In this document: positions 1 to 64,000 of the stretch, piece by piece | Position numbering within the stretch: position 1 is the first letter of the stretch | How the letters are laid out: each line of letters opens with the position of its first letter | Virus record (IMG/VR): IMGVR_UViG_3300010334_000029 | Coordinates: 62,001 to 126,000 of that record | Strand: one strand, 5' to 3' | Length of the DNA stretch: 64,000 nucleotides | Source of the DNA: a virus | Notes under the pieces: generated by a model | Told to the model about the DNA's origin: nothing | Seen by the model: the letters and a program-made list of their open reading frames with translations, nothing else | The model's database searches: none | Made by a program: the position numbers and the translations under genes

Positions 1-281
1 TTCTTGTACTTTTCTTGTAGAGTCTTGAGTTCATCCACAGTATCTACGATCAACGTAATCTTGTATGCACGGTCACTATTATAGTACGCCTGTGCTTGAT
101 CTACTTTGCGTTTTGCAATTAATACTTCTTCCGTAGTAAACGGTTCTACATTAGCAGCATAGTTAGCGTCCCAAAACGCATGGAGGTAAGCGTGTCCTGC
201 TTGAGTACACATCTTACCTCGAATTCCATTCATCTTCTTTACAGATTCAAGTGCAAAGATGCAGTACATTTTATATTGCAT
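1..281 (-). CDS. Peptidyl-tRNA hydrolase, Pth2 family (3' end outside window)
   Basis: Partial gene of 93 codons that runs off the window edge. It opens with ATG at 281 behind AAGGA eight bases upstream. Residues 21-32 (RGKMCTQAGHAY) match the Pth2 core pattern in which a Gly-Lys pair precedes Gln and His-Ala; Pth2 enzymes release peptides from peptidyl-tRNA. A VDTVDELKTLQEKY stretch fits the following strand-helix unit. The C-terminal catalytic part is not visible. It sits directly downstream of the tRNA array, which fits a tRNA-recycling role. The family call rests on motif recognition only. Confidence 0.7.
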   Translation of the reverse strand, partial: MQYKMYCIFALESVKKMNGIRGKMCTQAGHAYLHAFWDANYAANVEPFTTEEVLIAKRKVDQAQAYYNSDRAYKITLIVDTVDELKTLQEKYK

Positions 282-297
282 TTTAAATCCTTCTAAT

Positions 298-376
298 TGG
301 TCGCGACGAGGAGATTCGAACTCCTAACTCGGGTACCACAAACCCGCGTGTTCACCGTTTACACCACGCCGTCACA
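298..376 (-). tRNA. tRNA-His(GTG), A73 type without G-1
   Basis: Acceptor pairs 302-308 with 370-376 (7 bp, two G-U). T-loop TTCGAAT, anticodon loop TTGTGGT, CCA encoded (298-300). The discriminator is A and the base before position 1 is T, so the usual G-1:C73 identity pair is absent. Alphaproteobacterial His tRNAs are known to lack this pair. A canonical second His tRNA lies at 4360-4436. Confidence 0.88.
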
Positions 377-512
377 AAGATGGGAATTATCGTATTCCCT
401 GTGGGTCGAGTTTTGTCCCACACGGCAGTACTATGAACACAACAAAACGGAATGGATACGTATCCTATTGTTGACTAGTACGAGCTCTAATATCCGCCTA
501 ACTCGGTTTAAC

Positions 513-589
513 TGGAGGACCTGCCGGGTCTCGAACCCGGATCGCAAGGATTAAGAGTCCCGCTATTAGCCTATTATTAAGACAGGTCC
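513..589 (-). tRNA. tRNA-Lys(CTT)
   Basis: Perfect 7-bp acceptor (517-523 with 583-589), T-arm CCGGG/TTCGAGA/CCCGG, anticodon loop CTCTTAA, encoded CCA. The outermost pair of the anticodon stem is a mismatch and the D-stem is only about 3 bp. Confidence 0.82.
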
Positions 590-595
590 ATTAAC

Positions 596-718
596 TTAAA
601 ATTCACCTTCATCAGCTTCAGAAGTCTTATCTTCATTCACAAAATCACAACCATAACAGTGACCAGACCGTTCTGTTCCATGTACTTCCAAGTATTCTTC
701 ACAAAAATCGCAAAGCAT
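596..718 (-). CDS. Small zinc-ribbon protein (40 aa)
   Basis: A 40-codon ORF, MLCDFCEEYLEVHG..., with a CDFC pair and a later CYGC pair, the spacing of a mini zinc ribbon. It has a strongly acidic tail. It starts just past the stop of the next minus-strand gene (720-917), so the two are probably co-transcribed. No family is recognised; DNA- or protein-binding adaptors of this size are common in T4-like genomes. Confidence 0.65.
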   Translation of the reverse strand: MLCDFCEEYLEVHGTERSGHCYGCDFVNEDKTSEADEGEF

Positions 719-719
719 A

Positions 720-917
720 TCAGTAATCCTTACTCATAAAACCTGAGTCATCCATCTCAAAGCCAGTCTCCGAATTCAATTCGAACTTGGTCTCGATCAA
801 ATTGATCAAATCTTTCTTAACTGCCTGTATATACATAGTGTCATTAAAGTTAGAAAGTTCGACAAAAACCGGACCTTGAAACTTCTTGAGCTTTTTGATA
901 AGATCACAAGCAATCAT
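720..917 (-). CDS. Hypothetical protein (65 aa)
   Basis: Start chosen at 917, six bases after the GGAG of the conserved early leader; an earlier in-frame ATG at 929 overlaps that GGAG and is unlikely. The sequence is MIACDLIKKLKKFQGPVFVE..., mixed alpha/beta with an acidic C-terminus (EMDDSGFMSKDY). First gene of a unit driven by the promoter at 942-970. No recognised family. Confidence 0.7.
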   Translation of the reverse strand: MIACDLIKKLKKFQGPVFVELSNFNDTMYIQAVKKDLINLIETKFELNSETGFEMDDSGFMSKDY

Positions 918-941
918 ATTGATCTCCATTCCTTATAATTT

Positions 942-970
942 AGTCTACCACGGCTATGGAAAAATGTCAA
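942..970 (-). promoter_or_regulatory. Early-type promoter
   Basis: TTGACA, 17-bp spacer, TAGACT with TGG just upstream of the -10, then the conserved leader CTATAAGGAATGGAGAT that supplies the GGAG for the gene at 720-917. The promoter overlaps the 3' end of the gene at 954-1226. Confidence 0.8.
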
Positions 971-1226
971 CCAAAAAGAGCATTGCTTCTTCTTTTGTTT
1001 TAAAAGTTTTTGAGATTAGAGGATCTTGAAGTGCGACATGGACAGTCTCACCAAAGCACCTAATCAACCCGTAGCCGGGATACCTACCACTACCTGGAGC
1101 TCTGTTGTTCCACCTGGTGCGTCTGGAAGACGTCCATGGGAATGGTTTACAGTCGTAGGTAGTATCAAGTATCCCAGCCACATGTTTGTAGAATTCTTCG
1201 TTTGTCAATCTATTCCAAGACTGCAT
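954..1226 (-). CDS. Hypothetical protein (90 aa)
   Basis: Begins MQSWNRLTNEEFYKHVAGIL, with a basic, Arg-rich middle (TSSRRTRWNNR) and an acidic-hydrophobic tail. Its ATG lies inside the last 22 bases of gapR, with GAGA upstream, so translation is probably coupled. The TAG stop falls in the spacer of the next promoter. No family recognised. Confidence 0.65.
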   Translation of the reverse strand: MQSWNRLTNEEFYKHVAGILDTTYDCKPFPWTSSRRTRWNNRAPGSGRYPGYGLIRCFGETVHVALQDPLISKTFKTKEEAMLFLVDIFP

Positions 1227-1453
1227 TTGTAAGTCTCAAGAATAGCTTCCTCAGCCATTCGATCATCACGTGACTTCTTACGGATCTTGATGATTTCCTT
1301 CATAGCCTTGGTATCATACCCAGTGGCTTTAGCTTCACCAAAAACATCCTTGATGTCGTCACTAATGCCCTTCTTTTCATCTTGTAGGCGCTCGACACGT
1401 TCAATAAGTAGGCGTAGCCGATCATCAGTGGTAGTTGCATCAGTATCAATCAT
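1205..1453 (-). CDS. gapR: GapR-family (DUF2312) chromatin protein
   Basis: 82 residues from the ATG at 1453, with AAGGA eight bases upstream. Residues about 12-75 read LLIERVERLQDEKKGISDDI, then DVFGEAKATGYDTKAMKEI, matching the GapR/DUF2312 coiled-coil DNA-binding protein of alphaproteobacteria, which clamps over-twisted DNA ahead of polymerases. The length is close to the family norm (about 85-90). A phage copy could manage supercoiling during its own replication or replace host GapR; that role is inference. Flanked upstream by a homing endonuclease that leaves the frame intact. Confidence 0.9.
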   Translation of the reverse strand: MIDTDATTTDDRLRLLIERVERLQDEKKGISDDIKDVFGEAKATGYDTKAMKEIIKIRKKSRDDRMAEEAILETYKCSLGID

Positions 1454-1464
1454 AATATAGTCCT

Positions 1465-2145
1465 TCACTTGTTGTTTAATTTTCTTCCAGAATACCAATT
1501 CTCAGGAATTATATCTGTCTTTTTTATTTTTTTATTCTCAGTACCATTTGTAATCCATATTGACCCAAATTGAGAATTTTTTGAACCAGATTGTGAAAGA
1601 GAATTTGCAATTCCCATTTTTTTCTTAGTTTCTTCGGTGTGAATTTTACCACTAAATCCATTAACACCGCCATTATTATAATAATTTTTATTGCTTTCTG
1701 AAACCTTTTTTCTTCTTTCTTCTGCCCATAAACCATTTTGTTTCCATAATATCTTTTGAGTAACTCTTCCCTTATTTAATCCATCAAAAAATATTTTTCT
1801 ATATTCAAGAACAAACATGGTTACTTCCAAACCATTTCTTTTTCCATTCTTATTAATATAACCCCAACCGCCTTTTCCTCCGGGACAGATATTGTAAGTG
1901 TCCTCACGAAGGCAGAAGTCCTCGGTTACAAGTTCAGCTTCTTTAGAGTTCATTTCTTCTTCTGAACTAAATATGAAAAGAAGTTCTTTCTTAAAATTTT
2001 CTAAACCGTGTTTCTTTTGAGATCTAGTTAATAATTTACCAGAACCCATGTAATTATCATTAAGATCATATGTTTCGTGTTTACCGATATAAATTTTATT
2101 ATTAAGTAAGTCTGTTATCTGATAAATTGTATAATACTTTTGCAT
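1465..2145 (-). CDS. GIY-YIG homing endonuclease (Seg-like)
   Basis: 226 residues. The N-terminus holds the GIY-YIG signature as YTIYQITDLLNNKIYIGKHE, then YMGSGKLL and the Glu-containing helix around residue 70. After residue 120 there are lysine-rich NUMOD-like DNA-binding repeats (SGKIHTEETKKKMGIA). Free-standing gene between gapR and a tRNA-Gln. Its upstream region has a late promoter inside a long hairpin (see 2156-2201). Like T4 Seg enzymes it probably spreads its own locus by DNA cleavage. Confidence 0.9.
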   Translation of the reverse strand: MQKYYTIYQITDLLNNKIYIGKHETYDLNDNYMGSGKLLTRSQKKHGLENFKKELLFIFSSEEEMNSKEAELVTEDFCLREDTYNICPGGKGGWGYINKNGKRNGLEVTMFVLEYRKIFFDGLNKGRVTQKILWKQNGLWAEERRKKVSESNKNYYNNGGVNGFSGKIHTEETKKKMGIANSLSQSGSKNSQFGSIWITNGTENKKIKKTDIIPENWYSGRKLNNK

Positions 2146-2155
2146 GTTTATAGTC

Positions 2156-2201
2156 CAGGATTTTATAAAAGAGTCTTATATGCTCTATTTATAAAATCCT
2201 G
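2156..2201 (-). promoter_or_regulatory. Hairpin with embedded late promoter before GIY-YIG gene
   Basis: A 12-bp perfect inverted repeat (2156-2167 and 2190-2201), continued inside by AGAG/CTCT. The TATAAATA late box (2186-2193) lies in the promoter-proximal arm. Read-through transcripts would form the whole hairpin next to the weak GGA ribosome site; transcripts starting at the late box would not. Confidence 0.7.
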
Positions 2202-2210
2202 AACTCTATG

Positions 2211-2281
2211 ATCCCCGTCAGGGATTCGAACCCCAATCTGATGGCTCAAAACCACCGGTCCTGCCGTTAAACGAACGGGGA
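2211..2281 (-). tRNA. tRNA-Gln(TTG)
   Basis: 7-bp acceptor (2212-2218 with 2275-2281) with the weak U1-A72 pair typical of Gln tRNAs. T-loop TTCGAAT, anticodon loop TTTTGAG. No CCA is encoded, unlike most tRNAs here. Confidence 0.88.
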
Positions 2282-2284
2282 ATG

Positions 2285-3565
2285 TTATTTGCGATACACA
2301 GAAATTAAATTGTCTCTATGTATATTCTTTACATTAACAGTTTGAGCAAATAAGTCAACTGAAAGTTTTACACTGTCAATGTTTATATCATCAAAAATGA
2401 GTAATGCATTATCTGCTAATAGATTATAGCTTAGAATAGCATCAGTAAGAACACTTTTAAGATCATGTTCACCATCAACATAAATGACATCAAACTTAAT
2501 ATCAGGATCAGTCAAAGCTTCAAGCATTACACTAGTAGATTCTACTGGAATTGTATTAAGCTTGTAGTAATACTTTGAAAAGTAAGTATGATATCTGAAC
2601 AATTGTTCAAGATCTTGTGAAGGCCAATAAGCTTCCTTCTGTTCATAAGTTCCTCTAAATGAACCTATAACATGCATCTGACTATCATTATGACTTAATA
2701 GCTTATTAGATAGCCAGACTGTAGATCTACCTTCATAACCACCAAGAACCAGAACATTAAGCTTTCGATCTGCATTAAAGTAGTTATCAAAAACAACATT
2801 AAGTGCTGGAATCTGAAGATCAAATATCTTATTTGAGTAATGAAGCTTTCGTTCTGGTGCAATCTTAGCCCCAGGTCGAACATACTTTAAGAACTTTTGT
2901 GTATTATAAGCATTCCAAAAGCCAGGATTGCCACTTGTTTCAATACAAGATGATCTGTTACCTACTACAGCTACTACTGGGGGTGGATCAAGTGTCCGCA
3001 TCTTAAGATCGAACATGTTTCGCATACCAAGTTGACCATCAAGCGAATCATTAAAGCCATACTTTTCAAAGCAAAAAATTAGATATCTTGCTGTGGCTGG
3101 TGTGATAGCATAAGCGTGAGTACCTTCGAATCTATCCACCTCAACATAATCATACGACACATCAGATGGAACATTGTAGTCGTATTCTAAGTCGATTCTA
3201 GGACCAAGCCATAAAATTTCATTATCCACAGGTTCAACTGAACTAAAGTCATACTTAACAATTGCATCATGCTCTAAAACAACGCCAGGCTCACCAGACT
3301 CGACAATTTTTTGCCAAATACGATAATGACCTGCGGAACAAGAGAATGCACCGTTAATTTCTTTAGACTTAGTACTTATCTGATTTACATAGAAGGGAAT
3401 GATTGGAACATCTAGTTCCTTACATAGTTCTTGATATGTAGCACCATTATAACCAAGTACTGGAATAGGATTAAAATTGAACTTTAAACAAGTCCCAACG
3501 CAATCATCTTTATAAGAAATTGAGTCTTTATTGTCAATGTATAGAATATAGATATTTTTAAGCAT
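2285..3565 (-). CDS. GT25-type glycosyltransferase fused to a class I methyltransferase
   Basis: 426 residues. Residues about 1-230 resemble family 25 (LPS-type) glycosyltransferases: an N-terminal strand MLKNIYILYIDNKDS, the conserved FSCSAGHYRIWQKI segment and VVLEHDAIV, where the acidic pair would sit at the sugar-nucleotide site. Residues about 255-426 look like a class I SAM methyltransferase of the Methyltransf_24 type: NVLVLGGYEGRSTVWLS (SAM loop), FDVIYVDGEHDLKSV, ALLIFDDI. The fusion suggests that a sugar is added and methylated by one polypeptide, on phage or host glycans. Substrate unknown. Confidence 0.8.
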   Translation of the reverse strand: MLKNIYILYIDNKDSISYKDDCVGTCLKFNFNPIPVLGYNGATYQELCKELDVPIIPFYVNQISTKSKEINGAFSCSAGHYRIWQKIVESGEPGVVLEHDAIVKYDFSSVEPVDNEILWLGPRIDLEYDYNVPSDVSYDYVEVDRFEGTHAYAITPATARYLIFCFEKYGFNDSLDGQLGMRNMFDLKMRTLDPPPVVAVVGNRSSCIETSGNPGFWNAYNTQKFLKYVRPGAKIAPERKLHYSNKIFDLQIPALNVVFDNYFNADRKLNVLVLGGYEGRSTVWLSNKLLSHNDSQMHVIGSFRGTYEQKEAYWPSQDLEQLFRYHTYFSKYYYKLNTIPVESTSVMLEALTDPDIKFDVIYVDGEHDLKSVLTDAILSYNLLADNALLIFDDINIDSVKLSVDLFAQTVNVKNIHRDNLISVYRK

Positions 3566-3719
3566 TATGTACTCGCTTAGACCAAACTGTATTATAGAAG
3601 TTTAATTCTGCAATATTGTGTTTGTAAGTTAGAAACTTTGCACGTTCAGCTTTAGGGAGATTATCAAACCAGTCCCAAAAAGCTTTCTTAAACTCAGGTG
3701 AGTCAAAAAGATCTTCCAT
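3558..3719 (-). CDS. Hypothetical protein (53 aa)
   Basis: Start at 3719, where GAG precedes the ATG by about six bases; an earlier in-frame start lies inside tRNA-Gln(CTG). Helical, charged sequence MEDLFDSPEFKKAFWDWFDNL. Its TAATG end overlaps the start of the GT25/methyltransferase gene, so the two are coupled. Confidence 0.65.
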   Translation of the reverse strand: MEDLFDSPEFKKAFWDWFDNLPKAERAKFLTYKHNIAELNFYNTVWSKRVHNA

Positions 3720-3735
3720 GTTAATCTCACTTGAT

Positions 3736-3809
3736 TGGCTGCCCCTCAAGGACTCGAACCTTGATTGACGGATTCAGAGTCCGCTCTCTTACCATTAGAG
3801 GAAAGGGCA
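3736..3809 (-). tRNA. tRNA-Gln(CTG)
   Basis: Acceptor 3740-3746 with 3803-3809, T-loop TTCGAGT, anticodon loop CTCTGAA, discriminator G, encoded CCA. Complements the TTG isoacceptor upstream. Confidence 0.9.
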
Positions 3810-3816
3810 ATATAAC

Positions 3817-3884
3817 TGGTGGACATAATGGGACTCGAACCCAAATACCGGGCGCCGTATGGTTGGTGGTTGCCTAACATGCCC
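3817..3884 (-). tRNA. Degenerate tRNA-like sequence
   Basis: Encoded CCA, 7-bp acceptor with two or three G-U pairs (3821-3827 with 3878-3884) and a T-loop TTCGAGT. The body is about 8 nt short of a standard tRNA, the D-arm is reduced and the anticodon arm (around 3845-3860) has no U33 or clear 7-nt loop. Probably a decayed tRNA; anticodon not assigned. Confidence 0.45.
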
Positions 3885-3890
3885 ATAAGG

Positions 3891-3965
3891 TGGAGAGGAT
3901 GAAGGGAATCGAACCCTCATCTCTAGACTGGCAATCTAGCGCAGTTCCCAAACTACGACACCCTC
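3891..3965 (-). tRNA. tRNA-Gly(GCC)
   Basis: Acceptor 3895-3901 with 3959-3965, T-loop TTCGATT, anticodon loop TTGCCAG on a perfect 5-bp stem, encoded CCA. Confidence 0.9.
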
Positions 3966-4140
3966 ATATTTCTTTAAGTTTAACCCAACAAGTATAAGAA
4001 TCATTTTTCATAAAGTTCTCATCTTCTTGAGCATGAGGTTCACAAAGATAATGTGAACCTGCAAATTGAGTATGTCTTATATATTCTGCTTTCTTATCAC
4101 AGTCTTCATAAGCATTCCCAAAGCATTCTTCTTTCATCAT
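3964..4140 (-). CDS. Small Cys/His-rich protein (58 aa)
   Basis: Tandem ATGs at 4140 and 4137 follow AGGA; the longer in-frame ORF upstream crosses three tRNAs and is not coding. MMKEECFGNAYEDCDKKA... with further His and Cys residues (HYLCEPHA) suggests one zinc site. No recognised family. The stop overlaps the 5' end of tRNA-Gly(GCC). Confidence 0.6.
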   Translation of the reverse strand: MMKEECFGNAYEDCDKKAEYIRHTQFAGSHYLCEPHAQEDENFMKNDSYTCWVKLKEI

Positions 4141-4151
4141 ATATCCTAAAC

Positions 4152-4227
4152 TGGAGTCCCGTTCGGGAATTGAACCCGAGTACGATGGTTTTGCAGACCA
4201 CGACAATTGCCATTCTGTCAACGAGAC
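4152..4227 (-). tRNA. tRNA-Cys(GCA)
   Basis: Acceptor 4156-4162 with 4221-4227, T-loop TTCAATT, anticodon loop CTGCAAA, discriminator U as expected for Cys, encoded CCA. Confidence 0.92.
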
Positions 4228-4236
4228 ATTAATTCT

Positions 4237-4311
4237 TGGTGCCCACTGGAAGAATTGAACTTCCGACCTACGAGTTATCAGCTCGTTGCTCTCCCACTGA
4301 GCTAAACGGGC
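4237..4311 (-). tRNA. tRNA-Ile(GAT)
   Basis: Acceptor 4241-4247 with 4305-4311 (two G-U), standard D-arm TAGCTCAGTGGGAGAGC, anticodon loop CTGATAA, T-loop TTCAATT, encoded CCA. Confidence 0.93.
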
Positions 4312-4318
4312 ATTAATT

Positions 4319-4358
4319 TGGGGTGACGTAGGGGTAACGATCCCCTCACTTTTCAATA
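4319..4358 (-). tRNA. tRNA 3' fragment with altered T-loop
   Basis: Encoded CCA, discriminator C, a 7-nt acceptor 3' strand and a perfect 5-bp T-stem (4330-4334 with 4342-4346) around loop ATCGTTA instead of TTCGANN. No matching 5' acceptor strand is found nearby: tRNA-His follows at once. Probably a remnant. Confidence 0.45.
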
Positions 4359-4359
4359 A

Positions 4360-4436
4360 TGGGGTGAACAACGAGGTTCGAACTCGTTCCTCAGGCTTCA
4401 CAGGCCCGTATGACTTCCGACTACACCATGTCCACC
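4360..4436 (-). tRNA. tRNA-His(GTG), canonical G-1:C73
   Basis: Acceptor 4364-4370 with 4429-4435. The discriminator is C and the base before position 1 (4436) gives an encoded G-1, the classical His identity pair. Anticodon loop CTGTGAA, T-loop TTCGAAC, encoded CCA. Contrast with the A73 His tRNA at 298-376. Confidence 0.9.
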
Positions 4437-4497
4437 ATAAACTGGTTGTAGACCTAACCGTGAGTCTACGCGTGCCTATTAAGTAGCAACCCTTAAC

Positions 4498-4574
4498 TGG
4501 TGGACCCGCTCGGACTTGAACCGAGAACTTACCGCTTAAAAGGCGGTTACTCTGACCTATTGAGTTACGGGTCC
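4498..4574 (-). tRNA. tRNA-Lys(TTT)
   Basis: Perfect acceptor (4502-4508 with 4568-4574), anticodon loop CTTTTAA on a perfect stem, T-loop TTCAAGT, encoded CCA. Phage tRNA-Lys(UUU) can offset tRNA-Lys-cleaving defences such as PrrC or PARIS; that role is inference here. Confidence 0.93.
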
Positions 4575-4629
4575 ATAAAGACTCTCAATATCGGCTGCAA
4601 CCTTGACTTATGATCAAGGATTTTATCAG

Positions 4630-4706
4630 TGGCTCCCTAGACAGGACTCGAACCTGTAACGTCCTGCTTAACAGGCAGGTGCCAGTACCCATCCGGCCCC
4701 TAGGGA
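4630..4706 (-). tRNA. tRNA-Asn(GTT)
   Basis: Perfect acceptor TCCCTAG (4634-4640 with 4700-4706), discriminator G, anticodon loop CTGTTAA, T-loop TTCGAGT, encoded CCA. The D-arm is G-rich and irregular. Confidence 0.92.
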
Positions 4707-4721
4707 ATGATCTCTATAGTC

Positions 4722-4940
4722 TTATATATACTCATTTTTCTTAATAATGTCAATAATTGTTTTAGAAGAAACGATCTCACATAGAGCTTCAAGTTCCTTC
4801 TGGCGCCTCTTAGGTAGATCGTAATGATTCTTATGAAACCAGCACCTCTTTAACCCTAATTGCTTAGCCATCTCGTGGAGGTTCTCAATTGAATATGGAA
4901 CACAAACAAGATGCCGTTTACCATCAGTAAAATATTTCAT
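4722..4940 (-). CDS. DUF4031 domain protein (72 aa)
   Basis: Start at ATG 4940 with GGA eight bases upstream; an in-frame GTG at 4955 is less likely. MKYFTDGKRHLVCVPYS, then LHEMAKQLGLKRCWFHKN and HYDLPKRRQKELEAL match DUF4031, small phage and bacterial proteins with a conserved Trp-Phe and HYDL motif. Biochemical function unknown. Confidence 0.75.
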   Translation of the reverse strand: MKYFTDGKRHLVCVPYSIENLHEMAKQLGLKRCWFHKNHYDLPKRRQKELEALCEIVSSKTIIDIIKKNEYI

Positions 4941-5113
4941 CTTAAATCCAAGCACAGAAAAGGTGCCAGCCCTCTCTCTTGGTCTACGGATTCCACTGGC
5001 ATGTCATCCGATCATCAACTTATCCTGAACGGTCAACACAGATGAATCTGTGGCCGCAGGACTTGGATTTAAAAACTAATACTAGATCGTACAGTCGGAT
5101 CGTTCTTAGTAAA

Positions 5114-5190
5114 TGGTACCGGCGGTGAGAATTGAACTCACCTAAAACCCACTTGTAAGGAGGGCGGATTCACCAGAAGCCTACGCCGGC
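5114..5190 (-). tRNA. tRNA-Val(TAC)
   Basis: Acceptor 5118-5124 with 5184-5190, anticodon loop CTTACAA (one U-U mismatch in the stem), T-loop TTCAATT, encoded CCA. Confidence 0.88.
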
Positions 5191-5336
5191 ATTAAAATTA
5201 CTTTAAGTGAATGTACATTATAATGCATCAATCCACCAAAATCAAGTTCTACTTCAACTGTTGTATCATCTAAGATACTAATTACTGTACCTATGTGACC
5301 ACCAGGAGTAATGACTCGATTACCAATCTTTACCAT
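5181..5336 (-). CDS. Small KOW-like protein (51 aa)
   Basis: MVKIGNRVITPGGHIGTVISI then a strand pattern ending HSLKVILMPA: a short beta-barrel of KOW/SH3 character with the Gly residues expected at the turn. The ATG overlaps the TGA of the preceding gene (ATGA at 5336), so it is translationally coupled. The stop lies inside the 5' acceptor strand of tRNA-Val. Confidence 0.65.
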   Translation of the reverse strand: MVKIGNRVITPGGHIGTVISILDDTTVEVELDFGGLMHYNVHSLKVILMPA

Positions 5337-5509
5337 CAGAAAAACTTCCAACCAGAGATGGGAGAGTAAGACCCAACAAACGAACCATCAAGTAGAATGG
5401 TACATTCAAAGCCGCTCTTTTCAGCAGCCTGCGCCGCTTCATGTGAGGCATGACCGGTATACACCGTAGTACCAAAGTTGGTCAAAATTGTCTGATAGAT
5501 CTTAGGCAT
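5336..5509 (-). CDS. Hypothetical protein (57 aa)
   Basis: Start at 5509 behind GAGGA; longer in-frame versions would overlap the gene at 5520-5723. MPKIYQTILTNFGTTVYTGHA..., with an alpha/beta pattern and a Gly-rich C-terminus. Middle gene of a three-gene coupled unit (5723 to 5181). No family recognised. Confidence 0.65.
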   Translation of the reverse strand: MPKIYQTILTNFGTTVYTGHASHEAAQAAEKSGFECTILLDGSFVGSYSPISGWKFF

Positions 5510-5519
5510 TGAAACATCC

Positions 5520-5723
5520 TCAACCAAAAGTGTTTTCCATCTTGGTAGCATAATGAATCGGTCGTTCATAGCGACCAGTTTCGTCGCGGAAGACACTAAT
5601 CCACTTACCATTCGATGCAAATTGGACAGTCTGATCGTAGGAAATATTAAGACCCATGGGCCAAAAGTCAACCAAACCCTCAGCTTCAAGAGCATCATTG
5701 AGTGTGTTAAACCAAAATTGCAT
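5520..5723 (-). CDS. Hypothetical protein (67 aa)
   Basis: Starts at 5723 just after the conserved leader GGAATGGAGATTGACC. Trp/Phe-rich MQFWFNTLNDALEAEGLVDF with a basic tail. First gene of the unit driven by the promoter at 5749. Unrecognised. Confidence 0.68.
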   Translation of the reverse strand: MQFWFNTLNDALEAEGLVDFWPMGLNISYDQTVQFASNGKWISVFRDETGRYERPIHYATKMENTFG

Positions 5724-5748
5724 GGTCAATCTCCATTCCTTATAGTTT

Positions 5749-5777
5749 AGTCTACCACGGTTGTGGTAAAATGTCAA
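5749..5777 (-). promoter_or_regulatory. Early-type promoter
   Basis: TTGACA, 17 bp, TAGACT plus the common leader. Serves the unit 5723-5181. Lies between two genes with no spare sequence. Confidence 0.8.
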
Positions 5778-5782
5778 CCAAC

Positions 5783-5959
5783 TTATGCAACTTTTGCAAG
5801 CATCTTAGCTGCACCGCGTTCTGCTGCAATTTGGGTAGCATAAGAGCGAGAAGGAAGACCGTGTAGGCAATCACCATCACGAGTCACGAGGACAAGAAAA
5901 CCATCCGAGTTTGTACGGATGGTTGCAACATAACGGCCTTTTGAAATTGTCTTGATCAT
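5783..5959 (-). CDS. Hypothetical protein (58 aa)
   Basis: ATG at 5959, adjacent to the TGA (5961-5963) of the upstream gene. MIKTISKGRYVATIRTNSDG..., then an Ala/Arg-rich helix (QIAAERGAAKMLAKVA); this resembles the small strand-helix domains seen in phage early proteins. Function unknown. Confidence 0.66.
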   Translation of the reverse strand: MIKTISKGRYVATIRTNSDGFLVLVTRDGDCLHGLPSRSYATQIAAERGAAKMLAKVA

Positions 5960-5960
5960 G

Positions 5961-6287
5961 TCAAGCAGCCTTTCTCTCAGCTTTAAGATGAGCTTCCTCA
6001 AGTATCTGGCGCCAATAAATGGCAATCCTCATACCTTGTTTACCCTGTTGTCTCCAATATGCAATCTGCTTTGGAGAGAGATATCCATTCCGTTCATAAA
6101 ACTTAGCCATGGAAGTACCACGTGCTGCATGACAAGGACGAAAGCCACGACCATTCCGATACTTAACATCTTCGGCTTGTTGTTCATCATATGTCTGACG
6201 ATTCTTAAGAAGAACCAACGCCCGAGCTACTGCTTTATCATTAGTCTTAAGAAGGTTTACAATGTCAGTTCCGGTAAGATTAATCAT
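5961..6287 (-). CDS. Hypothetical phage protein (108 aa)
   Basis: Start at 6287, six bases after the leader GGAG; an in-frame ATG at 6299 overlaps that GGAG and is rejected. MINLTGTDIVNLLKTNDKAVARALVLL, then a basic central part and YLSPKQIAYWRQQGKQGMRI. Helical and positively charged, so nucleic-acid binding is possible. First gene behind the promoter at 6312. Confidence 0.7.
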   Translation of the reverse strand: MINLTGTDIVNLLKTNDKAVARALVLLKNRQTYDEQQAEDVKYRNGRGFRPCHAARGTSMAKFYERNGYLSPKQIAYWRQQGKQGMRIAIYWRQILEEAHLKAERKAA

Positions 6288-6311
6288 ATCAATCTCCATT
6301 CCTTATAGTTT

Positions 6312-6340
6312 AGTCTACCACGGTTGTGGAAAAATGTCAA
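6312..6340 (-). promoter_or_regulatory. Early-type promoter
   Basis: TTGACA, 17 bp, TAGACT, with the shared leader. Drives 6287-5783. Confidence 0.8.
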
Positions 6341-6363
6341 CTAAAAAGAATGGAGATTGCTTT

Positions 6364-6807
6364 TTAATGTAGATGTCTTACAGCATGGTCAGCACAATGT
6401 GTAGCTGCCCAAGAGTCTGGTTTGATCTTAGCTTCAAAGCCGAGCGAACCTCGAACCCAACCCAATGCTTCCTTAACAGCAACGTTTGATTTGTGTCGTG
6501 GATCAGGATTGATATCAATATGAAGTTCAAGATGGCGATCACCGATAACTTCAACAATTTCAGTAGCTGCATCAACTGCAAGCTGAACTTCAGTTAGAAG
6601 TCTCTGCTTTAGGTTGCCGTAGTCACGCATATCAATTGATTCGTGATAGATTTTGCAACCGTGTCTAGAATCCTTATGAACGATGATACAAGTCGAATAC
6701 TTAGCCCACCACTCACCCTTCTTCTTATAGCGAATGGAATCACAACCCACGTATACTGAAGACTGTGGACTTGATTCTAGAATCGCCTTCTTTGCTTCAT
6801 CAAACAT
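6364..6807 (-). CDS. RNase H-like protein, YkuK/DUF458 family
   Basis: 147 residues. SSVYVGCDSIRYKKKGEWWAKYSTCIIV carries the first Asp-bearing strand of an RNase H fold; VIGDRHLELHIDINPDPRHKS and the final AATHCADHAVRHLH carry further acidic and His residues. This matches YkuK-type RNase H-related proteins (about 150-170 aa). Nuclease activity has not been established for the family. It lies between an early promoter and tRNA-Trp. Confidence 0.8.
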   Translation of the reverse strand: MFDEAKKAILESSPQSSVYVGCDSIRYKKKGEWWAKYSTCIIVHKDSRHGCKIYHESIDMRDYGNLKQRLLTEVQLAVDAATEIVEVIGDRHLELHIDINPDPRHKSNVAVKEALGWVRGSLGFEAKIKPDSWAATHCADHAVRHLH

Positions 6808-6824
6808 GTTACTTTCCTTTAAAA

Positions 6825-6899
6825 TGGCATCGGTGGTCGGAATCGAACCGACTTCTCAAGGTTTTGGAGGCCCGCGGATTACCAGTTTCCCTCACCGAT
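6825..6899 (-). tRNA. tRNA-Trp(CCA)
   Basis: Perfect acceptor (6829-6835 with 6893-6899), discriminator G, anticodon loop CTCCAAA, T-loop TTCGATT, encoded CCA. The anticodon stem has two mismatches. Confidence 0.85.
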
Positions 6900-7019
6900 A
6901 TAAGCTGGGGTATTCTAGATTTTACAAGCAGAGCCCCGCGTTACTTGTCACCTGCATTATACCCAAGCAGCTTGGATGCTAGCTATCTATTGTCCGGTGA
7001 GCCGACATTTCGATCTTGT

Positions 7020-7322
7020 TTAGTCATTAAAAACAATCAACTTTAAATCCATGCAATGTTCTGGATTTTCATAACAGTGAGCCGAGAAGTTAAACGAGAC
7101 AAGATCATCATCTTCATCACGAGTAGGTCCAACCTCACAAAAGAGGATCTTCTTACCGGTCTTTTCAGAGACCAGATAGAAGCCAATATCACAAGCATCA
7201 TCATAGATGCGCCTTGGCTCAAAGCCCCGAAGATCACTAGCCTCACATACAAAGGTCTTTGTAGCAGGATTATAAGTGAACTGCTTGGTGCTGAGCTCGG
7301 GGATAAATTTCATCTTTGACAT
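7020..7322 (-). CDS. Hypothetical phage protein (100 aa)
   Basis: Starts at 7322, after the leader GGAG. MSKMKFIPELSTKQFTYNPA..., beta-rich, with a Cys-His stretch ENPEHCMDL near the C-terminus. A single gene behind the promoter at 7347. No family recognised. Confidence 0.68.
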   Translation of the reverse strand: MSKMKFIPELSTKQFTYNPATKTFVCEASDLRGFEPRRIYDDACDIGFYLVSEKTGKKILFCEVGPTRDEDDDLVSFNFSAHCYENPEHCMDLKLIVFND

Positions 7323-7346
7323 GTTGATCTCCATTCCTTATAGTTT

Positions 7347-7375
7347 AGACTACCACGGTTCTGGAAAAATGTCAA
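7347..7375 (-). promoter_or_regulatory. Early-type promoter
   Basis: TTGACA, 17 bp, TAGTCT, with the shared leader. Serves 7322-7020. Confidence 0.78.
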
Positions 7376-7538
7376 ACGATTTTTAAAAAAGATGTGAAGC
7401 TCCCATTCACTGCCCGTATCTTGCACCGGTCTTCAGTTACACTGCATAAGGGCCGTATCTAAGATACTGCATCCACCACTCCATTTTTACCGTTTGGAGA
7501 AACGTTCGAAGCGTTGCTCGGTTACTAGGCCATTAACT

Positions 7539-7731
7539 TTAAATGTCTCGTTCTACTCTTCTTCGCCATTTATCTTTAGTTTCTTCACTAAGTTCTGACC
7601 AAGATGGAAAGCGATTTGAATGAATAATTGGATCATTATCTGTATAATTGGATCATTATCTGTATAATTGGATCATTATCTGTATAGTACGTATATAAGA
7701 TTTTAGCTTGACGCTCAGATTCTTCATTCAT
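7539..7731 (-). pseudogene. Small gene frameshifted by a 20-bp tandem repeat
   Basis: The ATG at 7731 follows AAGGA. The frame MNEESERQAKILYTYYTDND runs into three exact 20-bp repeats (7624-7683) and stops in the third. With one repeat copy the frame would continue through PSWSELSEETKDKWRRRVE to a TAA at 7539, a complete 50-residue protein. The two extra copies (40 bp) shift the frame. Either a recent pseudogene or a slippage switch. Confidence 0.75.
7624..7683. repeat. Three exact 20-bp tandem repeats
   Basis: Unit ataattggatcattatctgt, three identical copies with no spacer. It lies inside a small ORF and disrupts it. Confidence 0.95.
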
Positions 7732-7747
7732 AATATGATCCTTAAAC

Positions 7748-7823
7748 TGGAGCCGCTGACAGGGTTCGAACCTGCATCCTTCTCCTTCGTAGGGAGTTGC
7801 TCCTCCAGTTGAGCTTCAGCGGC
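7748..7823 (-). tRNA. tRNA-Arg(ACG)
   Basis: Perfect acceptor (7752-7758 with 7817-7823), anticodon loop CTACGAA, T-loop TTCGAAC, encoded CCA. Needs A34-to-inosine editing by host TadA to read CGN codons fully. Confidence 0.9.
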
Positions 7824-7836
7824 ATTAAACTTGATA

Positions 7837-7908
7837 ATGGTAGAGAACGCCGGTGCTGCCCCGGCCCGTGAACGCTAATCTGGCGCCTTAAGGGGATATA
7901 AGTCCCTC
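7837..7908 (-). tRNA. tRNA-like gene with altered T-loop, anticodon unresolved
   Basis: Encoded CCA, acceptor 3' strand GTTCTCT, perfect T-stem GCCGG/CCGGC around GGCAGCA. Upstream, GGAGGGA or a second GGAGGGC can pair as the 5' strand. An anticodon-like arm GCGC-CAGATTA-GCG lacks U33. It overlaps the 3' end of the HNH gene. Probably degenerate. Confidence 0.4.
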
Positions 7909-8352
7909 CCGCACTGCTGGTGCTGCCCTCCGTAATAATGACTCTTTAATTTTTCTTTTATGTTCTTCTGTTTTAGGTTTACCTTTATTAGATAAGCCGC
8001 CTTTCTTAGAAGAATTTTTATGTAACTCTTTGTAAATTTCTGACCCATATTTATTTATGGTTCTTTCATTTATAGAAGTGAGAGTCCCCGCCTCTTTTTG
8101 ATCTTGTATATTATCAAAAGGACTTCCCCAATATAAATGGTCTGAATTTGAGCACTTGGTGTTGTTACAAGCATGACAAACTGCAGCCATATACTTTTTT
8201 GTAGGAAAAAGTACTTTAAATTTATGTGCCAACAGAACTCTTAATTCTGCATTATGTTTATGGCCAATTTCAATACAAGACTCATTAAGTTTCAGATGTG
8301 ATCTTCTTTCTTCTCTAGTCTTAGAAAGATATTCTTCCATTGTGATATACAT
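7888..8352 (-). CDS. HNH homing endonuclease
   Basis: 154 residues. VCHACNNTKCSNSDHLYWGSP is the Cys-x-x-Cys plus His/Asn core of HNH_3-type homing endonucleases; a NUMOD-like Lys-rich C-terminus follows (NKGKPKTEEHKRKIKESLL). Start at 8352 with AGGAG six bases upstream. It sits between a tRNA-like gene and an isolated tRNA 5' half, and has a late promoter (8377-8384). Confidence 0.88.
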   Translation of the reverse strand: MYITMEEYLSKTREERRSHLKLNESCIEIGHKHNAELRVLLAHKFKVLFPTKKYMAAVCHACNNTKCSNSDHLYWGSPFDNIQDQKEAGTLTSINERTINKYGSEIYKELHKNSSKKGGLSNKGKPKTEEHKRKIKESLLRRAAPAVREGLISP

Positions 8353-8376
8353 ATATACTCCTAAATTAGTTGTATA

Positions 8377-8384
8377 TATTTATA
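8377..8384 (-). promoter_or_regulatory. Late-type promoter
   Basis: TATAAATA, the T4 late consensus, 25-32 bases before the HNH start. An 8-bp inverted repeat (8351-8358 and 8372-8379) places the AGGAG in the loop and the ATG in the stem of the leader. Confidence 0.72.
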
Positions 8385-8385
8385 A

Positions 8386-8420
8386 ATCCTCACCGCTCTA
8401 ACCAATTGAGATACAGGACC
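8386..8420 (-). tRNA. Isolated tRNA 5' half
   Basis: GGTCCTG acceptor 5' strand followed by a textbook D-arm (TATCTCAATTGGTTAGAGC); the sequence then runs into the HNH leader. No CAGGACC-N-CCA 3' half occurs in the window, so the tRNA appears truncated at the endonuclease insertion. Confidence 0.6.
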
Positions 8421-8426
8421 TAATTC

Positions 8427-9002
8427 TTAGTGATGGCCCAGCGCGACCTTGGTGTGCCATTCACCACCAATCTTTCGTTGATAGAAATGTTTCTTCAACT
8501 CTGGGTGGCGCTTAACTTCTGGATCATCATGTGGTGCCGGACGAATTTCATCATCTGGCAAATGTTTACGTACTTGATCATGAGTCAAAGCATGCTGTGT
8601 AAGATCACCATGAACTTTCTTATGAAAAGAAAGTGACGGACCAGAGGTTTCAACAAAAGCACGTCTAGACGACAGATCATTCTTGACGATATGCTTTAGA
8701 CCTTTCTTACCCTGACCAGTGTTATCAGTTGCAACGGCAACACGTTTTGTCTTACCATTCTTGACTTTATAAAGACCAACAGCTCTTACCTTGCCTTCAT
8801 GATCTTTGTGAAGCTTCCAGATTGGAATATTCTTAACCATATCGTGATGGTCTTTAAAGCCGGAGCCGTGAATACCACCAATCGATTTATAAGCATGTTG
8901 AACCATATTGTAGACATGTTCAGCATGTTTCTTTTTTTCTTCTTCATGTTCTGGATGAAGGATTGAAAAACCTTCAGCTAAAAAGTCTTTAAAGTTAATC
9001 AT
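8427..9002 (-). CDS. Head protein with capsid-targeting N-terminus (191 aa)
   Basis: Starts MINFKDFLAEG, very close to the T4 internal-protein capsid-targeting sequence and ending in Leu-Ala-Glu, a site of the type cut by the T4 gp21 prohead protease. The rest is His/Lys-rich (GSGFKDHHDMVKNIPIWKLH) and ends with KVALGHH, a composition shared with the packaged proteins at 47-59 kb. The ATG overlaps the TGA of the esterase gene; both are probably late (TATAAATA at 9584). Injected function unknown. Confidence 0.75.
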   Translation of the reverse strand: MINFKDFLAEGFSILHPEHEEEKKKHAEHVYNMVQHAYKSIGGIHGSGFKDHHDMVKNIPIWKLHKDHEGKVRAVGLYKVKNGKTKRVAVATDNTGQGKKGLKHIVKNDLSSRRAFVETSGPSLSFHKKVHGDLTQHALTHDQVRKHLPDDEIRPAPHDDPEVKRHPELKKHFYQRKIGGEWHTKVALGHH

Positions 9003-9547
9003 TGATTGTGCTCCGGGAAGTTGCCAATCATACTACGTACCATTTTAATAACCGGAGTCATATCATTAAGTCTATGACCTTCACCTTTTAGCATAATAGG
9101 ATTTGAATAATGAGTCTTTACATGATCGAGTGGAACCACATCATCTTTATCACCAGCAAATGCAACCATGTGATGACGAGCATGATGTTTGATCCATTCT
9201 TGCATATCCGCATATTTATCATAATATGCTGAAGGCAAATTGTATTTCTTATAATTAGTGGCAGGTCGCAACGAAGGATTTACAAGAACAGTCTTGAAAC
9301 CATAAACCGCACCGAGATAATCAGCCCAGAAACCACCAGCACTGGAACCGACAATAATCACATCGTCGTGCTTACCTAGTGTTTTTGCCAGCTTATCAAG
9401 TTGTGCCTTGATAGTATCTGGATCGGCAGAGTGGTCAAGCTGAGGGCAAAGGAACTTTTCACTAGGAAAGGCCTTTTTGACATCTTGAGCCGTGGTACCA
9501 TTAGGACCACTACCAAAACCATGGATATAAACAATTGTACTCTTCAT
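8999..9547 (-). CDS. Alpha/beta hydrolase, YqiA (UPF0227)-like esterase
   Basis: Start taken at 9547 (MKSTIVYIHGFGSG); an ATG six codons upstream has no better ribosome site. The oxyanion motif YIHGF, nucleophile elbow VGSSAGG (Ser about residue 70), an Asp in AGDKDDVVPL and a late His (GEGHRLND) form a complete triad. YqiA-type enzymes are small esterases. It is co-transcribed with a capsid-targeted protein from a late promoter, so it may act late or on the envelope. Confidence 0.82.
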   Translation of the reverse strand: MKSTIVYIHGFGSGPNGTTAQDVKKAFPSEKFLCPQLDHSADPDTIKAQLDKLAKTLGKHDDVIIVGSSAGGFWADYLGAVYGFKTVLVNPSLRPATNYKKYNLPSAYYDKYADMQEWIKHHARHHMVAFAGDKDDVVPLDHVKTHYSNPIMLKGEGHRLNDMTPVIKMVRSMIGNFPEHNQ

Positions 9548-9583
9548 AATTTTCTTATACCACATTGAGATATTAAGTAAACA

Positions 9584-9591
9584 TATTTATA
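9584..9591 (-). promoter_or_regulatory. Late-type promoter
   Basis: TATAAATA about 40 bases before the esterase start; drives 9547-8427. Confidence 0.75.
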
Positions 9592-9667
9592 TGGCTATCA
9601 CCTCACGTATCGGCAATAAAGGTATGGAATTGCGACAGCGACTAGGCGCAGTGTATCCATATCAGAT

Positions 9668-9746
9668 TGGAAGCGCAGATGGGATTTGAACCCACGATTT
9701 TCTGCTTATGAGACAGACGAGGACGGCCGGACTCCTCTACCGCGCA
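9668..9746 (-). tRNA. tRNA-Met or Ile2 (CAT)
   Basis: Anticodon loop CTCATAA on a 5-bp stem, T-loop TTCAAAT, encoded CCA. The first acceptor pair is U1-U72, unpaired as in initiators, but the anticodon stem lacks the G-C triplets of an initiator. Initiator, elongator and lysidine-Ile cannot be separated by eye. Confidence 0.8.
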
Positions 9747-9773
9747 AAACGTAGAGACTTTCGTCTCAATCTT

Positions 9774-9847
9774 TGGAGCGGATAGCGGGAATCGAACCCG
9801 CGTCTTCAGCTTGGAAGGCTGTAATAATACCATTATACGATATCCGC
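9774..9847 (-). tRNA. tRNA-Gly(TCC)
   Basis: Perfect acceptor (9778-9784 with 9841-9847), anticodon loop CTTCCAA, T-loop TTCGATT, encoded CCA. Confidence 0.92.
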
Positions 9848-9856
9848 ATTAAAATT

Positions 9857-9939
9857 TGGTGGGCCCCTGTGGTTACGCTCCACTCCCCAAGAGATCGGTT
9901 TTACAGACCGACTGCCGAAACTACCGGCTTTAGGGACCC
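9857..9939 (-). tRNA. tRNA-Tyr(GTA) with altered T-loop
   Basis: Acceptor 9861-9867 with 9933-9939, D-stem GCCG/CGGC, anticodon loop CTGTAAA and a long variable arm as expected for Tyr; encoded CCA. The T-loop reads AGCGTAA rather than TTCGANN, with a 4-bp T-stem. Confidence 0.82.
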
Positions 9940-9946
9940 TTAAACT

Positions 9947-10022
9947 TGGTACCTGCAGCGAGACTCGAACTCGCACTGGATGCGTTCTAAGCGCATTGCC
10001 TCTGCCATTGGGCTACGCAGGC
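9947..10022 (-). tRNA. tRNA with anticodon TAG (Leu) but short variable arm
   Basis: Acceptor 9951-9957 with 10016-10022, perfect anticodon stem ATGCG/CGCAT around CTTAGAA, T-loop TTCGAGT, encoded CCA. Bacterial Leu tRNAs carry a long variable arm; this one has five bases, so its charging identity is uncertain. Confidence 0.8.
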
Positions 10023-10032
10023 ATATTTAACT

Positions 10033-10221
10033 TTACCATTCAATTGTGTATCCTTCAGAACTAGGATATTCAAAGCGACGAAGATACATGACCTCGTCAG
10101 CCATTGCATAACCACTGTAGTTTTCATACAGATGAGCAACAATAAAGTCGCCGTTCTTATAGACATTGCAACCATAGTCAGGCCATTTGGGGCTGATGGG
10201 TTGATTGAAGGTCTTTCGCAT
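10033..10221 (-). CDS. Hypothetical protein (62 aa)
   Basis: ATG at 10221 after AAGGAAAGG. Aromatic-rich MRKTFNQPISPKWPDYGCNV..., with paired Tyr/Trp residues and a C-terminal GYTIEW. Single gene behind the promoter at 10246. No family recognised. Confidence 0.65.
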   Translation of the reverse strand: MRKTFNQPISPKWPDYGCNVYKNGDFIVAHLYENYSGYAMADEVMYLRRFEYPSSEGYTIEW

Positions 10222-10245
10222 GTTGATTCCTTTCCTTATAGATTT

Positions 10246-10274
10246 AATCTAAACCATCTAAGGAAAAATGTCAA
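10246..10274 (-). promoter_or_regulatory. Early-type promoter (variant -10)
   Basis: TTGACA, 17 bp, TAGATT. The leader differs slightly from the common form. Drives 10221-10033. Confidence 0.72.
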
Positions 10275-10283
10275 CGGATAAAA

Positions 10284-10359
10284 TGGTGGATCCCCGAGGA
10301 ATCGAACCCCGACCTCACCCTCTTCAGGGGCACGCGCACACCAGCTACGCCAGAGATCC
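10284..10359 (-). tRNA. tRNA-Phe(GAA)
   Basis: Acceptor 10288-10294 with 10353-10359, anticodon loop CTGAAGA, T-loop TTCGATT, encoded CCA. Confidence 0.9.
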
Positions 10360-10446
10360 ATTAAATGCACGCAATATTCTTTCTCATCATTGCCTTGGTG
10401 TAGCCGCTACCTCACCAACTAACTACTAAGAATGTACATTTAAACT

Positions 10447-10519
10447 TGGTGGAGAAGATGGGTACCGAGCCCACACGTTCCTGATTGCAAGTCAAGACGC
10501 TGTCCCATACAGCTTCCCC
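10447..10519 (-). tRNA. tRNA-Ala(TGC), copy 1, altered T-loop
   Basis: Acceptor 10451-10457 with 10513-10519, anticodon loop CTTGCAA on a 5-bp stem, encoded CCA. T-loop CTCGGTA replaces TTCGANN and the D-loop is only 5 nt. A standard Ala(TGC) lies at 10798. Confidence 0.78.
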
Positions 10520-10532
10520 AAATACGTTATGT

Positions 10533-10634
10533 TTAGATCCATCCTGCGGTATTGTCATCTCTATCGAGAATACCGTTGATACTAGCAATTACTATTGCCA
10601 ATACCGCTAGAACGAGCACAATTACTTCGATCAT
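10533..10634 (-). CDS. Tiny single-span membrane protein (33 aa)
   Basis: MIEVIVLVLAVLAIVIASIN is one hydrophobic helix, followed by a short polar tail GILDRDDNTAGWI. AGGA lies eight bases before the ATG. Placed among tRNAs with its own ribosome site; the role may be membrane-related (lysis, superinfection exclusion). Inferred only from composition. Confidence 0.6.
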   Translation of the reverse strand: MIEVIVLVLAVLAIVIASINGILDRDDNTAGWI

Positions 10635-10653
10635 AAACTTTTCCTAATTGAAA

Positions 10654-10709
10654 GATGACCTGCGGAAGTCGAATCCGCCTTAGTGCACTAGCTCCCACGA
10701 GCAGGTCAA
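10654..10709 (-). tRNA. Degenerate mini-tRNA (anticodon arm lost)
   Basis: A perfect T-arm GCGGA-TTCGACT-TCCGC, a 6-bp acceptor and a D-like hairpin GCTC/GAGC remain, but only about 12 nt stand where the anticodon arm should be. 56 nt in all. Confidence 0.45.
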
Positions 10710-10797
10710 ATTGGTGGAGCGGCTTTTTACTTTCGCAACGTTATACCGTCCCATGCCCCGTCAGGTACCAGTATCGTCGAGTGACTGGCTGTTTTAT

Positions 10798-10873
10798 TGG
10801 TGGACCCTATCGGACTCGAACCGATCACCTCTTGAATGCAAATCAAGTGCTCTCCCAGATGAGCTAAGGGCCC
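10798..10873 (-). tRNA. tRNA-Ala(TGC), copy 2
   Basis: Acceptor 10802-10808 with 10867-10873, standard D-arm, anticodon loop TTTGCAT on a perfect stem, T-loop TTCGAGT, encoded CCA. Confidence 0.93.
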
Positions 10874-10882
10874 TCTAATTTA

Positions 10883-11041
10883 TTACTTAGTTACTGCAAC
10901 TCTAAGTGCACCAAGACCTGATGCCGCTAGTAGAGTATAAACATATTCTGGAACTACATAACCCATAGCCTGTGCAAATGCAAAACCTGCAGCAACAAGA
11001 GCTACGATGTATGTTTTCTTACCGTCTAGAAAATTAGTCAT
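10883..11041 (-). CDS. Small two-helix membrane protein, holin-like (52 aa)
   Basis: Start at 11041 with a full AAGGAGG ribosome site; the longer frame upstream is not coding. After a polar start MTNFLDGKKTY come two hydrophobic segments (IVALVAAGFAFAQAM; VYTLLAASGLGALRVAV). A late promoter TATAAATA is 30 bases upstream. Size, topology and late timing fit a holin or other lysis-related membrane protein. Confidence 0.7.
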   Translation of the reverse strand: MTNFLDGKKTYIVALVAAGFAFAQAMGYVVPEYVYTLLAASGLGALRVAVTK

Positions 11042-11070
11042 GAACAACCTCCTTAGTTTGTGTTCACTCC

Positions 11071-11078
11071 TATTTATA
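11071..11078 (-). promoter_or_regulatory. Late-type promoter
   Basis: TATAAATA followed by GGAGTG; serves the holin-like gene at 11041. Confidence 0.75.
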
Positions 11079-11110
11079 ACGGAAACTTCGACCTGATACA
11101 TTGCTTACCA

Positions 11111-11280
11111 ACAATATACCAACAGTGTCCGGCCCAGACACCCTGTTAAGGATTTCCCATTATTGTAGCATAATGAGCGCTGTCCCTATCAGGTCGGTAA
11201 CATGACCGGTTGATTATATTAAGTCAAAAACCAACACAAAAACCGATAGGTTTTACATCATACTATCATTGATGGGTAAT
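11111..11280 (-). other. Gene-free stretch with nested hairpins
   Basis: No ORF or standard tRNA. Nested inverted repeats (acaata/tattgt, aacag/ctgtt, tgtc/gaca) span 11111-11166. A 6-bp stem with a 4-nt loop (around 11239-11254) precedes a T-run on the minus strand and could be a weak terminator after tRNA-Thr. Confidence 0.4.
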
Positions 11281-11282
11281 TC

Positions 11283-11356
11283 TGGTGCCCCTACAAGGTA
11301 ACGCTCCCTGGACTAAGACTTACAAGGTCCTTGTTATACTATTTAACTATAGAGGC
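11283..11356 (-). tRNA. tRNA-Thr(TGT) with altered T-loop
   Basis: Acceptor 11287-11293 with 11350-11356, 5-bp anticodon stem around CTTGTAA, encoded CCA. The T-stem CAGGG/CCTTG holds loop AGCGTTA instead of TTCGANN. Confidence 0.8.
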
Positions 11357-11390
11357 ATAACTGTTAAGAAGAGTTCTGTAAGAATACCAA

Positions 11391-11436
11391 GCCGCCTTGA
11401 GGACTCGAACCTTCCTGGGCAGGTCATTTCAGCGGC
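11391..11436 (-). tRNA. Truncated tRNA-like (acceptor plus T-arm)
   Basis: T-loop TTCGAGT on a 3-bp stem flanked by GCCGC/GCGGC. Only about 46 nt, with no D- or anticodon arm. Confidence 0.35.
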
Positions 11437-11493
11437 GATACCACACACCCAGCTTTATATTCTACCGAAACAGAACTCATCTTAAAAGTCGTA

Positions 11494-11565
11494 ACCTTCG
11501 TATGGGAATCGAACCCATGTGACTCCTGCGAGGGGGAGCATCCTGCCTAGCTAGATGAACGAAGC
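11494..11565 (-). tRNA. tRNA-like, anticodon uncertain
   Basis: T-arm ATGGG-TTCGATT-CCCAT, acceptor with 6 of 7 pairs (G-G at the end), D-stem CATC/GATG. The anticodon stem CTCC/GGAG closes an 8-nt loop CCCTCGCA, so CGC or TCG cannot be fixed. No CCA encoded. Confidence 0.45.
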
Positions 11566-11580
11566 AAGGGCTGAACATAA

Positions 11581-11639
11581 GGTTAATTACTCCTTAGAGG
11601 GACAGTTCCTTGAGACTGGTTTCTCTGGTTAATTACTCC
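11581..11639. repeat. Direct repeat ggttaattactcc
   Basis: The 13-mer occurs exactly at 11581-11593 and 11627-11639, between two tRNA-like genes. No ORF spans it. Confidence 0.8.
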
Positions 11640-11662
11640 ATAGGACCAAAAACAACTGGAAT

Positions 11663-11735
11663 GGGTTTGTTGTACGGGAATTGAACCCGTTCCGTCTGAG
11701 TTGAAGTCAGATGCTCTACCGATGAGCTACCATAA
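11663..11735 (-). tRNA. Candidate opal-suppressor tRNA (anticodon TCA)
   Basis: Perfect 5-bp anticodon stem TCTGA/TCAGA around CTTCAAC, T-arm ACGGG-TTCAATT-CCCGT, standard D-arm. The anticodon UCA reads UGA. The acceptor pairs only 5 of 7 and ends CCC rather than CCA. Outer inverted repeats tggaatgg/ccattcca frame the gene. Confidence 0.55.
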
Positions 11736-11765
11736 GGTTTGTTGCTGTACCATTCCAAATTCTAC

Positions 11766-11819
11766 AGGTTCCGCTTTGGCTTTTGCAATAAAAGTTGTTT
11801 GAGTTGCGGTAAGGAACCT
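11766..11819 (-). ncRNA. Hairpin element, 7-bp terminal stem
   Basis: aggttcc/ggaacct enclose 40 nt. The flank has the same ctacag motif as the next element. No T-arm, so not a tRNA. Purpose unknown. Confidence 0.35.
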
Positions 11820-11835
11820 TAAACTAAATTTCTAC

Positions 11836-11898
11836 AGAGTTGTTTTTGTCCGCTAAGACATCCATTGTTTAAGCGTTTTGGTTTGCTGTAACAACTCT
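11836..11898 (-). ncRNA. Hairpin element, 9-bp terminal stem
   Basis: agagttgtt/aacaactct perfect stem around 45 nt. Preceded on the plus strand by aaatttctacag, nearly the same flank as the element at 11766. Confidence 0.35.
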
Positions 11899-11925
11899 AG
11901 AACTAATGTCCACCACCATGCTTGT

Positions 11926-11970
11926 TGCATATATTGAGGAATCGAACCTCAACTAAGACCATCTATATAC
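11926..11970 (-). tRNA. tRNA minihelix (acceptor and T-arm only)
   Basis: GTATATA pairs with TATATGC, and a 6-bp T-stem TTGAGG/CCTCAA carries TTCGATT. Only 11 nt join them. A second bare T-arm with TTCGATT lies just upstream (11972-11988). Confidence 0.4.
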
Positions 11971-11996
11971 CCTGGGAATCGAACCCAACGGAAAAC

Positions 11997-12070
11997 TGGC
12001 CCCCACGACGGGACTCGAACCCGCCTTTACCGGTAGACAGCCGGTAGCCTTCCCTGACGGCAACGTGGAG
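11997..12070 (-). tRNA. tRNA-Asp(GTC)
   Basis: Acceptor 12001-12007 with 12064-12070, discriminator G, perfect anticodon stem around CTGTCTA, T-loop TTCGAGT, encoded CCA. Confidence 0.9.
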
Positions 12071-12098
12071 ATAATCTGACGGTTTATCCTGGTAACAC

Positions 12099-12148
12099 CA
12101 CCGTAAGGTCTTTAAACTCCAGGCCATTAATTCTGCCGTCTTACGGTG
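12099..12148 (-). ncRNA. Hairpin element, 9-bp terminal stem
   Basis: caccgtaag (12099-12107) pairs perfectly with cttacggtg (12140-12148) around 32 nt. No tRNA features. Confidence 0.35.
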
Positions 12149-12169
12149 CACTACACCCGCGGAGTAAAC

Positions 12170-12334
12170 TTATTCTACTTCAAATTCTTGATATTCATAC
12201 CAACCCCAGCGAGACTTAATAGCCTCGCAATAGATATTGGCTGCATCTTCTGATGCAAAGACTTTAGATACACGGACATTTTCGTCACCGGTGTCGCCAT
12301 TTACCGAGGTATAAGTGACTACAAAAACATTCAT
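12170..12334 (-). CDS. Hypothetical protein (54 aa)
   Basis: MNVFVVTYTSVNGDTGDENV, then an Ala-rich helix (ASEDAANIYCEAIKSRW) and an acidic aromatic tail. The strand-helix plan is shared with several early mini-proteins here. First gene after the promoter at 12359. Function unknown. Confidence 0.66.
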   Translation of the reverse strand: MNVFVVTYTSVNGDTGDENVRVSKVFASEDAANIYCEAIKSRWGWYEYQEFEVE

Positions 12335-12358
12335 GTTGATCTCCATTCCTTATAGTTT

Positions 12359-12387
12359 AGTCTACAACGAAACCGAATAAATGTCAA
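12359..12387 (-). promoter_or_regulatory. Early-type promoter
   Basis: TTGACA, 17 bp, TAGACT, with the shared leader. Serves 12334-12170 and possibly the tRNAs below. Confidence 0.8.
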
Positions 12388-12908
12388 CCATTATGTTTCA
12401 GAAGTTCCAAAATTTCCTCATCTGACATTTCGTCAAGATCTTCTGGAGACTGAAAGCCTCGGCCGACAATGTTAACCAGTTTTTGACCGGCATCATCATT
12501 ATCACCAATAGCAACCAGATTCCATGTCGGTCGCAAAATTCGAAACCAAGGCTTGAGCCTCTTAGGTGTCGAAGTAAGAACCGCAAGAGCATTAAAACCT
12601 AGACGATGTAGAACCGCTGCTTTAAACACACCTTCAACCACATAAATAGTCCTGTCAGCATGATTAAGAACATCAAGTCCAAACACGCCGTCAGTATCTT
12701 TAGGGAGATATGTATAATACCTGCCAGTCTTAGGATCATTCTTCTTTTGTTTAGAAGCCTGATCTGGTCTATACTGCTGGTAACCAACAAGACCACCATT
12801 ATAGTTAAACAGAAGAAAGGTGATGATACCTTCCTCTGGATCATACGAGATTGGATACCTAGTTGGGTCCATACCTCGACCGATCAAATGTTCAAGTTGT
12901 GTTTCCAT
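12384..12908 (-). CDS. TOPRIM-domain protein
   Basis: 174 residues. TIYVVEGVFKAAVLHRLGFNA (Glu of TOPRIM motif 1, about residue 92) and LVAIGDNDDAGQKLV (Asp-x-Asp, about 135) are both TOPRIM metal-binding motifs. There is no zinc ribbon or helicase part, so it resembles a free-standing TOPRIM of the primase/CHC2 type. A separate gp61-type primase is at 42841, so it may be an accessory or decoy. Confidence 0.78.
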   Translation of the reverse strand: METQLEHLIGRGMDPTRYPISYDPEEGIITFLLFNYNGGLVGYQQYRPDQASKQKKNDPKTGRYYTYLPKDTDGVFGLDVLNHADRTIYVVEGVFKAAVLHRLGFNALAVLTSTPKRLKPWFRILRPTWNLVAIGDNDDAGQKLVNIVGRGFQSPEDLDEMSDEEILELLKHNG

Positions 12909-12914
12909 TTTTCA

Positions 12915-12943
12915 ACTCTATACCAAAACCGAATAAATGTAAA
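12915..12943 (-). promoter_or_regulatory. Early-type promoter (variant)
   Basis: TTTACA, 17 bp, TAGAGT upstream of the TOPRIM gene. The leader is not the common one. Confidence 0.65.
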
Positions 12944-12954
12944 CAACTAAATTT

Positions 12955-13037
12955 TGGTACCCCGTACTGGACTCGAACCAGTATTTTCAGATCCAGTTAC
13001 GGATAGCGGCTTAGAAGACCGAACCGACTAACGGGGC
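12955..13037 (-). tRNA. tRNA, probably Arg(TCT), aberrant body
   Basis: Acceptor 12959-12965 with 13031-13037, T-arm ACTGG-TTCGAGT-CCAGT, encoded CCA. Loop CTTCTAA on a CGGT/GCCG stem gives TCT, but only about 8 nt remain for the D-arm while the variable region is about 23 nt with its own stem. An alternative fold exists, so the anticodon is tentative. Confidence 0.55.
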
Positions 13038-13045
13038 ATATTATG

Positions 13046-13138
13046 TTCGTAGTAGATGAAATGCAAGCCATGTTGACTGTGTGATGCCGATCATTGCATT
13101 CTTTGGCATATTCCACAGTACTGACCGTCTACTACGAA
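13046..13138 (-). ncRNA. Rod-like hairpin element, 11-bp terminal stem
   Basis: ttcgtagtaga and tctactacgaa pair perfectly. Inner stems actgtg/cacagt and atgcc/ggcat extend the rod. Lies between two tRNAs and contains no ORF. Confidence 0.4.
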
Positions 13139-13142
13139 TTTC

Positions 13143-13216
13143 TGGTGTGCATGCGAAGATTTGAACTCCGATAACTCCCTAATCAGGGGAGCGCCTTACC
13201 GTTAGACGACACGCAC
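13143..13216 (-). tRNA. tRNA-Ile(GAT)-like, U37 variant
   Basis: Acceptor 13147-13153 with 13210-13216, perfect stem CTCCC/GGGAG around CTGATTA, T-loop TTCAAAT, encoded CCA. U at position 37, normally a purine, is odd. A standard Ile(GAT) is at 4237. Confidence 0.75.
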
Positions 13217-13222
13217 ATGAAT

Positions 13223-13302
13223 TGGTGTATAGTACTGGAATTGAACCAACCTAAAACGACTTTGAACAGTGCGTCAACCCACAACAGAGGATTTTACTAT
13301 AC
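13223..13302 (-). tRNA. tRNA, anticodon unresolved
   Basis: Perfect acceptor GTATAGT (13227-13233 with 13296-13302), T-loop TTCAATT, D-stem ATCC/GGGT, encoded CCA. The anticodon region TGAC...GTCG closes a 12-nt loop, too large; candidates TCA, TTC or CAA cannot be chosen. Confidence 0.6.
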
Positions 13303-13307
13303 ATAAC

Positions 13308-13382
13308 TGGTAGCCCAGACGGGAGTTGAACCCGCTTACAACTGATTGAAAATCAGTCCGCCCGCCGTTAGCGTTCTGGGCC
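13308..13382 (-). tRNA. tRNA-Glu(TTC)
   Basis: Acceptor 13312-13318 with 13376-13382, perfect anticodon stem ACTGA/TCAGT around TTTTCAA, T-loop TTCAACT, encoded CCA. Confidence 0.9.
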
Positions 13383-13389
13383 ATGAAAC

Positions 13390-13464
13390 TGGTCTGGTAG
13401 GCAGGTACCGCCCCTGCGATCCGAAGCTTCCAAAGCCACGTTTAGCCCTTGCTATCTCTACCAG
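13390..13464 (-). tRNA. tRNA-Pro(TGG) with altered T-loop
   Basis: Perfect acceptor CTGGTAG (13394-13400 with 13458-13464), anticodon loop TTTGGAA, encoded CCA. Perfect T-stem GCAGG/CCTGC around GGCGGTA instead of TTCGANN. Confidence 0.8.
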
Positions 13465-13470
13465 ATAAAA

Positions 13471-13559
13471 CTTATTAGAAGAATTCAGATCCCTTGTGAG
13501 AGAACTAATTACAGCAGATCGGGACACATTTCCCATCCTATCTGAACTCATCTAATAAG
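13471..13559 (-). ncRNA. Rod-like hairpin element
   Basis: cttattaga/tctaataag (9 bp) and, four bases inside on both arms, ttcagat/atctgaa (7 bp). Part of the 5' leader region of the tRNA array. Confidence 0.4.
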
Positions 13560-13570
13560 TCTTAACTGAG

Positions 13571-13625
13571 AGGTTATTAAGCTTTAGACTTGCGGTCTTG
13601 CCGTCTCCGGCTCACTTAATAACCT
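13571..13625 (-). ncRNA. Hairpin element, 11-bp terminal stem
   Basis: aggttattaag/cttaataacct perfect stem around 33 nt with a small agac/gtct hairpin. Immediately downstream of the promoter at 13690. Confidence 0.4.
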
Positions 13626-13689
13626 CCAAGTTATTTTTCTTTTCCCAACAATGTCAAAGACAGGGTTTGTTTCCATTCCCTATATTCTT

Positions 13690-13718
13690 AGTCTATACCA
13701 TTTCATATAAAATGTCAA
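13690..13718 (-). promoter_or_regulatory. Early-type promoter for tRNA array (proximal)
   Basis: TTGACA, 17 bp, TAGACT. Reads into the hairpin elements and tRNA-Pro/Glu. The leader begins AGAATATAGGGAATGGA. Confidence 0.8.
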
Positions 13719-13775
13719 CGACTAAATTTGGAAAGTTTTTCGTCCCGGAGGAGAATCTGCATTCCGTATATTCTT

Positions 13776-13804
13776 AGACTAAACCATTTCGCATAAAATG
13801 TCAA
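13776..13804 (-). promoter_or_regulatory. Early-type promoter for tRNA array (distal)
   Basis: TTGACA, 17 bp, TAGTCT, 86 bp upstream of the proximal copy. Between them is a 15-codon ORF (MQILLRDEKL...) whose TGA is part of the next TTGACA. Confidence 0.75.
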
Positions 13805-13871
13805 ACGATTTCTTCAAGTAAATTATATATACAAGAAATCCGTGCCGTAACAAAGTTTCACAAAATTATTT

Positions 13872-15242
13872 TTAAATTTCTGCCCTAGCACGGATATCTG
13901 CAAAGTTTTGATCACGAATAAGCTTGCCCATCGAGAATACAACTTCAAGAACATCAGGATAAGACATTGCTGCCGTATCTCGAGTAGTATTGTATTCACC
14001 ACTTTCAGTACGGATAAGCTTCAGCATACCCTTCTTAGACTTCTTACCAGGATCGGTAATTGGATCTTTGAACACGTCAACCCAGCCCTTATCCTTGATG
14101 AAAGCAGCGCTAGTCTTCATGGCAAACTTCTGGTCATCTCGGTTTACGATCTGAAGAAGAGCACCACCCTGACCAAAGACAAGATTGTCAGCACTGAAAC
14201 CAGCAGCTTCAGACCATCGCAAGATGTCTTTAATCGAATCAATCGTAATACCATCACCCTGAAGAACACCAACGTTGTTAAGAACCTTGTAGCCCTTCTC
14301 ATTAATTGTACTACCAAAGTACTGATCAAGAATTCGAAGACACTTAGTTACAACCTCAGCTGGATCACCCGAGTCAGGACGAACTACAAGCTTAGCACCC
14401 GAGTCGATAATGTCCTGCTTGAGTTCTGTACCCCAGAGACGGCAAGCTTCGTAGATATCATAGCTGTCAGAGACGGCCGAAACAATACCACCAGGCTTAC
14501 CATTCTTCTTAACCATGTTCCGGTAAGAAGCAACCTCACCTTCTCGACCCCAGCTTGTTACAGTTGAGTGCTCCATTGCAGGAACGCTAAAACCAGCCAT
14601 GTCAGCACTGTAATACCTGCGAGCAAAAAGTAAAGCTTCAACAGTATCCGTACCCATGAAGTTGACAAGATGTGCTGCGCCGCCGATCCCGGCAGACTCA
14701 AGACTACTGACCCCACGAGCACCGAAGTCATGAAGCTTAAAATTAATGTCAGCTGGAGTGCCTGTTCGTTCAAGTGCATCAAGGATCACCTTCTTAATTT
14801 CACGGCTGTTAGTAGCCACAGTTGTAGGATACCAAATTGCTCGAAGCAATGCAGTCTCAAGAAACGAAGTCAACCAGTAGCATTCTGGGTCCATGTTGAC
14901 AATCGAAGCAAGAATGTTCTTGACAGGAACAACCGTACCTTCAGGAACTGCCTTGATAGTAACAGGCAGGTAGCCGTCATGTGCATTGAGAATATGTTCC
15001 CATCCCGCACGGTTGAAAGGTTCACCATGAGCTGTGATAATAGCCTCAGCTTCATCAATCATGTCCATGGTAATTGGATCAGTCAAGTATTCCTTGATGA
15101 AAGCCTGAAGACCAAAGAAGACTGTTTCATCATACTTGCCGCCACGGCTTTCGATGTAAGAGTAGATGTACTCTGTACCTTCGGGGTATTGATTGAACTG
15201 ACTGTACTTGTACGAGTCTGCGTTTAAAATAATGTTTTTCAT
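13872..15242 (-). CDS. nadV: Nicotinamide phosphoribosyltransferase (NAMPT/NadV)
   Basis: 456 residues, full NAMPT length. It joins nicotinamide to PRPP giving NMN. Diagnostic segments: N-terminal LNADSYKYSQFNQYPEGTEY with YSYIESRGG; KLHDFGARGVSS (residues about 165-177); VPAMEHSTVTSWG with the catalytic-region His; LVVRPDSGDPAEVV; LQGDGI. It has its own early promoter. Together with the NMNAT-Nudix gene at 17281 it makes NAD+ from nicotinamide, a pair known to let phages rebuild NAD+ after NAD-depleting defences. Confidence 0.95.
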   Translation of the reverse strand: MKNIILNADSYKYSQFNQYPEGTEYIYSYIESRGGKYDETVFFGLQAFIKEYLTDPITMDMIDEAEAIITAHGEPFNRAGWEHILNAHDGYLPVTIKAVPEGTVVPVKNILASIVNMDPECYWLTSFLETALLRAIWYPTTVATNSREIKKVILDALERTGTPADINFKLHDFGARGVSSLESAGIGGAAHLVNFMGTDTVEALLFARRYYSADMAGFSVPAMEHSTVTSWGREGEVASYRNMVKKNGKPGGIVSAVSDSYDIYEACRLWGTELKQDIIDSGAKLVVRPDSGDPAEVVTKCLRILDQYFGSTINEKGYKVLNNVGVLQGDGITIDSIKDILRWSEAAGFSADNLVFGQGGALLQIVNRDDQKFAMKTSAAFIKDKGWVDVFKDPITDPGKKSKKGMLKLIRTESGEYNTTRDTAAMSYPDVLEVVFSMGKLIRDQNFADIRARAEI

Positions 15243-15296
15243 AATAGAACTCCTCTATCGTTTGGGCTTTGGGTCTATCCCGTTGCCATTATGTTT

Positions 15297-15325
15297 AGTC
15301 TATACCATTCTCATAAAAATGTCAA
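15297..15325 (-). promoter_or_regulatory. Early-type promoter for nadV
   Basis: TTGACA, 17 bp, TAGACT; leader about 55 bases to the ATG at 15242, longer than in the other units. Confidence 0.78.
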
Positions 15326-15334
15326 CTGGTATTT

Positions 15335-15520
15335 TTACTTTTTTAGAATCTTTTTAACTGAAATATAAGCAGATTCAAAGACAATAACTTGAGCTGTATT
15401 AAGCATATGTGCACCAAGATAAAAATCTTCAACTTTAAGATTGTCACCACTTATCCTGGCATCAAACCATCTATTTTTAACGTCTGGCTTCATATCTTCT
15501 TCATTTACAACAATTTTCAT
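15335..15520 (-). CDS. Hypothetical protein (61 aa)
   Basis: Start at 15520 (MKIVVNEEDMKPDVKN), eight bases after AGGA; a start three codons upstream is too close to that site. Basic C-terminus SVKKILKK. Follows the macro-domain gene by 14 bases and is probably co-transcribed with it. Unrecognised. Confidence 0.6.
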   Translation of the reverse strand: MKIVVNEEDMKPDVKNRWFDARISGDNLKVEDFYLGAHMLNTAQVIVFESAYISVKKILKK

Positions 15521-15534
15521 GTAAGGCATCCTTT

Positions 15535-16017
15535 TTATCCAAATTCCACAAGTGTAGCAGAACCACCAGTTGCGGTAATATCCACTGCAAATTTTTCTAG
15601 TAATGCTAAGATACGCTTGGAATTGCCACCAGCAAGGCCCATCCCGATGTATGGGAAACCAAAACGAGCATCTGGTGCAATAACTTCAAGCTTTCTGAGA
15701 ATCAATTTGAACGATTCATAGTCAAAGTGATCTATACTGCGAGGCAGATAATGAAGCTGAGTGTAGGCATTTACGATCTCAAACTTGGGATCGATTTGAT
15801 TGTCTGCAGCCACACTAAAGTTGCCGAGCTTCAATACGGGCTTCTGATAGGTATAGATCATTGCAGAGTCGGCTTCATAAGCTTGAGGATATCGAGCACG
15901 AATCTCTTTAGCAATACCAGATCCCATAGTATTCTGACAGTTGCATCCGTGGACGATTACATCGAATAGACCTTGTTCGGCCATATCAATAAGATTACCT
16001 TTAGCATGTAGTAACAT
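15535..16017 (-). CDS. Macro-domain protein (ADP-ribose binding)
   Basis: 160 residues. IVHGCNCQNTMGSGIAKEIR (about residues 20-40) is the macro-domain ADP-ribose loop with the conserved Asn; FGFPYIGMGLAGGNS supplies the second Gly-rich loop. Family members hydrolyse ADP-ribose-1''-phosphate or remove ADP-ribose from proteins or DNA. Its position between two NAD+ synthesis genes suggests handling of ADP-ribose products made by host defences; that is inference. Confidence 0.88.
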   Translation of the reverse strand: MLLHAKGNLIDMAEQGLFDVIVHGCNCQNTMGSGIAKEIRARYPQAYEADSAMIYTYQKPVLKLGNFSVAADNQIDPKFEIVNAYTQLHYLPRSIDHFDYESFKLILRKLEVIAPDARFGFPYIGMGLAGGNSKRILALLEKFAVDITATGGSATLVEFG

Positions 16018-16052
16018 AAATCAAACCCCTAATACATTATCTCTATATAACT

Positions 16053-16080
16053 ATTATACACCAATTCTAGATAATGTCAA
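16053..16080 (-). promoter_or_regulatory. Near-consensus sigma-70 promoter
   Basis: TTGACA, 16 bp, TATAAT, a perfect match, before the macro-domain gene. The -10 differs from the phage-family TAGACT. Confidence 0.75.
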
Positions 16081-16379
16081 TCGTTTTGTTTAGTTTCTTT
16101 ATCCCATTGTCTGAATCGTTCGTACTTCATATGAGCTTGTTTATAGATCCTAGCTTGATCTTCTCTACTAAAGTTCTGGTCAACAAAGAAATCAAGTGCT
16201 GCATAGCTATCACCAATCTCTTCAATAAACTTCTCAACAAGATTACCAGACCAATGATTTTGATCACCACCAGAACCAATAGTCTTACCGCAGACTTGCT
16301 GAAGCTCACCTAGCTCTTCAATTACTTTTGAAAGACCATTCCACTCAGAAGAGCCGATGGAGTAAGGTTTAATCGTCAT
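16077..16379 (-). CDS. MazG-like NTP pyrophosphohydrolase
   Basis: 100 residues, all-helical. VIEELGELQQVCGK and KFIEEIGDSYAALDF provide the EExxE...ExxD metal-binding pattern of MazG/all-alpha NTP pyrophosphatases. Such enzymes cleave dNTPs or (p)ppGpp-linked nucleotides; phage copies may tune nucleotide pools or the stringent response. Substrate cannot be read from sequence. Confidence 0.8.
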   Translation of the reverse strand: MTIKPYSIGSSEWNGLSKVIEELGELQQVCGKTIGSGGDQNHWSGNLVEKFIEEIGDSYAALDFFVDQNFSREDQARIYKQAHMKYERFRQWDKETKQND

Positions 16380-16383
16380 ATTC

Positions 16384-16548
16384 TCAGTCCTTATTATTAA
16401 CTTGTCTGACGACTTCCATAAGAAGATCTACTGCTTCAGCAGCATATCGTTCACTTGTATTTACTTGAATACTCAGGCCTGGTCGAAGTAATGGAGTTTG
16501 AGCAGTAATAGTATAACAAGTATTTCGTTTTGGTTTAGTCTCAGTCAT
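16384..16548 (-). CDS. Hypothetical protein (54 aa)
   Basis: MTETKPKRNTCYTITAQTPL..., then a helix SERYAAEAVDLLMEVVRQV. An alternative ATG lies one codon upstream; AGGTGA spacing favours 16548. Overlaps the 3' end of the gene at 16541-16711, so it is coupled. Function unknown. Confidence 0.6.
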   Translation of the reverse strand: MTETKPKRNTCYTITAQTPLLRPGLSIQVNTSERYAAEAVDLLMEVVRQVNNKD

Positions 16549-16711
16549 CATATTCACCTACTGTATCTACAATATAGTTAAGATTTGGTTCTGTGCTTGC
16601 ATTAAGCACTCGTTCGAGTTGAGCTTCAATAGCATTTCTATCGTCTGATAGCTGTCTGATTACATAATCAGTCTTTGAACTATCAGTCCATCTTCGTAGT
16701 TCATATCGCAT
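16541..16711 (-). CDS. Hypothetical protein (56 aa)
   Basis: MRYELRRWTDSSKTDYVIRQ with a long charged helix (DDRNAIEAQLERVLNAS) and an acidic tail (GEYDD). Tight four-gene unit 17278-16384. No family recognised. Confidence 0.62.
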   Translation of the reverse strand: MRYELRRWTDSSKTDYVIRQLSDDRNAIEAQLERVLNASTEPNLNYIVDTVGEYDD

Positions 16712-16712
16712 C

Positions 16713-17012
16713 TTATTTCACCTTAAATTCGAAGAATGCATCATAACTTTCTCCATAGCCAGGCTTATCGTAAGTTACTTTCCAACCTTGTTCTCGATAG
16801 ATCTCTTCAAAATTGAGATAACCTAAATTAAAGATTTCATCTTTTGATATATCGCCATTTTTAAGAAGCGAATTTACGATATCCTTTTGATAAATTGTTG
16901 CTCTACCATTTGAAAACTTAAGAGCAAGCAAATTATTAATTACTTCGATAACAACTTCAGGAATTGCAGTTTGTTTAGCTGTGGCTATATCACTTGGTTT
17001 AATAGGTTTCAT
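16713..17012 (-). CDS. Conserved phage protein (99 aa)
   Basis: Two consecutive ATGs (17015, 17012); the second has better spacing to AGGAG. MKPIKPSDIATAKQTAIPEV then VIEVINNLLALKFSNGRATIYQKDIV and a C-terminal GWKVTYDKPGYGESYDAFFEF. This pattern recurs in T4-like myoviruses as an uncharacterised early protein. Function unknown. Confidence 0.68.
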   Translation of the reverse strand: MKPIKPSDIATAKQTAIPEVVIEVINNLLALKFSNGRATIYQKDIVNSLLKNGDISKDEIFNLGYLNFEEIYREQGWKVTYDKPGYGESYDAFFEFKVK

Positions 17013-17014
17013 CA

Positions 17015-17278
17015 TTAGACTCCTAGAGCTACGCGTTCATCTGTAGTGAGTTTACTAATTGCAGATTGTTTAAGATCTTCTCTCTTATGTAGATCTACTT
17101 CCTCAGCACTATCATAAATGATAATCTTCTTCTTTGTTTTATTCACATATCTATTTCGATTAAGTGCTGCATATTTCTCAGCAGCAATAAGTGACAGAAA
17201 TCTAGCAGATGATGATGGACCATCACGGTTATATCCATCATCATCTAAAACCTCAAAGTATTCAATAATAGTAGCCAT
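17015..17278 (-). CDS. Hypothetical protein (87 aa)
   Basis: MATIIEYFEVLDDDGYNRDG, an Ala-rich helix (SLIAAEKYAALNRNRY) and a Lys-rich strand (KTKKKIIIYDSAEEV). Starts right after the stop of the NMNAT-Nudix gene; TAATG overlap with the next gene. Unrecognised. Confidence 0.65.
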   Translation of the reverse strand: MATIIEYFEVLDDDGYNRDGPSSSARFLSLIAAEKYAALNRNRYVNKTKKKIIIYDSAEEVDLHKREDLKQSAISKLTTDERVALGV

Positions 17279-17280
17279 GA

Positions 17281-18375
17281 TTAAACTCCCAGAAAATAGT
17301 TGATGATGTGAAAGTGATCATCAAACATTTGATCTTCACGGAGGTCACTAATAGGAACCCATTTGACCTTGTCAACTTCGTCTTCGCCGTGCTCACCTTT
17401 GGGAATTTTTAGCTTGGGTAGCTTTGTTTCACTTGACAGATGAATGTGAGCAGCATGCGTAATCACACGGCCGATAGTCGAACGATGTGGATCATCAAAG
17501 ACGTTTTGAGCTACAATCGAGCCAAGCAAGACAGCTGTAGGAACCTTGATTCCAGTTTCTTCCTTTAGTTCACGGATGATGCCATTCAAGACGGTTTCAT
17601 CCATCTCAAGATGCCCGCCAGGAATTGCCCAGAGACCCTTGCCTGGTTCTGCTTTTCGCTTTACAAGTAGAATGTGTCCACTCTGTTCAACCACAGCATC
17701 AACTGTGACATGTTTAACAGGATATGGTGCCGCTTCCCAGGCCTTCTTGTACTTGCGGACATGTTCTAACTCTCGGCGAAGTTGAGCATAAGAATCAGTA
17801 TGGATAAAGTCTTCGAAGAGAAACTTAGCCACACTTCGTGGAACTAGAACGTTATCCATCAGATGTCGCTCAAATGTGCCATCAATGAAGTGCTCGCGAA
17901 TAACCGTAGCATGCATTTCACGTTCGATTGGAACATTAACCGAGGACCACTGAGGGAACAACTTCAAGTAGTAGGATGTATTATCCTTCGAGGCACCAAT
18001 CAGACCCACCTTAGCATCGCTTAGACCGACAGACCGGAAACCACCATCATTGAGAATATCAAGCGCAGCATCTTTAACGACGTCTTGAACCTGTTTAATC
18101 CAGGCAGCATCGTTATAGGTCTTATCGTAGATTGGTTTGATGATAATACGACATTGCCGCCCACCGTTACAGTCGAATGAGCCATTGATCATATCCTTCC
18201 GTTCTTCAAAGGTGAAAGGATTGCGAACAGTTCGAGCCTTGCCGGCACTGCCCACAAGCACAAGAACATTCTTGGCCTTTTCAAGAGCAGTGGCAATGAC
18301 ACGCTGATGTTCAAGATGGAAAGGTTGGAATCTTCCAATGAAAACTAGTAGATCAAATTCTTTAGTGTCAGTCAT
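17281..18375 (-). CDS. nadM: Bifunctional NMN adenylyltransferase / Nudix hydrolase
   Basis: 364 residues. The N-terminal domain (about 1-185) has FIGRFQPFHLEH (HxxH nucleotidyltransferase motif) and NPFTFEERKDMI, as in NadM-type NMNAT. The C-terminal domain (about 215-364) carries a full Nudix box, GGHLEMDETVLNGIIRELKE followed by ETGI, spaced GX5EX7REUXEEXGU. NMNAT turns NMN plus ATP into NAD+; the Nudix half typically hydrolyses ADP-ribose. With NadV it completes a nicotinamide-to-NAD+ route, and the Nudix half could recycle ADP-ribose released by NADases. Confidence 0.93.
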   Translation of the reverse strand: MTDTKEFDLLVFIGRFQPFHLEHQRVIATALEKAKNVLVLVGSAGKARTVRNPFTFEERKDMINGSFDCNGGRQCRIIIKPIYDKTYNDAAWIKQVQDVVKDAALDILNDGGFRSVGLSDAKVGLIGASKDNTSYYLKLFPQWSSVNVPIEREMHATVIREHFIDGTFERHLMDNVLVPRSVAKFLFEDFIHTDSYAQLRRELEHVRKYKKAWEAAPYPVKHVTVDAVVEQSGHILLVKRKAEPGKGLWAIPGGHLEMDETVLNGIIRELKEETGIKVPTAVLLGSIVAQNVFDDPHRSTIGRVITHAAHIHLSSETKLPKLKIPKGEHGEDEVDKVKWVPISDLREDQMFDDHFHIINYFLGV

Positions 18376-18427
18376 TTCTCAAAACTCCTTTGAGTAAAAA
18401 TTGAAGGGTCTATCCCTTCATAGTTTA

Positions 18428-18456
18428 TATATATTCCACTTTTGATAAAATGTCAA
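18428..18456 (-). promoter_or_regulatory. Early promoter for NMNAT-Nudix unit
   Basis: TTGACA, 17 bp, TATATA; 53 bases before the ATG at 18375. No shared leader. Confidence 0.7.
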
Positions 18457-18466
18457 CTGAATTTTG

Positions 18467-18474
18467 CATAAATA
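18467..18474 (+). promoter_or_regulatory. Possible late promoter, plus strand
   Basis: CATAAATA, one mismatch from TATAAATA, 20 bases before the plus-strand ORF at 18495. Confidence 0.45.
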
Positions 18475-18494
18475 AAACAAAATAGGAGATTTTT

Positions 18495-18695
18495 ATGTCT
18501 AAGAAAATTGAACCAAGTGAGACCAAATCCCTTTATGCAATCCCATGCTTGCATCAGAATCAAAGTGTCTTTTTTACAACATTTGATACCAGAAGTGAAA
18601 AAGAAGCCCTTGCCTTAGCATCCTGTATTTACGGAAACAAAGGCAAGGGCGCATTAGTCATCCTCGGAGAAGATGGTTCAATCTTTAAGCTTTAA
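18495..18695 (+). CDS. Hypothetical protein, plus strand (66 aa)
   Basis: AGGAG lies just before the ATG. MSKKIEPSETKSLYAIPCLH..., then an Ala-rich helix and a GALVILGEDGSIFKL strand pair. One of very few plus-strand genes; it ends convergent with, and overlapping by four bases, the SPFH gene. No family recognised. Confidence 0.65.
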   Translation: MSKKIEPSETKSLYAIPCLHQNQSVFFTTFDTRSEKEALALASCIYGNKGKGALVILGEDGSIFKL

Positions 18696-19516
18696 TCGAC
18701 TTTAAGAAAAGGAAGTGGTGCATTACCACCCATATAAGTTGGAAAGTGTCCATCCCACTTATCAATTGCCTTCTGCTCAAGAATCTTAGGGTTAGATCTT
18801 AGAGCCTCAGCTTCAATCTGAGTTGCCTTAGCATCACCTTCAGCCTTAGCAACCTTTGCGCGGGCATCAGCTTCAGCGGTAGCTACGTTAGCCTGAGCTG
18901 CTAGAGCTTGTTGCTCGTTAGCAATCTTGGCATTGATCTGACGCATAACTGTTTCTGGAACTCGAACTGGTGAAGCCCATTCAACTCGTTCTACCTCAAG
19001 ACCAAATGGACTGAAGAACTTCCGAACATCAGCCTGAGCTAGAGCAATCAATTCGGCCTTACGTGAACCGTAGATTTCCTCAACAGTCATCTTGGAAGCT
19101 TCGTTGTTAATTGCACCGCGGATGGCTACTCGAAGTGGTCCCGAGACAATTGCATCCATGTCCATACGATACTTTTGAAACAGAATTGGAGCCTTGGTAG
19201 CATCCACGTGATAGCTTACAGATACGTCACCAGTAAGAGTTAAACCGCTCTTATCAGCAAATGAGAATTCTTCATTAACAACAGAATCTTCAGTCTTGTT
19301 AATTGTCCAGGTATAAGTCTTAGTAAAGACAGGATATTCATAGATTGTAGTACCAACGCCAGTAAAGTAAGTACCGACAGGTAGTGAGTCCTTGGAGACT
19401 CCAGCACCAGATCCATATTGATCAACACGAATACCAACATGACCTGGTTCAACCTGTGAACAAGCGCCAAGAGCAAGAGCAGAAGTAGCAATAAGAGCAA
19501 ATAGTTTAATCTTCAT
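18692..19516 (-). CDS. SPFH/prohibitin-family lipoprotein
   Basis: 274 residues. Signal peptide with lipobox ALALGACS (Cys19), so probably anchored to a membrane. An SPFH/Band 7 domain spans about 25-200 (VEPGHVGIRVDQYGSG; LTGDVSVSYHVD; YGSRKAELIALAQADVRKFF), followed by an Ala/Glu-rich coiled coil (ANVATAEADARAKVAKAEGD). SPFH proteins form membrane rings; phage copies occur in several T4-like genomes with unknown function. Protection from membrane-acting defences or FtsH-like proteases is speculation. Confidence 0.88.
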   Translation of the reverse strand: MKIKLFALIATSALALGACSQVEPGHVGIRVDQYGSGAGVSKDSLPVGTYFTGVGTTIYEYPVFTKTYTWTINKTEDSVVNEEFSFADKSGLTLTGDVSVSYHVDATKAPILFQKYRMDMDAIVSGPLRVAIRGAINNEASKMTVEEIYGSRKAELIALAQADVRKFFSPFGLEVERVEWASPVRVPETVMRQINAKIANEQQALAAQANVATAEADARAKVAKAEGDAKATQIEAEALRSNPKILEQKAIDKWDGHFPTYMGGNAPLPFLKVD

Positions 19517-19547
19517 TTTAAGTCCTTCATTTTAAAAGTTAACACAC

Positions 19548-19745
19548 TTAGTTCTTTTCACTTAGAACATCTATAATAGTAGTAACGACAGTAATAATTG
19601 AACCAATAAACAAACAGATAACAAGAAGTAGAGCAAAAAGACCTATATCTGTATGTGAGTTTATAAGAAAAGCAATTACATTTCTACCTAGAACAGGAAT
19701 TGTAATAAGTAGAAATACAGCACAACTAAAGAAAATCAATCTCAT
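19548..19745 (-). CDS. Small membrane protein (65 aa)
   Basis: Two hydrophobic helices, LIFFSCAVFLLITIPVL and LFALLLVICLFIGSIITVVT, with a short loop and polar tail DVLSEKN. Downstream of the repeat protein at 19742 (4-base overlap). Function unknown. Confidence 0.65.
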   Translation of the reverse strand: MRLIFFSCAVFLLITIPVLGRNVIAFLINSHTDIGLFALLLVICLFIGSIITVVTTIIDVLSEKN

Positions 19746-20221
19746 TGAACCACCTTTACTTCATAACCAAGAAGTTCAGAAATTTCCTTGACAGTAAGTT
19801 CCTTCGGTTCAGGCATAAACTCAAGTTCATTTTCACGAAAGACGCCAGTCATGCCATCTGGGCGCACACACTGTATAGGCCATTCGTCACAAAAGTTAAT
19901 ATCAATCACGGTACAATTAGTCCACTCGCCAAGATAAGCTGGTGCGGTTACCTTATCACCAATCTTAAATTTGGATGTAGGAGAATTCATGCGGCGATTA
20001 AACTCTTCTTCAGACAGTAACTTAGCATTCAAGTACCAGCACTTGGTACCATTAGCAAATTCAATAGCAGGTCCATCTTCACGGTGGAGTTCGTCGTTCA
20101 AGTACCAGTACTTGGTACCATTAGCAAATTCAATAGCAGGTCCATCTTCACGATGAAATTTGTCGTTCAAGTACCAGAACTTGTTGCCATTGGCATAAAC
20201 ATTAACAGTATATTCAATCAT
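19742..20221 (-). CDS. Repeat protein with N-terminal aromatic 21-residue repeats
   Basis: 159 residues from the ATG at 20221 (GGAG seven bases upstream). Three repeats of about 21 residues, pattern NGxKxWYLNDxxHREDGPAI, at residues about 9-70, resemble MORN-like beta-hairpin repeats of phage proteins. A C-terminal KOW/SH3-like part follows (FKIGDKVTAPAYLGEWTNC). The DNA of the central repeats is nearly identical over 63-bp units, showing recent duplication. Confidence 0.75.
   Translation of the reverse strand: MIEYTVNVYANGNKFWYLNDKFHREDGPAIEFANGTKYWYLNDELHREDGPAIEFANGTKCWYLNAKLLSEEEFNRRMNSPTSKFKIGDKVTAPAYLGEWTNCTVIDINFCDEWPIQCVRPDGMTGVFRENELEFMPEPKELTVKEISELLGYEVKVVQ
20029..20154. repeat. 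Two 63-bp near-identical tandem repeats
   Basis: In-frame units encoding 21 residues each, differing at a few bases; a third, diverged unit continues toward 20200. Confidence 0.8.
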
Positions 20222-20241
20222 ATTAATCTCCTTATAGATTA

Positions 20242-20270
20242 TATCTAACATACTATGAGAAAAATGTCAA
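20242..20270 (-). promoter_or_regulatory. Early-type promoter (variant -10)
   Basis: TTGACA, 17 bp, TAGATA, leader AAGGAGATTAAT. Serves 20221-19548. Confidence 0.72.
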
Positions 20271-20278
20271 CGGAAAAC

Positions 20279-20542
20279 TTAGGCTTCCTTGCTGTACTTC
20301 TTGCCGTACTTCTTGCCGAGAAGAAAAAGCCCATAGACAGGAATTGCAAGCATCCAGAAAAGAGCAGCAGCACAAGTCCATGCAATATAAGCAAGAACCT
20401 TATCAACTACCATCTCGGTGTATGGTTTCCTACCATAAGGTTCACGAGTTACATAGAATAGAGCCTTGGTATTCATACCTGCATTAAAAATACGGTATCC
20501 GATAATACCAATAAAACCTATAGTCCAAATAAAATCAAGCAT
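20279..20542 (-). CDS. Membrane protein (87 aa)
   Basis: Two predicted helices, MLDFIWTIGFIGIIGYRIF and IAWTCAAALFWMLAIPVYGL, separated by a basic loop, ending GKKYGKKYSKEA. Possible phage membrane remodelling or exclusion protein; unrecognised. Coupled to the gene at 20542-20718. Confidence 0.68.
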   Translation of the reverse strand: MLDFIWTIGFIGIIGYRIFNAGMNTKALFYVTREPYGRKPYTEMVVDKVLAYIAWTCAAALFWMLAIPVYGLFLLGKKYGKKYSKEA

Positions 20543-20718
20543 TAAACAACTCCTTTATTCTTACGGAGATAGTCTCGATCTTTCATGAGCATATTCAGCA
20601 AAGCACCCATCTCGTCATATTCACGCTGGTACTGTTCTGAGACACGAAGTCGATAGAAACCACGATAGATCTCTGCAACACCATTCTCAATGATTGTATC
20701 AATCTCATCATTAGGCAT
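20542..20718 (-). CDS. Hypothetical helical protein (58 aa)
   Basis: Start MPNDEIDTIIENGVAEIYRG at 20718, overlapping eight bases with the stop of the upstream gene; an earlier in-frame ATG lies inside that gene. Highly charged helices, KDRDYLRKNKGVV at the end. Unknown function. Confidence 0.62.
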   Translation of the reverse strand: MPNDEIDTIIENGVAEIYRGFYRLRVSEQYQREYDEMGALLNMLMKDRDYLRKNKGVV

Positions 20719-21358
20719 AAGGGTAGACCTTGACTGGAAATTCCCAATCAAGCTTTTGGGCAACAGCTTCAAGTTCGAAGCGCTGGATAGACTGACAACC
20801 TACGTTTACTGTATCACCCTGAACTGATACATTTCGCGAGCTATACCCAGCAGCAGAAACTGTAAATTCAGGGCCTCCAGTATTTCCAATCCAAATATTG
20901 GACGCATACTTCCAGATTCGTTCAAGTGTCTTATGTCCAATGGAATAATTGGTATTATTCTTTCGGTAGATATTACGGTCAGTAATCTTCAACTGATCAA
21001 TAGACCAATTCTTGGGCACATCTGCAAAAGTATAAACATTAGATGTAGGAGATAGTTGAAACGATTCAAGAATCTGAGCCTTGACTCGAGCAAAGGAGGT
21101 AATAACTACCTTGAACTCGTCCGTAAACTCAATCCCAAGCTTTTCAAGAATAATAGGAAGAGCAGTCTGATCGTTTGAGTCAATTACCTTGATAAGATTT
21201 TCACGATTAAAGAAAGCTTGAGCACTACGAACAATAACAACAGGCTTATTTTCGGAGTAGATCTTTGCAAGACCTGCACCAAGATCTTCGTTCTTGAGAT
21301 TTTCAAATGCAGTACGCTCTACAACAATACCGCTATTAAGATTTGTCACATAATCCAT
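20711..21358 (-). CDS. Hypothetical phage protein (215 aa)
   Basis: Start at 21358 (MDYVTNLNSGIVVERTA), eight bases after AGGA. Mixed alpha/beta with a Gly/Ser-rich C-terminal half (IGNTGGPEFTVSAAGYSSRN). No catalytic motif recognised. Member of the DUF932 operon (22507-20279). Confidence 0.68.
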   Translation of the reverse strand: MDYVTNLNSGIVVERTAFENLKNEDLGAGLAKIYSENKPVVIVRSAQAFFNRENLIKVIDSNDQTALPIILEKLGIEFTDEFKVVITSFARVKAQILESFQLSPTSNVYTFADVPKNWSIDQLKITDRNIYRKNNTNYSIGHKTLERIWKYASNIWIGNTGGPEFTVSAAGYSSRNVSVQGDTVNVGCQSIQRFELEAVAQKLDWEFPVKVYPYA

Positions 21359-21372
21359 TTTAAAATTCCTTT

Positions 21373-21531
21373 TCAAGCAAATCGCTTATTGAGACCTTCA
21401 GTACCAAAGAAATCGTCAGACTCGAGATCAAGAATAACATTTAGTGTTTCATCAATAAACACCTCAAGACTTTCAGCATCGGCGGACTTCACCCATTCTC
21501 GGAAGTCCGCCGCAGTAATAGGCTTACGCAT
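21373..21531 (-). CDS. Hypothetical acidic protein (52 aa)
   Basis: MRKPITAADFREWVKSADAE..., very acidic C-terminus. The ATG lies inside the last codons of the DUF932 gene. Could be a protein mimic of DNA or an antirepressor; nothing specific is seen. Confidence 0.62.
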   Translation of the reverse strand: MRKPITAADFREWVKSADAESLEVFIDETLNVILDLESDDFFGTEGLNKRFA

Positions 21532-22507
21532 GTTCAGCCATCTCCATAGCAAGTTCAAGAGCCTTGGTCTTGAGACCCTGATTAGTACCATACCAAGCCG
21601 ACTGGAGGCGGGTATCAGCCGAGCGACCGATCAAGTGATCAGTCATATAGGTGACAGTATTGAATGCCTGCCAGAAGCTACCTTCACCGAGTTCAGCTCC
21701 AGGCTGCGAGTGAAGAACCTCAGAAAGAGCAGAACTGGCCGACTTAGAGAGTTCCTTCCGAGGATTAGCCTTCGAGGACATCACTGGGAAGATACGAGTG
21801 AAATAATCCACAATGGTCTCGTTGGTATAGCGCTTGGTTGTGAGGAATTCGGCCATTGCCTTGTAGTCCTGAAGCTTGTTCTTGGCAACACCAAGAGTTT
21901 CCTTCACGAGTTCAGGATCAAATTCACGGCGATGGCTAACCTTGACCATATTTTTGGACTGAGTCCGAAGTGACAAAGTCAGAGTGTTATTGCACACCAC
22001 ACGGATTGGAGTAAACCGAACGTCGATTGACTGACCGTAGGAGTGAGGATTGGTGAAGTGCAGATAGGCGTCAATCTTATCCTTACCACCGAAGAGTTCG
22101 AACGATTCCTTTACAGCCGCAAGAGCCCAGACGATCTTACCGCCCTTGAGGCTACCAGCTGTTTCCATCGACATATCACCAGCAGCAACAAAGTCATTGA
22201 AGAACTCGAAAGCATCCTGGTTCTGCATAGGAACCCAGTCATCAGAGATGATGTCAAGGATTGCATTATCACTGGACCGCACGAGCGCCTGCTTACCAAT
22301 CCGGACGCGCTTGTCGTCGAGCATAGTAAAGCAAGGCTGGGTAGAAACAGTCCAATCAAGACCTGCGGCTTCAAGCATCTGAACTGGTGTAAGATCACCA
22401 TCGACCTTAACACCAAGACCATGCCATGGCACATCTCCGGCAGTGCCGTTATAAGCATATGCCATTGAGGCTTCGCCGTTCTCAAGAAACTCCAATTCAT
22501 GACTCAT
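21524..22507 (-). CDS. DUF932 family protein
   Basis: 327 residues from the ATG at 22507 behind GGAAGGA. Features of the phage/plasmid DUF932 family: an N-terminal DVPWHGLGVKVDGDLTPVQML, then VRFTPIRVVCNNTLTLSL and a Ser/Thr-rich C-terminal half. The family is common on plasmids and in large phages; a DNA-related role is suspected but unproven. It heads a five-gene unit. Confidence 0.85.
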   Translation of the reverse strand: MSHELEFLENGEASMAYAYNGTAGDVPWHGLGVKVDGDLTPVQMLEAAGLDWTVSTQPCFTMLDDKRVRIGKQALVRSSDNAILDIISDDWVPMQNQDAFEFFNDFVAAGDMSMETAGSLKGGKIVWALAAVKESFELFGGKDKIDAYLHFTNPHSYGQSIDVRFTPIRVVCNNTLTLSLRTQSKNMVKVSHRREFDPELVKETLGVAKNKLQDYKAMAEFLTTKRYTNETIVDYFTRIFPVMSSKANPRKELSKSASSALSEVLHSQPGAELGEGSFWQAFNTVTYMTDHLIGRSADTRLQSAWYGTNQGLKTKALELAMEMAEHA

Positions 22508-22539
22508 AATAAATTCCTTCCTTCGTTGTTGATAAATTA

Positions 22540-22568
22540 AGTTTAACATTGTTTTGATAAAATGTCAA
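22540..22568 (-). promoter_or_regulatory. Early-type promoter for DUF932 unit
   Basis: TTGACA, 17 bp, TAAACT. Confidence 0.72.
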
Positions 22569-22585
22569 CCCGCTACAGGAATTTT

Positions 22586-22593
22586 TATAAATA
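22586..22593 (+). promoter_or_regulatory. Late-type promoter, plus strand
   Basis: TATAAATA, about 60 bases before the plus-strand HNH gene. The leader can form gcctat/ataggc and atact/agtat stems, the second enclosing part of the GGAG site. Confidence 0.7.
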
Positions 22594-22655
22594 AATTTTT
22601 GCCTATCGCGGTATTAGCGTACCCATAGGCTCTAATACTAGATGGAGTATCAGCT

Positions 22656-23180
22656 ATGAGTATTTATCATAAACATCATATAATCCCACGACATATGGGA
22701 GGAACCGATGATTCAAAAAATTTAATAACCATCACTATAGAACAACATGCAGAAGAGCATAGAATTCTATATGAGAAATATAATAAGTGGGAAGATTATA
22801 TAGCTTGGAAATCTCTTTCCAAACAAATTAACCCATCTGATGCATCAAAACTTGCACATATAATAGGTTCTTATAAAGGTGGTTACGCCAAGAAACCTAA
22901 TAAAGTTCCTGCTTGGAACAAATTAGATTGTTATTGTGTTGGTTGTAGAAAGAAAATTAAACCTTCTTCACCACACATTAAATGTGTTCAAAAAGCTTTT
23001 AATTTAGAACCAACTAAAAATTCTTCTTATTTTTCAAGTGAATATGGTAAATTAAAAGCCAACCAAAACAATTCAATGAGTATATGCCCACATTGTAATA
23101 AAGAAGGACAATATCGTGCCATGAAAAGATGGCATTTTGATAGATGTAAGTTTAATCTTCAACAAGAATCATTCGATTGA
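22656..23180 (+). CDS. HNH homing endonuclease, plus strand
   Basis: 174 residues. YHKHHIIPRHMGGTDDSKNL is the HNH core (His-His and Asn). The second half has two zinc-finger-like Cys sets, CYCVGCRKKIKP...HIKC and ICPHCNKEGQY...HFDRC. Opposite orientation to its neighbours, and its 3' end overlaps the C-terminal codons of the minus-strand gene at 23152. An inserted mobile gene. Confidence 0.88.
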   Translation: MSIYHKHHIIPRHMGGTDDSKNLITITIEQHAEEHRILYEKYNKWEDYIAWKSLSKQINPSDASKLAHIIGSYKGGYAKKPNKVPAWNKLDCYCVGCRKKIKPSSPHIKCVQKAFNLEPTKNSSYFSSEYGKLKANQNNSMSICPHCNKEGQYRAMKRWHFDRCKFNLQQESFD

Positions 23181-23319
23181 GGTTGACCTTCACACCAATG
23201 ATATTGACAGTATTGCCATTATCATCGTAGAAAACCGGAAGGTTCAGATTAGGCTTGTTGGGCATCCTATAGACCCCAAGGAATTCCTTACCTTCAGGAT
23301 TAAAGCGAGCTTCTGACAT
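23152..23319 (-). CDS. Hypothetical protein (55 aa)
   Basis: MSEARFNPEGKEFLGVYRMP, then beta strands NLPVFYDDNGNTVNIIGVKV. Starts behind the shared leader. Its last 29 bases overlap the HNH 3' end antisense, so its C-terminus may have been altered by the insertion. Confidence 0.65.
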   Translation of the reverse strand: MSEARFNPEGKEFLGVYRMPNKPNLNLPVFYDDNGNTVNIIGVKVNLNRMILVED

Positions 23320-23344
23320 GTCAATCTCCATTCCCTATAGATTA

Positions 23345-23373
23345 TGTATAACCTACACCAAGAAATATGTCAA
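23345..23373 (-). promoter_or_regulatory. Early-type promoter
   Basis: TTGACA, 17 bp, TATACA, with the shared leader. Serves 23319-23152. Confidence 0.75.
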
Positions 23374-23429
23374 ACTGCTTTAAAAGATTTTCTCACCGTT
23401 GCGAATAACTTCAATCGCAGTCAGGATAA

Positions 23430-23669
23430 TTAACCCACCTTCCCGATAACCCAACGCTGAATCTTTTCAATGTCAGTGTTACGAAAGCCTTCCATTGCAA
23501 GGCAATTGGTGAGGTATGCCAGAAGTCGCACATTATCTTCCATGATCGGAAGACGCTTATCAGTCAGAGTACAGATAATGCCGTTTGCCTTCCAGGTCTT
23601 GAGATACCCGGAACTAAGCGAATTGGCATACTCCTGAAAGTCATTGATAAGCTTGGTACGATCAGTCAT
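23430..23669 (-). CDS. Hypothetical helical protein (79 aa)
   Basis: MTDRTKLINDFQEYANSLSS... with NVRLLAYLTNCLAMEGFRNT and DIEKIQRWVIGKVG. All-helical. Single gene after an early leader; unknown. Confidence 0.67.
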   Translation of the reverse strand: MTDRTKLINDFQEYANSLSSGYLKTWKANGIICTLTDKRLPIMEDNVRLLAYLTNCLAMEGFRNTDIEKIQRWVIGKVG

Positions 23670-23693
23670 AACAATCTCCATTCCCTATAGTTT

Positions 23694-23723
23694 AGTCTAC
23701 CATTTCTTTGATAAAAATGTCAA
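23694..23723 (-). promoter_or_regulatory. Early-type promoter
   Basis: TTGACA, 18 bp, TAGACT, with the shared leader. Serves 23669-23430. Confidence 0.75.
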
Positions 23724-23729
23724 ACGATT

Positions 23730-24599
23730 TTAACGGCAGCAGGTAATTCTTGCAATCTTTTCCCAGTTGGGGTTACCCTTGCGGCGAATATCAGCAACCT
23801 TGCGGACCATGCGAAGCGAGAGTTCGCGCATCTTGTCCTGGTTGTTGAAGATAAAAGCAATGATATCTTCCTGGGCAGTAGGAGACAGACCGTCATCCTT
23901 GAGCATTCCGTTAGCAACAACATGCTTGATCCGAATGAGATAATCACGCTTGGTCTTCATTGCAAGATCAATGTAGTGCGACCGAGAGATCATAGCTGAA
24001 AGATGAGGAGCAAGCTTGTGACCCTTGTTAATCATCGCATCAAAGTCAAGATTGGTGATGAAGATGACGGTACCATGGAAGTCGAAACCGCGTGGCAGAA
24101 TATCAGCATCACCGTCAAGCAAGGTACCTTCCGTCAGATAACTGATGCGACGGTTCTTATTGCTGTCACATGCAGCCTTAAGAAGAGAGAGCGATACATC
24201 ATCAAAGAAGATCGAGTCAGCATCATCAAAGACCAAGACTTGACCAGCATCCCGATGCTGATAGAGAAGACGATAGAGTGAGGGAGGACGAATGTAGCCC
24301 TTCACAATCGTGTGTTTATATTCCTCTGGGTCCCACTCATGGAGAGCCTTTTCAACGGTAAACGACTTACCGAGCCCAGCAGGACCTGAGACGATGAGCG
24401 AGGTAGCATCACCAGTGATCGAAGCCTCAGTCATCAGTTCAAGAACTTCAAAGCGCTCAACGATCCGATTAAAGATTTCAGCATCAGTCTCGACAACCTC
24501 AGGAACCTGAACTGTCTTAACCGATGCTACCGTCTTAGTCTTAACGACCTTCTTGTCGCGGGGCTTACGAAAACCTGAAGTAGGGACACCACGTGGCAT
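23730..24599 (-). CDS. AAA ATPase
   Basis: 289 residues. Walker A SGPAGLGKS (about 70-78), Walker B VLVFDDADS (about 120-128), sensor-1-like VIFITNLDF and a sensor-2 region RSHYIDLAMKTKRD. A basic N-terminal extension MPRGVPTSGFRKPRDKKVVK may bind DNA. It resembles phage AAA proteins of the MoxR/RuvB-like group rather than a helicase. Own early promoter. Target unknown. Confidence 0.85.
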   Translation of the reverse strand: MPRGVPTSGFRKPRDKKVVKTKTVASVKTVQVPEVVETDAEIFNRIVERFEVLELMTEASITGDATSLIVSGPAGLGKSFTVEKALHEWDPEEYKHTIVKGYIRPPSLYRLLYQHRDAGQVLVFDDADSIFFDDVSLSLLKAACDSNKNRRISYLTEGTLLDGDADILPRGFDFHGTVIFITNLDFDAMINKGHKLAPHLSAMISRSHYIDLAMKTKRDYLIRIKHVVANGMLKDDGLSPTAQEDIIAFIFNNQDKMRELSLRMVRKVADIRRKGNPNWEKIARITCCR

Positions 24600-24625
24600 G
24601 TTTCAATCTCCATTCCTTATAGTTT

Positions 24626-24654
24626 AGTCTACCACGGACCGACAAAAATGTCAA
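24626..24654 (-). promoter_or_regulatory. Early-type promoter for AAA ATPase
   Basis: TTGACA, 17 bp, TAGACT; leader ending GGAGATTGAAAC. Confidence 0.8.
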
Positions 24655-24667
24655 ACAATTTTTAAAA

Positions 24668-25036
24668 TTATTTTAGTTGTCCAGCATCAAATTTATCGTA
24701 GACAATTTTGGCCATGGTCATTTGCATCTTACCATTCTTGAAGTAAGCACGCCACAGATCGCCAGACTCTTCGCCTTCACCAGAAAGGATGAAGAGAATA
24801 TCAGGATACATCCGAGAAAACTCTCGCATATCCTTCTCATGATTATACCACTTGCAGGGATCAGACCACAAATAGGTATAACCAATCATATTGGCAATTT
24901 TTTTCTTCAGATCATCAACGTCGACAGACTCACAAACAAAGACCGAAGCAGGCTTGCCATTGGCATCTACACCCTTGACTTCCTTCTGAATAACATTAGC
25001 CTTAATCTCAAGCGAATAGCGTGTTTCGTAACCCAT
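24668..25036 (-). CDS. Conserved phage protein (122 aa)
   Basis: MGYETRYSLEIKANVIQKEV..., with DLKKKIANMIGYTYLWSDPCKWYNHEKDM and ILSGEGEESGDLWRAYFKNG. This pattern occurs in many large phages as an unnamed protein, with conserved W-x-x-Y and GEGEE segments. Function unknown. Co-transcribed with the gene at 25039. Confidence 0.72.
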   Translation of the reverse strand: MGYETRYSLEIKANVIQKEVKGVDANGKPASVFVCESVDVDDLKKKIANMIGYTYLWSDPCKWYNHEKDMREFSRMYPDILFILSGEGEESGDLWRAYFKNGKMQMTMAKIVYDKFDAGQLK

Positions 25037-25038
25037 CT

Positions 25039-25191
25039 TTACTTATCCTTCACAATGATTGCTTCGCCGGACTTTACCTGTTTCCGACGAGCAGCCTGGT
25101 TCTTGGTGACTTCCTTGTGTCCCTTACCGAGACCACCTGCCCATTCGTAGGAGTTGAGCAACAGACCTTGATATTCATAATATTCAATCAT
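25039..25191 (-). CDS. Hypothetical basic protein (50 aa)
   Basis: MIEYYEYQGLLLNSYEWAGG, then a Lys/Arg-rich part (KNQAARRKQVKSGEAIIVKD). Short leader with the standard GGAG. Possibly nucleic-acid binding; unrecognised. Confidence 0.63.
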   Translation of the reverse strand: MIEYYEYQGLLLNSYEWAGGLGKGHKEVTKNQAARRKQVKSGEAIIVKDK

Positions 25192-25217
25192 TGGTTGATC
25201 TCCATTCCTTATGGTTT

Positions 25218-25246
25218 AGTCTACCATAGTTTTGAAAAAATGTCAA
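25218..25246 (-). promoter_or_regulatory. Early-type promoter
   Basis: TTGACA, 17 bp, TAGACT. The TGA stop of the DUF2786 gene is part of TTGACA. Confidence 0.8.
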
Positions 25247-25971
25247 CCGCAAATTTGGAGAGTTTTCTCACCGGGACCATTCACAGGCCGATTGAGGTTT
25301 ACACGATCACCAGCAGCCTGACCGCTGCGATATGCAGACCCATCATAGATTTTGGTCTTATTGTTATTTTTACTGAGCTTAAGACCAAGATCACGATATG
25401 CTTCATCAACAATCTTGGATTTTAGAACGACAAGTGCTGTATTACCACCTCGAGCAGTAATGAGTTCCTTTTCATTCTCTTTCCTGGTGTTGTTAAGACG
25501 AGTAGCAACGCGACTACCCATACCAACAGTAAATGAACTGGTTGCTGCCTTCTTTGACTTAGCCATAATATAAGGACTTGTCTTTTTAAACTTTACAGAT
25601 TCGGTCTTGATTGCTTCAACAATAAGATCATAAAGATATTTTGCCATGAGCAAATCACTCTCCTGACCGAAGAACGAATAATTCAATTCAAAGCGTGAAC
25701 GATTAATCCAGACCTTACAGCCCGTGAAAGAACCAATAGCTGCAACTGCAAAGTACACACCACCCCGAACTTTACTTCCTGTATTAATTACCAGAGTGTT
25801 GCATTCCTCTGCCCGAAGTTCTACTTCATCCATCGACAGATTGTATTGCTGGAGGAGTTTACCGACCATCGAAATAGCCGTCATAGCTTCTTCTTCGGTA
25901 CAACCATTCTTAACAGTCTTGGCAGAGAGGGCCAGAATACGAGCCTTGATTTTCGTAAGATCAGAAGTCAT
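25243..25971 (-). CDS. DUF2786-domain protein
   Basis: 242 residues. ALSAKTVKNGCTEEEAMTAI with LLQQYNLSMDEVELRAEE is the DUF2786 signature, a helical domain of phage and bacterial proteins. The C-terminal part is basic (LNNTRKENEKELITARGG; YRSGQAAGDRVNLNRP). Function not known. Confidence 0.82.
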   Translation of the reverse strand: MTSDLTKIKARILALSAKTVKNGCTEEEAMTAISMVGKLLQQYNLSMDEVELRAEECNTLVINTGSKVRGGVYFAVAAIGSFTGCKVWINRSRFELNYSFFGQESDLLMAKYLYDLIVEAIKTESVKFKKTSPYIMAKSKKAATSSFTVGMGSRVATRLNNTRKENEKELITARGGNTALVVLKSKIVDEAYRDLGLKLSKNNNKTKIYDGSAYRSGQAAGDRVNLNRPVNGPGEKTLQICG

Positions 25972-25995
25972 GTTTATCTCCTCAGTTGATAGTTT

Positions 25996-26024
25996 AGTCT
26001 ACCATAGTTTTGAAAAAATGTCAA
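25996..26024 (-). promoter_or_regulatory. Early-type promoter for DUF2786 gene
   Basis: TTGACA, 17 bp, TAGACT. The TGA of the upstream HNH gene is contained in TTGACA. Confidence 0.8.
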
Positions 26025-26443
26025 CCAAAAAACTTAAAAATTGTACTTTCATTTTCTTTTAAAGTTTTTCTTCCTGGTGACATATAGTCACGTTCTGTCT
26101 TAGTCTTAATAGCATGACAACATTTACATAGAGTCTGAAGATTTTCTAATTTATTATTTGATGGATCACCATCAATGTGATCAATATCAAGTTGCCATTC
26201 GTAATCAATTATTGTAGTACATTTAAATTCAAGTCTACCATCAATATTTTCACAAAATTCTTTTCTGTGAATTTTATAATGCCAATCATGTAATCCATAC
26301 TTAATAGAATGATGTTTTGTGCAAGTTTTTCTAAAACTTGGATAACCATTCTTTTTATAATTTCCCGTATGCTGTCCCTTATTAGAACAACCTTGAACGA
26401 TACACATAGGTCGTTCTTCAATTGGAATAATTCTTTTAATCAT
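26021..26443 (-). CDS. HNH endonuclease
   Basis: 140 residues. LDIDHIDGDPSNNKLENLQT followed by LCKCCHAIKTKTERD is a classic HNH core; the N-terminus adds Cys residues (CIVQGCSNKGQH; KTCTKHH). Free-standing, in line with its neighbours, with a weak GAG ribosome site. Probably a homing-type gene sitting in the promoter region of DUF2786. Confidence 0.86.
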   Translation of the reverse strand: MIKRIIPIEERPMCIVQGCSNKGQHTGNYKKNGYPSFRKTCTKHHSIKYGLHDWHYKIHRKEFCENIDGRLEFKCTTIIDYEWQLDIDHIDGDPSNNKLENLQTLCKCCHAIKTKTERDYMSPGRKTLKENESTIFKFFG

Positions 26444-26452
26444 AACTAATAC

Positions 26453-26800
26453 TCAACGCATCTTTGAATGTTCTTTCATTTCCTCTTCGGAAATGACTGG
26501 AACAGCATTAGACTTATGCATAGTAGAAACGCCCTTTATCAGCGTACCAGTATACGTATTGGCTTGTTTAGCAAAGGAAATACCAATACCTTCACCGGAA
26601 GGATACTTGTCTCGATGATCACTGACTTGTAGCTTGTCAGTCTTAATACCTCGAAGCTTTGGACTGAACTTACCCAGACGATACGTAATATATTCATCCA
26701 TAGTCTTAGTTTTACTACCAAGGCGTTTCATCTGAGAATTGTATTCTCGAAACTCCTGAGCAAACTTAGCGGTAATCGTAACATCAGATTTCTTTTTCAT
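26453..26800 (-). CDS. Conserved phage protein (115 aa)
   Basis: MKKKSDVTITAKFAQEFREY..., then TMDEYITYRLGKFSPKLRG and basic DKLQVSDHRDKYPSGEG. Similar unnamed proteins occur in T4-like phages. Basic, possibly nucleic-acid binding. The start overlaps the SWIM-protein stop (base 26800). Confidence 0.68.
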   Translation of the reverse strand: MKKKSDVTITAKFAQEFREYNSQMKRLGSKTKTMDEYITYRLGKFSPKLRGIKTDKLQVSDHRDKYPSGEGIGISFAKQANTYTGTLIKGVSTMHKSNAVPVISEEEMKEHSKMR

Positions 26801-27003
26801 TAGTCTGCCACCAGTTGATCGTGAACAAATTGTGCATGCTTACACTTACCACGCATTGCACCTGCAGTACAATTGCAGGAGAGTCCATAGTCAGTCATTT
26901 TAATCTTATATGCTTCACCAGTCCGAGATGAGACTACATTCCAGACTACATCAACTAGATGATGCCCTCGGAAGTTTACATCATCAAACGTTTGAATACG
27001 CAC
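26800..27003 (-). CDS. SWIM-type zinc-finger protein (67 aa)
   Basis: Starts with GTG at 27003 within TAGTG, with AGAGG six bases upstream. LSCNCTAGAMRGKCKHAQFV is the CxC...CxH pattern of SWIM zinc fingers, used for DNA or protein binding. The N-terminal half is a beta hairpin (VNFRGHHLVDVVWNVVSS). Confidence 0.75.
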   Translation of the reverse strand: MRIQTFDDVNFRGHHLVDVVWNVVSSRTGEAYKIKMTDYGLSCNCTAGAMRGKCKHAQFVHDQLVAD

Positions 27004-27137
27004 TAGTTACCTCTACCAAGCTCTGGGAGAACGCTCACCAGAAAGATGATTAGACCAATGAGTGGAAGGATGATCGACTCTGGTGCTGCCATGAGAACGA
27101 TACCAACGATTGCCAGAAAATAATCCATGCCAGTCAT
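27003..27137 (-). CDS. Small membrane protein (44 aa)
   Basis: MTGMDYFLAIVGIVLMAAP, ESIILPLIGLIIFLVSVLPE: two hydrophobic segments with a central Pro-Glu. The TAG stop overlaps the SWIM gene's GTG. Unrecognised. Confidence 0.65.
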   Translation of the reverse strand: MTGMDYFLAIVGIVLMAAPESIILPLIGLIIFLVSVLPELGRGN

Positions 27138-27139
27138 TT

Positions 27140-27319
27140 TTAAGACTCCATATCATCAGGATCATTAGTGAAAACAATTTGACCACCAGCATATTTGGAA
27201 TGAATTGTTCCCATGGCAACACCGGGAAGATCAAGAAAGTCCATAGCTTCCTCAAGCGTTGAAAAAGATTGTGGCATGAAAGGTCGACCACTGGGACGTT
27301 CTGCACAAACTACAAACAT
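27140..27319 (-). CDS. Hypothetical protein (59 aa)
   Basis: MFVVCAERPSGRPFMPQSFS, then TLEEAMDFLDLPGVAMGTIH and an acidic tail: the strand-helix-strand plan of several mini-proteins here. Part of the unit 27531-26453. Function unknown. Confidence 0.65.
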   Translation of the reverse strand: MFVVCAERPSGRPFMPQSFSTLEEAMDFLDLPGVAMGTIHSKYAGGQIVFTNDPDDMES

Positions 27320-27330
27320 ATTGAAAGTCC

Positions 27331-27531
27331 TTAAACAATGGTGGGAAAGGCATGACCAGTGGCACTATAATACACACTGTATTCGTTGGTCTGACCAGAC
27401 CAATATTCATGATATTTGCGTTCGGCTTCACTCACGGAGATAGCCTTAACCAACCTCATATCATCAAACTTGGTTTGTTCGTCCATGTAGTAAGTACGAT
27501 AGACGGTACCAATGACAAGAAAATATTCCAT
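27331..27531 (-). CDS. Hypothetical protein (66 aa)
   Basis: Start at 27531 after GGAGA; an in-frame GTG one codon upstream is ignored. MEYFLVIGTVYRTYYMDEQT with a helix SVSEAERKYHEYW and a YSVYYSATGHAF strand. Unrecognised. Confidence 0.65.
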   Translation of the reverse strand: MEYFLVIGTVYRTYYMDEQTKFDDMRLVKAISVSEAERKYHEYWSGQTNEYSVYYSATGHAFPTIV

Positions 27532-27617
27532 CACAGTGTCTCCAAAAAAGAAAGGAAGAGGAAGTCAACCTAGACCTGCCGTCAATTTCCGAACGACTTC
27601 CTCATTCCTTATAGTTT

Positions 27618-27646
27618 AGTCTACCATTGTTTTGAAAAAATGTCAA
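27618..27646 (-). promoter_or_regulatory. Early-type promoter
   Basis: TTGACA, 17 bp, TAGACT; feeds the unit starting at 27531. Confidence 0.8.
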
Positions 27647-27656
27647 CCAATAAAGT

Positions 27657-28076
27657 TTACGCAACTTTCCAATCATAGCTATCTTTGGTTTCCACAGACT
27701 CATATCCATCATACTCATCAATACGATACATAGTGCCCGGAGAAATCTCTTCAATCCGCAACTTGGCATGCGAACCATTAGCTTTATCACCAAGTTCTTC
27801 TACGACCTGAACTAGAATAGGATCATTGCGCTCAATATCTCTATCGCTAAAATACATTGCATTTGATCGCGCGTAACGACCTAGTCCAACTGGCGCAGCA
27901 TTTTCTTCTGCCTGGATTCTATCATATTCTTCAATAGAACAGAGATAATAACTGGTCAATCCAAACTGACCTTTGTGAGGATACAAAGTAATATCCTTGA
28001 TCTCGGCATAGCGCATAATCGCCTCGTGGGAAAGGCTGAAGCCTCCATAGCAAGCATTATAAACAATCTTAGTCAT
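27657..28076 (-). CDS. Conserved phage protein (139 aa)
   Basis: Start at 28076 (MTKIVYNACYGGFSLSHEAI), after AAGGA. This opening and a C-terminal YRIDEYDGYESVE segment recur in many large phages (an uncharacterised family, often close to RNR or tRNA genes). Function unknown. Co-transcribed with the gene at 28089. Confidence 0.75.
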   Translation of the reverse strand: MTKIVYNACYGGFSLSHEAIMRYAEIKDITLYPHKGQFGLTSYYLCSIEEYDRIQAEENAAPVGLGRYARSNAMYFSDRDIERNDPILVQVVEELGDKANGSHAKLRIEEISPGTMYRIDEYDGYESVETKDSYDWKVA

Positions 28077-28088
28077 AATCAAATATCC

Positions 28089-28421
28089 TTAAAGAGCAGT
28101 AAAGCCAAACGAAGCACAACGGTACAAAGTACCATCATGATCGGCAACAATATCACCAACCGACATAGACGAGCAACGACCGAGTCGTTCGACACGATCA
28201 AAGTTTTCATCATCTTCCCAGAGGTTCATAACACGGAAAGCCTGTTCAAAGCCATCAACATCAACGTTGGCAACATGATCGTAATACTGGAAATTTTCAG
28301 CCTTGAACCTTGATTCGATCCCACGATCAAAGTAGGCCTTGATGCGGGGAGTATAACCACAGTCACCATTGATCATATTAACTTCATTGTCGGTGAGACG
28401 GATTTGATAAACCTTAATCAT
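28089..28421 (-). CDS. Conserved phage protein (110 aa)
   Basis: Start at 28421 (MIKVYQIRLTDNEVNMINGD) behind AAGGAA. An acidic middle VANVDVDGFEQAFRVMNLWE and a C-terminal VGDIVADHDGTLYRCASFGF. A family of this pattern is found in other large phages without a known role. Confidence 0.72.
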   Translation of the reverse strand: MIKVYQIRLTDNEVNMINGDCGYTPRIKAYFDRGIESRFKAENFQYYDHVANVDVDGFEQAFRVMNLWEDDENFDRVERLGRCSSMSVGDIVADHDGTLYRCASFGFTAL

Positions 28422-28452
28422 TTTGAATTCCTTCCTCATTCCTCATATTCTT

Positions 28453-28481
28453 AAACTACCATATTCTGATAAAAAAGTAAA
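28453..28481 (-). promoter_or_regulatory. Weak early-type promoter
   Basis: TTTACT, 17 bp, TAGTTT, in the same position relative to the gene at 28421 as the stronger copies elsewhere. Confidence 0.5.
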
Positions 28482-28484
28482 CAA

Positions 28485-28519
28485 AAAAGTGCAGCAAGAA
28501 CGATTCCTACTGCACTTTT
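28485..28519. terminator. Bidirectional intrinsic terminator
   Basis: Perfect stem aaaagtgcag/ctgcactttt. On the minus strand the stem is followed by a T-run (TTTTTT). It ends the transcript coming through the PD-(D/E)XK gene. Confidence 0.8.
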
Positions 28520-28534
28520 AAGTTTTAAAGTAGA

Positions 28535-29194
28535 TTAATGTGTTAGGTGAAACTGATCACAGATCTGCTTGGCTTTGGCCATATAGTTGGATGCTTGCTC
28601 GATAAAGATCTGAGGTTGATCTTCTTCCTCAACTGCTATCATAATAACAAGCTGAGAATGCTTAAGGCCAGTCCGCTCATAGAACATCATCGAATAAAGA
28701 GTTGCCTGAATAAAATAGCCTTCAATCCATTCTTTCCGTTTATTCTTACCAGATGTCTTAAAGTCGATAATTGACTTTTTGCCAGCATAGTCAGATATAA
28801 GATCACAAGCTCCAGCAACCTTAAGTTTATCAGAGTAGAGGAATAGTTCAGAACCTCGAACATTGGTTACATTTGCAGTTAACTTTCGTTCCAATTGCTT
28901 AAACATCTGGATATTGAAAGGCATTTCTCTACGTAGATCAATAGGTCTGTTAAGAACTAAATCCTCACAGAGCCTGTGAACTTCCGTGCCTCGTCGAGCC
29001 GCTCTAGCTGAAACTCGATTTGCTTCCTCTTCACCTACAGCTCGGCGCCAATCATCAAGACCAGACTTGTCAGCTGCTGCTCCGATTACTGTAGTGACTG
29101 AAGGATATAAAGCCCCGGTTGGAGTTTTATATAGACGGATTGCTCCATCAATACGTTCCAACCGAGGCAGTTCAATTAAATTATGTTCAAACAT
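28535..29194 (-). CDS. PD-(D/E)XK nuclease (RecB/Cas4-like)
   Basis: 219 residues. RRGTEVHRLCEDLVLN (His motif, about residue 71), VAGACDLISDYAGKKSIIDFKTSG (Asp...Asp-x-Lys, about 130-152) and Gln-containing GYFIQATLYSMM make a complete PD-(D/E)XK exonuclease site of the PDDEXK_1 type. Phage relatives act in recombination or DNA processing. Last gene of a long DNA-metabolism run, followed by a terminator. Confidence 0.88.
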   Translation of the reverse strand: MFEHNLIELPRLERIDGAIRLYKTPTGALYPSVTTVIGAAADKSGLDDWRRAVGEEEANRVSARAARRGTEVHRLCEDLVLNRPIDLRREMPFNIQMFKQLERKLTANVTNVRGSELFLYSDKLKVAGACDLISDYAGKKSIIDFKTSGKNKRKEWIEGYFIQATLYSMMFYERTGLKHSQLVIMIAVEEEDQPQIFIEQASNYMAKAKQICDQFHLTH

Positions 29195-29361
29195 TAACGC
29201 TGCATGTCATTGTAGTCCCAAAGATTAGTAGTCGGTGTGACTGCAAATGCTTTTTCAATCTTATCATAAACAACAATTGCACGTTGAATTTTATTTTCCG
29301 TGTTACCTAAAATATCCAAACTTTCAAGTATGTAACGTTGAACAAATTCTTTCTTATCCAT
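29194..29361 (-). CDS. Hypothetical helical protein (55 aa)
   Basis: MDKKEFVQRYILESLDILGN, a long helix, and TNLWDYNDMQR at the end. Overlaps the nuclease start by one base; coupled. Unrecognised. Confidence 0.63.
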   Translation of the reverse strand: MDKKEFVQRYILESLDILGNTENKIQRAIVVYDKIEKAFAVTPTTNLWDYNDMQR

Positions 29362-29372
29362 AATATTCTCCA

Positions 29373-30140
29373 TTAATATAGTCCTAAGTTATACTCCGCA
29401 ATAATGAAAGCCTTCACAAATCCGGATCTGACAATGTCGTCAATTTCAAAATGTATAGTACTCATAGAGTCCATGTTATCAAAAACTCGCATCATATCTC
29501 TAAGACCACTAGTTTCTTTAAATCGTTCACTAGTAAGATCGTCCTGTTTGGTATCACCACATAGAATGATTCTAGAATTATCACCAGTTCTGGTTAATAC
29601 AGTACGCATTTCACTATAGCGCTGATTCTGCACTTCATCTACAAGAATAACGGCATTTTCAATTGTAGTACCACGAAGGAATGATGTACTGTGAAACTCG
29701 ATGATACCCTTAGTCTTAAGAACATCATATGCATCACCGCGATTAAATAGCTCAGAACAAATGGCTTTATAAGCAGCTTCATAAACCGCTAGTTTTTCCT
29801 TTTCAGTTCCTGGTAGGAAACCAATGTCTTTTGATGATTGAGCATTACGGATAATGATGAGTTTTGTTCGTTTAGTCTTACCTGACATAATTTCCTTAAG
29901 TGCCAGATAAAATGAGATGAAAGTCTTACCGGTGCCTGCACAGCCGTGTAAGAATATGTGATCACCATCATCAAACGCATTAAATGTTTTAATCTGATTA
30001 TCCGTAATTGGTACAACAGATTTCAGTTCAAAATGTTGTTGTTGCAGAGATGGAACTTTTGGTGTGCATTCTTTTCTAGGATTACCTTTTTCAGCTAGTC
30101 TTTGTTGTCTTTTAGTTAAGCGCTGAGTTCTTTCTGCCAT
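29373..30140 (-). CDS. phoH: PhoH-family ATPase
   Basis: 255 residues. Walker A LHGCAGTGKTFIS (about 65-77), Walker B AVILVDEVQNQ, and a GDTKQDD motif characteristic of PhoH. The N-terminal 45 residues are basic and glutamine-rich. PhoH-like proteins are widespread in T4-like phages; RNA helicase or nuclease activity has been proposed. Confidence 0.92.
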   Translation of the reverse strand: MAERTQRLTKRQQRLAEKGNPRKECTPKVPSLQQQHFELKSVVPITDNQIKTFNAFDDGDHIFLHGCAGTGKTFISFYLALKEIMSGKTKRTKLIIIRNAQSSKDIGFLPGTEKEKLAVYEAAYKAICSELFNRGDAYDVLKTKGIIEFHSTSFLRGTTIENAVILVDEVQNQRYSEMRTVLTRTGDNSRIILCGDTKQDDLTSERFKETSGLRDMMRVFDNMDSMSTIHFEIDDIVRSGFVKAFIIAEYNLGLY

Positions 30141-30183
30141 GAAAGCTCCTGATGTTGATTGTTATCACAGAAGCATAATAAAC

Positions 30184-30504
30184 TTAGATCATAAACCGAG
30201 ATGATGCTTGTCGTACTCTTTGTTTTCTAACAGCATCTCGAGTTTTTGATTCCTTAATTCCCTTTGAACCTCGTGTTTCCGCCAATGGTGAAGTAGGATT
30301 AGCTTCAGCAATCCTAGATAACATATCATTAAAACCAGAATCATTCTTATGTGTAATACCTCTAACTCCAGAAACAAGTGCTGGTGCTGCAGGCATTTGA
30401 CTAAGTGTAGGATTCTCTTCTAAGTATTCTTGCAACTTAGAATAAGTCATAAACACTTCTTGTATTTTATTAGTCTCTGAATCAATTAAATCATATAATG
30501 GCAT
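30184..30504 (-). CDS. FmdB-like regulatory domain protein without Cys (106 aa)
   Basis: MPLYDLIDSETNKIQEVFMT matches the start of FmdB-type zinc-ribbon proteins, but the Cys pairs are absent. YLEENPTLSQMPAAPALVSG and a basic tail SKTRDAVRKQRVRQASSRF follow. T4-like marine phages carry the same shortened form. Function unknown. Confidence 0.75.
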   Translation of the reverse strand: MPLYDLIDSETNKIQEVFMTYSKLQEYLEENPTLSQMPAAPALVSGVRGITHKNDSGFNDMLSRIAEANPTSPLAETRGSKGIKESKTRDAVRKQRVRQASSRFMI

Positions 30505-30671
30505 TAATAATCTTCATCAATGTGCATTAGATCATAGATGTCCTTTGATCTTAATGCGTTGCGGATTCTTTTATTTTTTCTACGCTCTACCAATTGGTCA
30601 CGATAACCATTTTCGTAGTGGTCATTATCATAATCATCATATTGATCATTGCGCGGAAACTTCTTACTCAT
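30504..30671 (-). CDS. Small charged protein (55 aa)
   Basis: MSKKFPRNDQYDDYDNDHYE, then Arg/Lys-rich RDQLVERRKNKRIRNALRSK: a bipartite acidic/basic mini-protein. TAATG overlap with the next gene. Unrecognised. Confidence 0.64.
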   Translation of the reverse strand: MSKKFPRNDQYDDYDNDHYENGYRDQLVERRKNKRIRNALRSKDIYDLMHIDEDY

Positions 30672-30686
30672 TTGTTCATTATATCC

Positions 30687-31100
30687 TTAATACAGACCTG
30701 GAAATGCTTTTAGAATTAGTTCGGAAGAAAGACCTGGATATGGAAGTTTCTTATCTTTAATTGAAATGATAAGTTCTGCATCCTTAGGGTCAATTACATT
30801 TAGAAGTTCAAGAAAGAGTGACTGTCTCTTTGAATCGGGCATCTGTGGATTTATACCTTCTAGAAAGAGATATAACCTACGTGCTTCCATATACAGCATA
30901 TTGTCCTGATTTGGATACTGACATGGAACATATGGCGCCGGTCCTTCGGGGAGAGCCCACTTTAAATTTGGATCATATGCCAACTTAAAGACAGATAGAA
31001 TAACTGGGTCATCATTTGCTCTAAGACATTTGATTTTTTCTTCTTCATTAGGAAGCTTGGAAGTAAAATCCAAGATCCAAGATACTGATTTTCGTGACAT
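30687..31100 (-). CDS. DUF6433 family protein
   Basis: 137 residues. VSWILDFTSKLPNEEEKIKC, LKWALPEGPAPYVPCQYPNQ and IDPKDAELIISIKDKKLPYP match this conserved T4-like family, which usually lies next to rnh as here. The KxxPYPGL motif near the end is typical. Function unknown. Confidence 0.8.
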   Translation of the reverse strand: MSRKSVSWILDFTSKLPNEEEKIKCLRANDDPVILSVFKLAYDPNLKWALPEGPAPYVPCQYPNQDNMLYMEARRLYLFLEGINPQMPDSKRQSLFLELLNVIDPKDAELIISIKDKKLPYPGLSSELILKAFPGLY

Positions 31101-31108
31101 AATAATTC

Positions 31109-32002
31109 CTAGAATTGATCAATATCAGTTAGCAGGTTGCGTAACCGATTTTCAACAAAGTAGTTGAATAGTTTATCACGACCTTTACCTGCTTGAGCAG
31201 TATAACTGTCGAGAATTTTAGTTTGAATGTCAGCTGGAATCTTTGTGAGATCCACCATCTGCTCATTGCGTTTCCACCCACGAAGCATATCATCCGTGCA
31301 AAAGATCTCTGGTTCTTGTGTTAGCCATACATCCAACTTTTTCTGAGCAATTGGCTTTTGTCTACCTTCAGGTGAAACAAAGCAATCGTCTTTGCTTAGA
31401 AAGTTAGGAACACCGTCACCGGTATCGCCACGGATAATATGCTCTTTGAGATATGCAGCAGGGTTCTTTTCAACAAGCCATTTCTTACGTACCGGATCAT
31501 ATTGCTTTACATTACTATAACACTGAAGTTGACGGAAGTCCTTATCACCAGAGATGATTAGAATAGGATCACCGAAGCCGCCAATTGGCATATCATTACC
31601 AAACTTCATGCATAAAGTACCGATAACATCATCGGCTTCTGCTGCATCAATTTGAATAACACGATATGGAAAATAATCCTTGAGTTCTTCACGAATCTTA
31701 TTAAGTACTGTAAAGATTGCATTCCAATCAAGCTTGGATGCATCACGAGTTTTCTTACGATTTGCCTTGTAATAAGGATAGATCTGCTTGCGCCAGTAGT
31801 TCTTGTCATCGCATGCAATAATCATCTCACCATATTCCGCACGGAACTTGGCATTATAACTACGAAGTGAGTTGAGAATAAAGTGACGAAGAAGATCTTC
31901 TTCAACGGTAACACCATCGGCATGGTTGCCAAGTGTCGTCATAAGATTTGAGATCATAACTTGATTGAGATCTACTATAAGCACAAAAAATGTCCTAACC
32001 AT
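31109..32002 (-). CDS. rnh: RNase H / 5'-3' exonuclease (T4 Rnh type)
   Basis: 297 residues, FEN-1/T4 RNase H fold. N-terminal VDLNQVMISN, EMIIACDDKNYWRKQIYPYYKANRK (arch region), IDAAEADDVIGTLC and ILIISGDKDFRQLQ supply the clustered Asp residues, and GDTGDGVPNFL is the H3TH loop. It removes RNA primers and flaps from Okazaki fragments. Co-localised with phoH and the primase region as in T4-like genomes. Confidence 0.93.
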   Translation of the reverse strand: MVRTFFVLIVDLNQVMISNLMTTLGNHADGVTVEEDLLRHFILNSLRSYNAKFRAEYGEMIIACDDKNYWRKQIYPYYKANRKKTRDASKLDWNAIFTVLNKIREELKDYFPYRVIQIDAAEADDVIGTLCMKFGNDMPIGGFGDPILIISGDKDFRQLQCYSNVKQYDPVRKKWLVEKNPAAYLKEHIIRGDTGDGVPNFLSKDDCFVSPEGRQKPIAQKKLDVWLTQEPEIFCTDDMLRGWKRNEQMVDLTKIPADIQTKILDSYTAQAGKGRDKLFNYFVENRLRNLLTDIDQF

Positions 32003-32018
32003 TTAAACATAATACAAT

Positions 32019-32363
32019 TTATTCGGTATCGGGAATAATGTCAACCAAATTCAAAATATCTTCTTCATCTACAACATTCATTACTTGATCTGCTATTTCT
32101 TGTAAAGTGTGTTCAAACCCAACAGATCGGTAAATTGCAGCTTTAAATGCTTCAATCAAGAATGCAGTTGAATTAACACAATCATCTTTACTCATATCAA
32201 AACCTTCTTCATATAAGATTCTAAATGAGTTAGATAAAATTTCATCAAGCAAATATTCCACTTGTTCTTTGCGTGTTTCTTCTACACCAACCAAAAGTTC
32301 TTCCATTGTCTGAGGAGGGCTATTCTTTTTTTCTTTAGGGAAGCGAATTACATTACTTGTCAT
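32019..32363 (-). CDS. Conserved T4-like protein (114 aa)
   Basis: MTSNVIRFPKEKKNSPPQTM, then an acidic helical part (QVEYLLDEILSNSFRILYEE). The VI-x-FPKE opening is shared by unnamed proteins beside rnh in marine T4-like phages. Role unknown. Confidence 0.7.
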   Translation of the reverse strand: MTSNVIRFPKEKKNSPPQTMEELLVGVEETRKEQVEYLLDEILSNSFRILYEEGFDMSKDDCVNSTAFLIEAFKAAIYRSVGFEHTLQEIADQVMNVVDEEDILNLVDIIPDTE

Positions 32364-33443
32364 TTATTTTATCACCTTCAGAAGGATTGTCATGTTATTT
32401 ATCCTTCCGGTAGGTTTCACAGATGTGGTGGTAAGTGCAGGCATAATCTTTCGAATAGCCACTTTACCAGCCTTAAGTAGTTCTGAAAGTGTAACTTCAG
32501 GTTTACGGAGTCTCTTTGACTCCGATTGATCAACATCAAAGTTAATAAGAGTTGAACCTTTAATACCTAGACCTGCCGGTCCAGTTGCATAGAAGACGGT
32601 CAACTTCTTTTCTTTAGTATTATAAACCCAAAGCTCTTTTGAACCAATAAGCTCTTGTGGGAGGACCGATACAATCTTGAGTGTAGGATCTTCTTTTTGA
32701 TAGTTGAGCTTTTCAACCAACTTAGAGATTGGTTTGGCTTTAGGGACACGTTCTTTCCTGACTTTAACGGCTTTCTTGTTGCCAACATACCGATCAAGAT
32801 CATCAATTACACCCTGCCAAAATGCTTGCCACTTCTTTAGGTTCTTGCCATAAGCTTCTTTGACCTGAGATTCATCAGAGAAAAGTTCATCACGGCTCTT
32901 GATGTAATATGCTCGCAGATAATTTGCAGCAGCAGGAGTACAAGAATGTTTCTGGAGGAATTGATACATAGGCAACTGCCTATCAATTACTTCCTCCTCA
33001 GCCATAGTGAGGATTTGCTCAAGTTTAGCCTTAGTACGGTCTTGAATTGAGATCACATTGGTTTTTTCCTCGGTAGATTCCTCTTCAGTTGGTTCACCAT
33101 ATTTAGCTATAATATCAGCAATGCGGCGTCGCACATAATCAAGATTCTCTGGAGCAAATTTAGTCCCATTCAGTGCCATCTTAGCAACCCAACAGATTGT
33201 AGTCGGAATATAAGCGTCGTTTGACTTTTTGATAGTTTCGATGGCAGATTTTTCAAACTTTTCAAGCTTCATCCACTGGAGAAGCCAGACCTTTCCATCG
33301 GAAACCCCATAGACATAATTATACCAGTTGAAAATTCTTGTAAGCTGAGGATCTTGCCGACCGATAATTTCCTCGACAATCGGTTCAGCACCAGCAAATT
33401 TTTTATCCAACGACTTATTTACGGCTGATTTCTTAACGGCCAT
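32364..33443 (-). CDS. Uncharacterised T4-like replication-region protein (359 aa)
   Basis: MAVKKSAVNKSLDKKFAGAE..., helical N-terminal half, acidic linker (TEEESTEEKTN), basic KVRKERVPKAKPISKL, then a beta-rich C-terminal half (ELWVYNTKEKKLTVFYATGP). Its place next to rnh matches a conserved hypothetical of this phage group. No catalytic motif found. Possibly DNA-binding. Confidence 0.7.
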   Translation of the reverse strand: MAVKKSAVNKSLDKKFAGAEPIVEEIIGRQDPQLTRIFNWYNYVYGVSDGKVWLLQWMKLEKFEKSAIETIKKSNDAYIPTTICWVAKMALNGTKFAPENLDYVRRRIADIIAKYGEPTEEESTEEKTNVISIQDRTKAKLEQILTMAEEEVIDRQLPMYQFLQKHSCTPAAANYLRAYYIKSRDELFSDESQVKEAYGKNLKKWQAFWQGVIDDLDRYVGNKKAVKVRKERVPKAKPISKLVEKLNYQKEDPTLKIVSVLPQELIGSKELWVYNTKEKKLTVFYATGPAGLGIKGSTLINFDVDQSESKRLRKPEVTLSELLKAGKVAIRKIMPALTTTSVKPTGRINNMTILLKVIK

Positions 33444-33471
33444 TTTGAACCTTCCTATGATTTATTTTTAT

Positions 33472-33500
33472 AAAATAAACCATGCCAAGAAAAATGTCAA
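33472..33500 (-). promoter_or_regulatory. Early-type promoter (degenerate -10)
   Basis: TTGACA, 17 bp, TATTTT, before the gene at 33443. Confidence 0.55.
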
Positions 33501-34480
33501 CCAACTTTATACTGGAAGAATTTTTGTGGCTTTGAAATTTCTCTAGGCTGATTCAGCAAAGATGTAAGAAGCATCTTCCATTGCTGTTCACGTCCTTCCC
33601 AACCATAGAATCCATCAGCATAGGATTTTTGAGCTTGAAGCTGAAGCTGCCCTCGGTCGTCATTGAGATTTTGAATAGCACCATCAAGAACATTATAGAA
33701 GATCTTAGCATGCTCATTTTGATCATCGGCCCACTGATACATATAAGTCCAATTTGCAGCAGTTTCTGGTAGTACAGCAAAATTGGGATGTACTGCTAGA
33801 ATACGAGCAGACATTGCTTCCATAAGTGTAATACAAGAAGTTTCGGGCCAAATGTTTGGATATGCAAGAATATGAGTACTCAATAGATTTTCACGAAGTA
33901 CTTCATTAGAGACTGAGCCATGATAATTAATCTTTGGGTGAGCTCTACAAGCATCAAAGAGTTGTTCAAATTGAGCATCACGTTCACCCCAGCCATAAAG
34001 CTTAAATGATGAATAGACATCAAGTTCAATATTATCATACTTCTTACAAAGTTCAGTAAAAACAGGAACTAGAATACTTAGACCACGATGTGGTGTTGAC
34101 CAATATGCAAGTCTAATAGTTCCATCCATTGGCTTTACATGTGGTACAATTGGATTAATAGCATTATGAAGTACAATACACTTCGACCAAGGAATACCAT
34201 AGTGATTAATGAATGCTTGCATTTGCCAATTAGATACGAAGACGAGCTTATGAAACTTTGACCAACCATCATTCTTTAGATGTTCTGCTTCTGGATCACC
34301 AGGAAGATCTTGCATCCAATAAATACGAAGCTTTGTTTCATCAAGTTCTTCATGCACCCTTGACATAAAGATCTGGAATTGATCTAGTAAATTAGGATCA
34401 ATTCGTTTCATGAGTTCATACTTCATGAGCTCAGTACCACCCATGGCATTAGTGGATAGTTTATCTTTAGCAAAGCCCAT
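33497..34480 (-). CDS. Glycosyltransferase, GT-B fold (family 4-like)
   Basis: 327 residues. NAMGGTELMKYELMKRID at the N-terminus, VFVSNWQMQAFINHYGI, IRLAYWSTPHRGLSIL and the C-terminal YPNIWPETSCITLMEAMSAR, with the Glu residues of the nucleotide-sugar site in GT4 enzymes. Likely modifies phage DNA or host surface sugars; the acceptor is unknown. Confidence 0.85.
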   Translation of the reverse strand: MGFAKDKLSTNAMGGTELMKYELMKRIDPNLLDQFQIFMSRVHEELDETKLRIYWMQDLPGDPEAEHLKNDGWSKFHKLVFVSNWQMQAFINHYGIPWSKCIVLHNAINPIVPHVKPMDGTIRLAYWSTPHRGLSILVPVFTELCKKYDNIELDVYSSFKLYGWGERDAQFEQLFDACRAHPKINYHGSVSNEVLRENLLSTHILAYPNIWPETSCITLMEAMSARILAVHPNFAVLPETAANWTYMYQWADDQNEHAKIFYNVLDGAIQNLNDDRGQLQLQAQKSYADGFYGWEGREQQWKMLLTSLLNQPREISKPQKFFQYKVG

Positions 34481-34761
34481 CAGTTTACTACCGTTGTAGT
34501 AATTACTGAATCAAGTCTAAACGAGCGCCATCCATCATTTTCAAGATCCCAAGCTGAAAGAATGGCTGGATTTGGCTTACGAGTTCCAGTTGATTCAGTT
34601 TGTTCTGGGAGTAAATCAGGACGTAATGTACATTTAAGTACACGTTCGGTTCCATCATTCTTTACAAAAACTACACTAAGAATATTCTCTTTTAGTAGAG
34701 TAGTAAGAAGTTCACTCTGCGAGGAATTGTGGTCGGCTGTCAAAGTATTCAACGAGTTCAT
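34480..34761 (-). CDS. Sm/SH3-like small protein (DUF2693 / WYL_2 type)
   Basis: 93 residues from the ATG at 34761 (GGTGG five bases upstream); the 50-base overlap with glutaredoxin is unusual but the ribosome site is good. LSVVFVKNDGTERVLKCTLR and AWDLENDGWRSFRLDSVIT match the small beta-barrel family seen beside RNR genes in many phages. Confidence 0.78.
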   Translation of the reverse strand: MNSLNTLTADHNSSQSELLTTLLKENILSVVFVKNDGTERVLKCTLRPDLLPEQTESTGTRKPNPAILSAWDLENDGWRSFRLDSVITTTVVN

Positions 34762-34957
34762 TATATCCACCAATCTTTTCATTATTAATTAAAACAAATG
34801 GAACTGATTTTTGTTCCGGAAATGTAGCAATAAAATCTTCACTAAGAAGATCCATACCAATGGTCATTTCTGTAAAATCAATGCCTTTCATCTTTAAAAG
34901 GGCTTTAGCTTTTACACAGGGACCACAACCTGGTTTAGTATAGATTAGTACATTCAT
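34712..34957 (-). CDS. Glutaredoxin
   Basis: 81 residues. YTKPGCGPCVKAKALL holds the CxxC redox site, KSVPFVLINNEKIGGYNEL the cis-Pro and glutathione-binding GG. The phage reductant for NrdA/NrdB encoded just downstream, as in T4 (nrdC). Confidence 0.93.
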   Translation of the reverse strand: MNVLIYTKPGCGPCVKAKALLKMKGIDFTEMTIGMDLLSEDFIATFPEQKSVPFVLINNEKIGGYNELVEYFDSRPQFLAE

Positions 34958-35226
34958 TCTTCTTTACCCTTAAAGAGGCCGCTAGTGGAAAACTTTGGGT
35001 TTCCATAAAGAGAATTAGCTCTAACTTTAATAAAAGGTTTATTTGTAGAACCATCATTGTTCTTTACAGTAATCCAAGGATTTTGACCCTTTCGCCAAGC
35101 CTTTACCTTGTTCATTGCCTTTTCAAGAGGACTTACAGCAGCAGCAGCAAGTTTTAGTGTAGCTGCAGCAACATTGCTATGAAGACCCTTTGAAGTCTTT
35201 GTTTTACGAATTGTTTTCTTGCCCAT
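34954..35226 (-). CDS. Conserved basic phage protein (90 aa)
   Basis: MGKKTIRKTKTSKGLHSNVA, an Ala-rich segment, then KAWRKGQNPWITVKNNDGST and FIKVRANSLYGNPKF. The same pattern precedes RNR genes in several T4-like phages. Likely RNA- or DNA-binding; unknown. Confidence 0.7.
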   Translation of the reverse strand: MGKKTIRKTKTSKGLHSNVAAATLKLAAAAVSPLEKAMNKVKAWRKGQNPWITVKNNDGSTNKPFIKVRANSLYGNPKFSTSGLFKGKEE

Positions 35227-35257
35227 TATTCACTCCATTGTATAGTTGCATAATATT

Positions 35258-35285
35258 ACTATATACCATTCTAAATTAATGTCAA
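35258..35285 (-). promoter_or_regulatory. Promoter for glutaredoxin/RNR-side unit
   Basis: TTGACA, 16 bp, TATAGT, before 35226. Confidence 0.68.
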
Positions 35286-35674
35286 CTCTTTAATGTACCA
35301 ACATCAAGAAGTTCTAATCCGTTTTCTCGATCTATATACTTATATTCGATCTTAGTTGGTTTAAATTCTTCTATGGCTTTAAATACATCATCAATATTTA
35401 GAGTACTACAAGTGTACACGTCCATCTGGAGCATTGCTGGTTCACATTCGTCCCACACATGGATTGCAATGTGGCTCGTCTCTATAATAGTAACCGCAGT
35501 AAGACCTTGATTACCTTCCATGTCTGAATAGATCGCATATGGTCCCATGAGTACATTCATGCCGATATCTTCCACCAGATTCTTCATCCAACGTTTAATG
35601 TCAACAGCATCGTATGGAGGATCTGTTATCTCTGCTCTAATGATTAGATGCTTATGTTCTAGTACGCTACCCAC
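35282..35674 (-). CDS. speD: SpeD-like pyruvoyl decarboxylase
   Basis: 130 residues from a GTG at 35674 (GGAG ten bases upstream), the size of the short (Bacillus/archaeal) class. TIIETSHIAIHVWDE contains the processing-site Ser that becomes the pyruvoyl group; MDVYTCS holds the conserved catalytic Cys. Family members decarboxylate SAM, or in many phages ornithine or arginine, for polyamine synthesis. Which substrate applies cannot be told. The stop is near a strong promoter. Confidence 0.88.
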   Translation of the reverse strand: MGSVLEHKHLIIRAEITDPPYDAVDIKRWMKNLVEDIGMNVLMGPYAIYSDMEGNQGLTAVTIIETSHIAIHVWDECEPAMLQMDVYTCSTLNIDDVFKAIEEFKPTKIEYKYIDRENGLELLDVGTLKS

Positions 35675-35675
35675 T

Positions 35676-36089
35676 TCATGAAATCTCCTGGTTAAAATGC
35701 AATGCTTTGACGTGTGCAGCATGGACCTTACATGAAACCCAAGAGTTGTAGTAATTACCATCCAATACTGCGTCAGTATCAAAAATCTCTTTAGCCTCGA
35801 AATAGTTGCATTCTCCGCGAGATTTACATAATCTTAAAATAGTACGTTTAAAGTTTTCTTTACCATATAGTTCAACATCGGCTTGTAGTGAAGGAGATGA
35901 TCCGTAATAATCAGCCCAATCAGACTCTTTACGGATTTTCTTCCGTTTACCTTTTGTTGTTTTATATGCAGCTTTAGTTAGATATTTACGGCCGATATAC
36001 TTTCGACCATTCTTTAAGTTCTCAATTAAGTATATAAAACCATACCACTCATCTGAGTTCTCAAATTGTTTATTTTCATAAAGCCACAT
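35676..36089 (-). CDS. GIY-YIG domain protein, conserved phage type
   Basis: 137 residues. WYGFIYLIENLKNGRKYIGR is the GIY-YIG strand pair; SDWADYYGSSPSL and RGECNYFEAKEIFDTDAVL hold further catalytic-type residues. This compact form, without NUMOD repeats, is a conserved resident of T4-like genomes rather than an obvious mobile gene. Its TGA abuts the speD GTG. A possible late box AATAAATA lies about 24 bases upstream. Confidence 0.8.
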   Translation of the reverse strand: MWLYENKQFENSDEWYGFIYLIENLKNGRKYIGRKYLTKAAYKTTKGKRKKIRKESDWADYYGSSPSLQADVELYGKENFKRTILRLCKSRGECNYFEAKEIFDTDAVLDGNYYNSWVSCKVHAAHVKALHFNQEIS

Positions 36090-36120
36090 CTATAAATCTT
36101 TCATCAATTAAAAGATTTAT

Positions 36121-36264
36121 TTATTCATCCGGTTCTTCTGTTTCTTCATCTTCGTCTTGTTCGACAATATCAGCTGAACAGAAAGGGCAGAATAAAATAG
36201 GCTCAATACCGTCTGTAATTACTCTAAACTCTTCTTCGCATTCAGTACACGTAATCCAATTCAT
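36121..36264 (-). CDS. Small zinc-ribbon protein (47 aa)
   Basis: MNWITCTECEEEFRV and FCPFCSADIVEQ give two CxxC pairs; very acidic tail. ATGA overlap with the next gene. Reminiscent of transcription-factor zinc ribbons. Confidence 0.7.
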   Translation of the reverse strand: MNWITCTECEEEFRVITDGIEPILFCPFCSADIVEQDEDEETEEPDE

Positions 36265-36452
36265 TTAGTTCTTCCTATAGTTATATTTGTTTGGGCTCTT
36301 ATATCTTTATTTCCCCATGACCAACACTCACCATTAGCTTCAAAACAAACCCAAACCAAATCGGCTTCAATTCCATAATCAAGTAGAATATGAGCCATAG
36401 CATTACCTTTTGGTGTTACAACTGGTATTGCTGGGTCTAGTTGAAGCATCAT
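36261..36452 (-). CDS. Conserved RNR-associated protein (63 aa)
   Basis: MMLQLDPAIPVVTPKGNAMA, then HILLDYGIEADLVWVCFEAN and GECWSWGNKDIRAQTNITIG. This exact arrangement follows nrdB in many T4-like phages. Function unknown. ATGA overlap with nrdB. Confidence 0.75.
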   Translation of the reverse strand: MMLQLDPAIPVVTPKGNAMAHILLDYGIEADLVWVCFEANGECWSWGNKDIRAQTNITIGRTK

Positions 36453-37561
36453 AGAGAGAAACCTTTAAATGAATTTTCATCAATATCTTGTTTCACTTCA
36501 CCAATCTGGTACGATACTATTTCCGTCTCTTGAGGCGCGACTTGTACATCACTTCCTGCTATCCAGCGTTGGGTCCAGGGTAGTGGATTTGGAATAGTCT
36601 TGCTTGGCAGTCCAATTGCATTCATTCGCTTTGCACCGATATGATCAGTGTACTCATTAAGCAATGCTTCATTTAGACCCAGAATAGATCCGTCTCTGAA
36701 AAGATAACGTGCCCAATGCTTTTCTTGTGCAATAACGGCATTGAACATATCAATACATTCTTGTTTGCTTTCCTCTGCAATTCTAGCAAAGTCAGGATCT
36801 TCTTTTGGTAGAAGCTTGAGAAGCTGTTGAGTTGAGGCAAGATGAACATTTTCATCACGTGCGATGAGCTTAATGATTTTTGCGTTACCTTCCATCTTTT
36901 TGACTTCGGCAAACGCCCAAGAGCACGCGAAAGAAACATAGAATCGGACACCTTCTAGAGCATTGACAGCATTTAAACAAAGCCATAGAGCTTTCTTGTG
37001 TTGGTATTCATTTTCAATTCTACCAGAACCACTATAAGACCTGTCAGCTCTCCAATCAGACTTCCAAATATTCATATCAATCAGTTCATCATAATACTTA
37101 CTGATATCAGCAGCACAGTCGGCTATTTCCTGGATCTCCAACATCTCATCAAAGACTCGGGAAGGGTCAGAATAAACGTTGCGAATGATATGAGTGTAAG
37201 AACGGGAGTGGATCGTTTCACTAAACGCCCAAGTCTGGATCCAGGTTTCCACCTCAGGTAGTGAACAAATAGGGAGAAAAGCCAGAGATGGAGCTCTACC
37301 CTGAACAGAGTCAAGTAGAATCTGCCTTTTAAGATTGGAAGTAAAAATATGCTTCTCATTATCAGTAAGACCCTTAAAATCTTTAGAGTCTTTGGACAAT
37401 TCTATTTCAGAAGGGCGCCAAAAGAAACTAAGTTGTTTATCTGTTAGTTTTTCAAATGCTGGATACTTTACTTTATCATAACGAGCAATATCAACCGGCT
37501 CGTCAAAAAAGATTGTTCGTTCTAGATGATTCTTATTTGTACTAGTATTAAAAACTGACAT
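36449..37561 (-). CDS. nrdB: Ribonucleotide reductase class I small subunit
   Basis: 370 residues. FWRPSEIELSKDSKDFKGL, FSETIHSRSYTHIIRNVYSD (Glu and His iron ligands), MLEIQEIADC and RDENVHLASTQQLLKLL (second ligand set) are the di-iron site; the radical Tyr is expected in the helix after the first set. The C-terminal tail EVKQDIDENSFKGFSL should dock on NrdA. Forms dNTPs together with NrdA and the phage glutaredoxin. Confidence 0.96.
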   Translation of the reverse strand: MSVFNTSTNKNHLERTIFFDEPVDIARYDKVKYPAFEKLTDKQLSFFWRPSEIELSKDSKDFKGLTDNEKHIFTSNLKRQILLDSVQGRAPSLAFLPICSLPEVETWIQTWAFSETIHSRSYTHIIRNVYSDPSRVFDEMLEIQEIADCAADISKYYDELIDMNIWKSDWRADRSYSGSGRIENEYQHKKALWLCLNAVNALEGVRFYVSFACSWAFAEVKKMEGNAKIIKLIARDENVHLASTQQLLKLLPKEDPDFARIAEESKQECIDMFNAVIAQEKHWARYLFRDGSILGLNEALLNEYTDHIGAKRMNAIGLPSKTIPNPLPWTQRWIAGSDVQVAPQETEIVSYQIGEVKQDIDENSFKGFSL

Positions 37562-37748
37562 TAGTATCTCCGTCTTGAAGCCATTCTATATATGCTTCTG
37601 GTTCGACACGAGTATGAATTGCACCATCTATTGTTTGAAGTTCAAGTTTAACACTTGTTGAAGTTACATCTTTAAAATAGCTCAAAACTTTATAAACTAC
37701 TCCAAGGTCATCCCACTTGTCATTGTTTAGTCTCATATATCCAGTCAT
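37548..37748 (-). CDS. Hypothetical protein (66 aa)
   Basis: Start at 37748 (MTGYMRLNNDKWDDLGVVYK). Beta-rich: KLELQTIDGAIHTRVEPEAYIEWL. Wedged between the nrdA-side gene and nrdB, overlapping both; coupled. Unrecognised. Confidence 0.62.
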   Translation of the reverse strand: MTGYMRLNNDKWDDLGVVYKVLSYFKDVTSTSVKLELQTIDGAIHTRVEPEAYIEWLQDGDTNVSF

Positions 37749-37989
37749 CTTGCATAAATCTCTTTTCTTGAAGTGTACGTTCTTTCCAAATCTTTCTGGG
37801 ATTACCACACATAATACATTTGGGAATTCCACAATTAAGTGCATGCATCTTTGCAAACCGATGATCTTGTTCGTTATGCTTATGAACAGCACCTAGTTTA
37901 TTAATCTTTGCTAATTGCTTCTGTCGTTTAATTGCATTAGTAGTAAGTCGGCGGCGTTTACCACGTTTTTCTTCAGTCAGATCTTGCAT
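37720..37989 (-). CDS. Conserved small basic phage protein (89 aa)
   Basis: Start at 37989 (MQDLTEEKRGKRRRLTTNAI). Very Lys/Arg-rich, with CGIPKCIMCGNPRKIW giving a CxxC plus flanking Cys. Found beside nrdA in related phages; the basic zinc-site design suggests nucleic-acid binding. Confidence 0.7.
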   Translation of the reverse strand: MQDLTEEKRGKRRRLTTNAIKRQKQLAKINKLGAVHKHNEQDHRFAKMHALNCGIPKCIMCGNPRKIWKERTLQEKRFMQDDWIYETKQ

Positions 37990-40247
37990 GATAAACAATC
38001 CTCGTCATCAGTTTCACCTGGTGCCAGATCTTCCAATTCAATTTCACCAGCGCCATCATTTGTGTTGAAATAATACCCAGTCTTGATGCCGTATTTATAC
38101 ATCATCAGAAGATGTTGTAGCATAACTGACATTGGAATCTTTCCATCTTCATAAAACTTTGGATTATATGAAGTGTTAGTGGAAATAGACTGGTCAATAA
38201 ACTTTTGAAGTACAGCCATAATCTTTAAATAACCTTCTGGGCTTGGTTGATCCCAGAGTAATTCGTACTTGACACTTCGATTGTTAATACCTGGAACTAC
38301 TTGCTTAAGGACTCCATCCTTGGACTGCTTAATCGAAACAAGAGCACGAGGAGGTTCAATACCATTTGTTGAATTACTAATCTGTGCAGATGTTTCGGCA
38401 GGCATAAGTGCCATTAAAGTAGAATTACGAATACCAACTTGATTAGCTCGAAGTGCCAGTTGATCCCAGTCCATCTTATAGACTGGAGCAACCAATTCAT
38501 CAACTTCTTTCTTATATGTATCAATAGGTAAAACACCTGCAGAATACTTAGTATTCTGATGAAGTGTACAAGCTTCATATTCCTCAGCAAGATCTACTGA
38601 TGCCTTAATAAGATAATATGACCAAGCTTCGGCATACTCATGAATCAGATCAAGATTAGGATTAGAATAGGTACTACCATTCTTAGCTAACCAATATGCA
38701 AAGTTGATAATGCCAACACCAAGCGGACGATATTCCTTGCTGTGAAGTTCAGCTGCTTTTACAGGATAATCTTGATAATCTAAAAGTGCATCTAATGCTC
38801 TAACTGCAAGTGTACATGGTCGTTCAAAATCTGAAGTATTTTTAATCTTACCCCAGTTTATTGCACTTAAAGTACACAGTGCAATACGTCCGGTTTCGTC
38901 ATTAATATCATTAAGCGGTTTAACGGGCAGCGTAATTTCGGCACACAGATTACTCATACGAATAGGTGCAACTTCAGGAATAAAAGAACCATGGGTATTA
39001 CAGTGATCTACATTCATAAAATAGATCCTGCCTGTATCTTTACGTTCCGTCATAAAGGAACTGAAAAGTTCTATTGCAGGAATACTTTTCTTTCTTATTT
39101 TGGAATTTTTCTCATATTTCTCATATAGAATTCTAAATTTATCTACATCTGTAAAAAAACAAGCATAAAGATCTGGTACATCATGAGGTGAGAAGAGAGT
39201 GATGTTACCTCCAGAAAGAAGTCGTTCATACATTACCTTATTAAACTGGACGGAATAGTCCAAATGACGAATACGATTATCCTCTGTACCCTTGTTGTTC
39301 TTTAGTACAAGTAGATCTTCTACTTCCAAATGCCAAAAAGGATAATACATAGTTGCTGCGCCGTTTCTTATAGCACCTTGACTACAGCTCTTAACAGCCG
39401 TCTGAAAATGCTTCCAAAAAGGAATAACACCAGTATGCACAGTGTCACCACCGCGAATACCAGACCCGAGAGCACGGATAGCACCACCGCCAATTCCGAT
39501 GCCAGCTTTGTTCGAGACATATTTTATGATTGCCGAAGATGTAGCATTGATCGAATCGAGTGAGTCATCTGTTTCGATGAGTACGCAAGAGCTGAACTGC
39601 CTACGAGGTGTCCTAACTCCAGCCATAATCGGAGTAGGTAAACTAATGTCAAAAGTACTGATTGCGTCATAAAGATCCTTTACCCATTTTAGTCGATCGG
39701 TTTTATAATTCTGAAAAAGAGTCATGGCAATTAACATAAAAGCCATTTGAGGAGTCTCATAAATCTGACCGGTGACTCTATTCTTTACTAGATACTTACC
39801 ACGAAATTGTTCCATAGCTGCATAAGCAAGCTTGTTATCTCGTTCATGGTCTATATATTCCGCAAGTTCAAACCACTCTTCGGGACTATAAGCAGTACTT
39901 AATTGTTCATCATAATAACCATAGTCTACAACTTTACACCAGTGTAACTGAAGACTAACTGGTGTATATGTACCATAAACTTCTTTACGTAGCTGATAGT
40001 TGACTAGACGTCCAGCTACGTATTGATAGTTAGGATTATCAGCGGTAATTAATTCTGAAGCCGCTTTAATCAAGGTTTCATGAATATCAGAAGACTTGAT
40101 ATTATTATAGAATTGAATATGAGATGCAAGTTCAACTTCACTAACCGAAACACCAGTAAGACCTTCACATGCCCATTCAATTACTCTGTGGATCTTATCA
40201 ATATTTAGTGGTTCTTTACTACCATTTCGCTTAACTACCTGAATCAT
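37977..40247 (-). CDS. nrdA: Ribonucleotide reductase class I large subunit
   Basis: 756 residues, complete. N-terminal ATP-cone (VKRNGSKEPLNIDKIHRVIE), active-site region with SSCVLIETDD and NLCAEITLPVKPL, LMALMPAETSAQISNSTNG (substrate loop), and the C-terminal redox pair DCLSCKI. Uninterrupted: no intron, intein or split. Followed by nrdB and accessory small genes. Confidence 0.97.
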   Translation of the reverse strand: MIQVVKRNGSKEPLNIDKIHRVIEWACEGLTGVSVSEVELASHIQFYNNIKSSDIHETLIKAASELITADNPNYQYVAGRLVNYQLRKEVYGTYTPVSLQLHWCKVVDYGYYDEQLSTAYSPEEWFELAEYIDHERDNKLAYAAMEQFRGKYLVKNRVTGQIYETPQMAFMLIAMTLFQNYKTDRLKWVKDLYDAISTFDISLPTPIMAGVRTPRRQFSSCVLIETDDSLDSINATSSAIIKYVSNKAGIGIGGGAIRALGSGIRGGDTVHTGVIPFWKHFQTAVKSCSQGAIRNGAATMYYPFWHLEVEDLLVLKNNKGTEDNRIRHLDYSVQFNKVMYERLLSGGNITLFSPHDVPDLYACFFTDVDKFRILYEKYEKNSKIRKKSIPAIELFSSFMTERKDTGRIYFMNVDHCNTHGSFIPEVAPIRMSNLCAEITLPVKPLNDINDETGRIALCTLSAINWGKIKNTSDFERPCTLAVRALDALLDYQDYPVKAAELHSKEYRPLGVGIINFAYWLAKNGSTYSNPNLDLIHEYAEAWSYYLIKASVDLAEEYEACTLHQNTKYSAGVLPIDTYKKEVDELVAPVYKMDWDQLALRANQVGIRNSTLMALMPAETSAQISNSTNGIEPPRALVSIKQSKDGVLKQVVPGINNRSVKYELLWDQPSPEGYLKIMAVLQKFIDQSISTNTSYNPKFYEDGKIPMSVMLQHLLMMYKYGIKTGYYFNTNDGAGEIELEDLAPGETDDEDCLSCKI

Positions 40248-40381
40248 GTCTTATTTTTATCCTTCTCATATTCTTCTAAAAATTCTTTCACTGCCGACTC
40301 AAAATCTCTTTGATATTGAGTCGGCTTTAGAAAGAAATTTGATTTGTACAGCTTGTGGTAAAACTTAGCGGCAAGGTTCAT
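40244..40381 (-). CDS. Small basic protein (45 aa)
   Basis: MNLAAKFYHKLYKSNFFLKP, then a Glu/Lys helix (VKEFLEEYEKDKNKT). ATGA overlap with nrdA. Possibly translation-coupling only; unrecognised. Confidence 0.62.
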   Translation of the reverse strand: MNLAAKFYHKLYKSNFFLKPTQYQRDFESAVKEFLEEYEKDKNKT

Positions 40382-40404
40382 TATATATCCTTTCAATTAA
40401 GTCC

Positions 40405-40433
40405 ATCTTATATCACTGAAATAAAAATGTCAA
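40405..40433 (-). promoter_or_regulatory. Promoter for nrdA unit
   Basis: TTGACA, 17 bp, TAAGAT, ahead of 40381 and nrdA. Confidence 0.68.
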
Positions 40434-40762
40434 CTCTTTTCTTTGCCATAGACATCGTTGATTGCCTTAATTTGATTGATGCTCATATCACCGATTAATG
40501 AATCATCTAAATACACATGCATATCTCTCAATAGTGTCTTATCTCTCCAACCAGAATTTGGAGAATAGACTAACCATTCTACATTATCTGAGTTGTAGTC
40601 TGGACGAAGTTGTTTTAGTTTATCTTTAATATTATCATTTGCTGCATGACTAGAACTCATTACTGCACATTTTTCGTTTGGCAGTGCATTAATTAAAGCA
40701 GTTGTTTTTCCTGGGTTCTTGCTGAGTTCTATATATTGCTCGGCTAATTGAGTAGGTGTCAT
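40430..40762 (-). CDS. Hypothetical protein with P-loop-like segment (110 aa)
   Basis: NPGKTTALINALPNEKCAVM looks like a Walker A tail but lacks the first Gly of GxxxxGKT. The rest is helical and basic. It could be a degenerate ATPase N-terminus. AATAAATA 33 bases upstream may be a late box. Confidence 0.6.
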   Translation of the reverse strand: MTPTQLAEQYIELSKNPGKTTALINALPNEKCAVMSSSHAANDNIKDKLKQLRPDYNSDNVEWLVYSPNSGWRDKTLLRDMHVYLDDSLIGDMSINQIKAINDVYGKEKS

Positions 40763-40801
40763 GCTGAATCCTTTATTAAGTGGATGACAACGTTATTTAT
40801 T

Positions 40802-40987
40802 TTAATCAAAATCCTTTGACTTGTCCAGCTTAATAAGACCTAGTTTTTCTAAATGATCAAGAGTGTCTGCTGCATTTCGCATGAGTCGCGCAGCATTACA
40901 ATGACCATCTAGTTCAACATTTTTAGCTAAATTATTTAATCTGTGAGTAAGATTTTTATATACAAGTCCATCTAATTCAAGAGGCAT
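40802..40987 (-). CDS. Hypothetical helical protein (61 aa)
   Basis: Start taken at 40987 (MPLELDGLVYKNLTHRLNNL); an in-frame GTG four codons upstream is an alternative. Amphipathic helices with a His/Cys pair. Overlaps the stop of the gene above it. Unrecognised. Confidence 0.58.
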   Translation of the reverse strand: MPLELDGLVYKNLTHRLNNLAKNVELDGHCNAARLMRNAADTLDHLEKLGLIKLDKSKDFD

Positions 40988-41150
40988 AGTCTGACTCACT
41001 TAATAACTTATTCACTTTTGCTTCTAATACTTCTATTCTTTTCTTAAGATATGAAGCACAAGAATGTGATGTTACTTGTTCTGGAATTAAAGTCTCATCA
41101 CAAACCATACAATTACATGTTGTTGAATTTATATTATAATGAATCATCAT
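40977..41150 (-). CDS. Small zinc-finger plus coiled-coil protein (57 aa)
   Basis: STTCNCMVCDETLIPEQ with a later HSCASY gives a CxCxxC...HxC-type site; then KKRIEVLEAKVNKLLSESD is a leucine-zipper-like coil. Starts inside the 3' end of thyX (GAGG upstream). Function unknown; dimeric zinc adaptor suspected. Confidence 0.65.
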   Translation of the reverse strand: MMIHYNINSTTCNCMVCDETLIPEQVTSHSCASYLKKRIEVLEAKVNKLLSESDYAS

Positions 41151-41811
41151 TGCTTAATGCCTCAAGAATAGAAGGAAATTCCTTAGCAATAATAGCCCAA
41201 CACTGCTCAGCTACAATCCGATGTTCTTTCTGAGTAGCTTGATCCATACGAAGTTGACAATAGTGAACCCATGAACGAAGAGTTCCAGACACGATTACCA
41301 CCGATTCTGTGAGACCTTCTGGTAAAACAGCACGAGCTTGTTCCTTTGCAATACCATTGTCAATTGCCCATTTGAAAGCATCAAGGCTGACAGCAATCAC
41401 CCGCTTCTGATAGTGGTACCAGGCATTTGCAAGTGTGTCATCATCTACTTCAATAGAAGCTTGGCGATTCTTAGTATCCTGAAGTCTTGCTTCACGAGTG
41501 ACAAAACCAAGATCCTTAGTTGGATCTGCATATCGCTGACTGAATTCTTGAAAGGAAAATGACCGATGACGTAACATCTGGCGAGCAATATCTCTGGTAG
41601 TTCTAACTTCGATTGCAACATGGAGCATTTCAAGTGGGCTCCAATGCTGATGTGAAATTAGATATTTAAGCAACTTACCTGCAGTTGCAGTATTATTCTG
41701 ATTAGAAGGATTGCTTACACGAGCACACCAAGCTACTAATTCTTCTGGTGTGTCGCAATTTGTGTACTTATAATTTGGTATAGTAATACCTACTAGATTC
41801 GCTTTACTCAT
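41134..41811 (-). CDS. thyX: Flavin-dependent thymidylate synthase
   Basis: 225 residues. RHRSFSFQEFSQRYAD (about 82-97) is the ThyX signature RHR-x5-S-x-R-Y region; SPLEMLHVAIEVRTTRDIAR and RSWVHYCQLRMDQATQKEHR complete the FAD/dUMP site. Makes dTMP using FAD and methylene-THF, in place of the T4 Td enzyme. Works with NrdA/B. Confidence 0.96.
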   Translation of the reverse strand: MSKANLVGITIPNYKYTNCDTPEELVAWCARVSNPSNQNNTATAGKLLKYLISHQHWSPLEMLHVAIEVRTTRDIARQMLRHRSFSFQEFSQRYADPTKDLGFVTREARLQDTKNRQASIEVDDDTLANAWYHYQKRVIAVSLDAFKWAIDNGIAKEQARAVLPEGLTESVVIVSGTLRSWVHYCQLRMDQATQKEHRIVAEQCWAIIAKEFPSILEALSNDDSL

Positions 41812-42196
41812 AAAAAGACTCCAATGTTGATAGTGACAGTTGAAGATGATAAGGCTTTTTAATGCGGATCATCTCATTAATCATACTTCTGGTGCCCTCA
41901 GAAGTACCATCCCAGACAATAACTGCAGCATCAGCATAAACAGCCATTGCTCTATTTCGAATTGGACCAGCACCTTTATTATATTTGTTCCAATCAGCAG
42001 GCATTCTTGTGATAGGAATACTTCTTGTTTGTGCCCATTGCTCACCAAGTTGATCAACCCCGATTGCAGTACCACTTACAAGTTCATCTATGAAGAAGCC
42101 GCAAGAGTTGATTGCACTTAAAACTAAGTCGTAATCATCAAAGACAATCTTATTTTGTGAATCTTTATACCGATTACCAGCAACAATAACTTTCAT
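41804..42196 (-). CDS. YspA/DUF2493-type SLOG protein
   Basis: 130 residues. MKVIVAGNRYKDSQNK and ELVSGTAIGVDQLGEQWAQT show the Rossmann-like SLOG strand and loop; GPIRNRAMAVYADAAVIVWDGTS and the TRSMINEM helix finish the site. SLOG domains bind nucleotide-derived ligands, in several cases as defence signals. Its place right next to an Acb1-type anti-CBASS gene is suggestive. Confidence 0.85.
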   Translation of the reverse strand: MKVIVAGNRYKDSQNKIVFDDYDLVLSAINSCGFFIDELVSGTAIGVDQLGEQWAQTRSIPITRMPADWNKYNKGAGPIRNRAMAVYADAAVIVWDGTSEGTRSMINEMIRIKKPYHLQLSLSTLESFYE

Positions 42197-42197
42197 A

Positions 42198-42707
42198 TCA
42201 GTCGGCCTTTGCTGGTGTGAAGTCAGAATCTAGTGGCTCAATATGTATCTTTGTAAAGACAATAGGAACCGACGGTAGTTCTTTCGGAATATCAGTATTA
42301 CCATAATCGTAACTAATTGTAATATGAGGCTTGAAGTCTGGAAAATCATGAGTAGCACCAAATTGTGCTCTAATAGACTTATGGTGTTCTACAAGTTCTG
42401 GGCAGTCAATCAAAGCTACCAAACAGTTCTTATCACCATTCTTGAAAATATCCCACTTAGTTATTTTACCAGTAAGTGGTAGATCAAGTTTATAGTCTTT
42501 AACATCAGGAACACCCTTGCGACTATAGATGATTGTGGTGTGATATTGCTTAGGATCTGAGGCATTGGGAATATTATGAGTTGCAACCCAAGCAGAAAGA
42601 TCTTTCTGCGTTTTAGTAGATATATTGACACACATGTAAGTACCACCAGCATGATTGTTTACTTTTAGCTTCTCTAAGAAAAGCATGCGTTCACGAAATG
42701 TCATCAT
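42198..42707 (-). CDS. acb1: Acb1-type anti-CBASS 2H phosphoesterase
   Basis: 169 residues from the ATG at 42707 (ATGATGA overlap with the gene at 42704-42841). Two HxT motifs: QYHTTIIYSRKG (about 55-66) and FKPHITISYDYG (about 130-141), preceded by THDFPDF, the pattern of T4 gp57B/Acb1, which cleaves the cyclic oligonucleotides that trigger CBASS. A related 2H enzyme such as a ligT type cannot be excluded, but the motif context fits Acb1. Confidence 0.88.
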   Translation of the reverse strand: MMTFRERMLFLEKLKVNNHAGGTYMCVNISTKTQKDLSAWVATHNIPNASDPKQYHTTIIYSRKGVPDVKDYKLDLPLTGKITKWDIFKNGDKNCLVALIDCPELVEHHKSIRAQFGATHDFPDFKPHITISYDYGNTDIPKELPSVPIVFTKIHIEPLDSDFTPAKAD

Positions 42708-42841
42708 ATAATATGTTTCTTTTGGAGGTTGCAAATTGTACACTTACGATACTGAAGACCAGATCCATTTTCAAGCAATCGTGGTGTATCCCAAGGAGTC
42801 CAGGAATGCCATCCAAATCTACACAAAATCCGTTTCCACAT
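42704..42841 (-). CDS. Small zinc-knuckle protein (45 aa)
   Basis: MWKRILCRFGWHSWTPWDTP then YRKCTICNLQKKHII: Cys/His ligands in the arrangement of DUF1660-like zinc knuckles. Overlaps the primase stop at its start (TAATG) and the acb1 start at its end, so the three are translated as a unit. Confidence 0.7.
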   Translation of the reverse strand: MWKRILCRFGWHSWTPWDTPRLLENGSGLQYRKCTICNLQKKHII

Positions 42842-43866
42842 TAAACTTTCTTCCATATAGCTAATTGAAGTTGCGCTTTGAGTCCACTATAAGTATTGGA
42901 ATCAATCATATGTTTTATATATTCTTGAGAATATCCACCTTTCTTGACCATATCATTTACATCTTTATAATCAAGTTCAGGCCAAAAACAAACTGAATAA
43001 CCGTCAGCAATTGCTGCTTCCATTTTATGGACCGTTTCAACACTTCGTGGTTCATAGTCATATACAACCACTATATTATATTTTGGTAAATTTGTCAACA
43101 AAAGACTTGAGTCAATTCTACCGCCAGCAGACGCAATAGAATTAGGAATAAATAATGAGTCCAAAGGTCCTTCAAATGCATATATTTTAGAAGTAGGGTC
43201 TACAGTATCCAGCCCAAAAACCTTGGGTTTACTTTCATCTAATAGAATAGTAATATATTTTAGATCATCTTTAGCTTTAAAAGACCGACCTTGAAACCCA
43301 AAGAATATTTTATTTTTATCTAGGAATGGTATAATGAGCCTGGGTTCATCAAGTTCTGTACTTTCAAATTTGCCAGGTATAATACTATTAACCCACTTTT
43401 TGAACTTTGGTGCATAAAATAGTTTATAGTGAGTTTCAGATGGAATCATTCTGTCGGATACATATAGTTTTGCAGGGTGACTAGGTTCTAGTTGAGAGAT
43501 TTTCTTTAATGCTGATAATGCGGTGCTTTTGATGAAGACTGGTTTCTTCATACAATTAGCAAATTCTTGAACTGGTGTAAGTTGAGCAGTACCTGACTTC
43601 TCAATCATTACATCTTTGATGTATTCAAAATAAAGATTCTGATCCACCGACTTGATAAAATCAGACAGACTTAAGCTTACATTACAGTTATGACAATAGT
43701 ATCTAGTTTTATTTCCATGAGGTAGAATCCAACCTCGTGTCTTTGAATTATTCTTTTTTGAATCACCACAGATAGGACAACGCATGTTGAACCTGTCTTG
43801 AACCTTTTTAAATCGTTCAAGTCTGATTGATAACATATTCACATACTTCAAATCAATCCAATTCAT
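42841..43866 (-). CDS. 61: DNA primase, T4 gp61 type
   Basis: 341 residues. Zinc-binding N-terminus NMRCPICGDSKKN with RYYCHNCN (about 27-64), TOPRIM Glu in KIYAFEGPLDSLFIPNSIAS (about 230), Asp pair in NIVVVYDYEPRS and a final SVCFWPELDYKDVNDMVKKG. Synthesises primers for lagging-strand replication with the phage helicase. Gene order with rnh and the RNR genes follows the T4 pattern. Confidence 0.92.
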   Translation of the reverse strand: MNWIDLKYVNMLSIRLERFKKVQDRFNMRCPICGDSKKNNSKTRGWILPHGNKTRYYCHNCNVSLSLSDFIKSVDQNLYFEYIKDVMIEKSGTAQLTPVQEFANCMKKPVFIKSTALSALKKISQLEPSHPAKLYVSDRMIPSETHYKLFYAPKFKKWVNSIIPGKFESTELDEPRLIIPFLDKNKIFFGFQGRSFKAKDDLKYITILLDESKPKVFGLDTVDPTSKIYAFEGPLDSLFIPNSIASAGGRIDSSLLLTNLPKYNIVVVYDYEPRSVETVHKMEAAIADGYSVCFWPELDYKDVNDMVKKGGYSQEYIKHMIDSNTYSGLKAQLQLAIWKKV

Positions 43867-43904
43867 TACTTCTCACTAACATATAACTATTGACCTTATA
43901 AGTC

Positions 43905-43932
43905 ATTATATACATATTAGCAATTATGTAAA
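43905..43932 (-). promoter_or_regulatory. Near-consensus promoter before primase
   Basis: TTTACA, 16 bp, TATAAT. The -10 is perfect. Confidence 0.6.
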
Positions 43933-43936
43933 CAAA

Positions 43937-44422
43937 TTAGTTGTGAAATAATGAAATCAGATTAATTTTATCCATTAAAAATCCAATAACAACACCGCCA
44001 CCGATAATGATCCATATCCACTTTTCAAGTTTAGTCAGACGTTGTTCTAAATGATTATGTTGCGTTGTTCCTGAATCTTTTAATTCTTGAATCTTTTTTA
44101 GAACTTCTGCTTGATTTTCTTTTATTTCTTTTTGAAGGTCTACTTCTACGTCATCAATTCGATCGTAAAGATCCTTAAGAGTTTTATCTGTTTCCATTCT
44201 TCTTTGCTCGATTAGATCTTGAATTTTATCTGCTGTTTTTTCTTGAACTTCGAGTCTGTTTGCTTGAACCGCTAGAAGCTGTGATACAGTAGTAGAAACT
44301 TCTGTTAACTTTTCAATTGTCACATCAAGTCTATCTACTAATTGACCTACCTGAGCCATGTCTCGTTGAAGTGAAGAAACATTTTCTTCAATTTTTCGTA
44401 TTTCTAAATTTGTGCTGCTCAT
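43937..44422 (-). CDS. Coiled-coil protein with C-terminal membrane anchor (161 aa)
   Basis: A long coiled coil (about 5-130: LEIRKIEENVSSLQRDMAQV, DVEVDLQKEIKENQAEVLKK) then one transmembrane helix WIWIIIGGGVVIGFLMDKI. It lies with holin- and spanin-like genes. Possibly an envelope-bridging lysis accessory. Not identical to a known spanin. Confidence 0.72.
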   Translation of the reverse strand: MSSTNLEIRKIEENVSSLQRDMAQVGQLVDRLDVTIEKLTEVSTTVSQLLAVQANRLEVQEKTADKIQDLIEQRRMETDKTLKDLYDRIDDVEVDLQKEIKENQAEVLKKIQELKDSGTTQHNHLEQRLTKLEKWIWIIIGGGVVIGFLMDKINLISLFHN

Positions 44423-44640
44423 TGTGATCTCGTTGGTGCAAATTGTTCAGCACCTGTAAAGCCTAATCCAGCAACTACAATGTACATAACAGAATTAAAC
44501 ATATTTTGGTCTACAACTTTGCCATAAACAAGATTGGCTACATAACCAGCAACAATAAGTGCTAAGGAAATAAATGTAACAAGTCGTTTGGATGAAAGAT
44601 TTCCGTTAATGTCACTCATAATTTGTTTTATATTATTCAT
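44419..44640 (-). CDS. Two-helix membrane protein, holin candidate (73 aa)
   Basis: Start at 44640 after GAGG. Two hydrophobic helices, LVTFISLALIVAGYVANLVY and MYIVVAGLGFTGAEQ, with a polar tail APTRSQ. Size and topology fit a class II holin. ATGA overlap with the coiled-coil gene. Confidence 0.72.
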   Translation of the reverse strand: MNNIKQIMSDINGNLSSKRLVTFISLALIVAGYVANLVYGKVVDQNMFNSVMYIVVAGLGFTGAEQFAPTRSQ

Positions 44641-44658
44641 AAGTCCCTCGCTAATTTT

Positions 44659-44907
44659 TTATTTTAAATTACCACGAGATAAAGCGCCAGTAGCTAATCT
44701 TCTTGCAAGGTTTAATGAATTAAGATCATTACCTGCATTTAGAATACCTAAAGCTGCAATAAGCATTAATAAAGAACGTGTATCTGTTTTATCTGTACTT
44801 GCAAATCGGAAGAAATTTGATGAAATTAAAGCTAGTAGTGACTTCTTAGTTTCTGTTGGATCATTTAGATCTTCCGCTTCACTAATAAAGTCTTTAAACT
44901 GCTTCAT
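44659..44907 (-). CDS. Capsid-targeted small protein (82 aa)
   Basis: Start at 44907 after GAGGG: MKQFKDFISEAED, matching the T4-type capsid-targeting peptide with a predicted cut after Ile-Ser-Glu. Then hydrophobic LLALISSNFFRFAST and SLLMLIAALGILNAGNDL. Late box TATAAATA 30 bases upstream. Probably an internal or membrane-active head protein. Confidence 0.75.
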   Translation of the reverse strand: MKQFKDFISEAEDLNDPTETKKSLLALISSNFFRFASTDKTDTRSLLMLIAALGILNAGNDLNSLNLARRLATGALSRGNLK

Positions 44908-45203
44908 TTTAAGCATCCCTCTGCATTTTTCTTATTATTTATAGAGTCTCGGACACAATCATATAGATCAATTACTTTATTAAGTTGATGTGCTACAGAA
45001 TTATAAGCTTGATCATCAGCGGCACCAATTACTTCTCTACCACCCATTGTATTATCTTTAATATCAGGTAGTCGTTTAGCTTTAATAGAAAGATTAGCAG
45101 GAAGTGCTGGGATTACTACTGGCTTAACACCTGGAACCACATGTGCATTATCATGACCACAAGCACTCAACAACAAAAGAAATGGCAAGATTAACTTTTT
45201 CAT
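44904..45203 (-). CDS. Lipoprotein, outer spanin-like (99 aa)
   Basis: Signal peptide with lipobox LLSAC (Cys15); Pro-rich HVVPGVKPVVIPALPANL and a Cys-containing C-terminus (DLYDCVRDSINNKK). Together with 45200-45616 it looks like an Rz/Rz1-type pair. Four-base overlap with each neighbour. Confidence 0.74.
   Translation of the reverse strand: MKKLILPFLLLLSACGHDNAHVVPGVKPVVIPALPANLSIKAKRLPDIKDNTMGGREVIGAADDQAYNSVAHQLNKVIDLYDCVRDSINNKKNAEGCLK
44936..44943 (-). promoter_or_regulatory. Late-type promoter
   Basis: TATAAATA, inside the 3' part of the lipoprotein gene; drives the capsid-targeted gene at 44907. Confidence 0.72.
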
Positions 45204-45616
45204 GGTGTTGGTCCTAGTTCTCTAATTGCATTACGTGCATCTGTTACTGCTTGATCAACTTTGCATTCGGTATAAATTGACTTCTCTTTAATTAAAGTCT
45301 GAATTGTGTTAGTCTGGATAGTTTCTTTTTCAATTCGTTTTGAAGCTTCTTGAACTGCAGTCTTACCGTATGTATCGACAATAGTCTGAAGCTTTTGTTC
45401 AAAGATTCTATTTCGGTTATTTTCTGTTTCAGTTTCTGCTTTAACTTCAGCAACTACATCATTACGACCAGATTGATAAGCAACATGCTTTATATGGTTC
45501 ACATAATAATAAGCACCTATTATAACGGTAATACCAACAAAAAGTTTCCAATTGTTGAAAATAAACTGTCTAATGAGTTTACCAATACCAAGTAAACGAA
45601 GTGCTAAACCAAACAT
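45200..45616 (-). CDS. Inner spanin-like protein (138 aa)
   Basis: N-terminal transmembrane helix (LFVGITVIIGAYYYVNHI) then a long charged coiled coil (VVAEVKAETETENNRNRIFE...TLIKEKSIYTECK). Fits an Rz-type inner-membrane spanin partner of the lipoprotein gene. Part of a lysis group with two holin-like genes. Confidence 0.76.
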   Translation of the reverse strand: MFGLALRLLGIGKLIRQFIFNNWKLFVGITVIIGAYYYVNHIKHVAYQSGRNDVVAEVKAETETENNRNRIFEQKLQTIVDTYGKTAVQEASKRIEKETIQTNTIQTLIKEKSIYTECKVDQAVTDARNAIRELGPTP

Positions 45617-45978
45617 CAGTTACCTCGCATAAAGTCAGTGAGTGATTTACGGCGGCCAGTTGATTGTAGAATTGGATTTCGTTTCTTGGACACACCTGGC
45701 TCACCTTGAGATCCTATGCCAATTGCTGCAATCTTTCCACTGCCGGCATTGTTAGTTGGCATTGCCATATCTTCATCTAACTCAGTAGCCATATAATCGG
45801 CAGCAGTCTGAATATAGTCATATGCTAATGTAATCTTTGATTGAACCCACTCAGGTAAATCAGTATCAGGTTCTAACATATCATGCAGTTGTTTAGAATG
45901 TGAGATAATACCTTTAAGTTGAGACATAACCATCTCACCTTCATATCCATATTCTCTAGAATCTTTTGCTTCAAGCAT
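45616..45978 (-). CDS. Conserved phage module, spanin/head-linked (120 aa)
   Basis: KDSREYGYEGEMVMSQLKGI, HDMLEPDTDLPEWVQSKITL and AYDYIQTAADYMATELDEDM form a well-known stand-alone module that in other phages is fused to head proteins behind a capsid-targeting peptide. Helical; basic C-terminal tail. Function unknown. Four genes overlap here in sequence. Confidence 0.78.
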   Translation of the reverse strand: MLEAKDSREYGYEGEMVMSQLKGIISHSKQLHDMLEPDTDLPEWVQSKITLAYDYIQTAADYMATELDEDMAMPTNNAGSGKIAAIGIGSQGEPGVSKKRNPILQSTGRRKSLTDFMRGN

Positions 45979-46361
45979 TAAATCATCCTTAGTATCTTAA
46001 TTATATTAGCATTCATATCTATGTCACTACTATATATTGAAATATTATTATAGATTATCTTATCTGGTATTCTATTAAGTAGAATCAAAAATGGCTTTAA
46101 TAGTTCATGATAACCATCAAGTTTAAAGAATAACATTTCGGTAGTTGCATCATTAAATACATTATATAGAATCGTTATATGATTTAAAATTAATCGTTCA
46201 CGTAGTTCACCATATTCTAAATATTTAATAAAAAGTCGTTTTATATATTTAAATCTATTTAGATCATCATAGAATTCTTGAGTATTATGGCATTGTGGGT
46301 TATCATAATGTTTTGCAGCAAATAATAGAAAGTTATTTTCATTAACATGATCTAAATTCAT
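45978..46361 (-). CDS. Conserved hypothetical protein (127 aa)
   Basis: MNLDHVNENNFLLFAAKHYD with ITILYNVFNDATTEMLFFKL, found beside structural genes in T4-like phages. Helical, neutral. Role unknown; a T4-like late helper is possible. Confidence 0.7.
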   Translation of the reverse strand: MNLDHVNENNFLLFAAKHYDNPQCHNTQEFYDDLNRFKYIKRLFIKYLEYGELRERLILNHITILYNVFNDATTEMLFFKLDGYHELLKPFLILLNRIPDKIIYNNISIYSSDIDMNANIIKILRMI

Positions 46362-46375
46362 TTTATAGTTCTACT

Positions 46376-46408
46376 TAAAAATGGGGTGGCTGAATTAACA
46401 ACCACCCC
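46376..46408 (-). terminator. Intrinsic terminator after structural gene
   Basis: Perfect 7-bp stem ggggtgg/ccacccc with 12-nt loop, followed on the minus strand by ATTTTT. Immediately after the stop of 46416-47021. Confidence 0.85.
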
Positions 46409-46415
46409 AACCAAA

Positions 46416-47021
46416 TCAGAAAATTGTACCGTCACTGTCACCAGTAATTGAACCCATTGCAACTAGTGTTTCAAGTTGAATACGTCCTGCTCTACCGCCA
46501 GCAGTTCCAGTGATATTTGCAAGACTTCCAAGTGATGCACCACCAGTTGAATTAGCAAATGTAACAGAAGCATTAGATATTGCTGTGGCAGTAAAACCAG
46601 CACCCACAGATGTAATTGATACTGAAACTACGTTACCCAAACCGTTAGTAGCAATTGTAGCAGTTGCATTTGCAGAAACAGCACTTGTACCTGGATTTAC
46701 TGTGATAATATCACCATTGGTGAAAAGTTTACCTGGTGCTACAATAGTAATACCTGTTAATGGACCGGTATATGCTGTGCGCATATTCCATCCGGCATGT
46801 GCAGCCTTAGTACCACCAGAGACTGCATTTGCAGCTTCAACAGTACTAATACCAAACACACCTACAGCTTCTTTCATTGCTACGTTGTTATTTTTAAATG
46901 CACCAAATGTAGTGTTACCAAAAACAGCATTAGCATTATTTGCAGTTATACTAAGATTTACTTGTAGTGGCGTGAAAATTGGTGAATTATTAGATTGATC
47001 TTTATTGCCCCAAAGTGACAT
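46416..47021 (-). CDS. Virion structural protein (201 aa)
   Basis: MSLWGNKDQSNNSPIFTPLQ, then Ala/Gly/Asn-rich low-complexity beta (NANAVFGNTTFGAFKNNNVA). This W-G-N-K-D opening marks a conserved structural family of T4-like phages. No enzyme motif. Ends at a strong terminator. Confidence 0.78.
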   Translation of the reverse strand: MSLWGNKDQSNNSPIFTPLQVNLSITANNANAVFGNTTFGAFKNNNVAMKEAVGVFGISTVEAANAVSGGTKAAHAGWNMRTAYTGPLTGITIVAPGKLFTNGDIITVNPGTSAVSANATATIATNGLGNVVSVSITSVGAGFTATAISNASVTFANSTGGASLGSLANITGTAGGRAGRIQLETLVAMGSITGDSDGTIF

Positions 47022-47047
47022 TTCTTTTCTCCTAAATTAAATTTTAA

Positions 47048-49234
47048 TTACCGACCGTATTTAACTATTTCGCCAGTGTCCTTTGTGCGATGTGGAATAT
47101 CGGCAGTAACTGCTTTGACAAAGTCGGCATGTGATTTATTGGCGGTCTTTTGGAAGTTTGCTTTTTCCTGTGAAGTTTTGCGAGCATCCATATGATCATT
47201 AAAGCGGTCAATGTGGTTACGATGAATTTCTTTTGATTCACCATTAGCAAAGGTTACAGGCTTATTTATTGAAGCAGCTTTGCGTAGTTGAATACCAAGA
47301 GCTGGAACATCTTCTGCTGCCTGTGTCTGACGAAGTTTCCATGCTGCAGAACCTTCCTTTGGTGGGCGACCACGTCCTTCATCTAGATCTGCAAGTGAAG
47401 CTTCGATCATATCAATTTCATCTTGTGAAAGTTCGATATCTTCCTTGATCTTACCACCAGCTTTCATATCCTTGATACTGCTTCTTGCATAATCCTTACT
47501 GTAGCCACCACGATCACGCAGATCTTTTACCGCATCTTTATATCTAGATCTTGTTGGTGATTCTGAACCAATACCTTTCTGACGAACGTGTTGATCTAGC
47601 GCATCCATGTGAGATTTAGCTTGTCTGGTGTCACCAGAAGCAATAGCTTTACCAAGAGCTGCATGTAGTTCTTCTGCTTTAGTCTTTGGTGATGAATTAT
47701 CTACAACATGCTTATCAGCCATCTTATCAAGTGCTTTAGACTTGATGCCACTCATATCACCAGCAGGTGTACTTGAAGTTTTCTTTACAGTTGAATATGC
47801 AGGTCTTGCTTCACCAGGTGCATAGTTAACATAGTTAGACTGCATGTTTGGCTTATTCTTGGTTCGATTTGCAGAAACTTCAGCCCGCTTTGGGTCACGC
47901 TTATATGACTTGATCTCAATATTGTGCTTCTTGTAAGTAGCCTTATCAGTAAGATCACCAGTGTGCTTCTCAATAGCATTCATTACTCTGTGAAGTGCTT
48001 CTTCCTTTGAGTGATGTGGGCTCTGATAATCATGATACTTAGCAGGAATATATTTTTTTGTACGACTATCATATTTACCGGTATTGTGTTGTTGTTGTGT
48101 TCTAGTAATTGATCTGTTACTAGTCTCGTCACCGACACCATACTTTGGTCTACTATCTGGGGAGGAGATATGAACTGCCGAAACTGGTTTACCATTGACA
48201 TGAACTACTGAAACATCACCAGAACTCATAGCCTTACTAAGTGTAGTACGAAGATGACTGTGATTAGGTGATCTACCATGTTCTTCAACTGGTGAATTCT
48301 CACCACCATGTACACTGTGTACAATTGTCTTGATCATGTGCTTTGGTAGACCCTTGAGTGTTCCAGCACCTTCATTGAGTTCAGTTAGATCATAGATTTC
48401 AAATGTTTCTTCAAGATCTTCATGAACAATTCTTGCCGACTTAGTATGCATATCACTTCTAAAGTGATTTAGTGCAGCAAATGCCTTATCTGGATGAACT
48501 TTATGCTTGGTAATACCACCAGTATACTTATTTACTACTTCAATATACTGATGTTTCTTTTTTGCTTCATCAAGATCTTCTACTTCTTCCTTGGTAAGTT
48601 TATCAGCAGCTTTATTGATACCTGTGTGACGCTTTACTACATCTTTAAAGTGTGTCTTCTCACGCTTAGAAGCATCGTTTGAGATAATATCTTTTACCTT
48701 TTGGCGAACATCAGAAGGAGTACCTGTAGTTGCATAATCAATAGCATGGGCTGCATTACGATCCGCACGAGCCTTTTCAACCTCAGCATGGCTCTGTGCC
48801 ATTGAGTTAGCTGCTTTCTTTACATATGAACCTAGAGTCTTCTTTGAAAGTTCATCAAGCTGCTCGAAGTTTTCTGGGAGTTCTGTAAACTGACCCTTCT
48901 TGAGTTTGTAATACATATTCTCAAACATGACTGTAACAATGCCAGTACGAAGATCACGATGGGTTACTTCAGCAAGACCACCATGAATATCTGGTGTATA
49001 TGGTGAATGAATAACTACACGATCAATACCCTCACCACGAAGACGACGAAAATCATCTGCATCAAGCTTATTATTGTGGTTCTTGTCAAGCTTCTTTTGC
49101 TTATCTGAAAGTACCTTAGCTGCTTCACCAAGTTCTTCAAGTGGTGCTTCAACTGATGAATTACCAGCCATAAGATCACGGACGTCTCTTACGAGATCCT
49201 TGCTTAAGCTAGTTAAAAAACTATTATTCTTCAT
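47048..49234 (-). CDS. Large modular head protein (728 aa)
   Basis: Start MKNNSFLTSLSKDLVRDVRD. Modules from N- to C-terminus: basic repeats 100-210; LTEE/VEDLDEAKKKH at about 220; His-rich VHSVHGGENSPVEEHGRSPN at 310-420; NLTDKATYKKHNIEIKSYKR; and a C-terminal DLDEGRGRPPKEGSAAWKLR (about 610) widespread in phage polyproteins. Linkers DLDE|A, ELNE|G and DLDE|G are L-x-E protease-like sites, so it is probably processed in the head. Late box AATAAATA 27 bases upstream. Confidence 0.75.
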   Translation of the reverse strand: MKNNSFLTSLSKDLVRDVRDLMAGNSSVEAPLEELGEAAKVLSDKQKKLDKNHNNKLDADDFRRLRGEGIDRVVIHSPYTPDIHGGLAEVTHRDLRTGIVTVMFENMYYKLKKGQFTELPENFEQLDELSKKTLGSYVKKAANSMAQSHAEVEKARADRNAAHAIDYATTGTPSDVRQKVKDIISNDASKREKTHFKDVVKRHTGINKAADKLTKEEVEDLDEAKKKHQYIEVVNKYTGGITKHKVHPDKAFAALNHFRSDMHTKSARIVHEDLEETFEIYDLTELNEGAGTLKGLPKHMIKTIVHSVHGGENSPVEEHGRSPNHSHLRTTLSKAMSSGDVSVVHVNGKPVSAVHISSPDSRPKYGVGDETSNRSITRTQQQHNTGKYDSRTKKYIPAKYHDYQSPHHSKEEALHRVMNAIEKHTGDLTDKATYKKHNIEIKSYKRDPKRAEVSANRTKNKPNMQSNYVNYAPGEARPAYSTVKKTSSTPAGDMSGIKSKALDKMADKHVVDNSSPKTKAEELHAALGKAIASGDTRQAKSHMDALDQHVRQKGIGSESPTRSRYKDAVKDLRDRGGYSKDYARSSIKDMKAGGKIKEDIELSQDEIDMIEASLADLDEGRGRPPKEGSAAWKLRQTQAAEDVPALGIQLRKAASINKPVTFANGESKEIHRNHIDRFNDHMDARKTSQEKANFQKTANKSHADFVKAVTADIPHRTKDTGEIVKYGR

Positions 49235-49260
49235 TTTCTTCTCCTAGAATTTCTATTGGT

Positions 49261-49268
49261 TATTTATT
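49261..49268 (-). promoter_or_regulatory. Possible late promoter (one mismatch)
   Basis: AATAAATA before the 728-residue head protein (ATG 49234, AGGAG site). Confidence 0.55.
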
Positions 49269-49278
49269 AAAACTAAAT

Positions 49279-49716
49279 TTAACGTTTAAGTGTTGAGCGA
49301 AGTTTCCATTGTTGCTTTTCATATACTTCAAGCAGACCTTCTAGGAAGTTAACAAGCCCATATTGATTGAGTTCATCTGCTATAATATGACACTGAATGA
49401 GTGAAGCATGAACTTTCAGATTATCTTGTGAAATCCGATTAATCATTTCCCAAGCTTCAGGAACAATTGTCTCATCTTGAATACTTGTGAGTGCAAGAAA
49501 CCTACCAAGTGAACCGGGTGCATATGCATTAAGAGCACGAATATGTTCTGCAATATCATCTACATTTTCATCTGCAGTAGTGTATAGTTCTTCAAATAGA
49601 CTATGATATTGTGGAAAATTAGGTCCTTCAACATTCCAGTGATAGTACTGTGACTTAATACGAAATGCCGAAACATCCGCTAGTAGTCTTTTCATAGCTT
49701 CAATTAATTTATCCAT
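49279..49716 (-). CDS. dps: Dps/ferritin-like protein
   Basis: Start at 49716 (MDKLIEAMKRLLADVSAFRI). SQYYHWNVEGPNFPQYHSLF carries the His/Asp ferroxidase-type ligands of Dps, EELYTTADENVDDIAEHIRA the second. Four-helix ferritin fold. Placed directly after the 1538-residue polyprotein (8-base overlap); may protect packaged or injected DNA, or be a head component. Function here unproven. Confidence 0.85.
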   Translation of the reverse strand: MDKLIEAMKRLLADVSAFRIKSQYYHWNVEGPNFPQYHSLFEELYTTADENVDDIAEHIRALNAYAPGSLGRFLALTSIQDETIVPEAWEMINRISQDNLKVHASLIQCHIIADELNQYGLVNFLEGLLEVYEKQQWKLRSTLKR

Positions 49717-52700
49717 TATTAGGGTCTCCAATTTGTTGATCTGTATCACCATTATGGACGTTGCCACTTCTGATGATTTTACGTCCTAGTTTACGAAGTA
49801 CTGTTTTGGCTGGAATAACATTGCCATAAGCATCCATATGTGCTGGAACTACTACTGGTGCCTTTTCGGCGGATACAACATCCTCTTCAATTTGATCAAG
49901 GACTGATGGATGATATGCAAAACCACCTTGCATTTTCATACCTAAATCAGCAGCAGTATAGGTCTGACCAATACCAGCAGCAAAAGCAATATTAAATGCT
50001 TCATCTAGTTTCTGACCTGGTGTTGACTTCTTGTATGTCTTTACCAATGAGTCAGTACCGATTAGTCTTGATGTTGGTTTATCGGATTCATCAAGCTTTT
50101 CGTGATGGTTCACACCAAGAACAGCACCAAGTCTTTTCATACTATCCATATACTTAGCCTGTGATGCTTTACGCTTTTCTGGATCCCATCCTGACTTATC
50201 ACCAGTATAGTTTGCCATATTGTCAGCATATTTTACCATTTGCGCATGTTTATCACCACTTCTAATGATGCGTTCAATATTGTCTCTATAAGATAATTTC
50301 TTATCCTTCGAGAGAAGTTTGACAGCATTAATTACTTCAGGTGTAAAGCCTTTTGCTTTTAGATCCTCAGGCGTGTGTGGAGTATCCTCAAGAGTGTCAT
50401 GTAGAAGTGCTACCTTCTTAGTTGCAGGTCCGAATCTTCTTGTTCCAAATACTCTTTTACCAATATTCATTACCTTTTTAGGGTGGTATGAATACGGAAG
50501 ATCACCATACATCTGACCTTGTTCTTTATCATGCCATCTAGAAATTAACTTTTTGGTTTGGCGTTTTGTTGGATTTACAGCTTCATCTAGTAATTCTCCA
50601 AACTCAACTCCATGTTCAAGAAAGAAATCTAATTCTTCAGAACTAAAGTCAAACTCATCAATAATTTTCTTCTTGATTTGTTGCTGCTTGAACATATCAG
50701 AAGCAGGATTTTTAGGGGGCGCTGCATCATTACTTGGGGTTTGTGGAGTAAGATCTCGTTCTACATTCTGAGTCTTTTTACGTGGTGTTTCACCTCTAGA
50801 TACAGCAATAGGTCTATCGTCATCCTCATGAAGATCTTTATCGGCACCGCCATATGTTCCCTTACCATGAGCAATATAAGAGTTCACGCGAGCCATACCC
50901 CACTGCTGAGGTGTTGTCCCAGGGCGATGACCTGAATTCCAAGCAGCCACACCACGGCGATAAACTTTCTTTAGTGTACCAAGTGAAATACCTGACTTTT
51001 TAGCTTTATCAGCTAGAGCATCTTCATCAAGATTTTCTATGCTCTCACCGAACTTAGCATGGTATGCTTTTGTGTATTTTGACTGTGGGATACCTTTTTC
51101 TCTGATACGCTTATCTCCAGGCATATCTTTATAAGCATCTGGATCCCTATCGGAAAGTTTATTATTTCTTTCAATATGTGCTTTTTTTGCTTTTATTTCA
51201 GCAGGAGTGAGACCTTTGGTATAACTTTTAGGTAGTGTTGATTCTGAAAGATATGATTCAAGATCTTCCTTGAGACCACTCTTTTTGTGCATTACAATGT
51301 ATGTATATTTCTTTTTATCAAGATCTTCTAATTCTGCATCATGTGCGGCACGATCTTTGGATTTTGGAGCAGTAAGTTTACGATCTGCTTTGACCGTATT
51401 TACTTCCTTATTATCTCTATCTATGTATTCTTCATCATCAGATGGCTTCATGTGAAATGTTGTCTTGCTGATAGGATCATATCCATGAATATGAATGCCT
51501 TTATGCTTTCCAACTTTTGCCCATACACTTCTAGCACCTGGTGACTGGTCATTAGATGAGATAATCTTGTTGTGCTTTGTCACAAGGTGCTGGTAGAGAT
51601 GATGTGCACCAAGTGATTTGTCATTAGCAGTTAGAACACTAACTTCTTCAGCACCAGGAGCCGCCTGCTGCTTGGTTGTAAGGTGAATGTTGATTCGCTT
51701 GGTCTTTGGGTCTACTACATGATAGTCATGCATTTTATCTTTTGGATCATAACTATGATAAACATGATGTCCATTTTCTAGTGTGCCAATATGCTTAGTA
51801 CCTTCAATAGTAGAGATATGTTTACCTAGATCTTTACCGCCAAACTTTTCAGTCTTTTTAAATGAACTTAACAGAACCTCATCAAGTTCTACTTCTTCGT
51901 TCTGGTGCTTGAAGTATTGAACTTGCTTTTCACGTTTCTCAGCACCCTCCTTAGTAGGATAAGTACCTAGATTCTTACCAGATGATTTAGAAACTAGACG
52001 GTAACCGCTCTTGACCTTGACTATATGTTCATCTACTGATTCTATTTCCTCATTGGTCTTGTCCATAATTTTGGACTTCTTGAGCACATCAAGAATTAAA
52101 GGTGCCTTAAGCTTGTTATGCCTAGGAACTGCTAGACGGTGTGTAGACTTTGGATGTGTGAATACATCATGGTCGCCGCTTCCACCACTTGCCTTCTTCT
52201 GCCATCCTTTATTTGTAATGTGTGAGACCAGAGCACGGCGATCCATATTCGCTCCGGCCATTTCATCTAAAAAATCTGATTGTACTCCCTCAGAAAGACC
52301 AGCATGTAATTCAGCTGCTTTCTTAAAAGGAAGACCAAAGTGCTTGACATGACCATGCTTGTTCATAGCTTTCCATGAATTTTGCTTTGTCTGACCTTTT
52401 TCAAAATATGCTTTTACATATGGCGTATTCTTTGATTCTTCAAAGTCTACTGATTCCTGAGCAGCTTTTAAATCAGAATTAGATGGTGCTCCTTCCGAAC
52501 CTGGTTTACGCATACGTTCACCCGAACCAGCTTTGATTCTTTTTTGCTTAGCATGAATGTTATCCCACAGACCTCTTTTTTCTTCAAGATTTTCTTCTTT
52601 TACAACTTTATCAACTGTAAAGTGCTTGTAATAAGGATGCTTCTTCATCTGATATTCAGCATTTTCTCGATCAATAGCAGAAAGCTTAACTGTTCCATGA

Positions 52701-54325
52701 CTACGACCATTCTTGCTTACATGAGCAGTAAATTTACCTTCAGTTACTTCTACTTCTTCATTCTTACTACCGTAGTTAACATGAAGATGAGATTGCTTAT
52801 AATCTTTAGTAATAGCAGAATGAGGTGCTTTATAAATTCCATGACCAGTATCTAAATGAACATGAGTAGGTGTAACTTTTTTTACTTTACCAGTATGTGG
52901 GGAATTAGCGTGTACTTTTGTTTTGAGATAAACTTTGTCACCTACCTTAGCTGGAGCTTCATCTTCTTGAAGCTCTACTTCTTCATTTGTAGCCTTAATT
53001 TTCACATCAGGTACTGGACGTCTTTTATATTTTAGTCCAAGTTTACCTTTAGCAATACCCTGAGACTCCATTGATTTTCTAAATGATAGTGGTGTTGGAT
53101 ATTGTTTTCCACCTTCTTTAGTTTTAGCTAGGTACGATTTAAGTGTTGACTTTGAAAGTTCGTGCAAATCAGCATCTTCATTAAAGTATGTTCTACCCTG
53201 ATTGATATATGAGTTTACACGAGCAAATGCGTACTGCTGTTGTGATACTGAGCAATCCTCGTTCCAAGCTTCAAGCCCACGATTATAGACTTCACCAAGA
53301 ATCTCTAGATCAAGATTAGTAGCATCAGCCTTTTTAATAAGAGCTTTAAAAACAGGACTATCAACTTCTAGATCTTCACCGAACTTGCCATATTGGACAA
53401 TGGGAGATCCTTTAGTCTTTGTGCCACCTTTGGCGTTACCCTGAGAATCACCTTTAGTATTTGATTTAGCAATCTTGCGACCGCTAGAATTAATTGGACT
53501 ATCTGAACGCTCACCTGTGGATCCACTATTACCTGGTGCGGAATCACCAAAGTATTCTAGGAACAGGTTATTTAAAGATTCTGACACGTGATTTCCTTCC
53601 GGTGCTCCATGGTTAGCCATTTGCTGTCCATGCATATAAGATTGAAGTCGGGCATATTCAGCCTTCTTGACTTTTGGAATTAGACGCATTGCTAATTTCT
53701 TGATAGCAGGTCCTTTCTTTTCGATAACTCGGTCAATTGCCATCTTTTCAGATGGGCCCATCTTAGCATATTCAGCTTGTGAAACATTAGTAAGTCTGCT
53801 ACGAACAAGTTGTCTTGCCATTGCATATGAACGCTTCTTGATATTTGCTTCAGGCGCCACTTTTTTCTTAGCTCGTTCTCTGGCAATTTCAATTCTTGGT
53901 TCATTTCTACGCATTTCAATAGCACGCTTTTGACGTTGCTGAATGTTTAAAATATTTTCATCTAGGTTTACTTCTTCATTCTTTTGTTTTGCTTTAAATG
54001 TCTGATGTTCTTTAGACATTCGTTGAAGTGCCACTTTAGGATTAGAGTGACCCATATAAACAAAAGTACCCATTTCATGAGACCTTGGGCCATGATTACC
54101 ATTGAAATCGAACGAATAACTAGTAATATTTTTTCGACTTGATACTATTCTAGAACCAGGTTTTTTCTTATCAAGATATGAACTATATGGCTTTATTTTA
54201 CCAATAATTTGTCCATTATGATGAACTTCATAAGTTGCTTTACCTTCTGGGTGAGCAATAGTTTTTTCTAGTCCGGTCTTTTTTAATTTGTAATCACCTT
54301 CAGTAATTTCGTTTATTTTGTCCAT
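49709..54325 (-). CDS. Giant modular head polyprotein (1538 aa)
   Basis: Domains: 1-120 capsid-targeting-like start (MDKINEITE|GDYKL); 120-245 basic helical repeats; 320-400 DUF5824-like (QYAFARVNSYI); 450-520 KOW-like; 580-615 KRGLWDNIHAKQKRIKAGS; 700-752 HicA-like (GDHDVFTHPKSTHRLAVPRH); 765-810 YRLVSKSSGKNLGTY; 1030-1100; 1105-1150 second DUF5824-like; 1250-1400 MESH1/SpoT-like HD (HDTLEDT at 1309-1315, KYADNMAN). Recurring NEEV-x-(L/V)-x-E linkers at 117, 447, 522, 758 and 809 match head protease sites. Probably cut into separate packaged proteins. Confidence 0.8.
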   Translation of the reverse strand: MDKINEITEGDYKLKKTGLEKTIAHPEGKATYEVHHNGQIIGKIKPYSSYLDKKKPGSRIVSSRKNITSYSFDFNGNHGPRSHEMGTFVYMGHSNPKVALQRMSKEHQTFKAKQKNEEVNLDENILNIQQRQKRAIEMRRNEPRIEIARERAKKKVAPEANIKKRSYAMARQLVRSRLTNVSQAEYAKMGPSEKMAIDRVIEKKGPAIKKLAMRLIPKVKKAEYARLQSYMHGQQMANHGAPEGNHVSESLNNLFLEYFGDSAPGNSGSTGERSDSPINSSGRKIAKSNTKGDSQGNAKGGTKTKGSPIVQYGKFGEDLEVDSPVFKALIKKADATNLDLEILGEVYNRGLEAWNEDCSVSQQQYAFARVNSYINQGRTYFNEDADLHELSKSTLKSYLAKTKEGGKQYPTPLSFRKSMESQGIAKGKLGLKYKRRPVPDVKIKATNEEVELQEDEAPAKVGDKVYLKTKVHANSPHTGKVKKVTPTHVHLDTGHGIYKAPHSAITKDYKQSHLHVNYGSKNEEVEVTEGKFTAHVSKNGRSHGTVKLSAIDRENAEYQMKKHPYYKHFTVDKVVKEENLEEKRGLWDNIHAKQKRIKAGSGERMRKPGSEGAPSNSDLKAAQESVDFEESKNTPYVKAYFEKGQTKQNSWKAMNKHGHVKHFGLPFKKAAELHAGLSEGVQSDFLDEMAGANMDRRALVSHITNKGWQKKASGGSGDHDVFTHPKSTHRLAVPRHNKLKAPLILDVLKKSKIMDKTNEEIESVDEHIVKVKSGYRLVSKSSGKNLGTYPTKEGAEKREKQVQYFKHQNEEVELDEVLLSSFKKTEKFGGKDLGKHISTIEGTKHIGTLENGHHVYHSYDPKDKMHDYHVVDPKTKRINIHLTTKQQAAPGAEEVSVLTANDKSLGAHHLYQHLVTKHNKIISSNDQSPGARSVWAKVGKHKGIHIHGYDPISKTTFHMKPSDDEEYIDRDNKEVNTVKADRKLTAPKSKDRAAHDAELEDLDKKKYTYIVMHKKSGLKEDLESYLSESTLPKSYTKGLTPAEIKAKKAHIERNNKLSDRDPDAYKDMPGDKRIREKGIPQSKYTKAYHAKFGESIENLDEDALADKAKKSGISLGTLKKVYRRGVAAWNSGHRPGTTPQQWGMARVNSYIAHGKGTYGGADKDLHEDDDRPIAVSRGETPRKKTQNVERDLTPQTPSNDAAPPKNPASDMFKQQQIKKKIIDEFDFSSEELDFFLEHGVEFGELLDEAVNPTKRQTKKLISRWHDKEQGQMYGDLPYSYHPKKVMNIGKRVFGTRRFGPATKKVALLHDTLEDTPHTPEDLKAKGFTPEVINAVKLLSKDKKLSYRDNIERIIRSGDKHAQMVKYADNMANYTGDKSGWDPEKRKASQAKYMDSMKRLGAVLGVNHHEKLDESDKPTSRLIGTDSLVKTYKKSTPGQKLDEAFNIAFAAGIGQTYTAADLGMKMQGGFAYHPSVLDQIEEDVVSAEKAPVVVPAHMDAYGNVIPAKTVLRKLGRKIIRSGNVHNGDTDQQIGDPNNG

Positions 54326-54364
54326 AACTTCCTCTAATACTAAAACAGCCCCAAGATCAAACGA

Positions 54365-54484
54365 TCAAGAGACTTGTAACTTTGTTTGATTAAGGCTAAG
54401 ACAACCTATTTCTCCGACAACATAGTCTAGTTTGGGAGAAGAAATGAGTGTGTTGCGGGTTGGTACTTGTATTATTCTTTCCAT
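54365..54484 (-). CDS. Small leader-peptide ORF (39 aa)
   Basis: MERIIQVPTRNTLISSPKLD, after AAGGGA; lies between the late promoter and the giant polyprotein, enclosed by an 11-bp inverted repeat (54390-54400 with 54528-54538). Possibly a regulatory leader peptide rather than a functional protein. Confidence 0.45.
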   Translation of the reverse strand: MERIIQVPTRNTLISSPKLDYVVGEIGCLSLNQTKLQVS

Positions 54485-54538
54485 CAGAGTTTCCCTTGGG
54501 CTTATCTGTTATTAAAAACGTGTTTGCCTTAGCCTTAA
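54390..54538 (-). promoter_or_regulatory. Long-range inverted repeat in polyprotein leader
   Basis: ttaaggctaag and cttagccttaa pair perfectly (11 bp) across 127 nt and enclose a small ORF. Could fold the 5' leader of the late polyprotein mRNA. Confidence 0.6.
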
Positions 54539-54543
54539 CAATA

Positions 54544-54551
54544 TATTTATA
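54544..54551 (-). promoter_or_regulatory. Late-type promoter for head polyprotein
   Basis: TATAAATA, about 220 bases upstream of the polyprotein ATG; the gap is an unusually long leader. Confidence 0.72.
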
Positions 54552-54563
54552 CAAATAAGATTT

Positions 54564-54857
54564 TTAACAGTTCCAACGCTTTAGTGATGCAGCCTTACGA
54601 GTTGGACGACCTTTTTCATCTTTCATTGGACCAGGCACACCACTCATACGAGCGCAGAATGACTTACGTCTTTTTGCTGCTTTACCATTTGGGTCTAGTT
54701 TACTTGGTGGTGTTGTAACAGCTGTTTTAACACCTGCAGCTTTAGCGCCTTTTCTAGTTAACCCAGCCCCATCTTCTGTGGATCTTTTATATCCTTTTGA
54801 ATCCTCACCTCGTTCTAATAAGATACATTCTAATATAAAAGCTTTTAATGTTTTCAT
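54564..54857 (-). CDS. Capsid-targeted DUF6321-like protein (97 aa)
   Basis: MKTLKAFILECILLERGED, capsid-targeting start with cut after Ile-Leu-Glu. The rest, GAGLTRKGAKAAGVKTAVTT, KAAKRRKSFCARMSGVPGPM and KGRPTRKAASLKRWNC, matches DUF6321, small basic phage proteins. Lies between late genes; probably an internal head protein. Confidence 0.78.
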   Translation of the reverse strand: MKTLKAFILECILLERGEDSKGYKRSTEDGAGLTRKGAKAAGVKTAVTTPPSKLDPNGKAAKRRKSFCARMSGVPGPMKDEKGRPTRKAASLKRWNC

Positions 54858-54858
54858 T

Positions 54859-55767
54859 TTATGCTAGTTCCTTAATAGTAAATGCAAACCATACGTCTAG
54901 TTTGGTTGAGTTATCAACACGTCTCATACACAAAGTAAGCATATTTGGAGTTCCACCGCCATGCATTGATTTTGGGCCTTCATCACCAGATGTATTCTTA
55001 CCAATAATGATACCACTGTGTCTCATTATTGAACCATTTGGAGTAAACGTGTTTCCTTGATTAGAAGAATATTTGTCTTGATATACACGATATTGACTGT
55101 GAACACCAAACGTAGTCCAAGCAGGTATAGCTGCTCCAGTTATTGTTAGATCACCTTCATACCACTCATACACAATAGTGCTTTGATTAGCGTTGTTGTT
55201 TCCAATTTCATATTCAATAATTTTTATTAAATCCGCAACACTTGCACTATTATTTCTAAAACTAACAACAGGACGCATAGTATCGTCCATAGTCCAACCA
55301 CGATTCGTGTTTATTGCATGATTATTAAAGGCATATAAATCACCCGCTTCTTGTGTTGTAATAACAGTAACAGTACTAGTAATATTTATATTACCAGAAG
55401 TTACAACAACATTCTGTGATGCAGGGAAGTTGCCTACGTTAACAATACCAGTAACATTTGCATTTAGATTGCCTGATGTAATTACTACATTACCACTAAT
55501 AGGCATATACGAAACTGTTAGAATACCACTATTACCAACTTCAGTAATATGGCTGTGTATTGGATTTTCAGGAGTACTAGACACCTGTACAGTTGTTCCA
55601 ACATTAACATTTCCAGTGATTGTAATATTATTGGAACCAAGTGTTACTGGGAACGGATTCACATTAGTAACTGGATCACCATTTACTGTAGCAATCATCC
55701 CCAATTCATATAGTGTCTTACTGTTCTGTTCAACTTTCTTCTGTTGGTCAATTCTCCATTGTGCCAT
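54859..55767 (-). CDS. Beta-rich virion structural protein (302 aa)
   Basis: Repetitive Gly/Asn/Thr-rich beta sequence (GSNNITITGNVNVGTTVQV; GNLNANVTGIVNVGNF) then a globular C-terminal part (VIEYEIGNNNANQST...LCMRRVDNSTKLDVWFAFTI). Typical of phage fibre or head-decoration proteins. No enzyme motif. Exact role unknown. Confidence 0.68.
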   Translation of the reverse strand: MAQWRIDQQKKVEQNSKTLYELGMIATVNGDPVTNVNPFPVTLGSNNITITGNVNVGTTVQVSSTPENPIHSHITEVGNSGILTVSYMPISGNVVITSGNLNANVTGIVNVGNFPASQNVVVTSGNINITSTVTVITTQEAGDLYAFNNHAINTNRGWTMDDTMRPVVSFRNNSASVADLIKIIEYEIGNNNANQSTIVYEWYEGDLTITGAAIPAWTTFGVHSQYRVYQDKYSSNQGNTFTPNGSIMRHSGIIIGKNTSGDEGPKSMHGGGTPNMLTLCMRRVDNSTKLDVWFAFTIKELA

Positions 55768-56024
55768 TATTTCTTACCTTTACCTACTTTCAAGATATTA
55801 TTTTTTGTGTCAGCAGTATTACTATCTTTAACATCACCAGTATTATTAGTGGTAGCATGCATAGCATTCACAGCGTCGCTAACACTAGTATCAGATGCAT
55901 TAAATGCGGCATAACTAGAAATAGTGCCACCAGGTACTCCAGTGACATTACCTAGACCTCTGATTCCACCACCAGTACTATTTGTTGGTAAACTTTCCTT
56001 AATCCACTGACAGAATGTTTTCAT
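55767..56024 (-). CDS. Capsid-targeted small protein (85 aa)
   Basis: Starts MKTFCQWIKESLP, capsid-targeting-like with cut after Ile-Lys-Glu. The remainder is Ser/Gly/Thr-rich (GGGIRGLGNVTGVPGGTISS) with no clear fold. Its start overlaps the end of the 608-residue protein by four bases. Confidence 0.72.
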   Translation of the reverse strand: MKTFCQWIKESLPTNSTGGGIRGLGNVTGVPGGTISSYAAFNASDTSVSDAVNAMHATTNNTGDVKDSNTADTKNNILKVGKGKK

Positions 56025-57847
56025 CTTTTTACCTTGATCTTGCCTGCCATTAAACCTACACGTGTTCGATCCATAAGACCTTTAACTTCCTTATCGGAGA
56101 AGTTAGGACCGACATGTTTCTTAAATGTATTTAGGTCGCCGGATTCCGCAGCAGTTCGCATCTTTGTACCTGATAGACCATGTGAACGATTTTCATCTTT
56201 TGGTAGATGAACATGAACTTCGTCAAACTTGTGACCTTGAAGCTCTGGAATCTTGCCATTCTCTACTGAGTGCTTAAGACCTTCCGCAAACTTCTGACGG
56301 TCATGCCCAAAGTGAAGATGAAGAACCTTTCTACCAGTAGCAGGCATACTCGCATGAGCCTTGGCAATTGTAACACCTGGTGACTTTACTGTTTGGAAAT
56401 CAACCTTACCACCTGACTGCTTGTTGGCAATATCTTCACGTTCCTTATCTGAGAATGCATCAGACTTACCAGATAGACCGATAAACTTCTTGCCGTGTGG
56501 TGCTGCTTCCATTGAACCGCCAATATCAGTATGGTGTCCCATGTGTGGGAATGGTGAAGCGCCTAGATATGAGACGTGGACGTGATGTGTTTCTTCCTCG
56601 TGAACAGGAACGCAGTTAGGAACTTCCTTGCCGTTCTTTTTCTTTTTGCCGATCATTTTATAACCTGTCCAGCAGGGATCATCTTTCATAGCTTCTTTTA
56701 CATAATCACGTGCACCATCTTTATCGTATAGATCTGATCTATTTCTCATACTACGTAAAGCTTTGGCTTCAATTTGTCTAGCATGTTCTCTATTTCTTAG
56801 ACCTAAAACATTAGCAGTCTGTTCTAATGTACGACCATGAATATATCTATGCTTTATTACATCTTTCTCATTCTTATCAGTTAAGCTATTAATAAGTCGA
56901 TGTGCTGCAAGTTTGCGACCTATGGTCGTTTCATGATTCTCACCAGGATCTTGTGCTTCTCTAGCTTCATTAACCGTATCAACCACACCGAGATGCTTAC
57001 GCATATGAGCAAGAGCAGGACCATGATCCATACCCTTCATTTTAGATACGGCACCCTTAAACTTATCGTAGATTGCCTGGTGCTGTTCTTTAGGGATGTG
57101 CTTCTTGATCAGTTGAGTTACACCATGGAATGAATGGATATTATTATGATCGGCATTAGCACCAAATAGCTTCTTGGTAACTTCATGTGGGTGTTGTACA
57201 CCAGGATCAGATTCATCAGTACGTGAGCGAAGACCGTGTGTAATTGAGAACTTATGAGTATCACCGGCAACCGCATTTAGAAGGATTTTGTGGTGAGCAC
57301 CTTTAATTCCTGCCTTTGTGTCTTCCCAGTTTGATCCATGTAAGAATCTCGAAGCTTCCGAACCTGGGTGATTTACACCTTGGAAATCAAACTGATGATG
57401 TTCACCATTCTCATGACGCATAACTGCAGAGATTTCATTACCATGCTTCTTGGTTCCGACAACTGTATACTTACCAAACTTTCTGCCTGGTGTAAGATGA
57501 GTAGCTAGTTTTTCTTTATGTTCTGGTGTCACCTGAGTGTCAACGTCACCAACCATTGGTTTATGCTTTGCAAATTCAGCATGTGATACGTGGTGACCCA
57601 TGAGATCGTGAGTAGAGCCGGTATATGCAGTAGCATCATGAAGGCGCTGATGATCCTGACCGAATAGATGCTCGCCGTGTTCCTTATGAAATGTGTCACC
57701 AATTGCTGTTAAAGCATGGTGAATGTCATGGCGGACCTGATGGCGAGTACCTGCAGTTACCGGAAATGCCGCAGCAGATGTTTCCTGACCTTTTGGTCCG
57801 ACACGGATGTTGCCACCCTCTAGAATAAACGCTTTAAATCTCTGCAT
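56021..57847 (-). CDS. Capsid-targeted protein with sigma region 4-like and nucleotidyltransferase domains (608 aa)
   Basis: Residues 1-10 MQRFKAFILE|G is a capsid-targeting start. 95-180 nucleotidyltransferase-like (MVGDVDTQV). 320-370 sigma-70 region 4.2-like: KDVIKHRYIHGRTLEQTANV then LRNREHARQIEAKALRSMRN, keeping the Arg-Glu...Arg-Gln contacts used by sigma on TTGACA. 385-415 DPCWTGYKMIGKKKKNGKEV, a common phage module. 420-600 cytidylyltransferase-like with HMGH (435-438) and SGTKMR (559-564). A regulator plus enzyme that may enter the cell with the DNA. Confidence 0.82.
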   Translation of the reverse strand: MQRFKAFILEGGNIRVGPKGQETSAAAFPVTAGTRHQVRHDIHHALTAIGDTFHKEHGEHLFGQDHQRLHDATAYTGSTHDLMGHHVSHAEFAKHKPMVGDVDTQVTPEHKEKLATHLTPGRKFGKYTVVGTKKHGNEISAVMRHENGEHHQFDFQGVNHPGSEASRFLHGSNWEDTKAGIKGAHHKILLNAVAGDTHKFSITHGLRSRTDESDPGVQHPHEVTKKLFGANADHNNIHSFHGVTQLIKKHIPKEQHQAIYDKFKGAVSKMKGMDHGPALAHMRKHLGVVDTVNEAREAQDPGENHETTIGRKLAAHRLINSLTDKNEKDVIKHRYIHGRTLEQTANVLGLRNREHARQIEAKALRSMRNRSDLYDKDGARDYVKEAMKDDPCWTGYKMIGKKKKNGKEVPNCVPVHEEETHHVHVSYLGASPFPHMGHHTDIGGSMEAAPHGKKFIGLSGKSDAFSDKEREDIANKQSGGKVDFQTVKSPGVTIAKAHASMPATGRKVLHLHFGHDRQKFAEGLKHSVENGKIPELQGHKFDEVHVHLPKDENRSHGLSGTKMRTAAESGDLNTFKKHVGPNFSDKEVKGLMDRTRVGLMAGKIKVKR

Positions 57848-58806
57848 TACTTGGCTCCGAATCTTGAACTTTTGGCTTTTGCTTCCTTGAAAGCAGGATT
57901 GATGGCTTTGAAGCGAGGTGCTTCTGGATTTGCAGCAGATGGATGAACAACAAGACCTTCGGTTCCAGAACCAAATTTATTCTTAATACCAAGTGATCCG
58001 AGGTGTCTGGTTACTTTATCACTAACTTTTTTCTTGACTGCATTAAACTTGTCAAGCTCTGCGGTCTTTGCTGCTTTATTTTTTGGTGTGGTTCGTGAAT
58101 TAATAAGCTCGTGATTGAGTCCATGAAACTCTTTTACTTCATCTGCAACATCAACATGACCTGGCTTGTGAGCAATCTTATCATCTTCAAAGTTAATATT
58201 AGAATCTGATAGATGTTTCTTGAAGTGCTCCGTATCATGCCCTTGATTTTCAGGTAGTCTTGAATGAATGACAAATGTACCTAAACCTCTTGGCTTCTTG
58301 TATGAAGTATGAACAAACTTGACTTCACCCTTCTTTGTGTCAGATGGGCGAGCAAGAGCATTATTAAATGCTTCACCCTTCACTACAACTTCGTTACCTG
58401 TGCGCTTATATTCTGATGCTAAATGAGCTTGTAATGCTTTATTCTTATGAAGAGCATCATGGAATTTAGCAAATGCTTCAGGTGCGGTAGGGTCATATGG
58501 CTTACCAGTTTCTTGTGCCCGGCGCTTGGCTCGATCAATATGACCTTGAGCTGTACGAATCTTTTCGTCACCAGATCCAGAGTGCTGAGTATAAAAGCCG
58601 TGTTCGTCATGACCCATCTTAAAAGTCTGACCATCGGTCTTTTCAGTTATATGGTGGATTAAAACTTTACCACCTTTTGTGAGATGATGGAACTGGTCGG
58701 TAGAAAGTGAAGGTGTGTCATTACCAGCAGCTGTTTTGGTGGAGTAGAGATGAGGAAGGCCTTGGCGAATTGAAGCCTCAGTAATGAAAGATTTAAAGCG
58801 TTGCAT
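57847..58806 (-). CDS. Capsid-targeted ligase-like (DUF6267) protein (319 aa)
   Basis: MQRFKSFITE|A capsid-targeting start. ITEKTDGQTFKMGHDEHG contains the KxDG motif of ligase/adenylating enzymes (Lys about residue 57); the C-terminal GTEGLVVHPSAANPEAPRF with FKAINPAFKEAK matches motifs IV and V. So an ATP-dependent ligase-like or adenylating protein carried in the head; DNA or RNA repair on entry is inference. Confidence 0.8.
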   Translation of the reverse strand: MQRFKSFITEASIRQGLPHLYSTKTAAGNDTPSLSTDQFHHLTKGGKVLIHHITEKTDGQTFKMGHDEHGFYTQHSGSGDEKIRTAQGHIDRAKRRAQETGKPYDPTAPEAFAKFHDALHKNKALQAHLASEYKRTGNEVVVKGEAFNNALARPSDTKKGEVKFVHTSYKKPRGLGTFVIHSRLPENQGHDTEHFKKHLSDSNINFEDDKIAHKPGHVDVADEVKEFHGLNHELINSRTTPKNKAAKTAELDKFNAVKKKVSDKVTRHLGSLGIKNKFGSGTEGLVVHPSAANPEAPRFKAINPAFKEAKAKSSRFGAK

Positions 58807-58961
58807 CAGTCACCACCTCCGCCAGATGAGCCAGACTTACCAGGTGGTAGATTTTTAATTGTTCCATCAGCCATTCTGATAGGCACATTCTTTACTTTTG
58901 TAGGCTTACCAGAAGCATCTCTAATGGACAGTTCTTCTTTAAATTCAGCAAATGTTTTCAT
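58806..58961 (-). CDS. Small capsid-targeted protein (51 aa)
   Basis: MKTFAEFKEELSIRDASGKP, start closely like the T4 internal-protein sequence, then a Lys/Pro/Gly tail (NLPPGKSGSSGGGGD). TGATG overlap with the ligase-like gene. Probably an internal head peptide. Confidence 0.66.
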   Translation of the reverse strand: MKTFAEFKEELSIRDASGKPTKVKNVPIRMADGTIKNLPPGKSGSSGGGGD

Positions 58962-59563
58962 CGTTTAATAACCTTGGTAGAGCCGTCTGGCTTCACAAAA
59001 TAAGCTTCAAACTTGACATGTGGATATTCATCTTCAAGATCCAGAAATGCAGTTAGATTACTCATTGCATCATCATATAGACGGAGTTTAGTATAATTTT
59101 TAGTATTTATATAACGACGAAATATAACCTTCTTGGCTTCAGCACTTGAATCAAGACCAAGATTACCAGCACGCTCGACGTGCATATCATCAATTGGAAT
59201 TCCATGATCACGGAACGTCTGAAGAAACATATGCTTGTCATCAAAGTCAGCACGGGCAGTACAGATAATAGCACGGCTGTGTGGATTGTTTTTAGCTTTG
59301 ACAACTGCCTTAGCCTTTTCAATCATCCGAACTACTGGGACCGAAGTTCTACGAAAAACTTCGGCGGATCGAAATTCGCCGAAGTCATAGGTTTCCCCAG
59401 GTTTACGCTCGTATGTGTTAAATTCTTGGTTATCTAATTTTCGTATGACTTTGCCGTCCTTAACCACACCGACTTTAGCCTTTGTATGGAAGAGGGTCTC
59501 ATCAATATCGAAGATTGTAAGTGTACCAGAACCTATAAACTCTTTGAATCTTTGTTTTACCAT
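58958..59563 (-). CDS. HAD-superfamily phosphatase with head-protein N-terminus (201 aa)
   Basis: MVKQRFKEFIGSG start, RFKEF-type targeting-like. HAD motifs: TLTIFDIDETLFH (Asp nucleophile pair), RAIICTARADF (Thr), VKAKN region (Lys) and LRLYDDAMSN (Asp pair). Resembles phage HAD phosphatases/Pnkp 3'-phosphatase-like enzymes. May dephosphorylate nucleic-acid ends or nucleotides. ATGA overlap with the 51-residue gene. Confidence 0.83.
   Translation of the reverse strand: MVKQRFKEFIGSGTLTIFDIDETLFHTKAKVGVVKDGKVIRKLDNQEFNTYERKPGETYDFGEFRSAEVFRRTSVPVVRMIEKAKAVVKAKNNPHSRAIICTARADFDDKHMFLQTFRDHGIPIDDMHVERAGNLGLDSSAEAKKVIFRRYINTKNYTKLRLYDDAMSNLTAFLDLEDEYPHVKFEAYFVKPDGSTKVIKR
59104..59111 (-). promoter_or_regulatory. 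Possible internal late promoter
   Basis: TATAAATA inside the HAD gene, 143 bases before the start of the small capsid-targeted gene. Confidence 0.4.
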
Positions 59564-59569
59564 ATTAGA

Positions 59570-59598
59570 ACTCTAATTTATTTTTGAAAAAATGTCAA
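59570..59598 (-). promoter_or_regulatory. Early-type promoter near HAD gene
   Basis: TTGACA, 17 bp, TAGAGT, just before the HAD start at 59563; the TGA of the upstream gene region overlaps the -35 side. Confidence 0.65.
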
Positions 59599-59601
59599 CA
59601 A

Positions 59602-60813
59602 TCATGTTTGGAATCCGACTTTATCTGCAGCCTTTCCTGCATAATTTTTAGATCTCCATTTTATTTTTTTATTTGGTTTCATCATATCAGAAGTCATCAC
59701 CTCAAATTTCCCGTGTTTATTTTGAGAAGAGATTTGAAATTTAACATAAATGACCAAACCATTTATTGCATCTTTAAATATGTCATCTGGTGAATATTTT
59801 TCGTTTAAACTATTTACAATTGATTTTTCTACCCGATAAAATAATTCACCAATTTTTAAAGGTTTCGTGATATTTAATCCTAAATATTTGTAAACACTAT
59901 CAAAAAGATGATATTGATACTTATCACTTTGAAAATTTACATTTTTAAATTTAGAACTAACTTCTTGAAGTGCTTTATTTGTGATAATATTTGGTTTAAT
60001 TAGATTTAAAGCGTAAAATGGAAATTCAGTTACAGATTTATCTCGAACTAATTCCATAACTTTATAGATAGGTTTAGTATTCCATTTTGAATTATTTTTA
60101 CCTAATAACGTTATCACATCGGCAGGTTTTAATGTATTTGTAGTCGAACCGCTTTTAGCAGAAATTGACAATTTATTCTTTCCTGTATGAATATAATAGT
60201 CAACTATAGGTTCATTGCCTCTTAAAGGAAATTCCAAAAAATTAGACTCATTTAATCTAATTCCAGTCTGAGAAAGTAAACCATAATTTATTGCTGCTAA
60301 TGCTCCAAGAATTTCACCATAATCTTTTTGTATTTCAGCCAAACCAGGCATGGATGAAGAATAAACACTATCTACATCTTGTGGTGAAGTATTATTCAAT
60401 TTAGCATAATACTTTGTAATAGCAATTAAGTATGTTTTTAATGCTGGATCAAGATCTTGACGTTCTTCTATTTCATCAACTAATGCTTTAGCTAAATCTT
60501 TAGATTTCCATAATGTCTTATTTTGAAATGCTTTAAAGTCTTGTGGCTTTAATTTAATACCAGAGACTCTTTTACTTTTAGGTTTTTGTATATTATTAAA
60601 AGTGACGTAAACAATTCGTTTGTCTGTTAATTGAACAGGATATTTTTCTAAATATATTTTAGATTCAAGTGCAATAACAGGCTGATTTGCTCTGACTCTT
60701 CCTACAGGTTTATTATCTTGATTATAGACAATACTTTCTTTTTTTATAGTAGTAAGAATAGGACACTTATCTTTAAAGTGTTTATTCCAAGCCATAGCCC
60801 CTGTAGATGCCAC
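59602..60813 (-). CDS. Putative PD-(D/E)XK-like protein (403 aa)
   Basis: MASTGAMAWNKHFKDKCPIL; VDYYIHTGKNKLSISAKSGS has a D...(S/A)-K pattern like a minimal nuclease site, but the Glu position is unclear. AT-rich (about 30% GC), unlike its left neighbours. Late box TATAAATA upstream. Two possible starts (M1 and M7). Nuclease activity is a weak inference. Confidence 0.6.
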   Translation of the reverse strand: MASTGAMAWNKHFKDKCPILTTIKKESIVYNQDNKPVGRVRANQPVIALESKIYLEKYPVQLTDKRIVYVTFNNIQKPKSKRVSGIKLKPQDFKAFQNKTLWKSKDLAKALVDEIEERQDLDPALKTYLIAITKYYAKLNNTSPQDVDSVYSSSMPGLAEIQKDYGEILGALAAINYGLLSQTGIRLNESNFLEFPLRGNEPIVDYYIHTGKNKLSISAKSGSTTNTLKPADVITLLGKNNSKWNTKPIYKVMELVRDKSVTEFPFYALNLIKPNIITNKALQEVSSKFKNVNFQSDKYQYHLFDSVYKYLGLNITKPLKIGELFYRVEKSIVNSLNEKYSPDDIFKDAINGLVIYVKFQISSQNKHGKFEVMTSDMMKPNKKIKWRSKNYAGKAADKVGFQT

Positions 60814-60839
60814 TCAAATAATTCCTCTATTAAAAGAAT

Positions 60840-60847
60840 TATTTATA
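60840..60847 (-). promoter_or_regulatory. Late-type promoter
   Basis: TATAAATA, 27 bases before the gene at 60813. Confidence 0.7.
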
Positions 60848-60850
60848 TTT

Positions 60851-61522
60851 CTAATAATGTTCTATATTTCCGTTCCCTGCCAAAACACCCCAACAATGAA
60901 TATTATTAAATTCTATCAATTTGTCTTTAGGTGTATTAAGAAAATGTGCGTGCTCTGTATCTAAACTATTTAGAACTTTCATATTATTGTCAATTACTTC
61001 CAAATAGTCATTAGTTAAGGACGAACAAAAAGAATACATTCTAGTAATAAGAAGATCAGTTATGTTAGCTGATGACATCCATGTAGGTATTCGCTTTTTA
61101 AATACATACTTACCATAAGTATTATCATAATCACTTAAATTGAAATGTTCAGTAAGCCATGATCTAGAAGAAAATTTAAAGATCCTTTTGCAGTCTTTAA
61201 AAAATATTTCTTCTTTCAATTTTGTTATTGCAGTATATAATAAAGAATTTTCTGCATGACTTTTTAAACCTTGTTTAGAATAATTAAATGTTCTCTCACA
61301 CATAGAAAGATCAATGAATAAGTCTACTTTAGATTCTAATTCCATTTTTTCTTTATCTGATAATGGAATAACCGAACAATCAGCCAAAACCAAGATTTCA
61401 TTTGGCAATTTTATTCTCAATTGAGTTAAACAGTCTATGGTCTGTTTATATCTTTGTTCGTGGGAAATCAAACCCATTAAAGGTTTAACTGAAGATGTTA
61501 TAATGAAACAATTTTTACTCAT
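60851..61522 (-). CDS. Putative glycosyltransferase-like protein (223 aa)
   Basis: MSKNCFIITSSVKPLMGLIS, then LVLADCSVIPLSDKEKMELE and SRSWLTEHFNLSDYDNTYGK. No decisive motif, but composition and place among sugar genes suggest a GT or sugar-binding role. AT-rich. Confidence 0.5.
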   Translation of the reverse strand: MSKNCFIITSSVKPLMGLISHEQRYKQTIDCLTQLRIKLPNEILVLADCSVIPLSDKEKMELESKVDLFIDLSMCERTFNYSKQGLKSHAENSLLYTAITKLKEEIFFKDCKRIFKFSSRSWLTEHFNLSDYDNTYGKYVFKKRIPTWMSSANITDLLITRMYSFCSSLTNDYLEVIDNNMKVLNSLDTEHAHFLNTPKDKLIEFNNIHCWGVLAGNGNIEHY

Positions 61523-62565
61523 AGATAATCACTCAATTCATCTTTATTTCTAGGAACGTTTATTGCTATTGCTCGTGGAAATGGATTACTTTTATTATAG
61601 TCATTAATAATAATTCTCTTACTATTCAATAGATTCATTATAAGTTGATAATTGATAAACCCTAGTTTATTTAGTAGTTCTCTAGTAACCTTTTCATATC
61701 CAATTTGTCTAGCCGTCGTAAAAATAAATTGAGCACCTGAATTCTGCAACTCCAATAGCCTATTTACATTATTTTGAAGTGCTATGGGTTCTGATTGAAA
61801 ATTATTCTTTCCAACTCTTGTCTGACTTACAATAATTGTTCCGTCAATATCACAAAAAATTACAGGCTTGTCATTATATTCAAACCAATCTGATGAAGTT
61901 CCCACATCTGTGTAATTTCTTATAAAGTTTTCAGAAAAAATATGACCATTAAATATACAGCGAGAAATCACATCCGAAACAAATACTTCATTTTGAGTTT
62001 GTAATTCTTCATAAGCCTCAATATAGTTATCAGAGTTTTCAAATGAATATCCACCAACACAAAACGTATTCGACACTACTTGCTTTTCTATAATGTCTGT
62101 GATTATATGTTGATCATTTGCTATTACAAAACTTTTAGAAGAAATTTTCTTGAGTACAGAATGGTCAGATATTCTTGATACACATACATAATTACCCTTG
62201 ATTATATTATGATCAAAGAAACTATCACAATCTTTAATTAAAATTTGAGTATTTCTAATATTTGCTTTTTTAAGTATTTGATAAACAGTATCTGCCGGGC
62301 CCTTGGTTGGCTCGTCTAAAATTATAATATTTATAGAATCTCCAAATTCATGCTTAAGAAACATGGTGGCATCATACTCATTATCATGTTCTTTAAGTAT
62401 TCCAATAGTGACAGGGATCTTTAAATCTAAATATGGTTTAATAGCGTTAGAAATCATCAAATTGTGCTTATAATCATATAACAGATATTTTGGTTTCATA
62501 CCAGGAAACCTTGTTGACAACCCAGCAGCTGGAACAATTACTTCCATATTATAAATTTTTGACAT
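61519..62565 (-). CDS. Sugar nucleotidyltransferase fused to HAD phosphatase (348 aa)
   Basis: Start taken at 62565, GAGG nine bases upstream. VIVPAAGLSTRFPGMKPKYL (1-30) is the nucleotidyltransferase loop; the C-terminal VIFCDIDGTIIVSQTRVGKN is a HAD domain. Combines NTP:sugar-1-phosphate transfer with phosphate removal, as in LPS precursor genes. AT-rich cluster, likely acquired. Confidence 0.8.
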   Translation of the reverse strand: MSKIYNMEVIVPAAGLSTRFPGMKPKYLLYDYKHNLMISNAIKPYLDLKIPVTIGILKEHDNEYDATMFLKHEFGDSINIIILDEPTKGPADTVYQILKKANIRNTQILIKDCDSFFDHNIIKGNYVCVSRISDHSVLKKISSKSFVIANDQHIITDIIEKQVVSNTFCVGGYSFENSDNYIEAYEELQTQNEVFVSDVISRCIFNGHIFSENFIRNYTDVGTSSDWFEYNDKPVIFCDIDGTIIVSQTRVGKNNFQSEPIALQNNVNRLLELQNSGAQFIFTTARQIGYEKVTRELLNKLGFINYQLIMNLLNSKRIIINDYNKSNPFPRAIAINVPRNKDELSDYL

Positions 62566-63295
62566 ATTTTCTAGCCTCATCATTAATATTTCTTGCTATC
62601 CGTTTAACTATATAAAATTTATCATTCTTCACTATAGATTTTATCTCATTTAAATCCACAGGGTTTAGATTCACTCTCCAATCAACTTGCCAATAGTTGT
62701 AATTTTTAAATTCTAATAAAGAATAATTTTTGAATAAAAGATATGCAACGTATAGAAATTCATCTGCGTGATATTCAACCTGTGTGTCTCTAAATTTATC
62801 AAAATATTCGATCATTTCAGTAAATATAGAATATTTAAAAAACATACCATCTGGATTGGATTGATATTTGAAATTGTTATTGAGTTTATCGTAATAAATC
62901 CTGAATATTTGATTATTACATAAACTTGATATACACCCTGAATCTATCTCACGTTCAAAGAAAGAAGCATCATAATTACGCATTAGCTCATATAGATTAG
63001 ATTTAACAAAAAGTTGATTTGTTGCTAATAAACAGACATATTCAGAATGTACATTATCTTTTTTAATTTGATCGTATAATTCTATATGTAATGGAATCAT
63101 AGTATCAAATTTTTTATATTGAACCTTTCTGTCTATTATACAAACTCTATCACTATTTAAATCATCCAGGTTTTCATTGGAACCATTATTAATATAGACG
63201 CAAATATTTGAATTAAATTTAAACAGATTAGAAATGGTATCTTCAAGACTTTCTTTATTTTCATGATGCGGTAATAAGAATATTATGTTATACAT
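62549..63295 (-). CDS. Putative glycosyltransferase (248 aa)
   Basis: Start MYNIIFLLPHHENKESLEDT at 63295. Short repeats of aromatic, Asn- and Tyr-rich sequence typical of surface-glycan enzymes; a DxD-like region around EREIDSGCIS is possible. Overlaps the nucleotidyltransferase gene. Acceptor unknown. Confidence 0.55.
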   Translation of the reverse strand: MYNIIFLLPHHENKESLEDTISNLFKFNSNICVYINNGSNENLDDLNSDRVCIIDRKVQYKKFDTMIPLHIELYDQIKKDNVHSEYVCLLATNQLFVKSNLYELMRNYDASFFEREIDSGCISSLCNNQIFRIYYDKLNNNFKYQSNPDGMFFKYSIFTEMIEYFDKFRDTQVEYHADEFLYVAYLLFKNYSLLEFKNYNYWQVDWRVNLNPVDLNEIKSIVKNDKFYIVKRIARNINDEARKYVKNL

Positions 63296-63987
63296 TACAA
63301 AAAAGTCCAAAGTCTGTTTATATGTTTCAACAAAAACTTATAGTTAAAATCTCCTTCAATGCAATTATTAAATACTCTGAGTAACATTAGAATTAATAGT
63401 GCATTATTTCTGGCTTCAGGAAATTGATCTAAAATTGAACTTTCCAAATTTATCAGTTTGGTTTCTATGTGTTCATTTGTATGTCTTAAAAACCACCCAC
63501 ATGATAAATCTTGTCTTAATTTAGCAATATCAAAGATATATGAATCATACTCGATTGTCACGGCGTCAATCATATAGAAATTTGAATTTGAATATAATAA
63601 ATTTTCTAAGGTAAAATCACCGTGATAAGTCGATGATGGTAAATTAACTGGCAATTTGTCTAATAAATCATTTTTAGAAAATGGAAGGTCTTTAAACTTC
63701 ACTACATTCAATTTTGCTTCATAAATATCGGAGTAATCCTTGGTTGTTGAATTTTTAGAAAAACTATTAAGCACAGAAAGAATAAACTTGCTAAGATTAT
63801 CCGTGTTATTATGAATCAAATATGTTTTCATATCCAATCCTTGGATGTATTCCATATCTAAAATATTATCCGAATATTTCAATAGTTTAGGTAAACTATA
63901 TCCTAAACTGTTGAGGGTCGATATTCTTTCATAATTTCTAGATACATTGTTAGTTTTTCTTATAAAGAGTCCGGAAGAATCTTTCAT
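63295..63987 (-). CDS. APH-fold kinase (5' boundary uncertain)
   Basis: YHGDFTLENLLYSNSNFYMI is the Brenner-type HxDxxxxN kinase motif of aminoglycoside/choline kinase-fold proteins (H at about 127), followed by DAVTIEYDSYIFDIA with the metal Asp. Frame stays open past the window edge, so the true start may lie beyond. With a nucleotidyltransferase it recalls LicA/LicC-type phosphocholine routes, though the substrate is unknown. Confidence 0.78.
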   Translation of the reverse strand: MKDSSGLFIRKTNNVSRNYERISTLNSLGYSLPKLLKYSDNILDMEYIQGLDMKTYLIHNNTDNLSKFILSVLNSFSKNSTTKDYSDIYEAKLNVVKFKDLPFSKNDLLDKLPVNLPSSTYHGDFTLENLLYSNSNFYMIDAVTIEYDSYIFDIAKLRQDLSCGWFLRHTNEHIETKLINLESSILDQFPEARNNALLILMLLRVFNNCIEGDFNYKFLLKHINRLWTFL

Positions 63988-64000
63988 TAAACTTACTGTA

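Follow-up and report, generated by a model that had tools for sequence, protein, structure and literature searches.

A gene block of a T4-like aquatic phage as a candidate set of tagged head-cargo proteins and polyproteins

Gene content of the block

The window, i.e. the whole stretch of 64,000 nucleotides analysed here, contains a block of minus-strand genes in which proteins with a common ten-residue N-terminus, the tag, lie beside long modular ones, and one further tagged gene is found outside this main block. The genes are listed below, with a slash marking the end of the tag.

44659..44907, minus strand: 82-aa protein, tag MKQFKDFISE/A; alternative ORF start at 44916; tag retained in orthologues
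47048..49234, minus strand: 728-aa modular protein, predicted cargo polyprotein; motif excess; cassette family repeated in relatives
49279..49716, minus strand: Dps/ferritin-like protein, 145 aa, untagged; Pfam Ferritin, E=7e-21; conserved in the blocks of relatives
49709..54325, minus strand: modular protein of 1538 aa and predicted cargo polyprotein, with hydrophobic-x-Glu joints between its roughly 18 units; units shuffled in relatives
54564..54857, minus strand: 97-aa protein, tag MKTLKAFILE/C, DUF6321 domain; tagged orthologues
54859..55767, minus strand: 302-aa protein, untagged, flanked by tagged genes; no family match
55767..56024, minus strand: 85-aa protein, tag MKTFCQWIKE/S
56021..57847, minus strand: 608-aa protein, tag MQRFKAFILE/G; four parts; insertion series among orthologues
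57847..58806, minus strand: 319-aa protein, tag MQRFKSFITE/A
58806..58961, minus strand: 51-aa ORF, MKTFAEFKEE; targeting positions kept; ends beside the 58806 start
58958..59563, minus strand: 201-aa HAD-like protein, degenerate tag RFKEFIGSG; phrog_415 polynucleotide kinase
8427..9002, minus strand: 191-aa protein, tag MINFKDFLAE/G; outside the main block; homologue in phage C48C1 with KFKTYLNE/G

N-terminal tags and their T4 counterpart

Six genes start with the strict pattern M-x-x-[FYL]-x-x-[FW]-[IL]-x-E, with the T4 key positions 4, 7, 8 and 10 all in register: MKQFKDFISE/A (start 44907, minus strand), MKTLKAFILE/C (54857), MKTFCQWIKE/S (56024), MQRFKAFILE/G (57847), MQRFKSFITE/A (58806) and MINFKDFLAE/G (9002). 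In T4, positions 4 and 7 of the tag serve targeting, and positions 8 and 10 serve processing by gp21 after L/I-x-E (PMC9026906); it is at just these positions that the tags of the window agree with T4. The alignment with the N-terminus of T4 ipII and ipIII (MKTYQEFIAE/A) thus bears out the original prediction, which had likened these starts to the T4 signal. It had also counted at least seven such proteins; six stand as strict matches, but MKTFAEFKEE of the 51-aa ORF has F4, F7 and E10 with K at position 8, where the hydrophobic residue is therefore lacking. The 201-aa protein (MVKQRFKEFIGSG) has no Glu in its degenerate tag, and a distant orthologue of it begins MITFRAFLQE/N. Among orthologues of the 319-aa tagged protein, F4 and E10 are invariant.

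The evidence from virions comes from published mass spectrometry on related cyanophages. All four proteins with a tag N-terminus were detected in the virion of S-CREM2 and one of two in that of S-SCSM1, where a tagged 106-aa ORF is not among the virion proteins; pooled over these two fully scanned phages, five of six tagged proteins are in the virion (chance 0.005). S-SCSM1 gp281 is one protein with such a tag (MKSFLQFLKE/AAE). A tagged cytidylyltransferase was likewise detected in the virions of S-SM1 (T4-GC190) and S-SZBM1 (S-SZBM1_140). Cyanophage proteomics has reported a cytidylyltransferase, a kinase and a SAM hydrolase in virions, with the authors leaving cargo versus contamination undecided and cautioning that such proteins could be carry-over. 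With the tag, cargo can be predicted from sequence by a rule that agrees with these data.

One could explain the N-terminal likeness by chance or by a bias common to start regions, the proteins being ordinary intracellular ones, and the fact that the virion evidence comes from relatives and not from the phage of the window leaves some room for this. With the search pattern M-x-x-[FYLWM]-x-x-[FWY]-[ILVM]-x-E at the start codon, the background is 8 matches at 37,285 internal protein positions in the genome of this phage, so that 0.037 N-terminal matches are expected by chance among 174 genes, against six genes seen. Five called gene starts fit the pattern (binomial p = 5.5e-10), the match in the sixth gene begins at the second Met of its ORF, and a six-frame scan gave a single further match, a GTG at record position 12657, internal to a long gene. 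Moreover, the downstream parts of the tagged proteins show no relation to one another, and tagged proteins have been detected in the virions of related phages, which makes an origin by chance or bias extremely improbable. The packaged cargo set of the original prediction is thus supported by the T4 register, by conservation in orthologues and by the virions of relatives, and packaging of these proteins in the head is likely.

The gp21 (S77 protease) and gp23 families have no match on the record, a linear fragment; as three relatives possess both, we take their lack as an effect of the fragment. The prohead protease gene, which had been expected elsewhere in the genome, was found in relatives but not here. 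In two relatives (G001 and G002), tagged or cassette genes lie between portal and gp21, where T4 has its core genes 67/68.

The 608-aa and 319-aa proteins

The 608-aa protein consists of an N domain, a sigma-70 region 4-like unit, a CWTGYK unit and a C domain of cytidylyltransferase type (phrog_3041), divided by VNE/, VKE/ and VHE/. The sigma-like downstream part noted earlier is confirmed here by a match to Sigma70_r4 (E = 6e-10); the model of the N domain (pLDDT 62) gives weak nucleotidyltransferase-type matches among others. Between Glu sites, the orthologues hold varying numbers of inserted units (0, 1, 2 or more). As neither this protein nor the 319-aa protein is enriched in [LIVMF]xE over its whole length, only the unit-insertion series speaks for the 608-aa protein as a polyprotein.

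The ligase-like part ascribed to the 319-aa protein could not be established. As a candidate RNA/DNA ligase-like nucleotidyltransferase it finds no backing in sequence or fold: it has no PDB sequence match and no profile match to DUF6267, and the RNA-ligase matches of its low-confidence model (pLDDT 59) are non-significant.

Units and joints of the long modular proteins

The following units of the 1538-aa protein are considered here, with the slash now marking joints.

50087..50581, minus strand: unit 1249-1413, HD domain resembling small alarmone hydrolases, flanked by ELLDE/ and EKLDE/
50825..51022, minus strand: unit 1102-1167, DUF5824-type
51878..52027, minus strand: unit 767-816, HIVKVKSGYRLVSK..., basic, 50 aa, between ESVDE/ and EVELDE/
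52028..52261, minus strand: unit 689-766, HicA-like domain
52436..52579, minus strand: unit 583-630, KRGLWDNIHAKQKRIKAGSGERMRKPGSEGAP, basic
53555..53956, minus strand: unit 124-257, strongly basic, helical; tagged stand-alone homologue MLSFKQFVSE/V in C48C1

Unit 1249-1413 is small alarmone hydrolase-like by sequence, with a putative activity: phmmer matches it to chains of the RelA/SpoT type and of small alarmone hydrolases (E=6e-7 to 2e-6), it matches phrog_990 (E=1.5e-30), and it has the H..HD..ED motif, with lpysyHp and llHDtlEDt aligned. Unit 689-766 matches the phrog_353 toxin at E=8e-7 and Pfam HicA_toxin at E=9e-5, which falls slightly short of the curated cut-off. Unit 1102-1167 is 70% identical to a separate tagged gene in C48C1 (MITFKKYLEE/K...); a literature search on DUF5824 or DUF6321 found no paper naming either among those it covered. 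Unit 583-630 occurs in five polyproteins with differing neighbours, and the module repertoire of both long proteins is shuffled among phages. The homologue of part of the 1538-aa protein in phiM12, gp159, is annotated as hypothetical only.

In both long proteins, mostly basic modules alternate with acidic linkers ending in hydrophobic-x-Glu, as in the cassette FEQLDE/LSKKTLGSYVKKA...KLTKEEVEDLDE/ of the 728-aa protein. The motif [LIV][DET]E occurs 13 times in the 1538-aa protein (3.25 in shuffled sequences) and seven times in the 728-aa protein (1.6 in shuffled sequences), and at several joints P3 is V or F instead of L or I. Of 252 homology boundaries, which are not independent of one another, 131 lie at most six residues from hydrophobic-x-Glu, against 60 expected (2.2-fold); hydrophobic-x-Asp shows no excess. 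In T4, Asp in place of Glu at P1 blocks the cut by gp21. A similar joint is seen in the gp22 scaffold of one relative (G003), where an extra unit, with no homologue among the proteins compared, stands between two EQIDE sites. A canonical Glu joint was looked for in S-CREM2 and none was found; consequently, it is not universal in the group.

The clear shuffling of units between phages would also fit joints that are recombination linkers, i.e. short conserved DNA for the swapping of units with no role in cleavage or packaging of the protein. Identical peptides at the EEVELDE joint, however, show 2.96 codon differences over 7 codons in pairwise comparison, against 3.25 for random codons, and two other joint peptides, at 2.33 and 2.20 against 3.64 and 3.48, are somewhat less diverse than random; the joints are conserved as peptide rather than as DNA. 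In addition, S-SCSM1 gp280, with the joint ...EEVELDE/RTR, and gp089, which also has Glu joints, are both annotated as virion proteins. We regard recombination linkers as a very improbable explanation, if slightly less so than chance likeness of the tags.

A more serious alternative is that the proteins are packaged and lose the N-terminal tag alone, the long proteins remaining intact as "polyvalent" effectors or core proteins with Glu-rich joints as flexible linkers. The tag evidence fits this equally well, the strict tag is missing from both the 1538-aa and the 728-aa protein, and phages and plasmids are known to deliver multidomain proteins, some as full-length chains (PMC5512222). Against it stand the preference of the joints for Glu over Asp and for a hydrophobic residue at the second position ahead of it, which acidity alone would not require of a linker, the alternation of basic units with acidic joints, the existence of units as separate tagged genes as well, and the joint in G003 gp22, a protein that is a gp21 substrate in T4. 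On this evidence we consider intact long proteins unlikely. The picture of tags alone can thus be extended, in that the adjoining untagged proteins look like polyproteins with the same cleavage motif at their joints, and their processing by gp21 as head cargo is probable.

Proposed mechanism and implications

Taken together, there is a good probability that the block encodes the head cargo of a T4-like (Kyanoviridae-like) aquatic phage and includes gp21-processed polyproteins. First, the ten-residue tag would pull late proteins into the prohead core, as in T4 internal proteins, a step strongly supported by sequence together with the proteomics of relatives. A gp21-type protease would then cut off the tag after hydrophobic-x-Glu, as we infer from the identity of the motif with that of T4 and with candidate capsid-protein sites in relatives. 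The third step, which is new, is suggested by the joints: the 1538-aa protein, the 728-aa protein and the central part of the 608-aa protein would be polyproteins of mostly basic modules of about 30–200 residues with acidic linkers in between, and the gp21-type protease would free the modules within the prohead at the linker-end motif. Finally, the products would accompany the DNA and enter the host upon infection—the whole kit is probably injected together with it—where the alarmone hydrolase-like, HicA-like, sigma-like and basic modules may act at once. It follows from these steps that cargo could be gained by shuffling of cassettes between cleavage sites, besides the tagging of a single gene.

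With somewhat less confidence, though still on the favourable side, we propose that T4-like aquatic phages inject head-processed polyproteins, made of shuffled small effector and DNA-binding cassettes split by prohead-protease sites. If true, this would be a cargo system capable of evolving: any domain would be packaged as a protein of its own once placed between two sites. Many late proteins now annotated as "hypothetical" in T4-like phages of aquatic habitats would then be cargo magazines, many unknown domains would become candidates for injection with an N-terminus predicted for each, and it would be directly testable how injected phage proteins are gained and lost. A literature search covering few subscription papers and preprints found no description of CTS in cyanophages or of gp21-joined polyproteins.

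Comparison with known systems

The closest likeness of the tags is to T4 IPI, IPII, IPIII and Alt (CTS, gp21-processed), with which they share the ten residues, the four key positions and the hydrophobic-x-Glu end. The block of the window differs in its cargo, in having more tagged proteins together and in the adjoining many-site polyproteins, whereas each T4 internal protein is small and consists of one unit. The core proteins gp22, gp67 and gp68 of T4 have several L/I-x-E sites per chain, as here, and the portal–gp21 gene slot is another shared feature, seen in G001 and G002; in T4, however, cleavage yields mostly small peptides, which are lost from the head, whereas the units of the window are conserved domains that are shuffled and also exist as separate genes.

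The polyvalent proteins described by Iyer et al. in 2017 are also multidomain, predicted to be packaged and injected, and subject to domain shuffling; the class has two to fifteen domains per chain and is encoded by late genes or predicted to be packaged (PMC5512222). It is defined by large enzymatic domains, often with a peptidase domain of their own, whereas the window has short basic units with prohead-protease-motif joints, many per chain, in a block partly common to virion genes. The virion-associated cytidylyltransferase/NMNAT block of the cyanophages S-SM1, S-CREM2, S-SZBM1 and S-SCSM1 shares tagged N-termini and units such as CWTGYK, and HTVC008M, Melnitz and C48C1 have a gene block of the same kind, lying between gp41 and gp61. 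Proteins of Melnitz and HTVC008M carry several joints. Compared with the cyanophage block, the window has its cytidylyltransferase-type part inside the 608-aa protein and a larger expansion of cassettes.

The N-terminal tag

The window covers positions 62001-126000 of its source record. That record (141,838 bp, linear) is T4-like in gene content, with baseplate wedge proteins (phrog_219, E=9e-160; phrog_438), a DNA end protector and a baseplate hub, and by wedge-protein comparison its nearest isolates are Caulobacter phage Cr30, Stenotrophomonas DLP6, Sinorhizobium phiM12-type phages, Methylophilales Melnitz and cyanophages. The proteins discussed are:

47048-49234 (-): 728-aa predicted cargo polyprotein
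49709-54325 (-): 1538-aa predicted cargo polyprotein
56021-57847 (-): 608-aa tagged protein
57847-58806 (-): 319-aa tagged protein
58806-58961 (-): 51-aa ORF
58958-59563 (-): 201-aa protein

Mutational studies of the T4 capsid-targeting sequence (CTS), reviewed in PMC9026906, assign targeting to residues 4 and 7 and processing to residues 8 and 10, and Asp at position 10 blocks processing while targeting is kept. T4 ipII and ipIII share the start MKTYQEFIAE↓A, the arrow marking the presumed cleavage by the prohead protease gp21. The original prediction proposed such a signal in the window; every N-terminus it listed is in place, and six of them agree with T4 at all four key positions. Chance does not account for the tag: the fixed-spacing pattern M-x-x-[FYLWM]-x-x-[FWY]-[ILVM]-x-E, its background counted without the Met, matches 8 of 37,285 internal positions in the genome's own proteins, and for 174 genes 0.037 N-terminal matches are expected, while five called starts, plus one at a second Met, were observed. 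Eight orthologues of the 319-aa protein all keep F4 and E10 and have F or Y at position 7, with drift elsewhere in the tag. The 51-aa ORF has K at tag position 8; the 201-aa protein lacks the Glu in near relatives, and a distant orthologue reads MITFRAFLQE↓N.

Virion evidence in related phages

The window has its predicted cargo block in common with HTVC008M, Melnitz, phiM12, C48C1 and S-SM1, several of them with tagged N-termini. All four tagged CDS of S-CREM2 (SAM hydrolase MKDFDSFLEE, ORF13 MKDLHSFLTE, kinase MKRFDAFLTE, cytidylyltransferase MKNFSSFLTE) were detected in its published virion proteome, against 52 of 163 CDS tested overall (Fisher p=0.0096; PMC10665884), as was ORF136 (MQTFSMFFSE). 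Of two tagged S-SCSM1 products, the NMNAT (MKSFLQFLKE↓A) carries a virion-protein annotation and a 106-aa ORF does not, which gives 5/6 tagged CDS in virions for the two phages pooled (chance 0.005); both S-SCSM1 proteins with a canonical Glu joint are annotated virion proteins (2/2). Also virion-detected are S-SM1 T4-GC190 (MKKFSAFLNE↓A), S-SZBM1_140 (MRFRQFIIE↓A) and S-SZBM1_139, which shares a CWTGYK unit with the window 608-aa protein (51% over 37 residues, E=3e-5). The cyanophage proteomics authors could not exclude carry-over into virions; the presence of the tag raises the likelihood that these proteins are truly packaged. Virion presence of tagged proteins, CTS function and gp21 specificity come from work by others on T4 or its relatives. 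We infer that the tagged proteins of the window phage would be packaged and processed.

A virion-detected S-CREM2 protein annotated as Cas9/Csn1-like (OR473000, 7704-10313) has an internal tag-like LRFASFMAE↓A close to its N-terminus.

Predicted cassette polyproteins

The tripeptide [LIV][DET]E occurs 13 times in the 1538-aa protein (3.25 in shuffles) and 7 times in the 728-aa protein (1.6). Cutting at these joints leaves recognisable units (basic helical, DUF5824 parts, GLWDNIHAK, HicA-like, small alarmone hydrolase-like), and relatives string the same and further units in other orders, with recurring joints such as KEEVEQVDE↓LSKKTLGSYVKKA. Unit cores are net positive in 80%; joints are acidic. 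A set of 30 such proteins gave 252 homology boundaries, of which 131 fall no more than 6 residues from a hydrophobic-x-Glu (60 expected). The z-score of this enrichment overstates its significance because boundaries are mutually dependent; more telling is the contrast between Glu alone (1.41-fold) and Asp (1.06-fold; hydrophobic-x-Asp 1.09-fold). At EEVELDE joints 2.96 of 7 codons differ per pair against 3.25 at random, so selection acts mainly on the peptide.

Three comparisons illustrate the polyprotein reading. In the 608-aa family, some orthologues join the outer domains directly (for example VNE↓ELNE↓), others hold one unit (VNE↓AMKNDPCWKGYE...VKE↓), the window protein holds two (VNE↓sigma-like...VKE↓CWTGYK...VHE↓) and the orthologue in L009 more than two; hydrophobic-x-E sites occur at most of the junctions, and L011 and L014 have ANESYLEE↓ and ANESYIEE↓. 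Residues 1102-1167 of the 1538-aa protein are 70% identical to a 90-aa C48C1 gene with its own tag (MITFKKYLEE↓K), which by sequence makes them one cargo in two forms, cassette here and separately tagged gene there. In the relative G003, two EQIDE sites flank an additional unit within the scaffold gp22 (L032 and L079, 353-1672) that the scaffolds of two other relatives lack; in T4, gp21 cleaves gp22 itself into several fragments (PMC9026906). The predicted polyproteins would release separate units, and the cargo may be injected and act on the host. We speculate that alarmone hydrolase-like and HicA-like units carried as cargo, together with the neighbouring Dps gene, could serve to control the host in the first minutes.

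Other genes in the window

298-13382 (-): 21 tRNA genes
1465-2145 (-): GIY-YIG endonuclease gene
11664-11735 (-): one of the 21 tRNA genes, called tRNA-SeC, anticodon TCA
13872-15242 (-): NAMPT-family gene (NAMPT_N E=9e-32, NAPRTase E=2e-55)
15535-15984 (-): weak Macro-domain match
17281-18375 (-): CTP_transf_like/NUDIX fusion
18692-19516 (-): Band 7/SPFH (stomatin-like) gene, lipoprotein-like N-terminus (E=5e-22)
22656-23180 (+): HNH endonuclease gene
49279-49716 (-): Dps/ferritin-like gene, retained in several relatives' cargo block

The clustered NAMPT, Macro and CTP_transf_like/NUDIX loci, known from family matches, are a possible NAD salvage set, perhaps with a counter-defence role. The called tRNA-SeC may be a miscall or a recoding tRNA, and the two endonucleases are probably homing endonucleases.

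Gene order and comparison with T4

A prohead protease gene was anticipated elsewhere in the genome: neither gp21 nor gp23 was found on the record, a linear fragment, and relatives with 608-aa orthologues carry both. Candidate sites (LLSE↓A, LFE↓T, LAE↓A) precede the conserved region of their capsid proteins. The relative G002 has the order terminase, sheath, tube, portal, 492-aa cassette polyprotein, small protein, gp21, gp22, gp23, and in G001 the interval from portal to gp21 holds two tagged proteins, MKTFSQYIQE↓L and MKTFKEFLLTE↓V, the second of them basic (names other than gp21 and gp23 were assigned by sequence and order). By their tag, the window proteins are probable new members of an already known class, T4 CTS cargo; on the literature searched, the predicted Glu-joined cassette polyproteins count as a variant without earlier description. 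In T4 the slot between portal and gp21 is occupied by core genes 67 and 68.

Follow-up and report, generated by a model that had tools for sequence, protein, structure and literature searches.

The window analysed here, i.e., the whole stretch of 64,000 nucleotides, belongs to an IMG/VR virus record of 141,838 bases in which T4-superfamily genes for head closure, DNA end protector, baseplate hub and wedge proteins, UvsX and a gp32-type SSB are found. Here, we describe a multi-module open reading frame (ORF), P0001 (49709..54325, 1538 amino acids), which we propose to be a head-cargo polyprotein; it is on the minus strand, as are all the features of P0001 and its neighbours given below. The chain is made of several distinct domains, i.e., a basic module (phrog_23027; 53606..53965, residues 121-240), an HicA-like segment below the cut-off (52070..52237, residues 697-752; 23 bits against a cut-off of 27), a DUF5824 module (50831..51187, residues 1047-1165) and a SAH/MESH1-type HD hydrolase module of 165 amino acids (50087..50581, residues 1249-1413). 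The HD module lies between two putative prohead-protease sites, LDE/A at the N-edge (50582..50590, residues 1246-1248), conserved in the orthologue of another contig (L003), and LDE/S at the C-edge (50087..50095, residues 1411-1413), which reads LEE/G in L003 (the slash marks the putative cut). At the very beginning of P0001, N-terminal I-x-E motifs (54299..54316, residues 4-9) make up a weak, capsid-targeting-like start.

Four ORFs with capsid-targeting starts are located directly upstream of P0001 on the same strand: a 97-amino acid ORF (54564..54857, MKTLKAFILE), an 85-amino acid ORF (55767..56024, MKTFCQWIKE), a 608-amino acid ORF (56021..57847, MQRFKAFILE) and a 319-amino acid ORF (57847..58806, MQRFKSFITE). 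The 608-amino acid ORF has a sigma-70 region 4 (Pfam, 6e-10) and a part resembling the phage cytidyltransferase family phrog_3041 (5e-7), and it is a possible injected sigma-like factor. On the other side, a Dps/ferritin-like ORF adjoins P0001 (49279..49767), and a 728-amino acid ORF (47048..49234) carries many acidic L-x-E linkers; the latter gave no family match and may be another cargo polyprotein. In three contigs, an HD-bearing polyprotein has a Dps/ferritin-like gene nearby, i.e., in the window (49279-49767) and, after the polyprotein, in L126 (10970-11413) and L129 (7799-8248). Elsewhere in the window, a nicotinamide phosphoribosyltransferase gene and an NMN-adenylyltransferase/Nudix-type gene form a phage NAD salvage pair (13872-15242 and 17281-18375, minus strand).

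A complete SAH/MESH1-type HD domain in P0001

The first-pass annotation of this DNA had read a SpoT/MESH1-type hydrolase from three motifs at 50126-50578. All three are located in P0001: the first HD motif QMYGDLPYSYHP, which holds the H of PYxxH (50480..50515, residues 1271-1282), the HD...ED motif ALLHDTLEDT (50381..50410, residues 1306-1315) and the K-x-x-D-x-x-x-N motif KYADNMAN (50210..50233, residues 1365-1372). The span is right as to where the module lies, whereas its natural extent is slightly larger (50087-50581). When isolated, the HD segment matches Rel, SAH and MESH1 hydrolases among PDB sequences (phmmer, best 6e-7) and the metal-dependent phosphohydrolase family phrog_990 at 2e-30; Pfam HD reaches only 0.0013, which is below the Pfam cut-off, so the standard library overlooks the module. 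Phage genes of the SAH-type HD kind are common, with relatives of the module at E<=1e-3 in 280 of 50,697 phage records. All nine aligned phage proteins (9/9) share, without variation, P-Y-x-x-H, H-D-x-x-E-D and, within K-x-x-D-x-x-x-N, the K, D and N. RelA/SpoT synthetase has no match anywhere in P0001 (Pfam, E<=1), i.e., the module stands without an attached synthetase.

An AlphaFold model of residues 1249-1413, built with an alignment of 11 sequences, has a mean pLDDT of 88.1 and a pTM of 0.86. Foldseek with this model returned the (p)ppApp hydrolase 7smg first (1e-6), followed by the Pseudomonas aeruginosa SAH and metazoan MESH1, with 6yvc and 3nqw among the best matches. VIA-align superposed the model on 6yvc with Z 19.4 (2.1 Å over 157 residues), on 7smg with Z 19.2 (1.7 Å over 138 residues) and on human MESH1 with NADPH with Z 18.6 (2.2 Å over 155 residues); altogether 12 SAH/MESH1 entries fall at Z 16.7-19.4, and the first HD protein outside the RSH group comes at 12.2. 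General HD phosphohydrolases (YfbR, OxsA, DatZ, YpgQ) rank far under SAH/MESH1 in this comparison and were rejected as an identification. A chance motif is ruled out by the PDB sequence matches (6e-7), Foldseek and VIA-align, and a frameshift or annotation artefact by the single open frame and the layout kept in the L003 orthologue. Between P0001 and L003 the module shows dN 0.027 and dS 0.36 (dN/dS 0.076), and it is this purifying selection, together with the fold and the invariant motifs, that leads us to predict a conserved, probably active hydrolase.

We regard the identification of the enzyme, a complete SAH/MESH1-type HD domain, as firm; the identity proposed in the first-pass annotation is thus borne out by sequence, fold and catalytic motifs, and the structural match on which that annotation had made its claim depend was found with the predicted model, SAH/MESH1 being best in both searches. 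The tyrosine of Q-M-Y-G in the module aligns with the arginine before PYxxH in the alignment with S. aureus Rel. In SAH/MESH1 proteins an R-K pair is presumably usual at this place (the R is taken from the alignment), where the module has Y-G; with a tyrosine in place of the Rel arginine, its base preference may differ.

Linkers, targeting starts and partner modules

In T4, the prohead protease gp21 cleaves at L/I-x-E, and a motif of this kind is also where the internal proteins lose the short capsid-targeting sequence at their N-terminus (PMC9026906). By this motif, both edges of the HD module (LDE/A, LDE/S) are putative gp21-type sites. P0001 contains recurrent acidic linkers of the form EE-V-x-L-x-E, and the pattern EE-[VIL]-x-[LIV]-x-E occurs 4 times against 0.0145 expected from shuffles. 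The plain [IL]-x-E motif is modestly enriched (20 against 11.8 expected, with 25 of 2000 shuffles equally high), and some of these sites fall within modules. The L003 orthologue is 73% identical over aligned positions and keeps the layout, with entire blocks swapped or absent, the HicA-like module being one of those absent from L003. Sixteen of the 20 [IL]-x-E motifs are kept in L003 (one of these where the alignment is poor); the remaining 4 are in blocks that L003 does not have. Polyvalent-protein domains of the LPD, MPTase or ArdC type gave no match in P0001 by Pfam at E<=1, a search that covers Pfam-modelled domains only.

The start of P0001, MDKINEITE/G, does not conform to the strict targeting pattern, which is set in the T4 register with its letters in part presumed, and fits only a loose one, which is shared by 22 of the 202 ORFs of the record including P0001; the start of the L003 orthologue is different. 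The strict pattern was found in 5 of the 202 ORFs against 0.48 expected, and shuffles reached at most 4 in 500 trials. The genes described above, at 54564, 55767, 56021 and 57847, account for four of these five. The fifth is a 191-amino acid ORF (8427-9002, minus strand, MINFKDFLAE) distant from this cluster. Searches including two with PHROG found no gp23 and no prohead protease in the record; since these two PHROG searches locate both genes in the record of another phage (L137, see below), the present record is probably incomplete.

Several parts of P0001 have relatives in other phages as proteins of their own, i.e., the modules are mobile. The C-terminal part of DUF5824 is a stand-alone protein in phage C48C1 (70% over 64 amino acids) with the targeting start MITFKKYLEE, and homologues of the basic module are stand-alone proteins with targeting starts in phages C48C1 and Melnitz. 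A polyprotein of Melnitz holds a DUF5824 part with 62% identity to P0001, and its first 40% matches S-SZBM1_140 at 38%. This cytidylyltransferase and its neighbour _139 were detected in S-SZBM1 particles by mass spectrometry (PMC9146016), and its start, MRFRQFIIEA, is targeting-like. Cytidylyltransferase/NMNAT relatives were likewise detected in virions of S-SM1 by mass spectrometry (PMC3037559), of S-CREM2 (PMC10665884) and of S-SCSM1 (PMC9602691), where the authors of the latter two warn of possibly co-purified soluble protein; please note that all of these virion data concern relatives of the partner modules only. The cyanomyovirus proteins are thus linked to P0001 through shared modules, by way of the Melnitz polyprotein, and through a targeting-like start; unlike P0001, they have no HD hydrolase module reported in the available text of these papers.

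The HD module in other phage proteins

Scanning with an HD alignment of five proteins gave 41 loci. Besides P0001, the module is found inside other large proteins, i.e., in L126 (1131 amino acids), L127 (1184 amino acids), L128/L129 (853 amino acids) and L130 (780 amino acids, incomplete), with 49-56% identity to the P0001 module (blastp). Apart from the HD part and some residues next to it, blastp detected no similarity between P0001 and the proteins of L126, L127, L128 and L130. Each of the six HD-bearing polyproteins examined has an [ILV]-x-E motif at either edge of the core, no more than 8 residues away, and the chance of having both, calculated from each protein's own motif density, is 0.014-0.050. 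These six represent four architectures (P0001/L003, L126/L127, L128 and L130), two of which have V in the first motif position at one or both edges, unlike the T4 motif. All four fall in one clade of the tree, and hence the edge motifs may have been inherited with the module and are not necessarily independent. As a control, stand-alone HD proteins had a C-edge motif in one of the six tails long enough to test (among 20 proteins), which makes a weak control. The folded HD modules of some relatives, e.g., L126, also hold [IL]-x-E, so that a cut cannot be read from the motif by itself. Among 80 loci retrieved with the DUF5824 module, only two have the HD module, L021 (the same species) and L022 (the contig of L003).

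A distant, stand-alone relative comes from L137, in which a 218-amino acid ORF with an internal start MISLKKVILE/N carries a SAH-type HD domain. It is located downstream of gp23 (Pfam 1e-71), with one ORF named GIY-YIG-like by eye in between, and precedes the head-tail adaptor and tail sheath genes; the prohead protease is upstream. This HD protein with its own targeting start amid head genes is the clearest case among the packaging signs. In the tree, L137 is apart from the P0001 clade, and well-supported branches force two changes of the cargo label, by which the HD module may have been recruited twice as cargo.

Taken as virion cargo, as the first-pass annotation had it, the HD module is supported indirectly by the edge motifs, the four neighbours with targeting starts, the module swapping and the cyanophage virion relatives, whereas the start of P0001 itself fails the strict targeting pattern. 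The different start in L003, the search for gp23 and the prohead protease that found neither in the record, the modest [IL]-x-E enrichment, the sites inside modules, the V-type edges and the single clade also speak against cargo. On this balance, we consider delivery of the P0001 module in the virion likely.

Substrate and proposed action at entry

The substrates named in the first-pass annotation, (p)ppGpp or NADP, are possible but no more likely than (p)ppApp and pyrophosphorylated tRNA, because a known phage SAH undoes a toxSAS tRNA modification. This enzyme, PaSpo of phage SSU5, removes the modification made by the toxSAS FaRel2 (PMC11559606), and it was co-expressed for the purification of CapRel (PMC9712102). 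Around stand-alone phage SAH genes, an RNA ligase, a polynucleotide kinase or a tRNA-end enzyme is near in 6 of 13 loci (L015, L017, L018, L019, L117, L118; 2.5-3 kb flanks, the loci being hand-picked from the match list and not random), which hints at a tRNA-repair role of phage SAHs generally. The activity of PaSpo, these six loci and the 21 predicted tRNA genes of the window would favour tRNA-end repair, but a bacterial SAH can also act on several of the other candidate substrates (see below). We would rank the candidate substrates in the order of tRNA or (p)ppApp pyrophosphate, then (p)ppGpp, then NADPH.

The reading to which we lean, with moderate confidence, is that in a T4-superfamily phage an intact small alarmone hydrolase has become part of a head-cargo polyprotein, from which it would be freed and injected to remove 3'-pyrophosphates. 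In this proposal, P0001 would enter the prohead core, the prohead protease would cut the L/I-x-E linkers and release the 165-amino acid enzyme, and the freed enzyme would enter the host together with the phage DNA. Its targets there would be 3'-pyrophosphates, carried either by tRNAs whose CCA ends toxSAS/CapRel-type defences have blocked or by (p)ppApp/(p)ppGpp, and their removal would let translation and metabolism continue ahead of phage gene expression. That T4-superfamily phages do so repeatedly, i.e., that they pack an alarmone/tRNA-pyrophosphate hydrolase as a protease-released module and erase toxSAS/CapRel or alarmone signals from the onset of infection, is a tentative generalization that we hold to be rather doubtful at present; if true, these phages would inject a prefabricated antidote to RelA/SpoT-type immunity.

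Other readings share part of this evidence. A head cargo that chiefly lowers (p)ppGpp and so relieves the stringent response at infection would agree with the fold, which equals that of SAH/SpoT hydrolase domains, and with an orphan bacterial SAH that hydrolyses ppGpp, pppApp and NADPH alike (PMC9765508); we nevertheless find it unlikely, as a tyrosine replaces the S. aureus Rel arginine before PYxxH and no sequence feature points to guanine. More improbable still is a MESH1-like NADPH phosphatase steering NAD(P) pools together with NMNAT-like co-cargo and the phage NAD salvage genes. The superposition on MESH1-NADPH (Z 18.6), the NMNAT-like parts that share an ORF with the HD domain in L126 and L128 (read by eye from the sequence) and the nicotinamide phosphoribosyltransferase and NMN-adenylyltransferase/Nudix-type genes of the window would suit this reading, yet other entries score above MESH1, if only by a narrow margin in Z, no NMNAT module turned up in P0001 itself, and the nucleotidyltransferase call in L126 is weak (FAD_syn 0.007).

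The question of delivery can also be answered differently. P0001 could be a cytoplasmic, unprocessed 'polyvalent' multidomain protein that is made after infection and never packaged, which would account for its weak targeting start, for a record in which gp23 and the prohead protease were not found, and for the ordinary stand-alone genes that make up most of the phage HD relatives opened; the cluster of genes with targeting starts, the bracketed module in four architectures and the virion detection of related proteins make us think this improbable, to about the same degree as the (p)ppGpp reading. Least of all do we expect a passive packaged filler without catalysis: T4 internal proteins can be dispensable (PMC9026906), but every motif residue of the module is kept and dN/dS is 0.076.

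Returning to the favored reading of an injected pyrophosphate hydrolase, its novelty is the combination of two known kinds, a phage SAH and a T4-type head cargo. With SAH/MESH1 proteins (6yvc, 7smg, 5vxa; PaSpo of SSU5) the P0001 module has the fold, the size and the H...HD...ED...D motifs in common, whereas those are single-domain proteins and the HD of P0001 is one module, flanked by L-x-E motifs, of a 1538-amino acid chain. The T4 internal proteins (IPI-III, Alt) are alike in targeting starts (here in the gene cluster), in the L/I-x-E motif and in the proposed injection, but they come as one protein per gene instead of many modules per chain, and no alarmone hydrolase is named among them in the available part of PMC9026906. 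Polyvalent proteins of phages and conjugative elements, like P0001, have many domains per chain and a proposed action at entry; in the available part of PMC5512222, RelA/SpoT synthetase domains are reported, the term 'HD domain' is absent, and the processing described relies on a metallopeptidase domain within the chain instead of a prohead protease. Phage-carried alarmone chemistry is also known from the MuF-Apk2 prophage toxins (PMC12226406), but there with a synthetase toxin and not a hydrolase. Among titles and abstract openings, with subscription literature mostly outside the scope, we found no description in print of a virion-packaged or injected alarmone hydrolase.

Proteins that a phage injects are at work before its genes are transcribed, a natural place for counter-defence, and an injected alarmone/tRNA-pyrophosphate hydrolase would tie RelA/SpoT-type immunity (toxSAS, CapRel) to a particle-borne counter-measure. 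What is described here for aquatic T4-type phages is a modular, apparently protease-cut polyprotein of putative head cargo. The same phage has a second, stand-alone SAH-type HD gene (L005:13796-14254, minus strand; G000:139796-140254), which belongs to another clade than the P0001 module and is closest to the (p)ppApp hydrolase 7smg (5e-27); with a separate SAH gene in the same genome, the HD cargo could be redundant. PADLOC matched neither P0001 nor this gene. The predicted tRNA genes of the window (21, between 298 and 13382) are joined by 6 more in L006, and the odd calls (SeC, Pyl) are probably naming artefacts.
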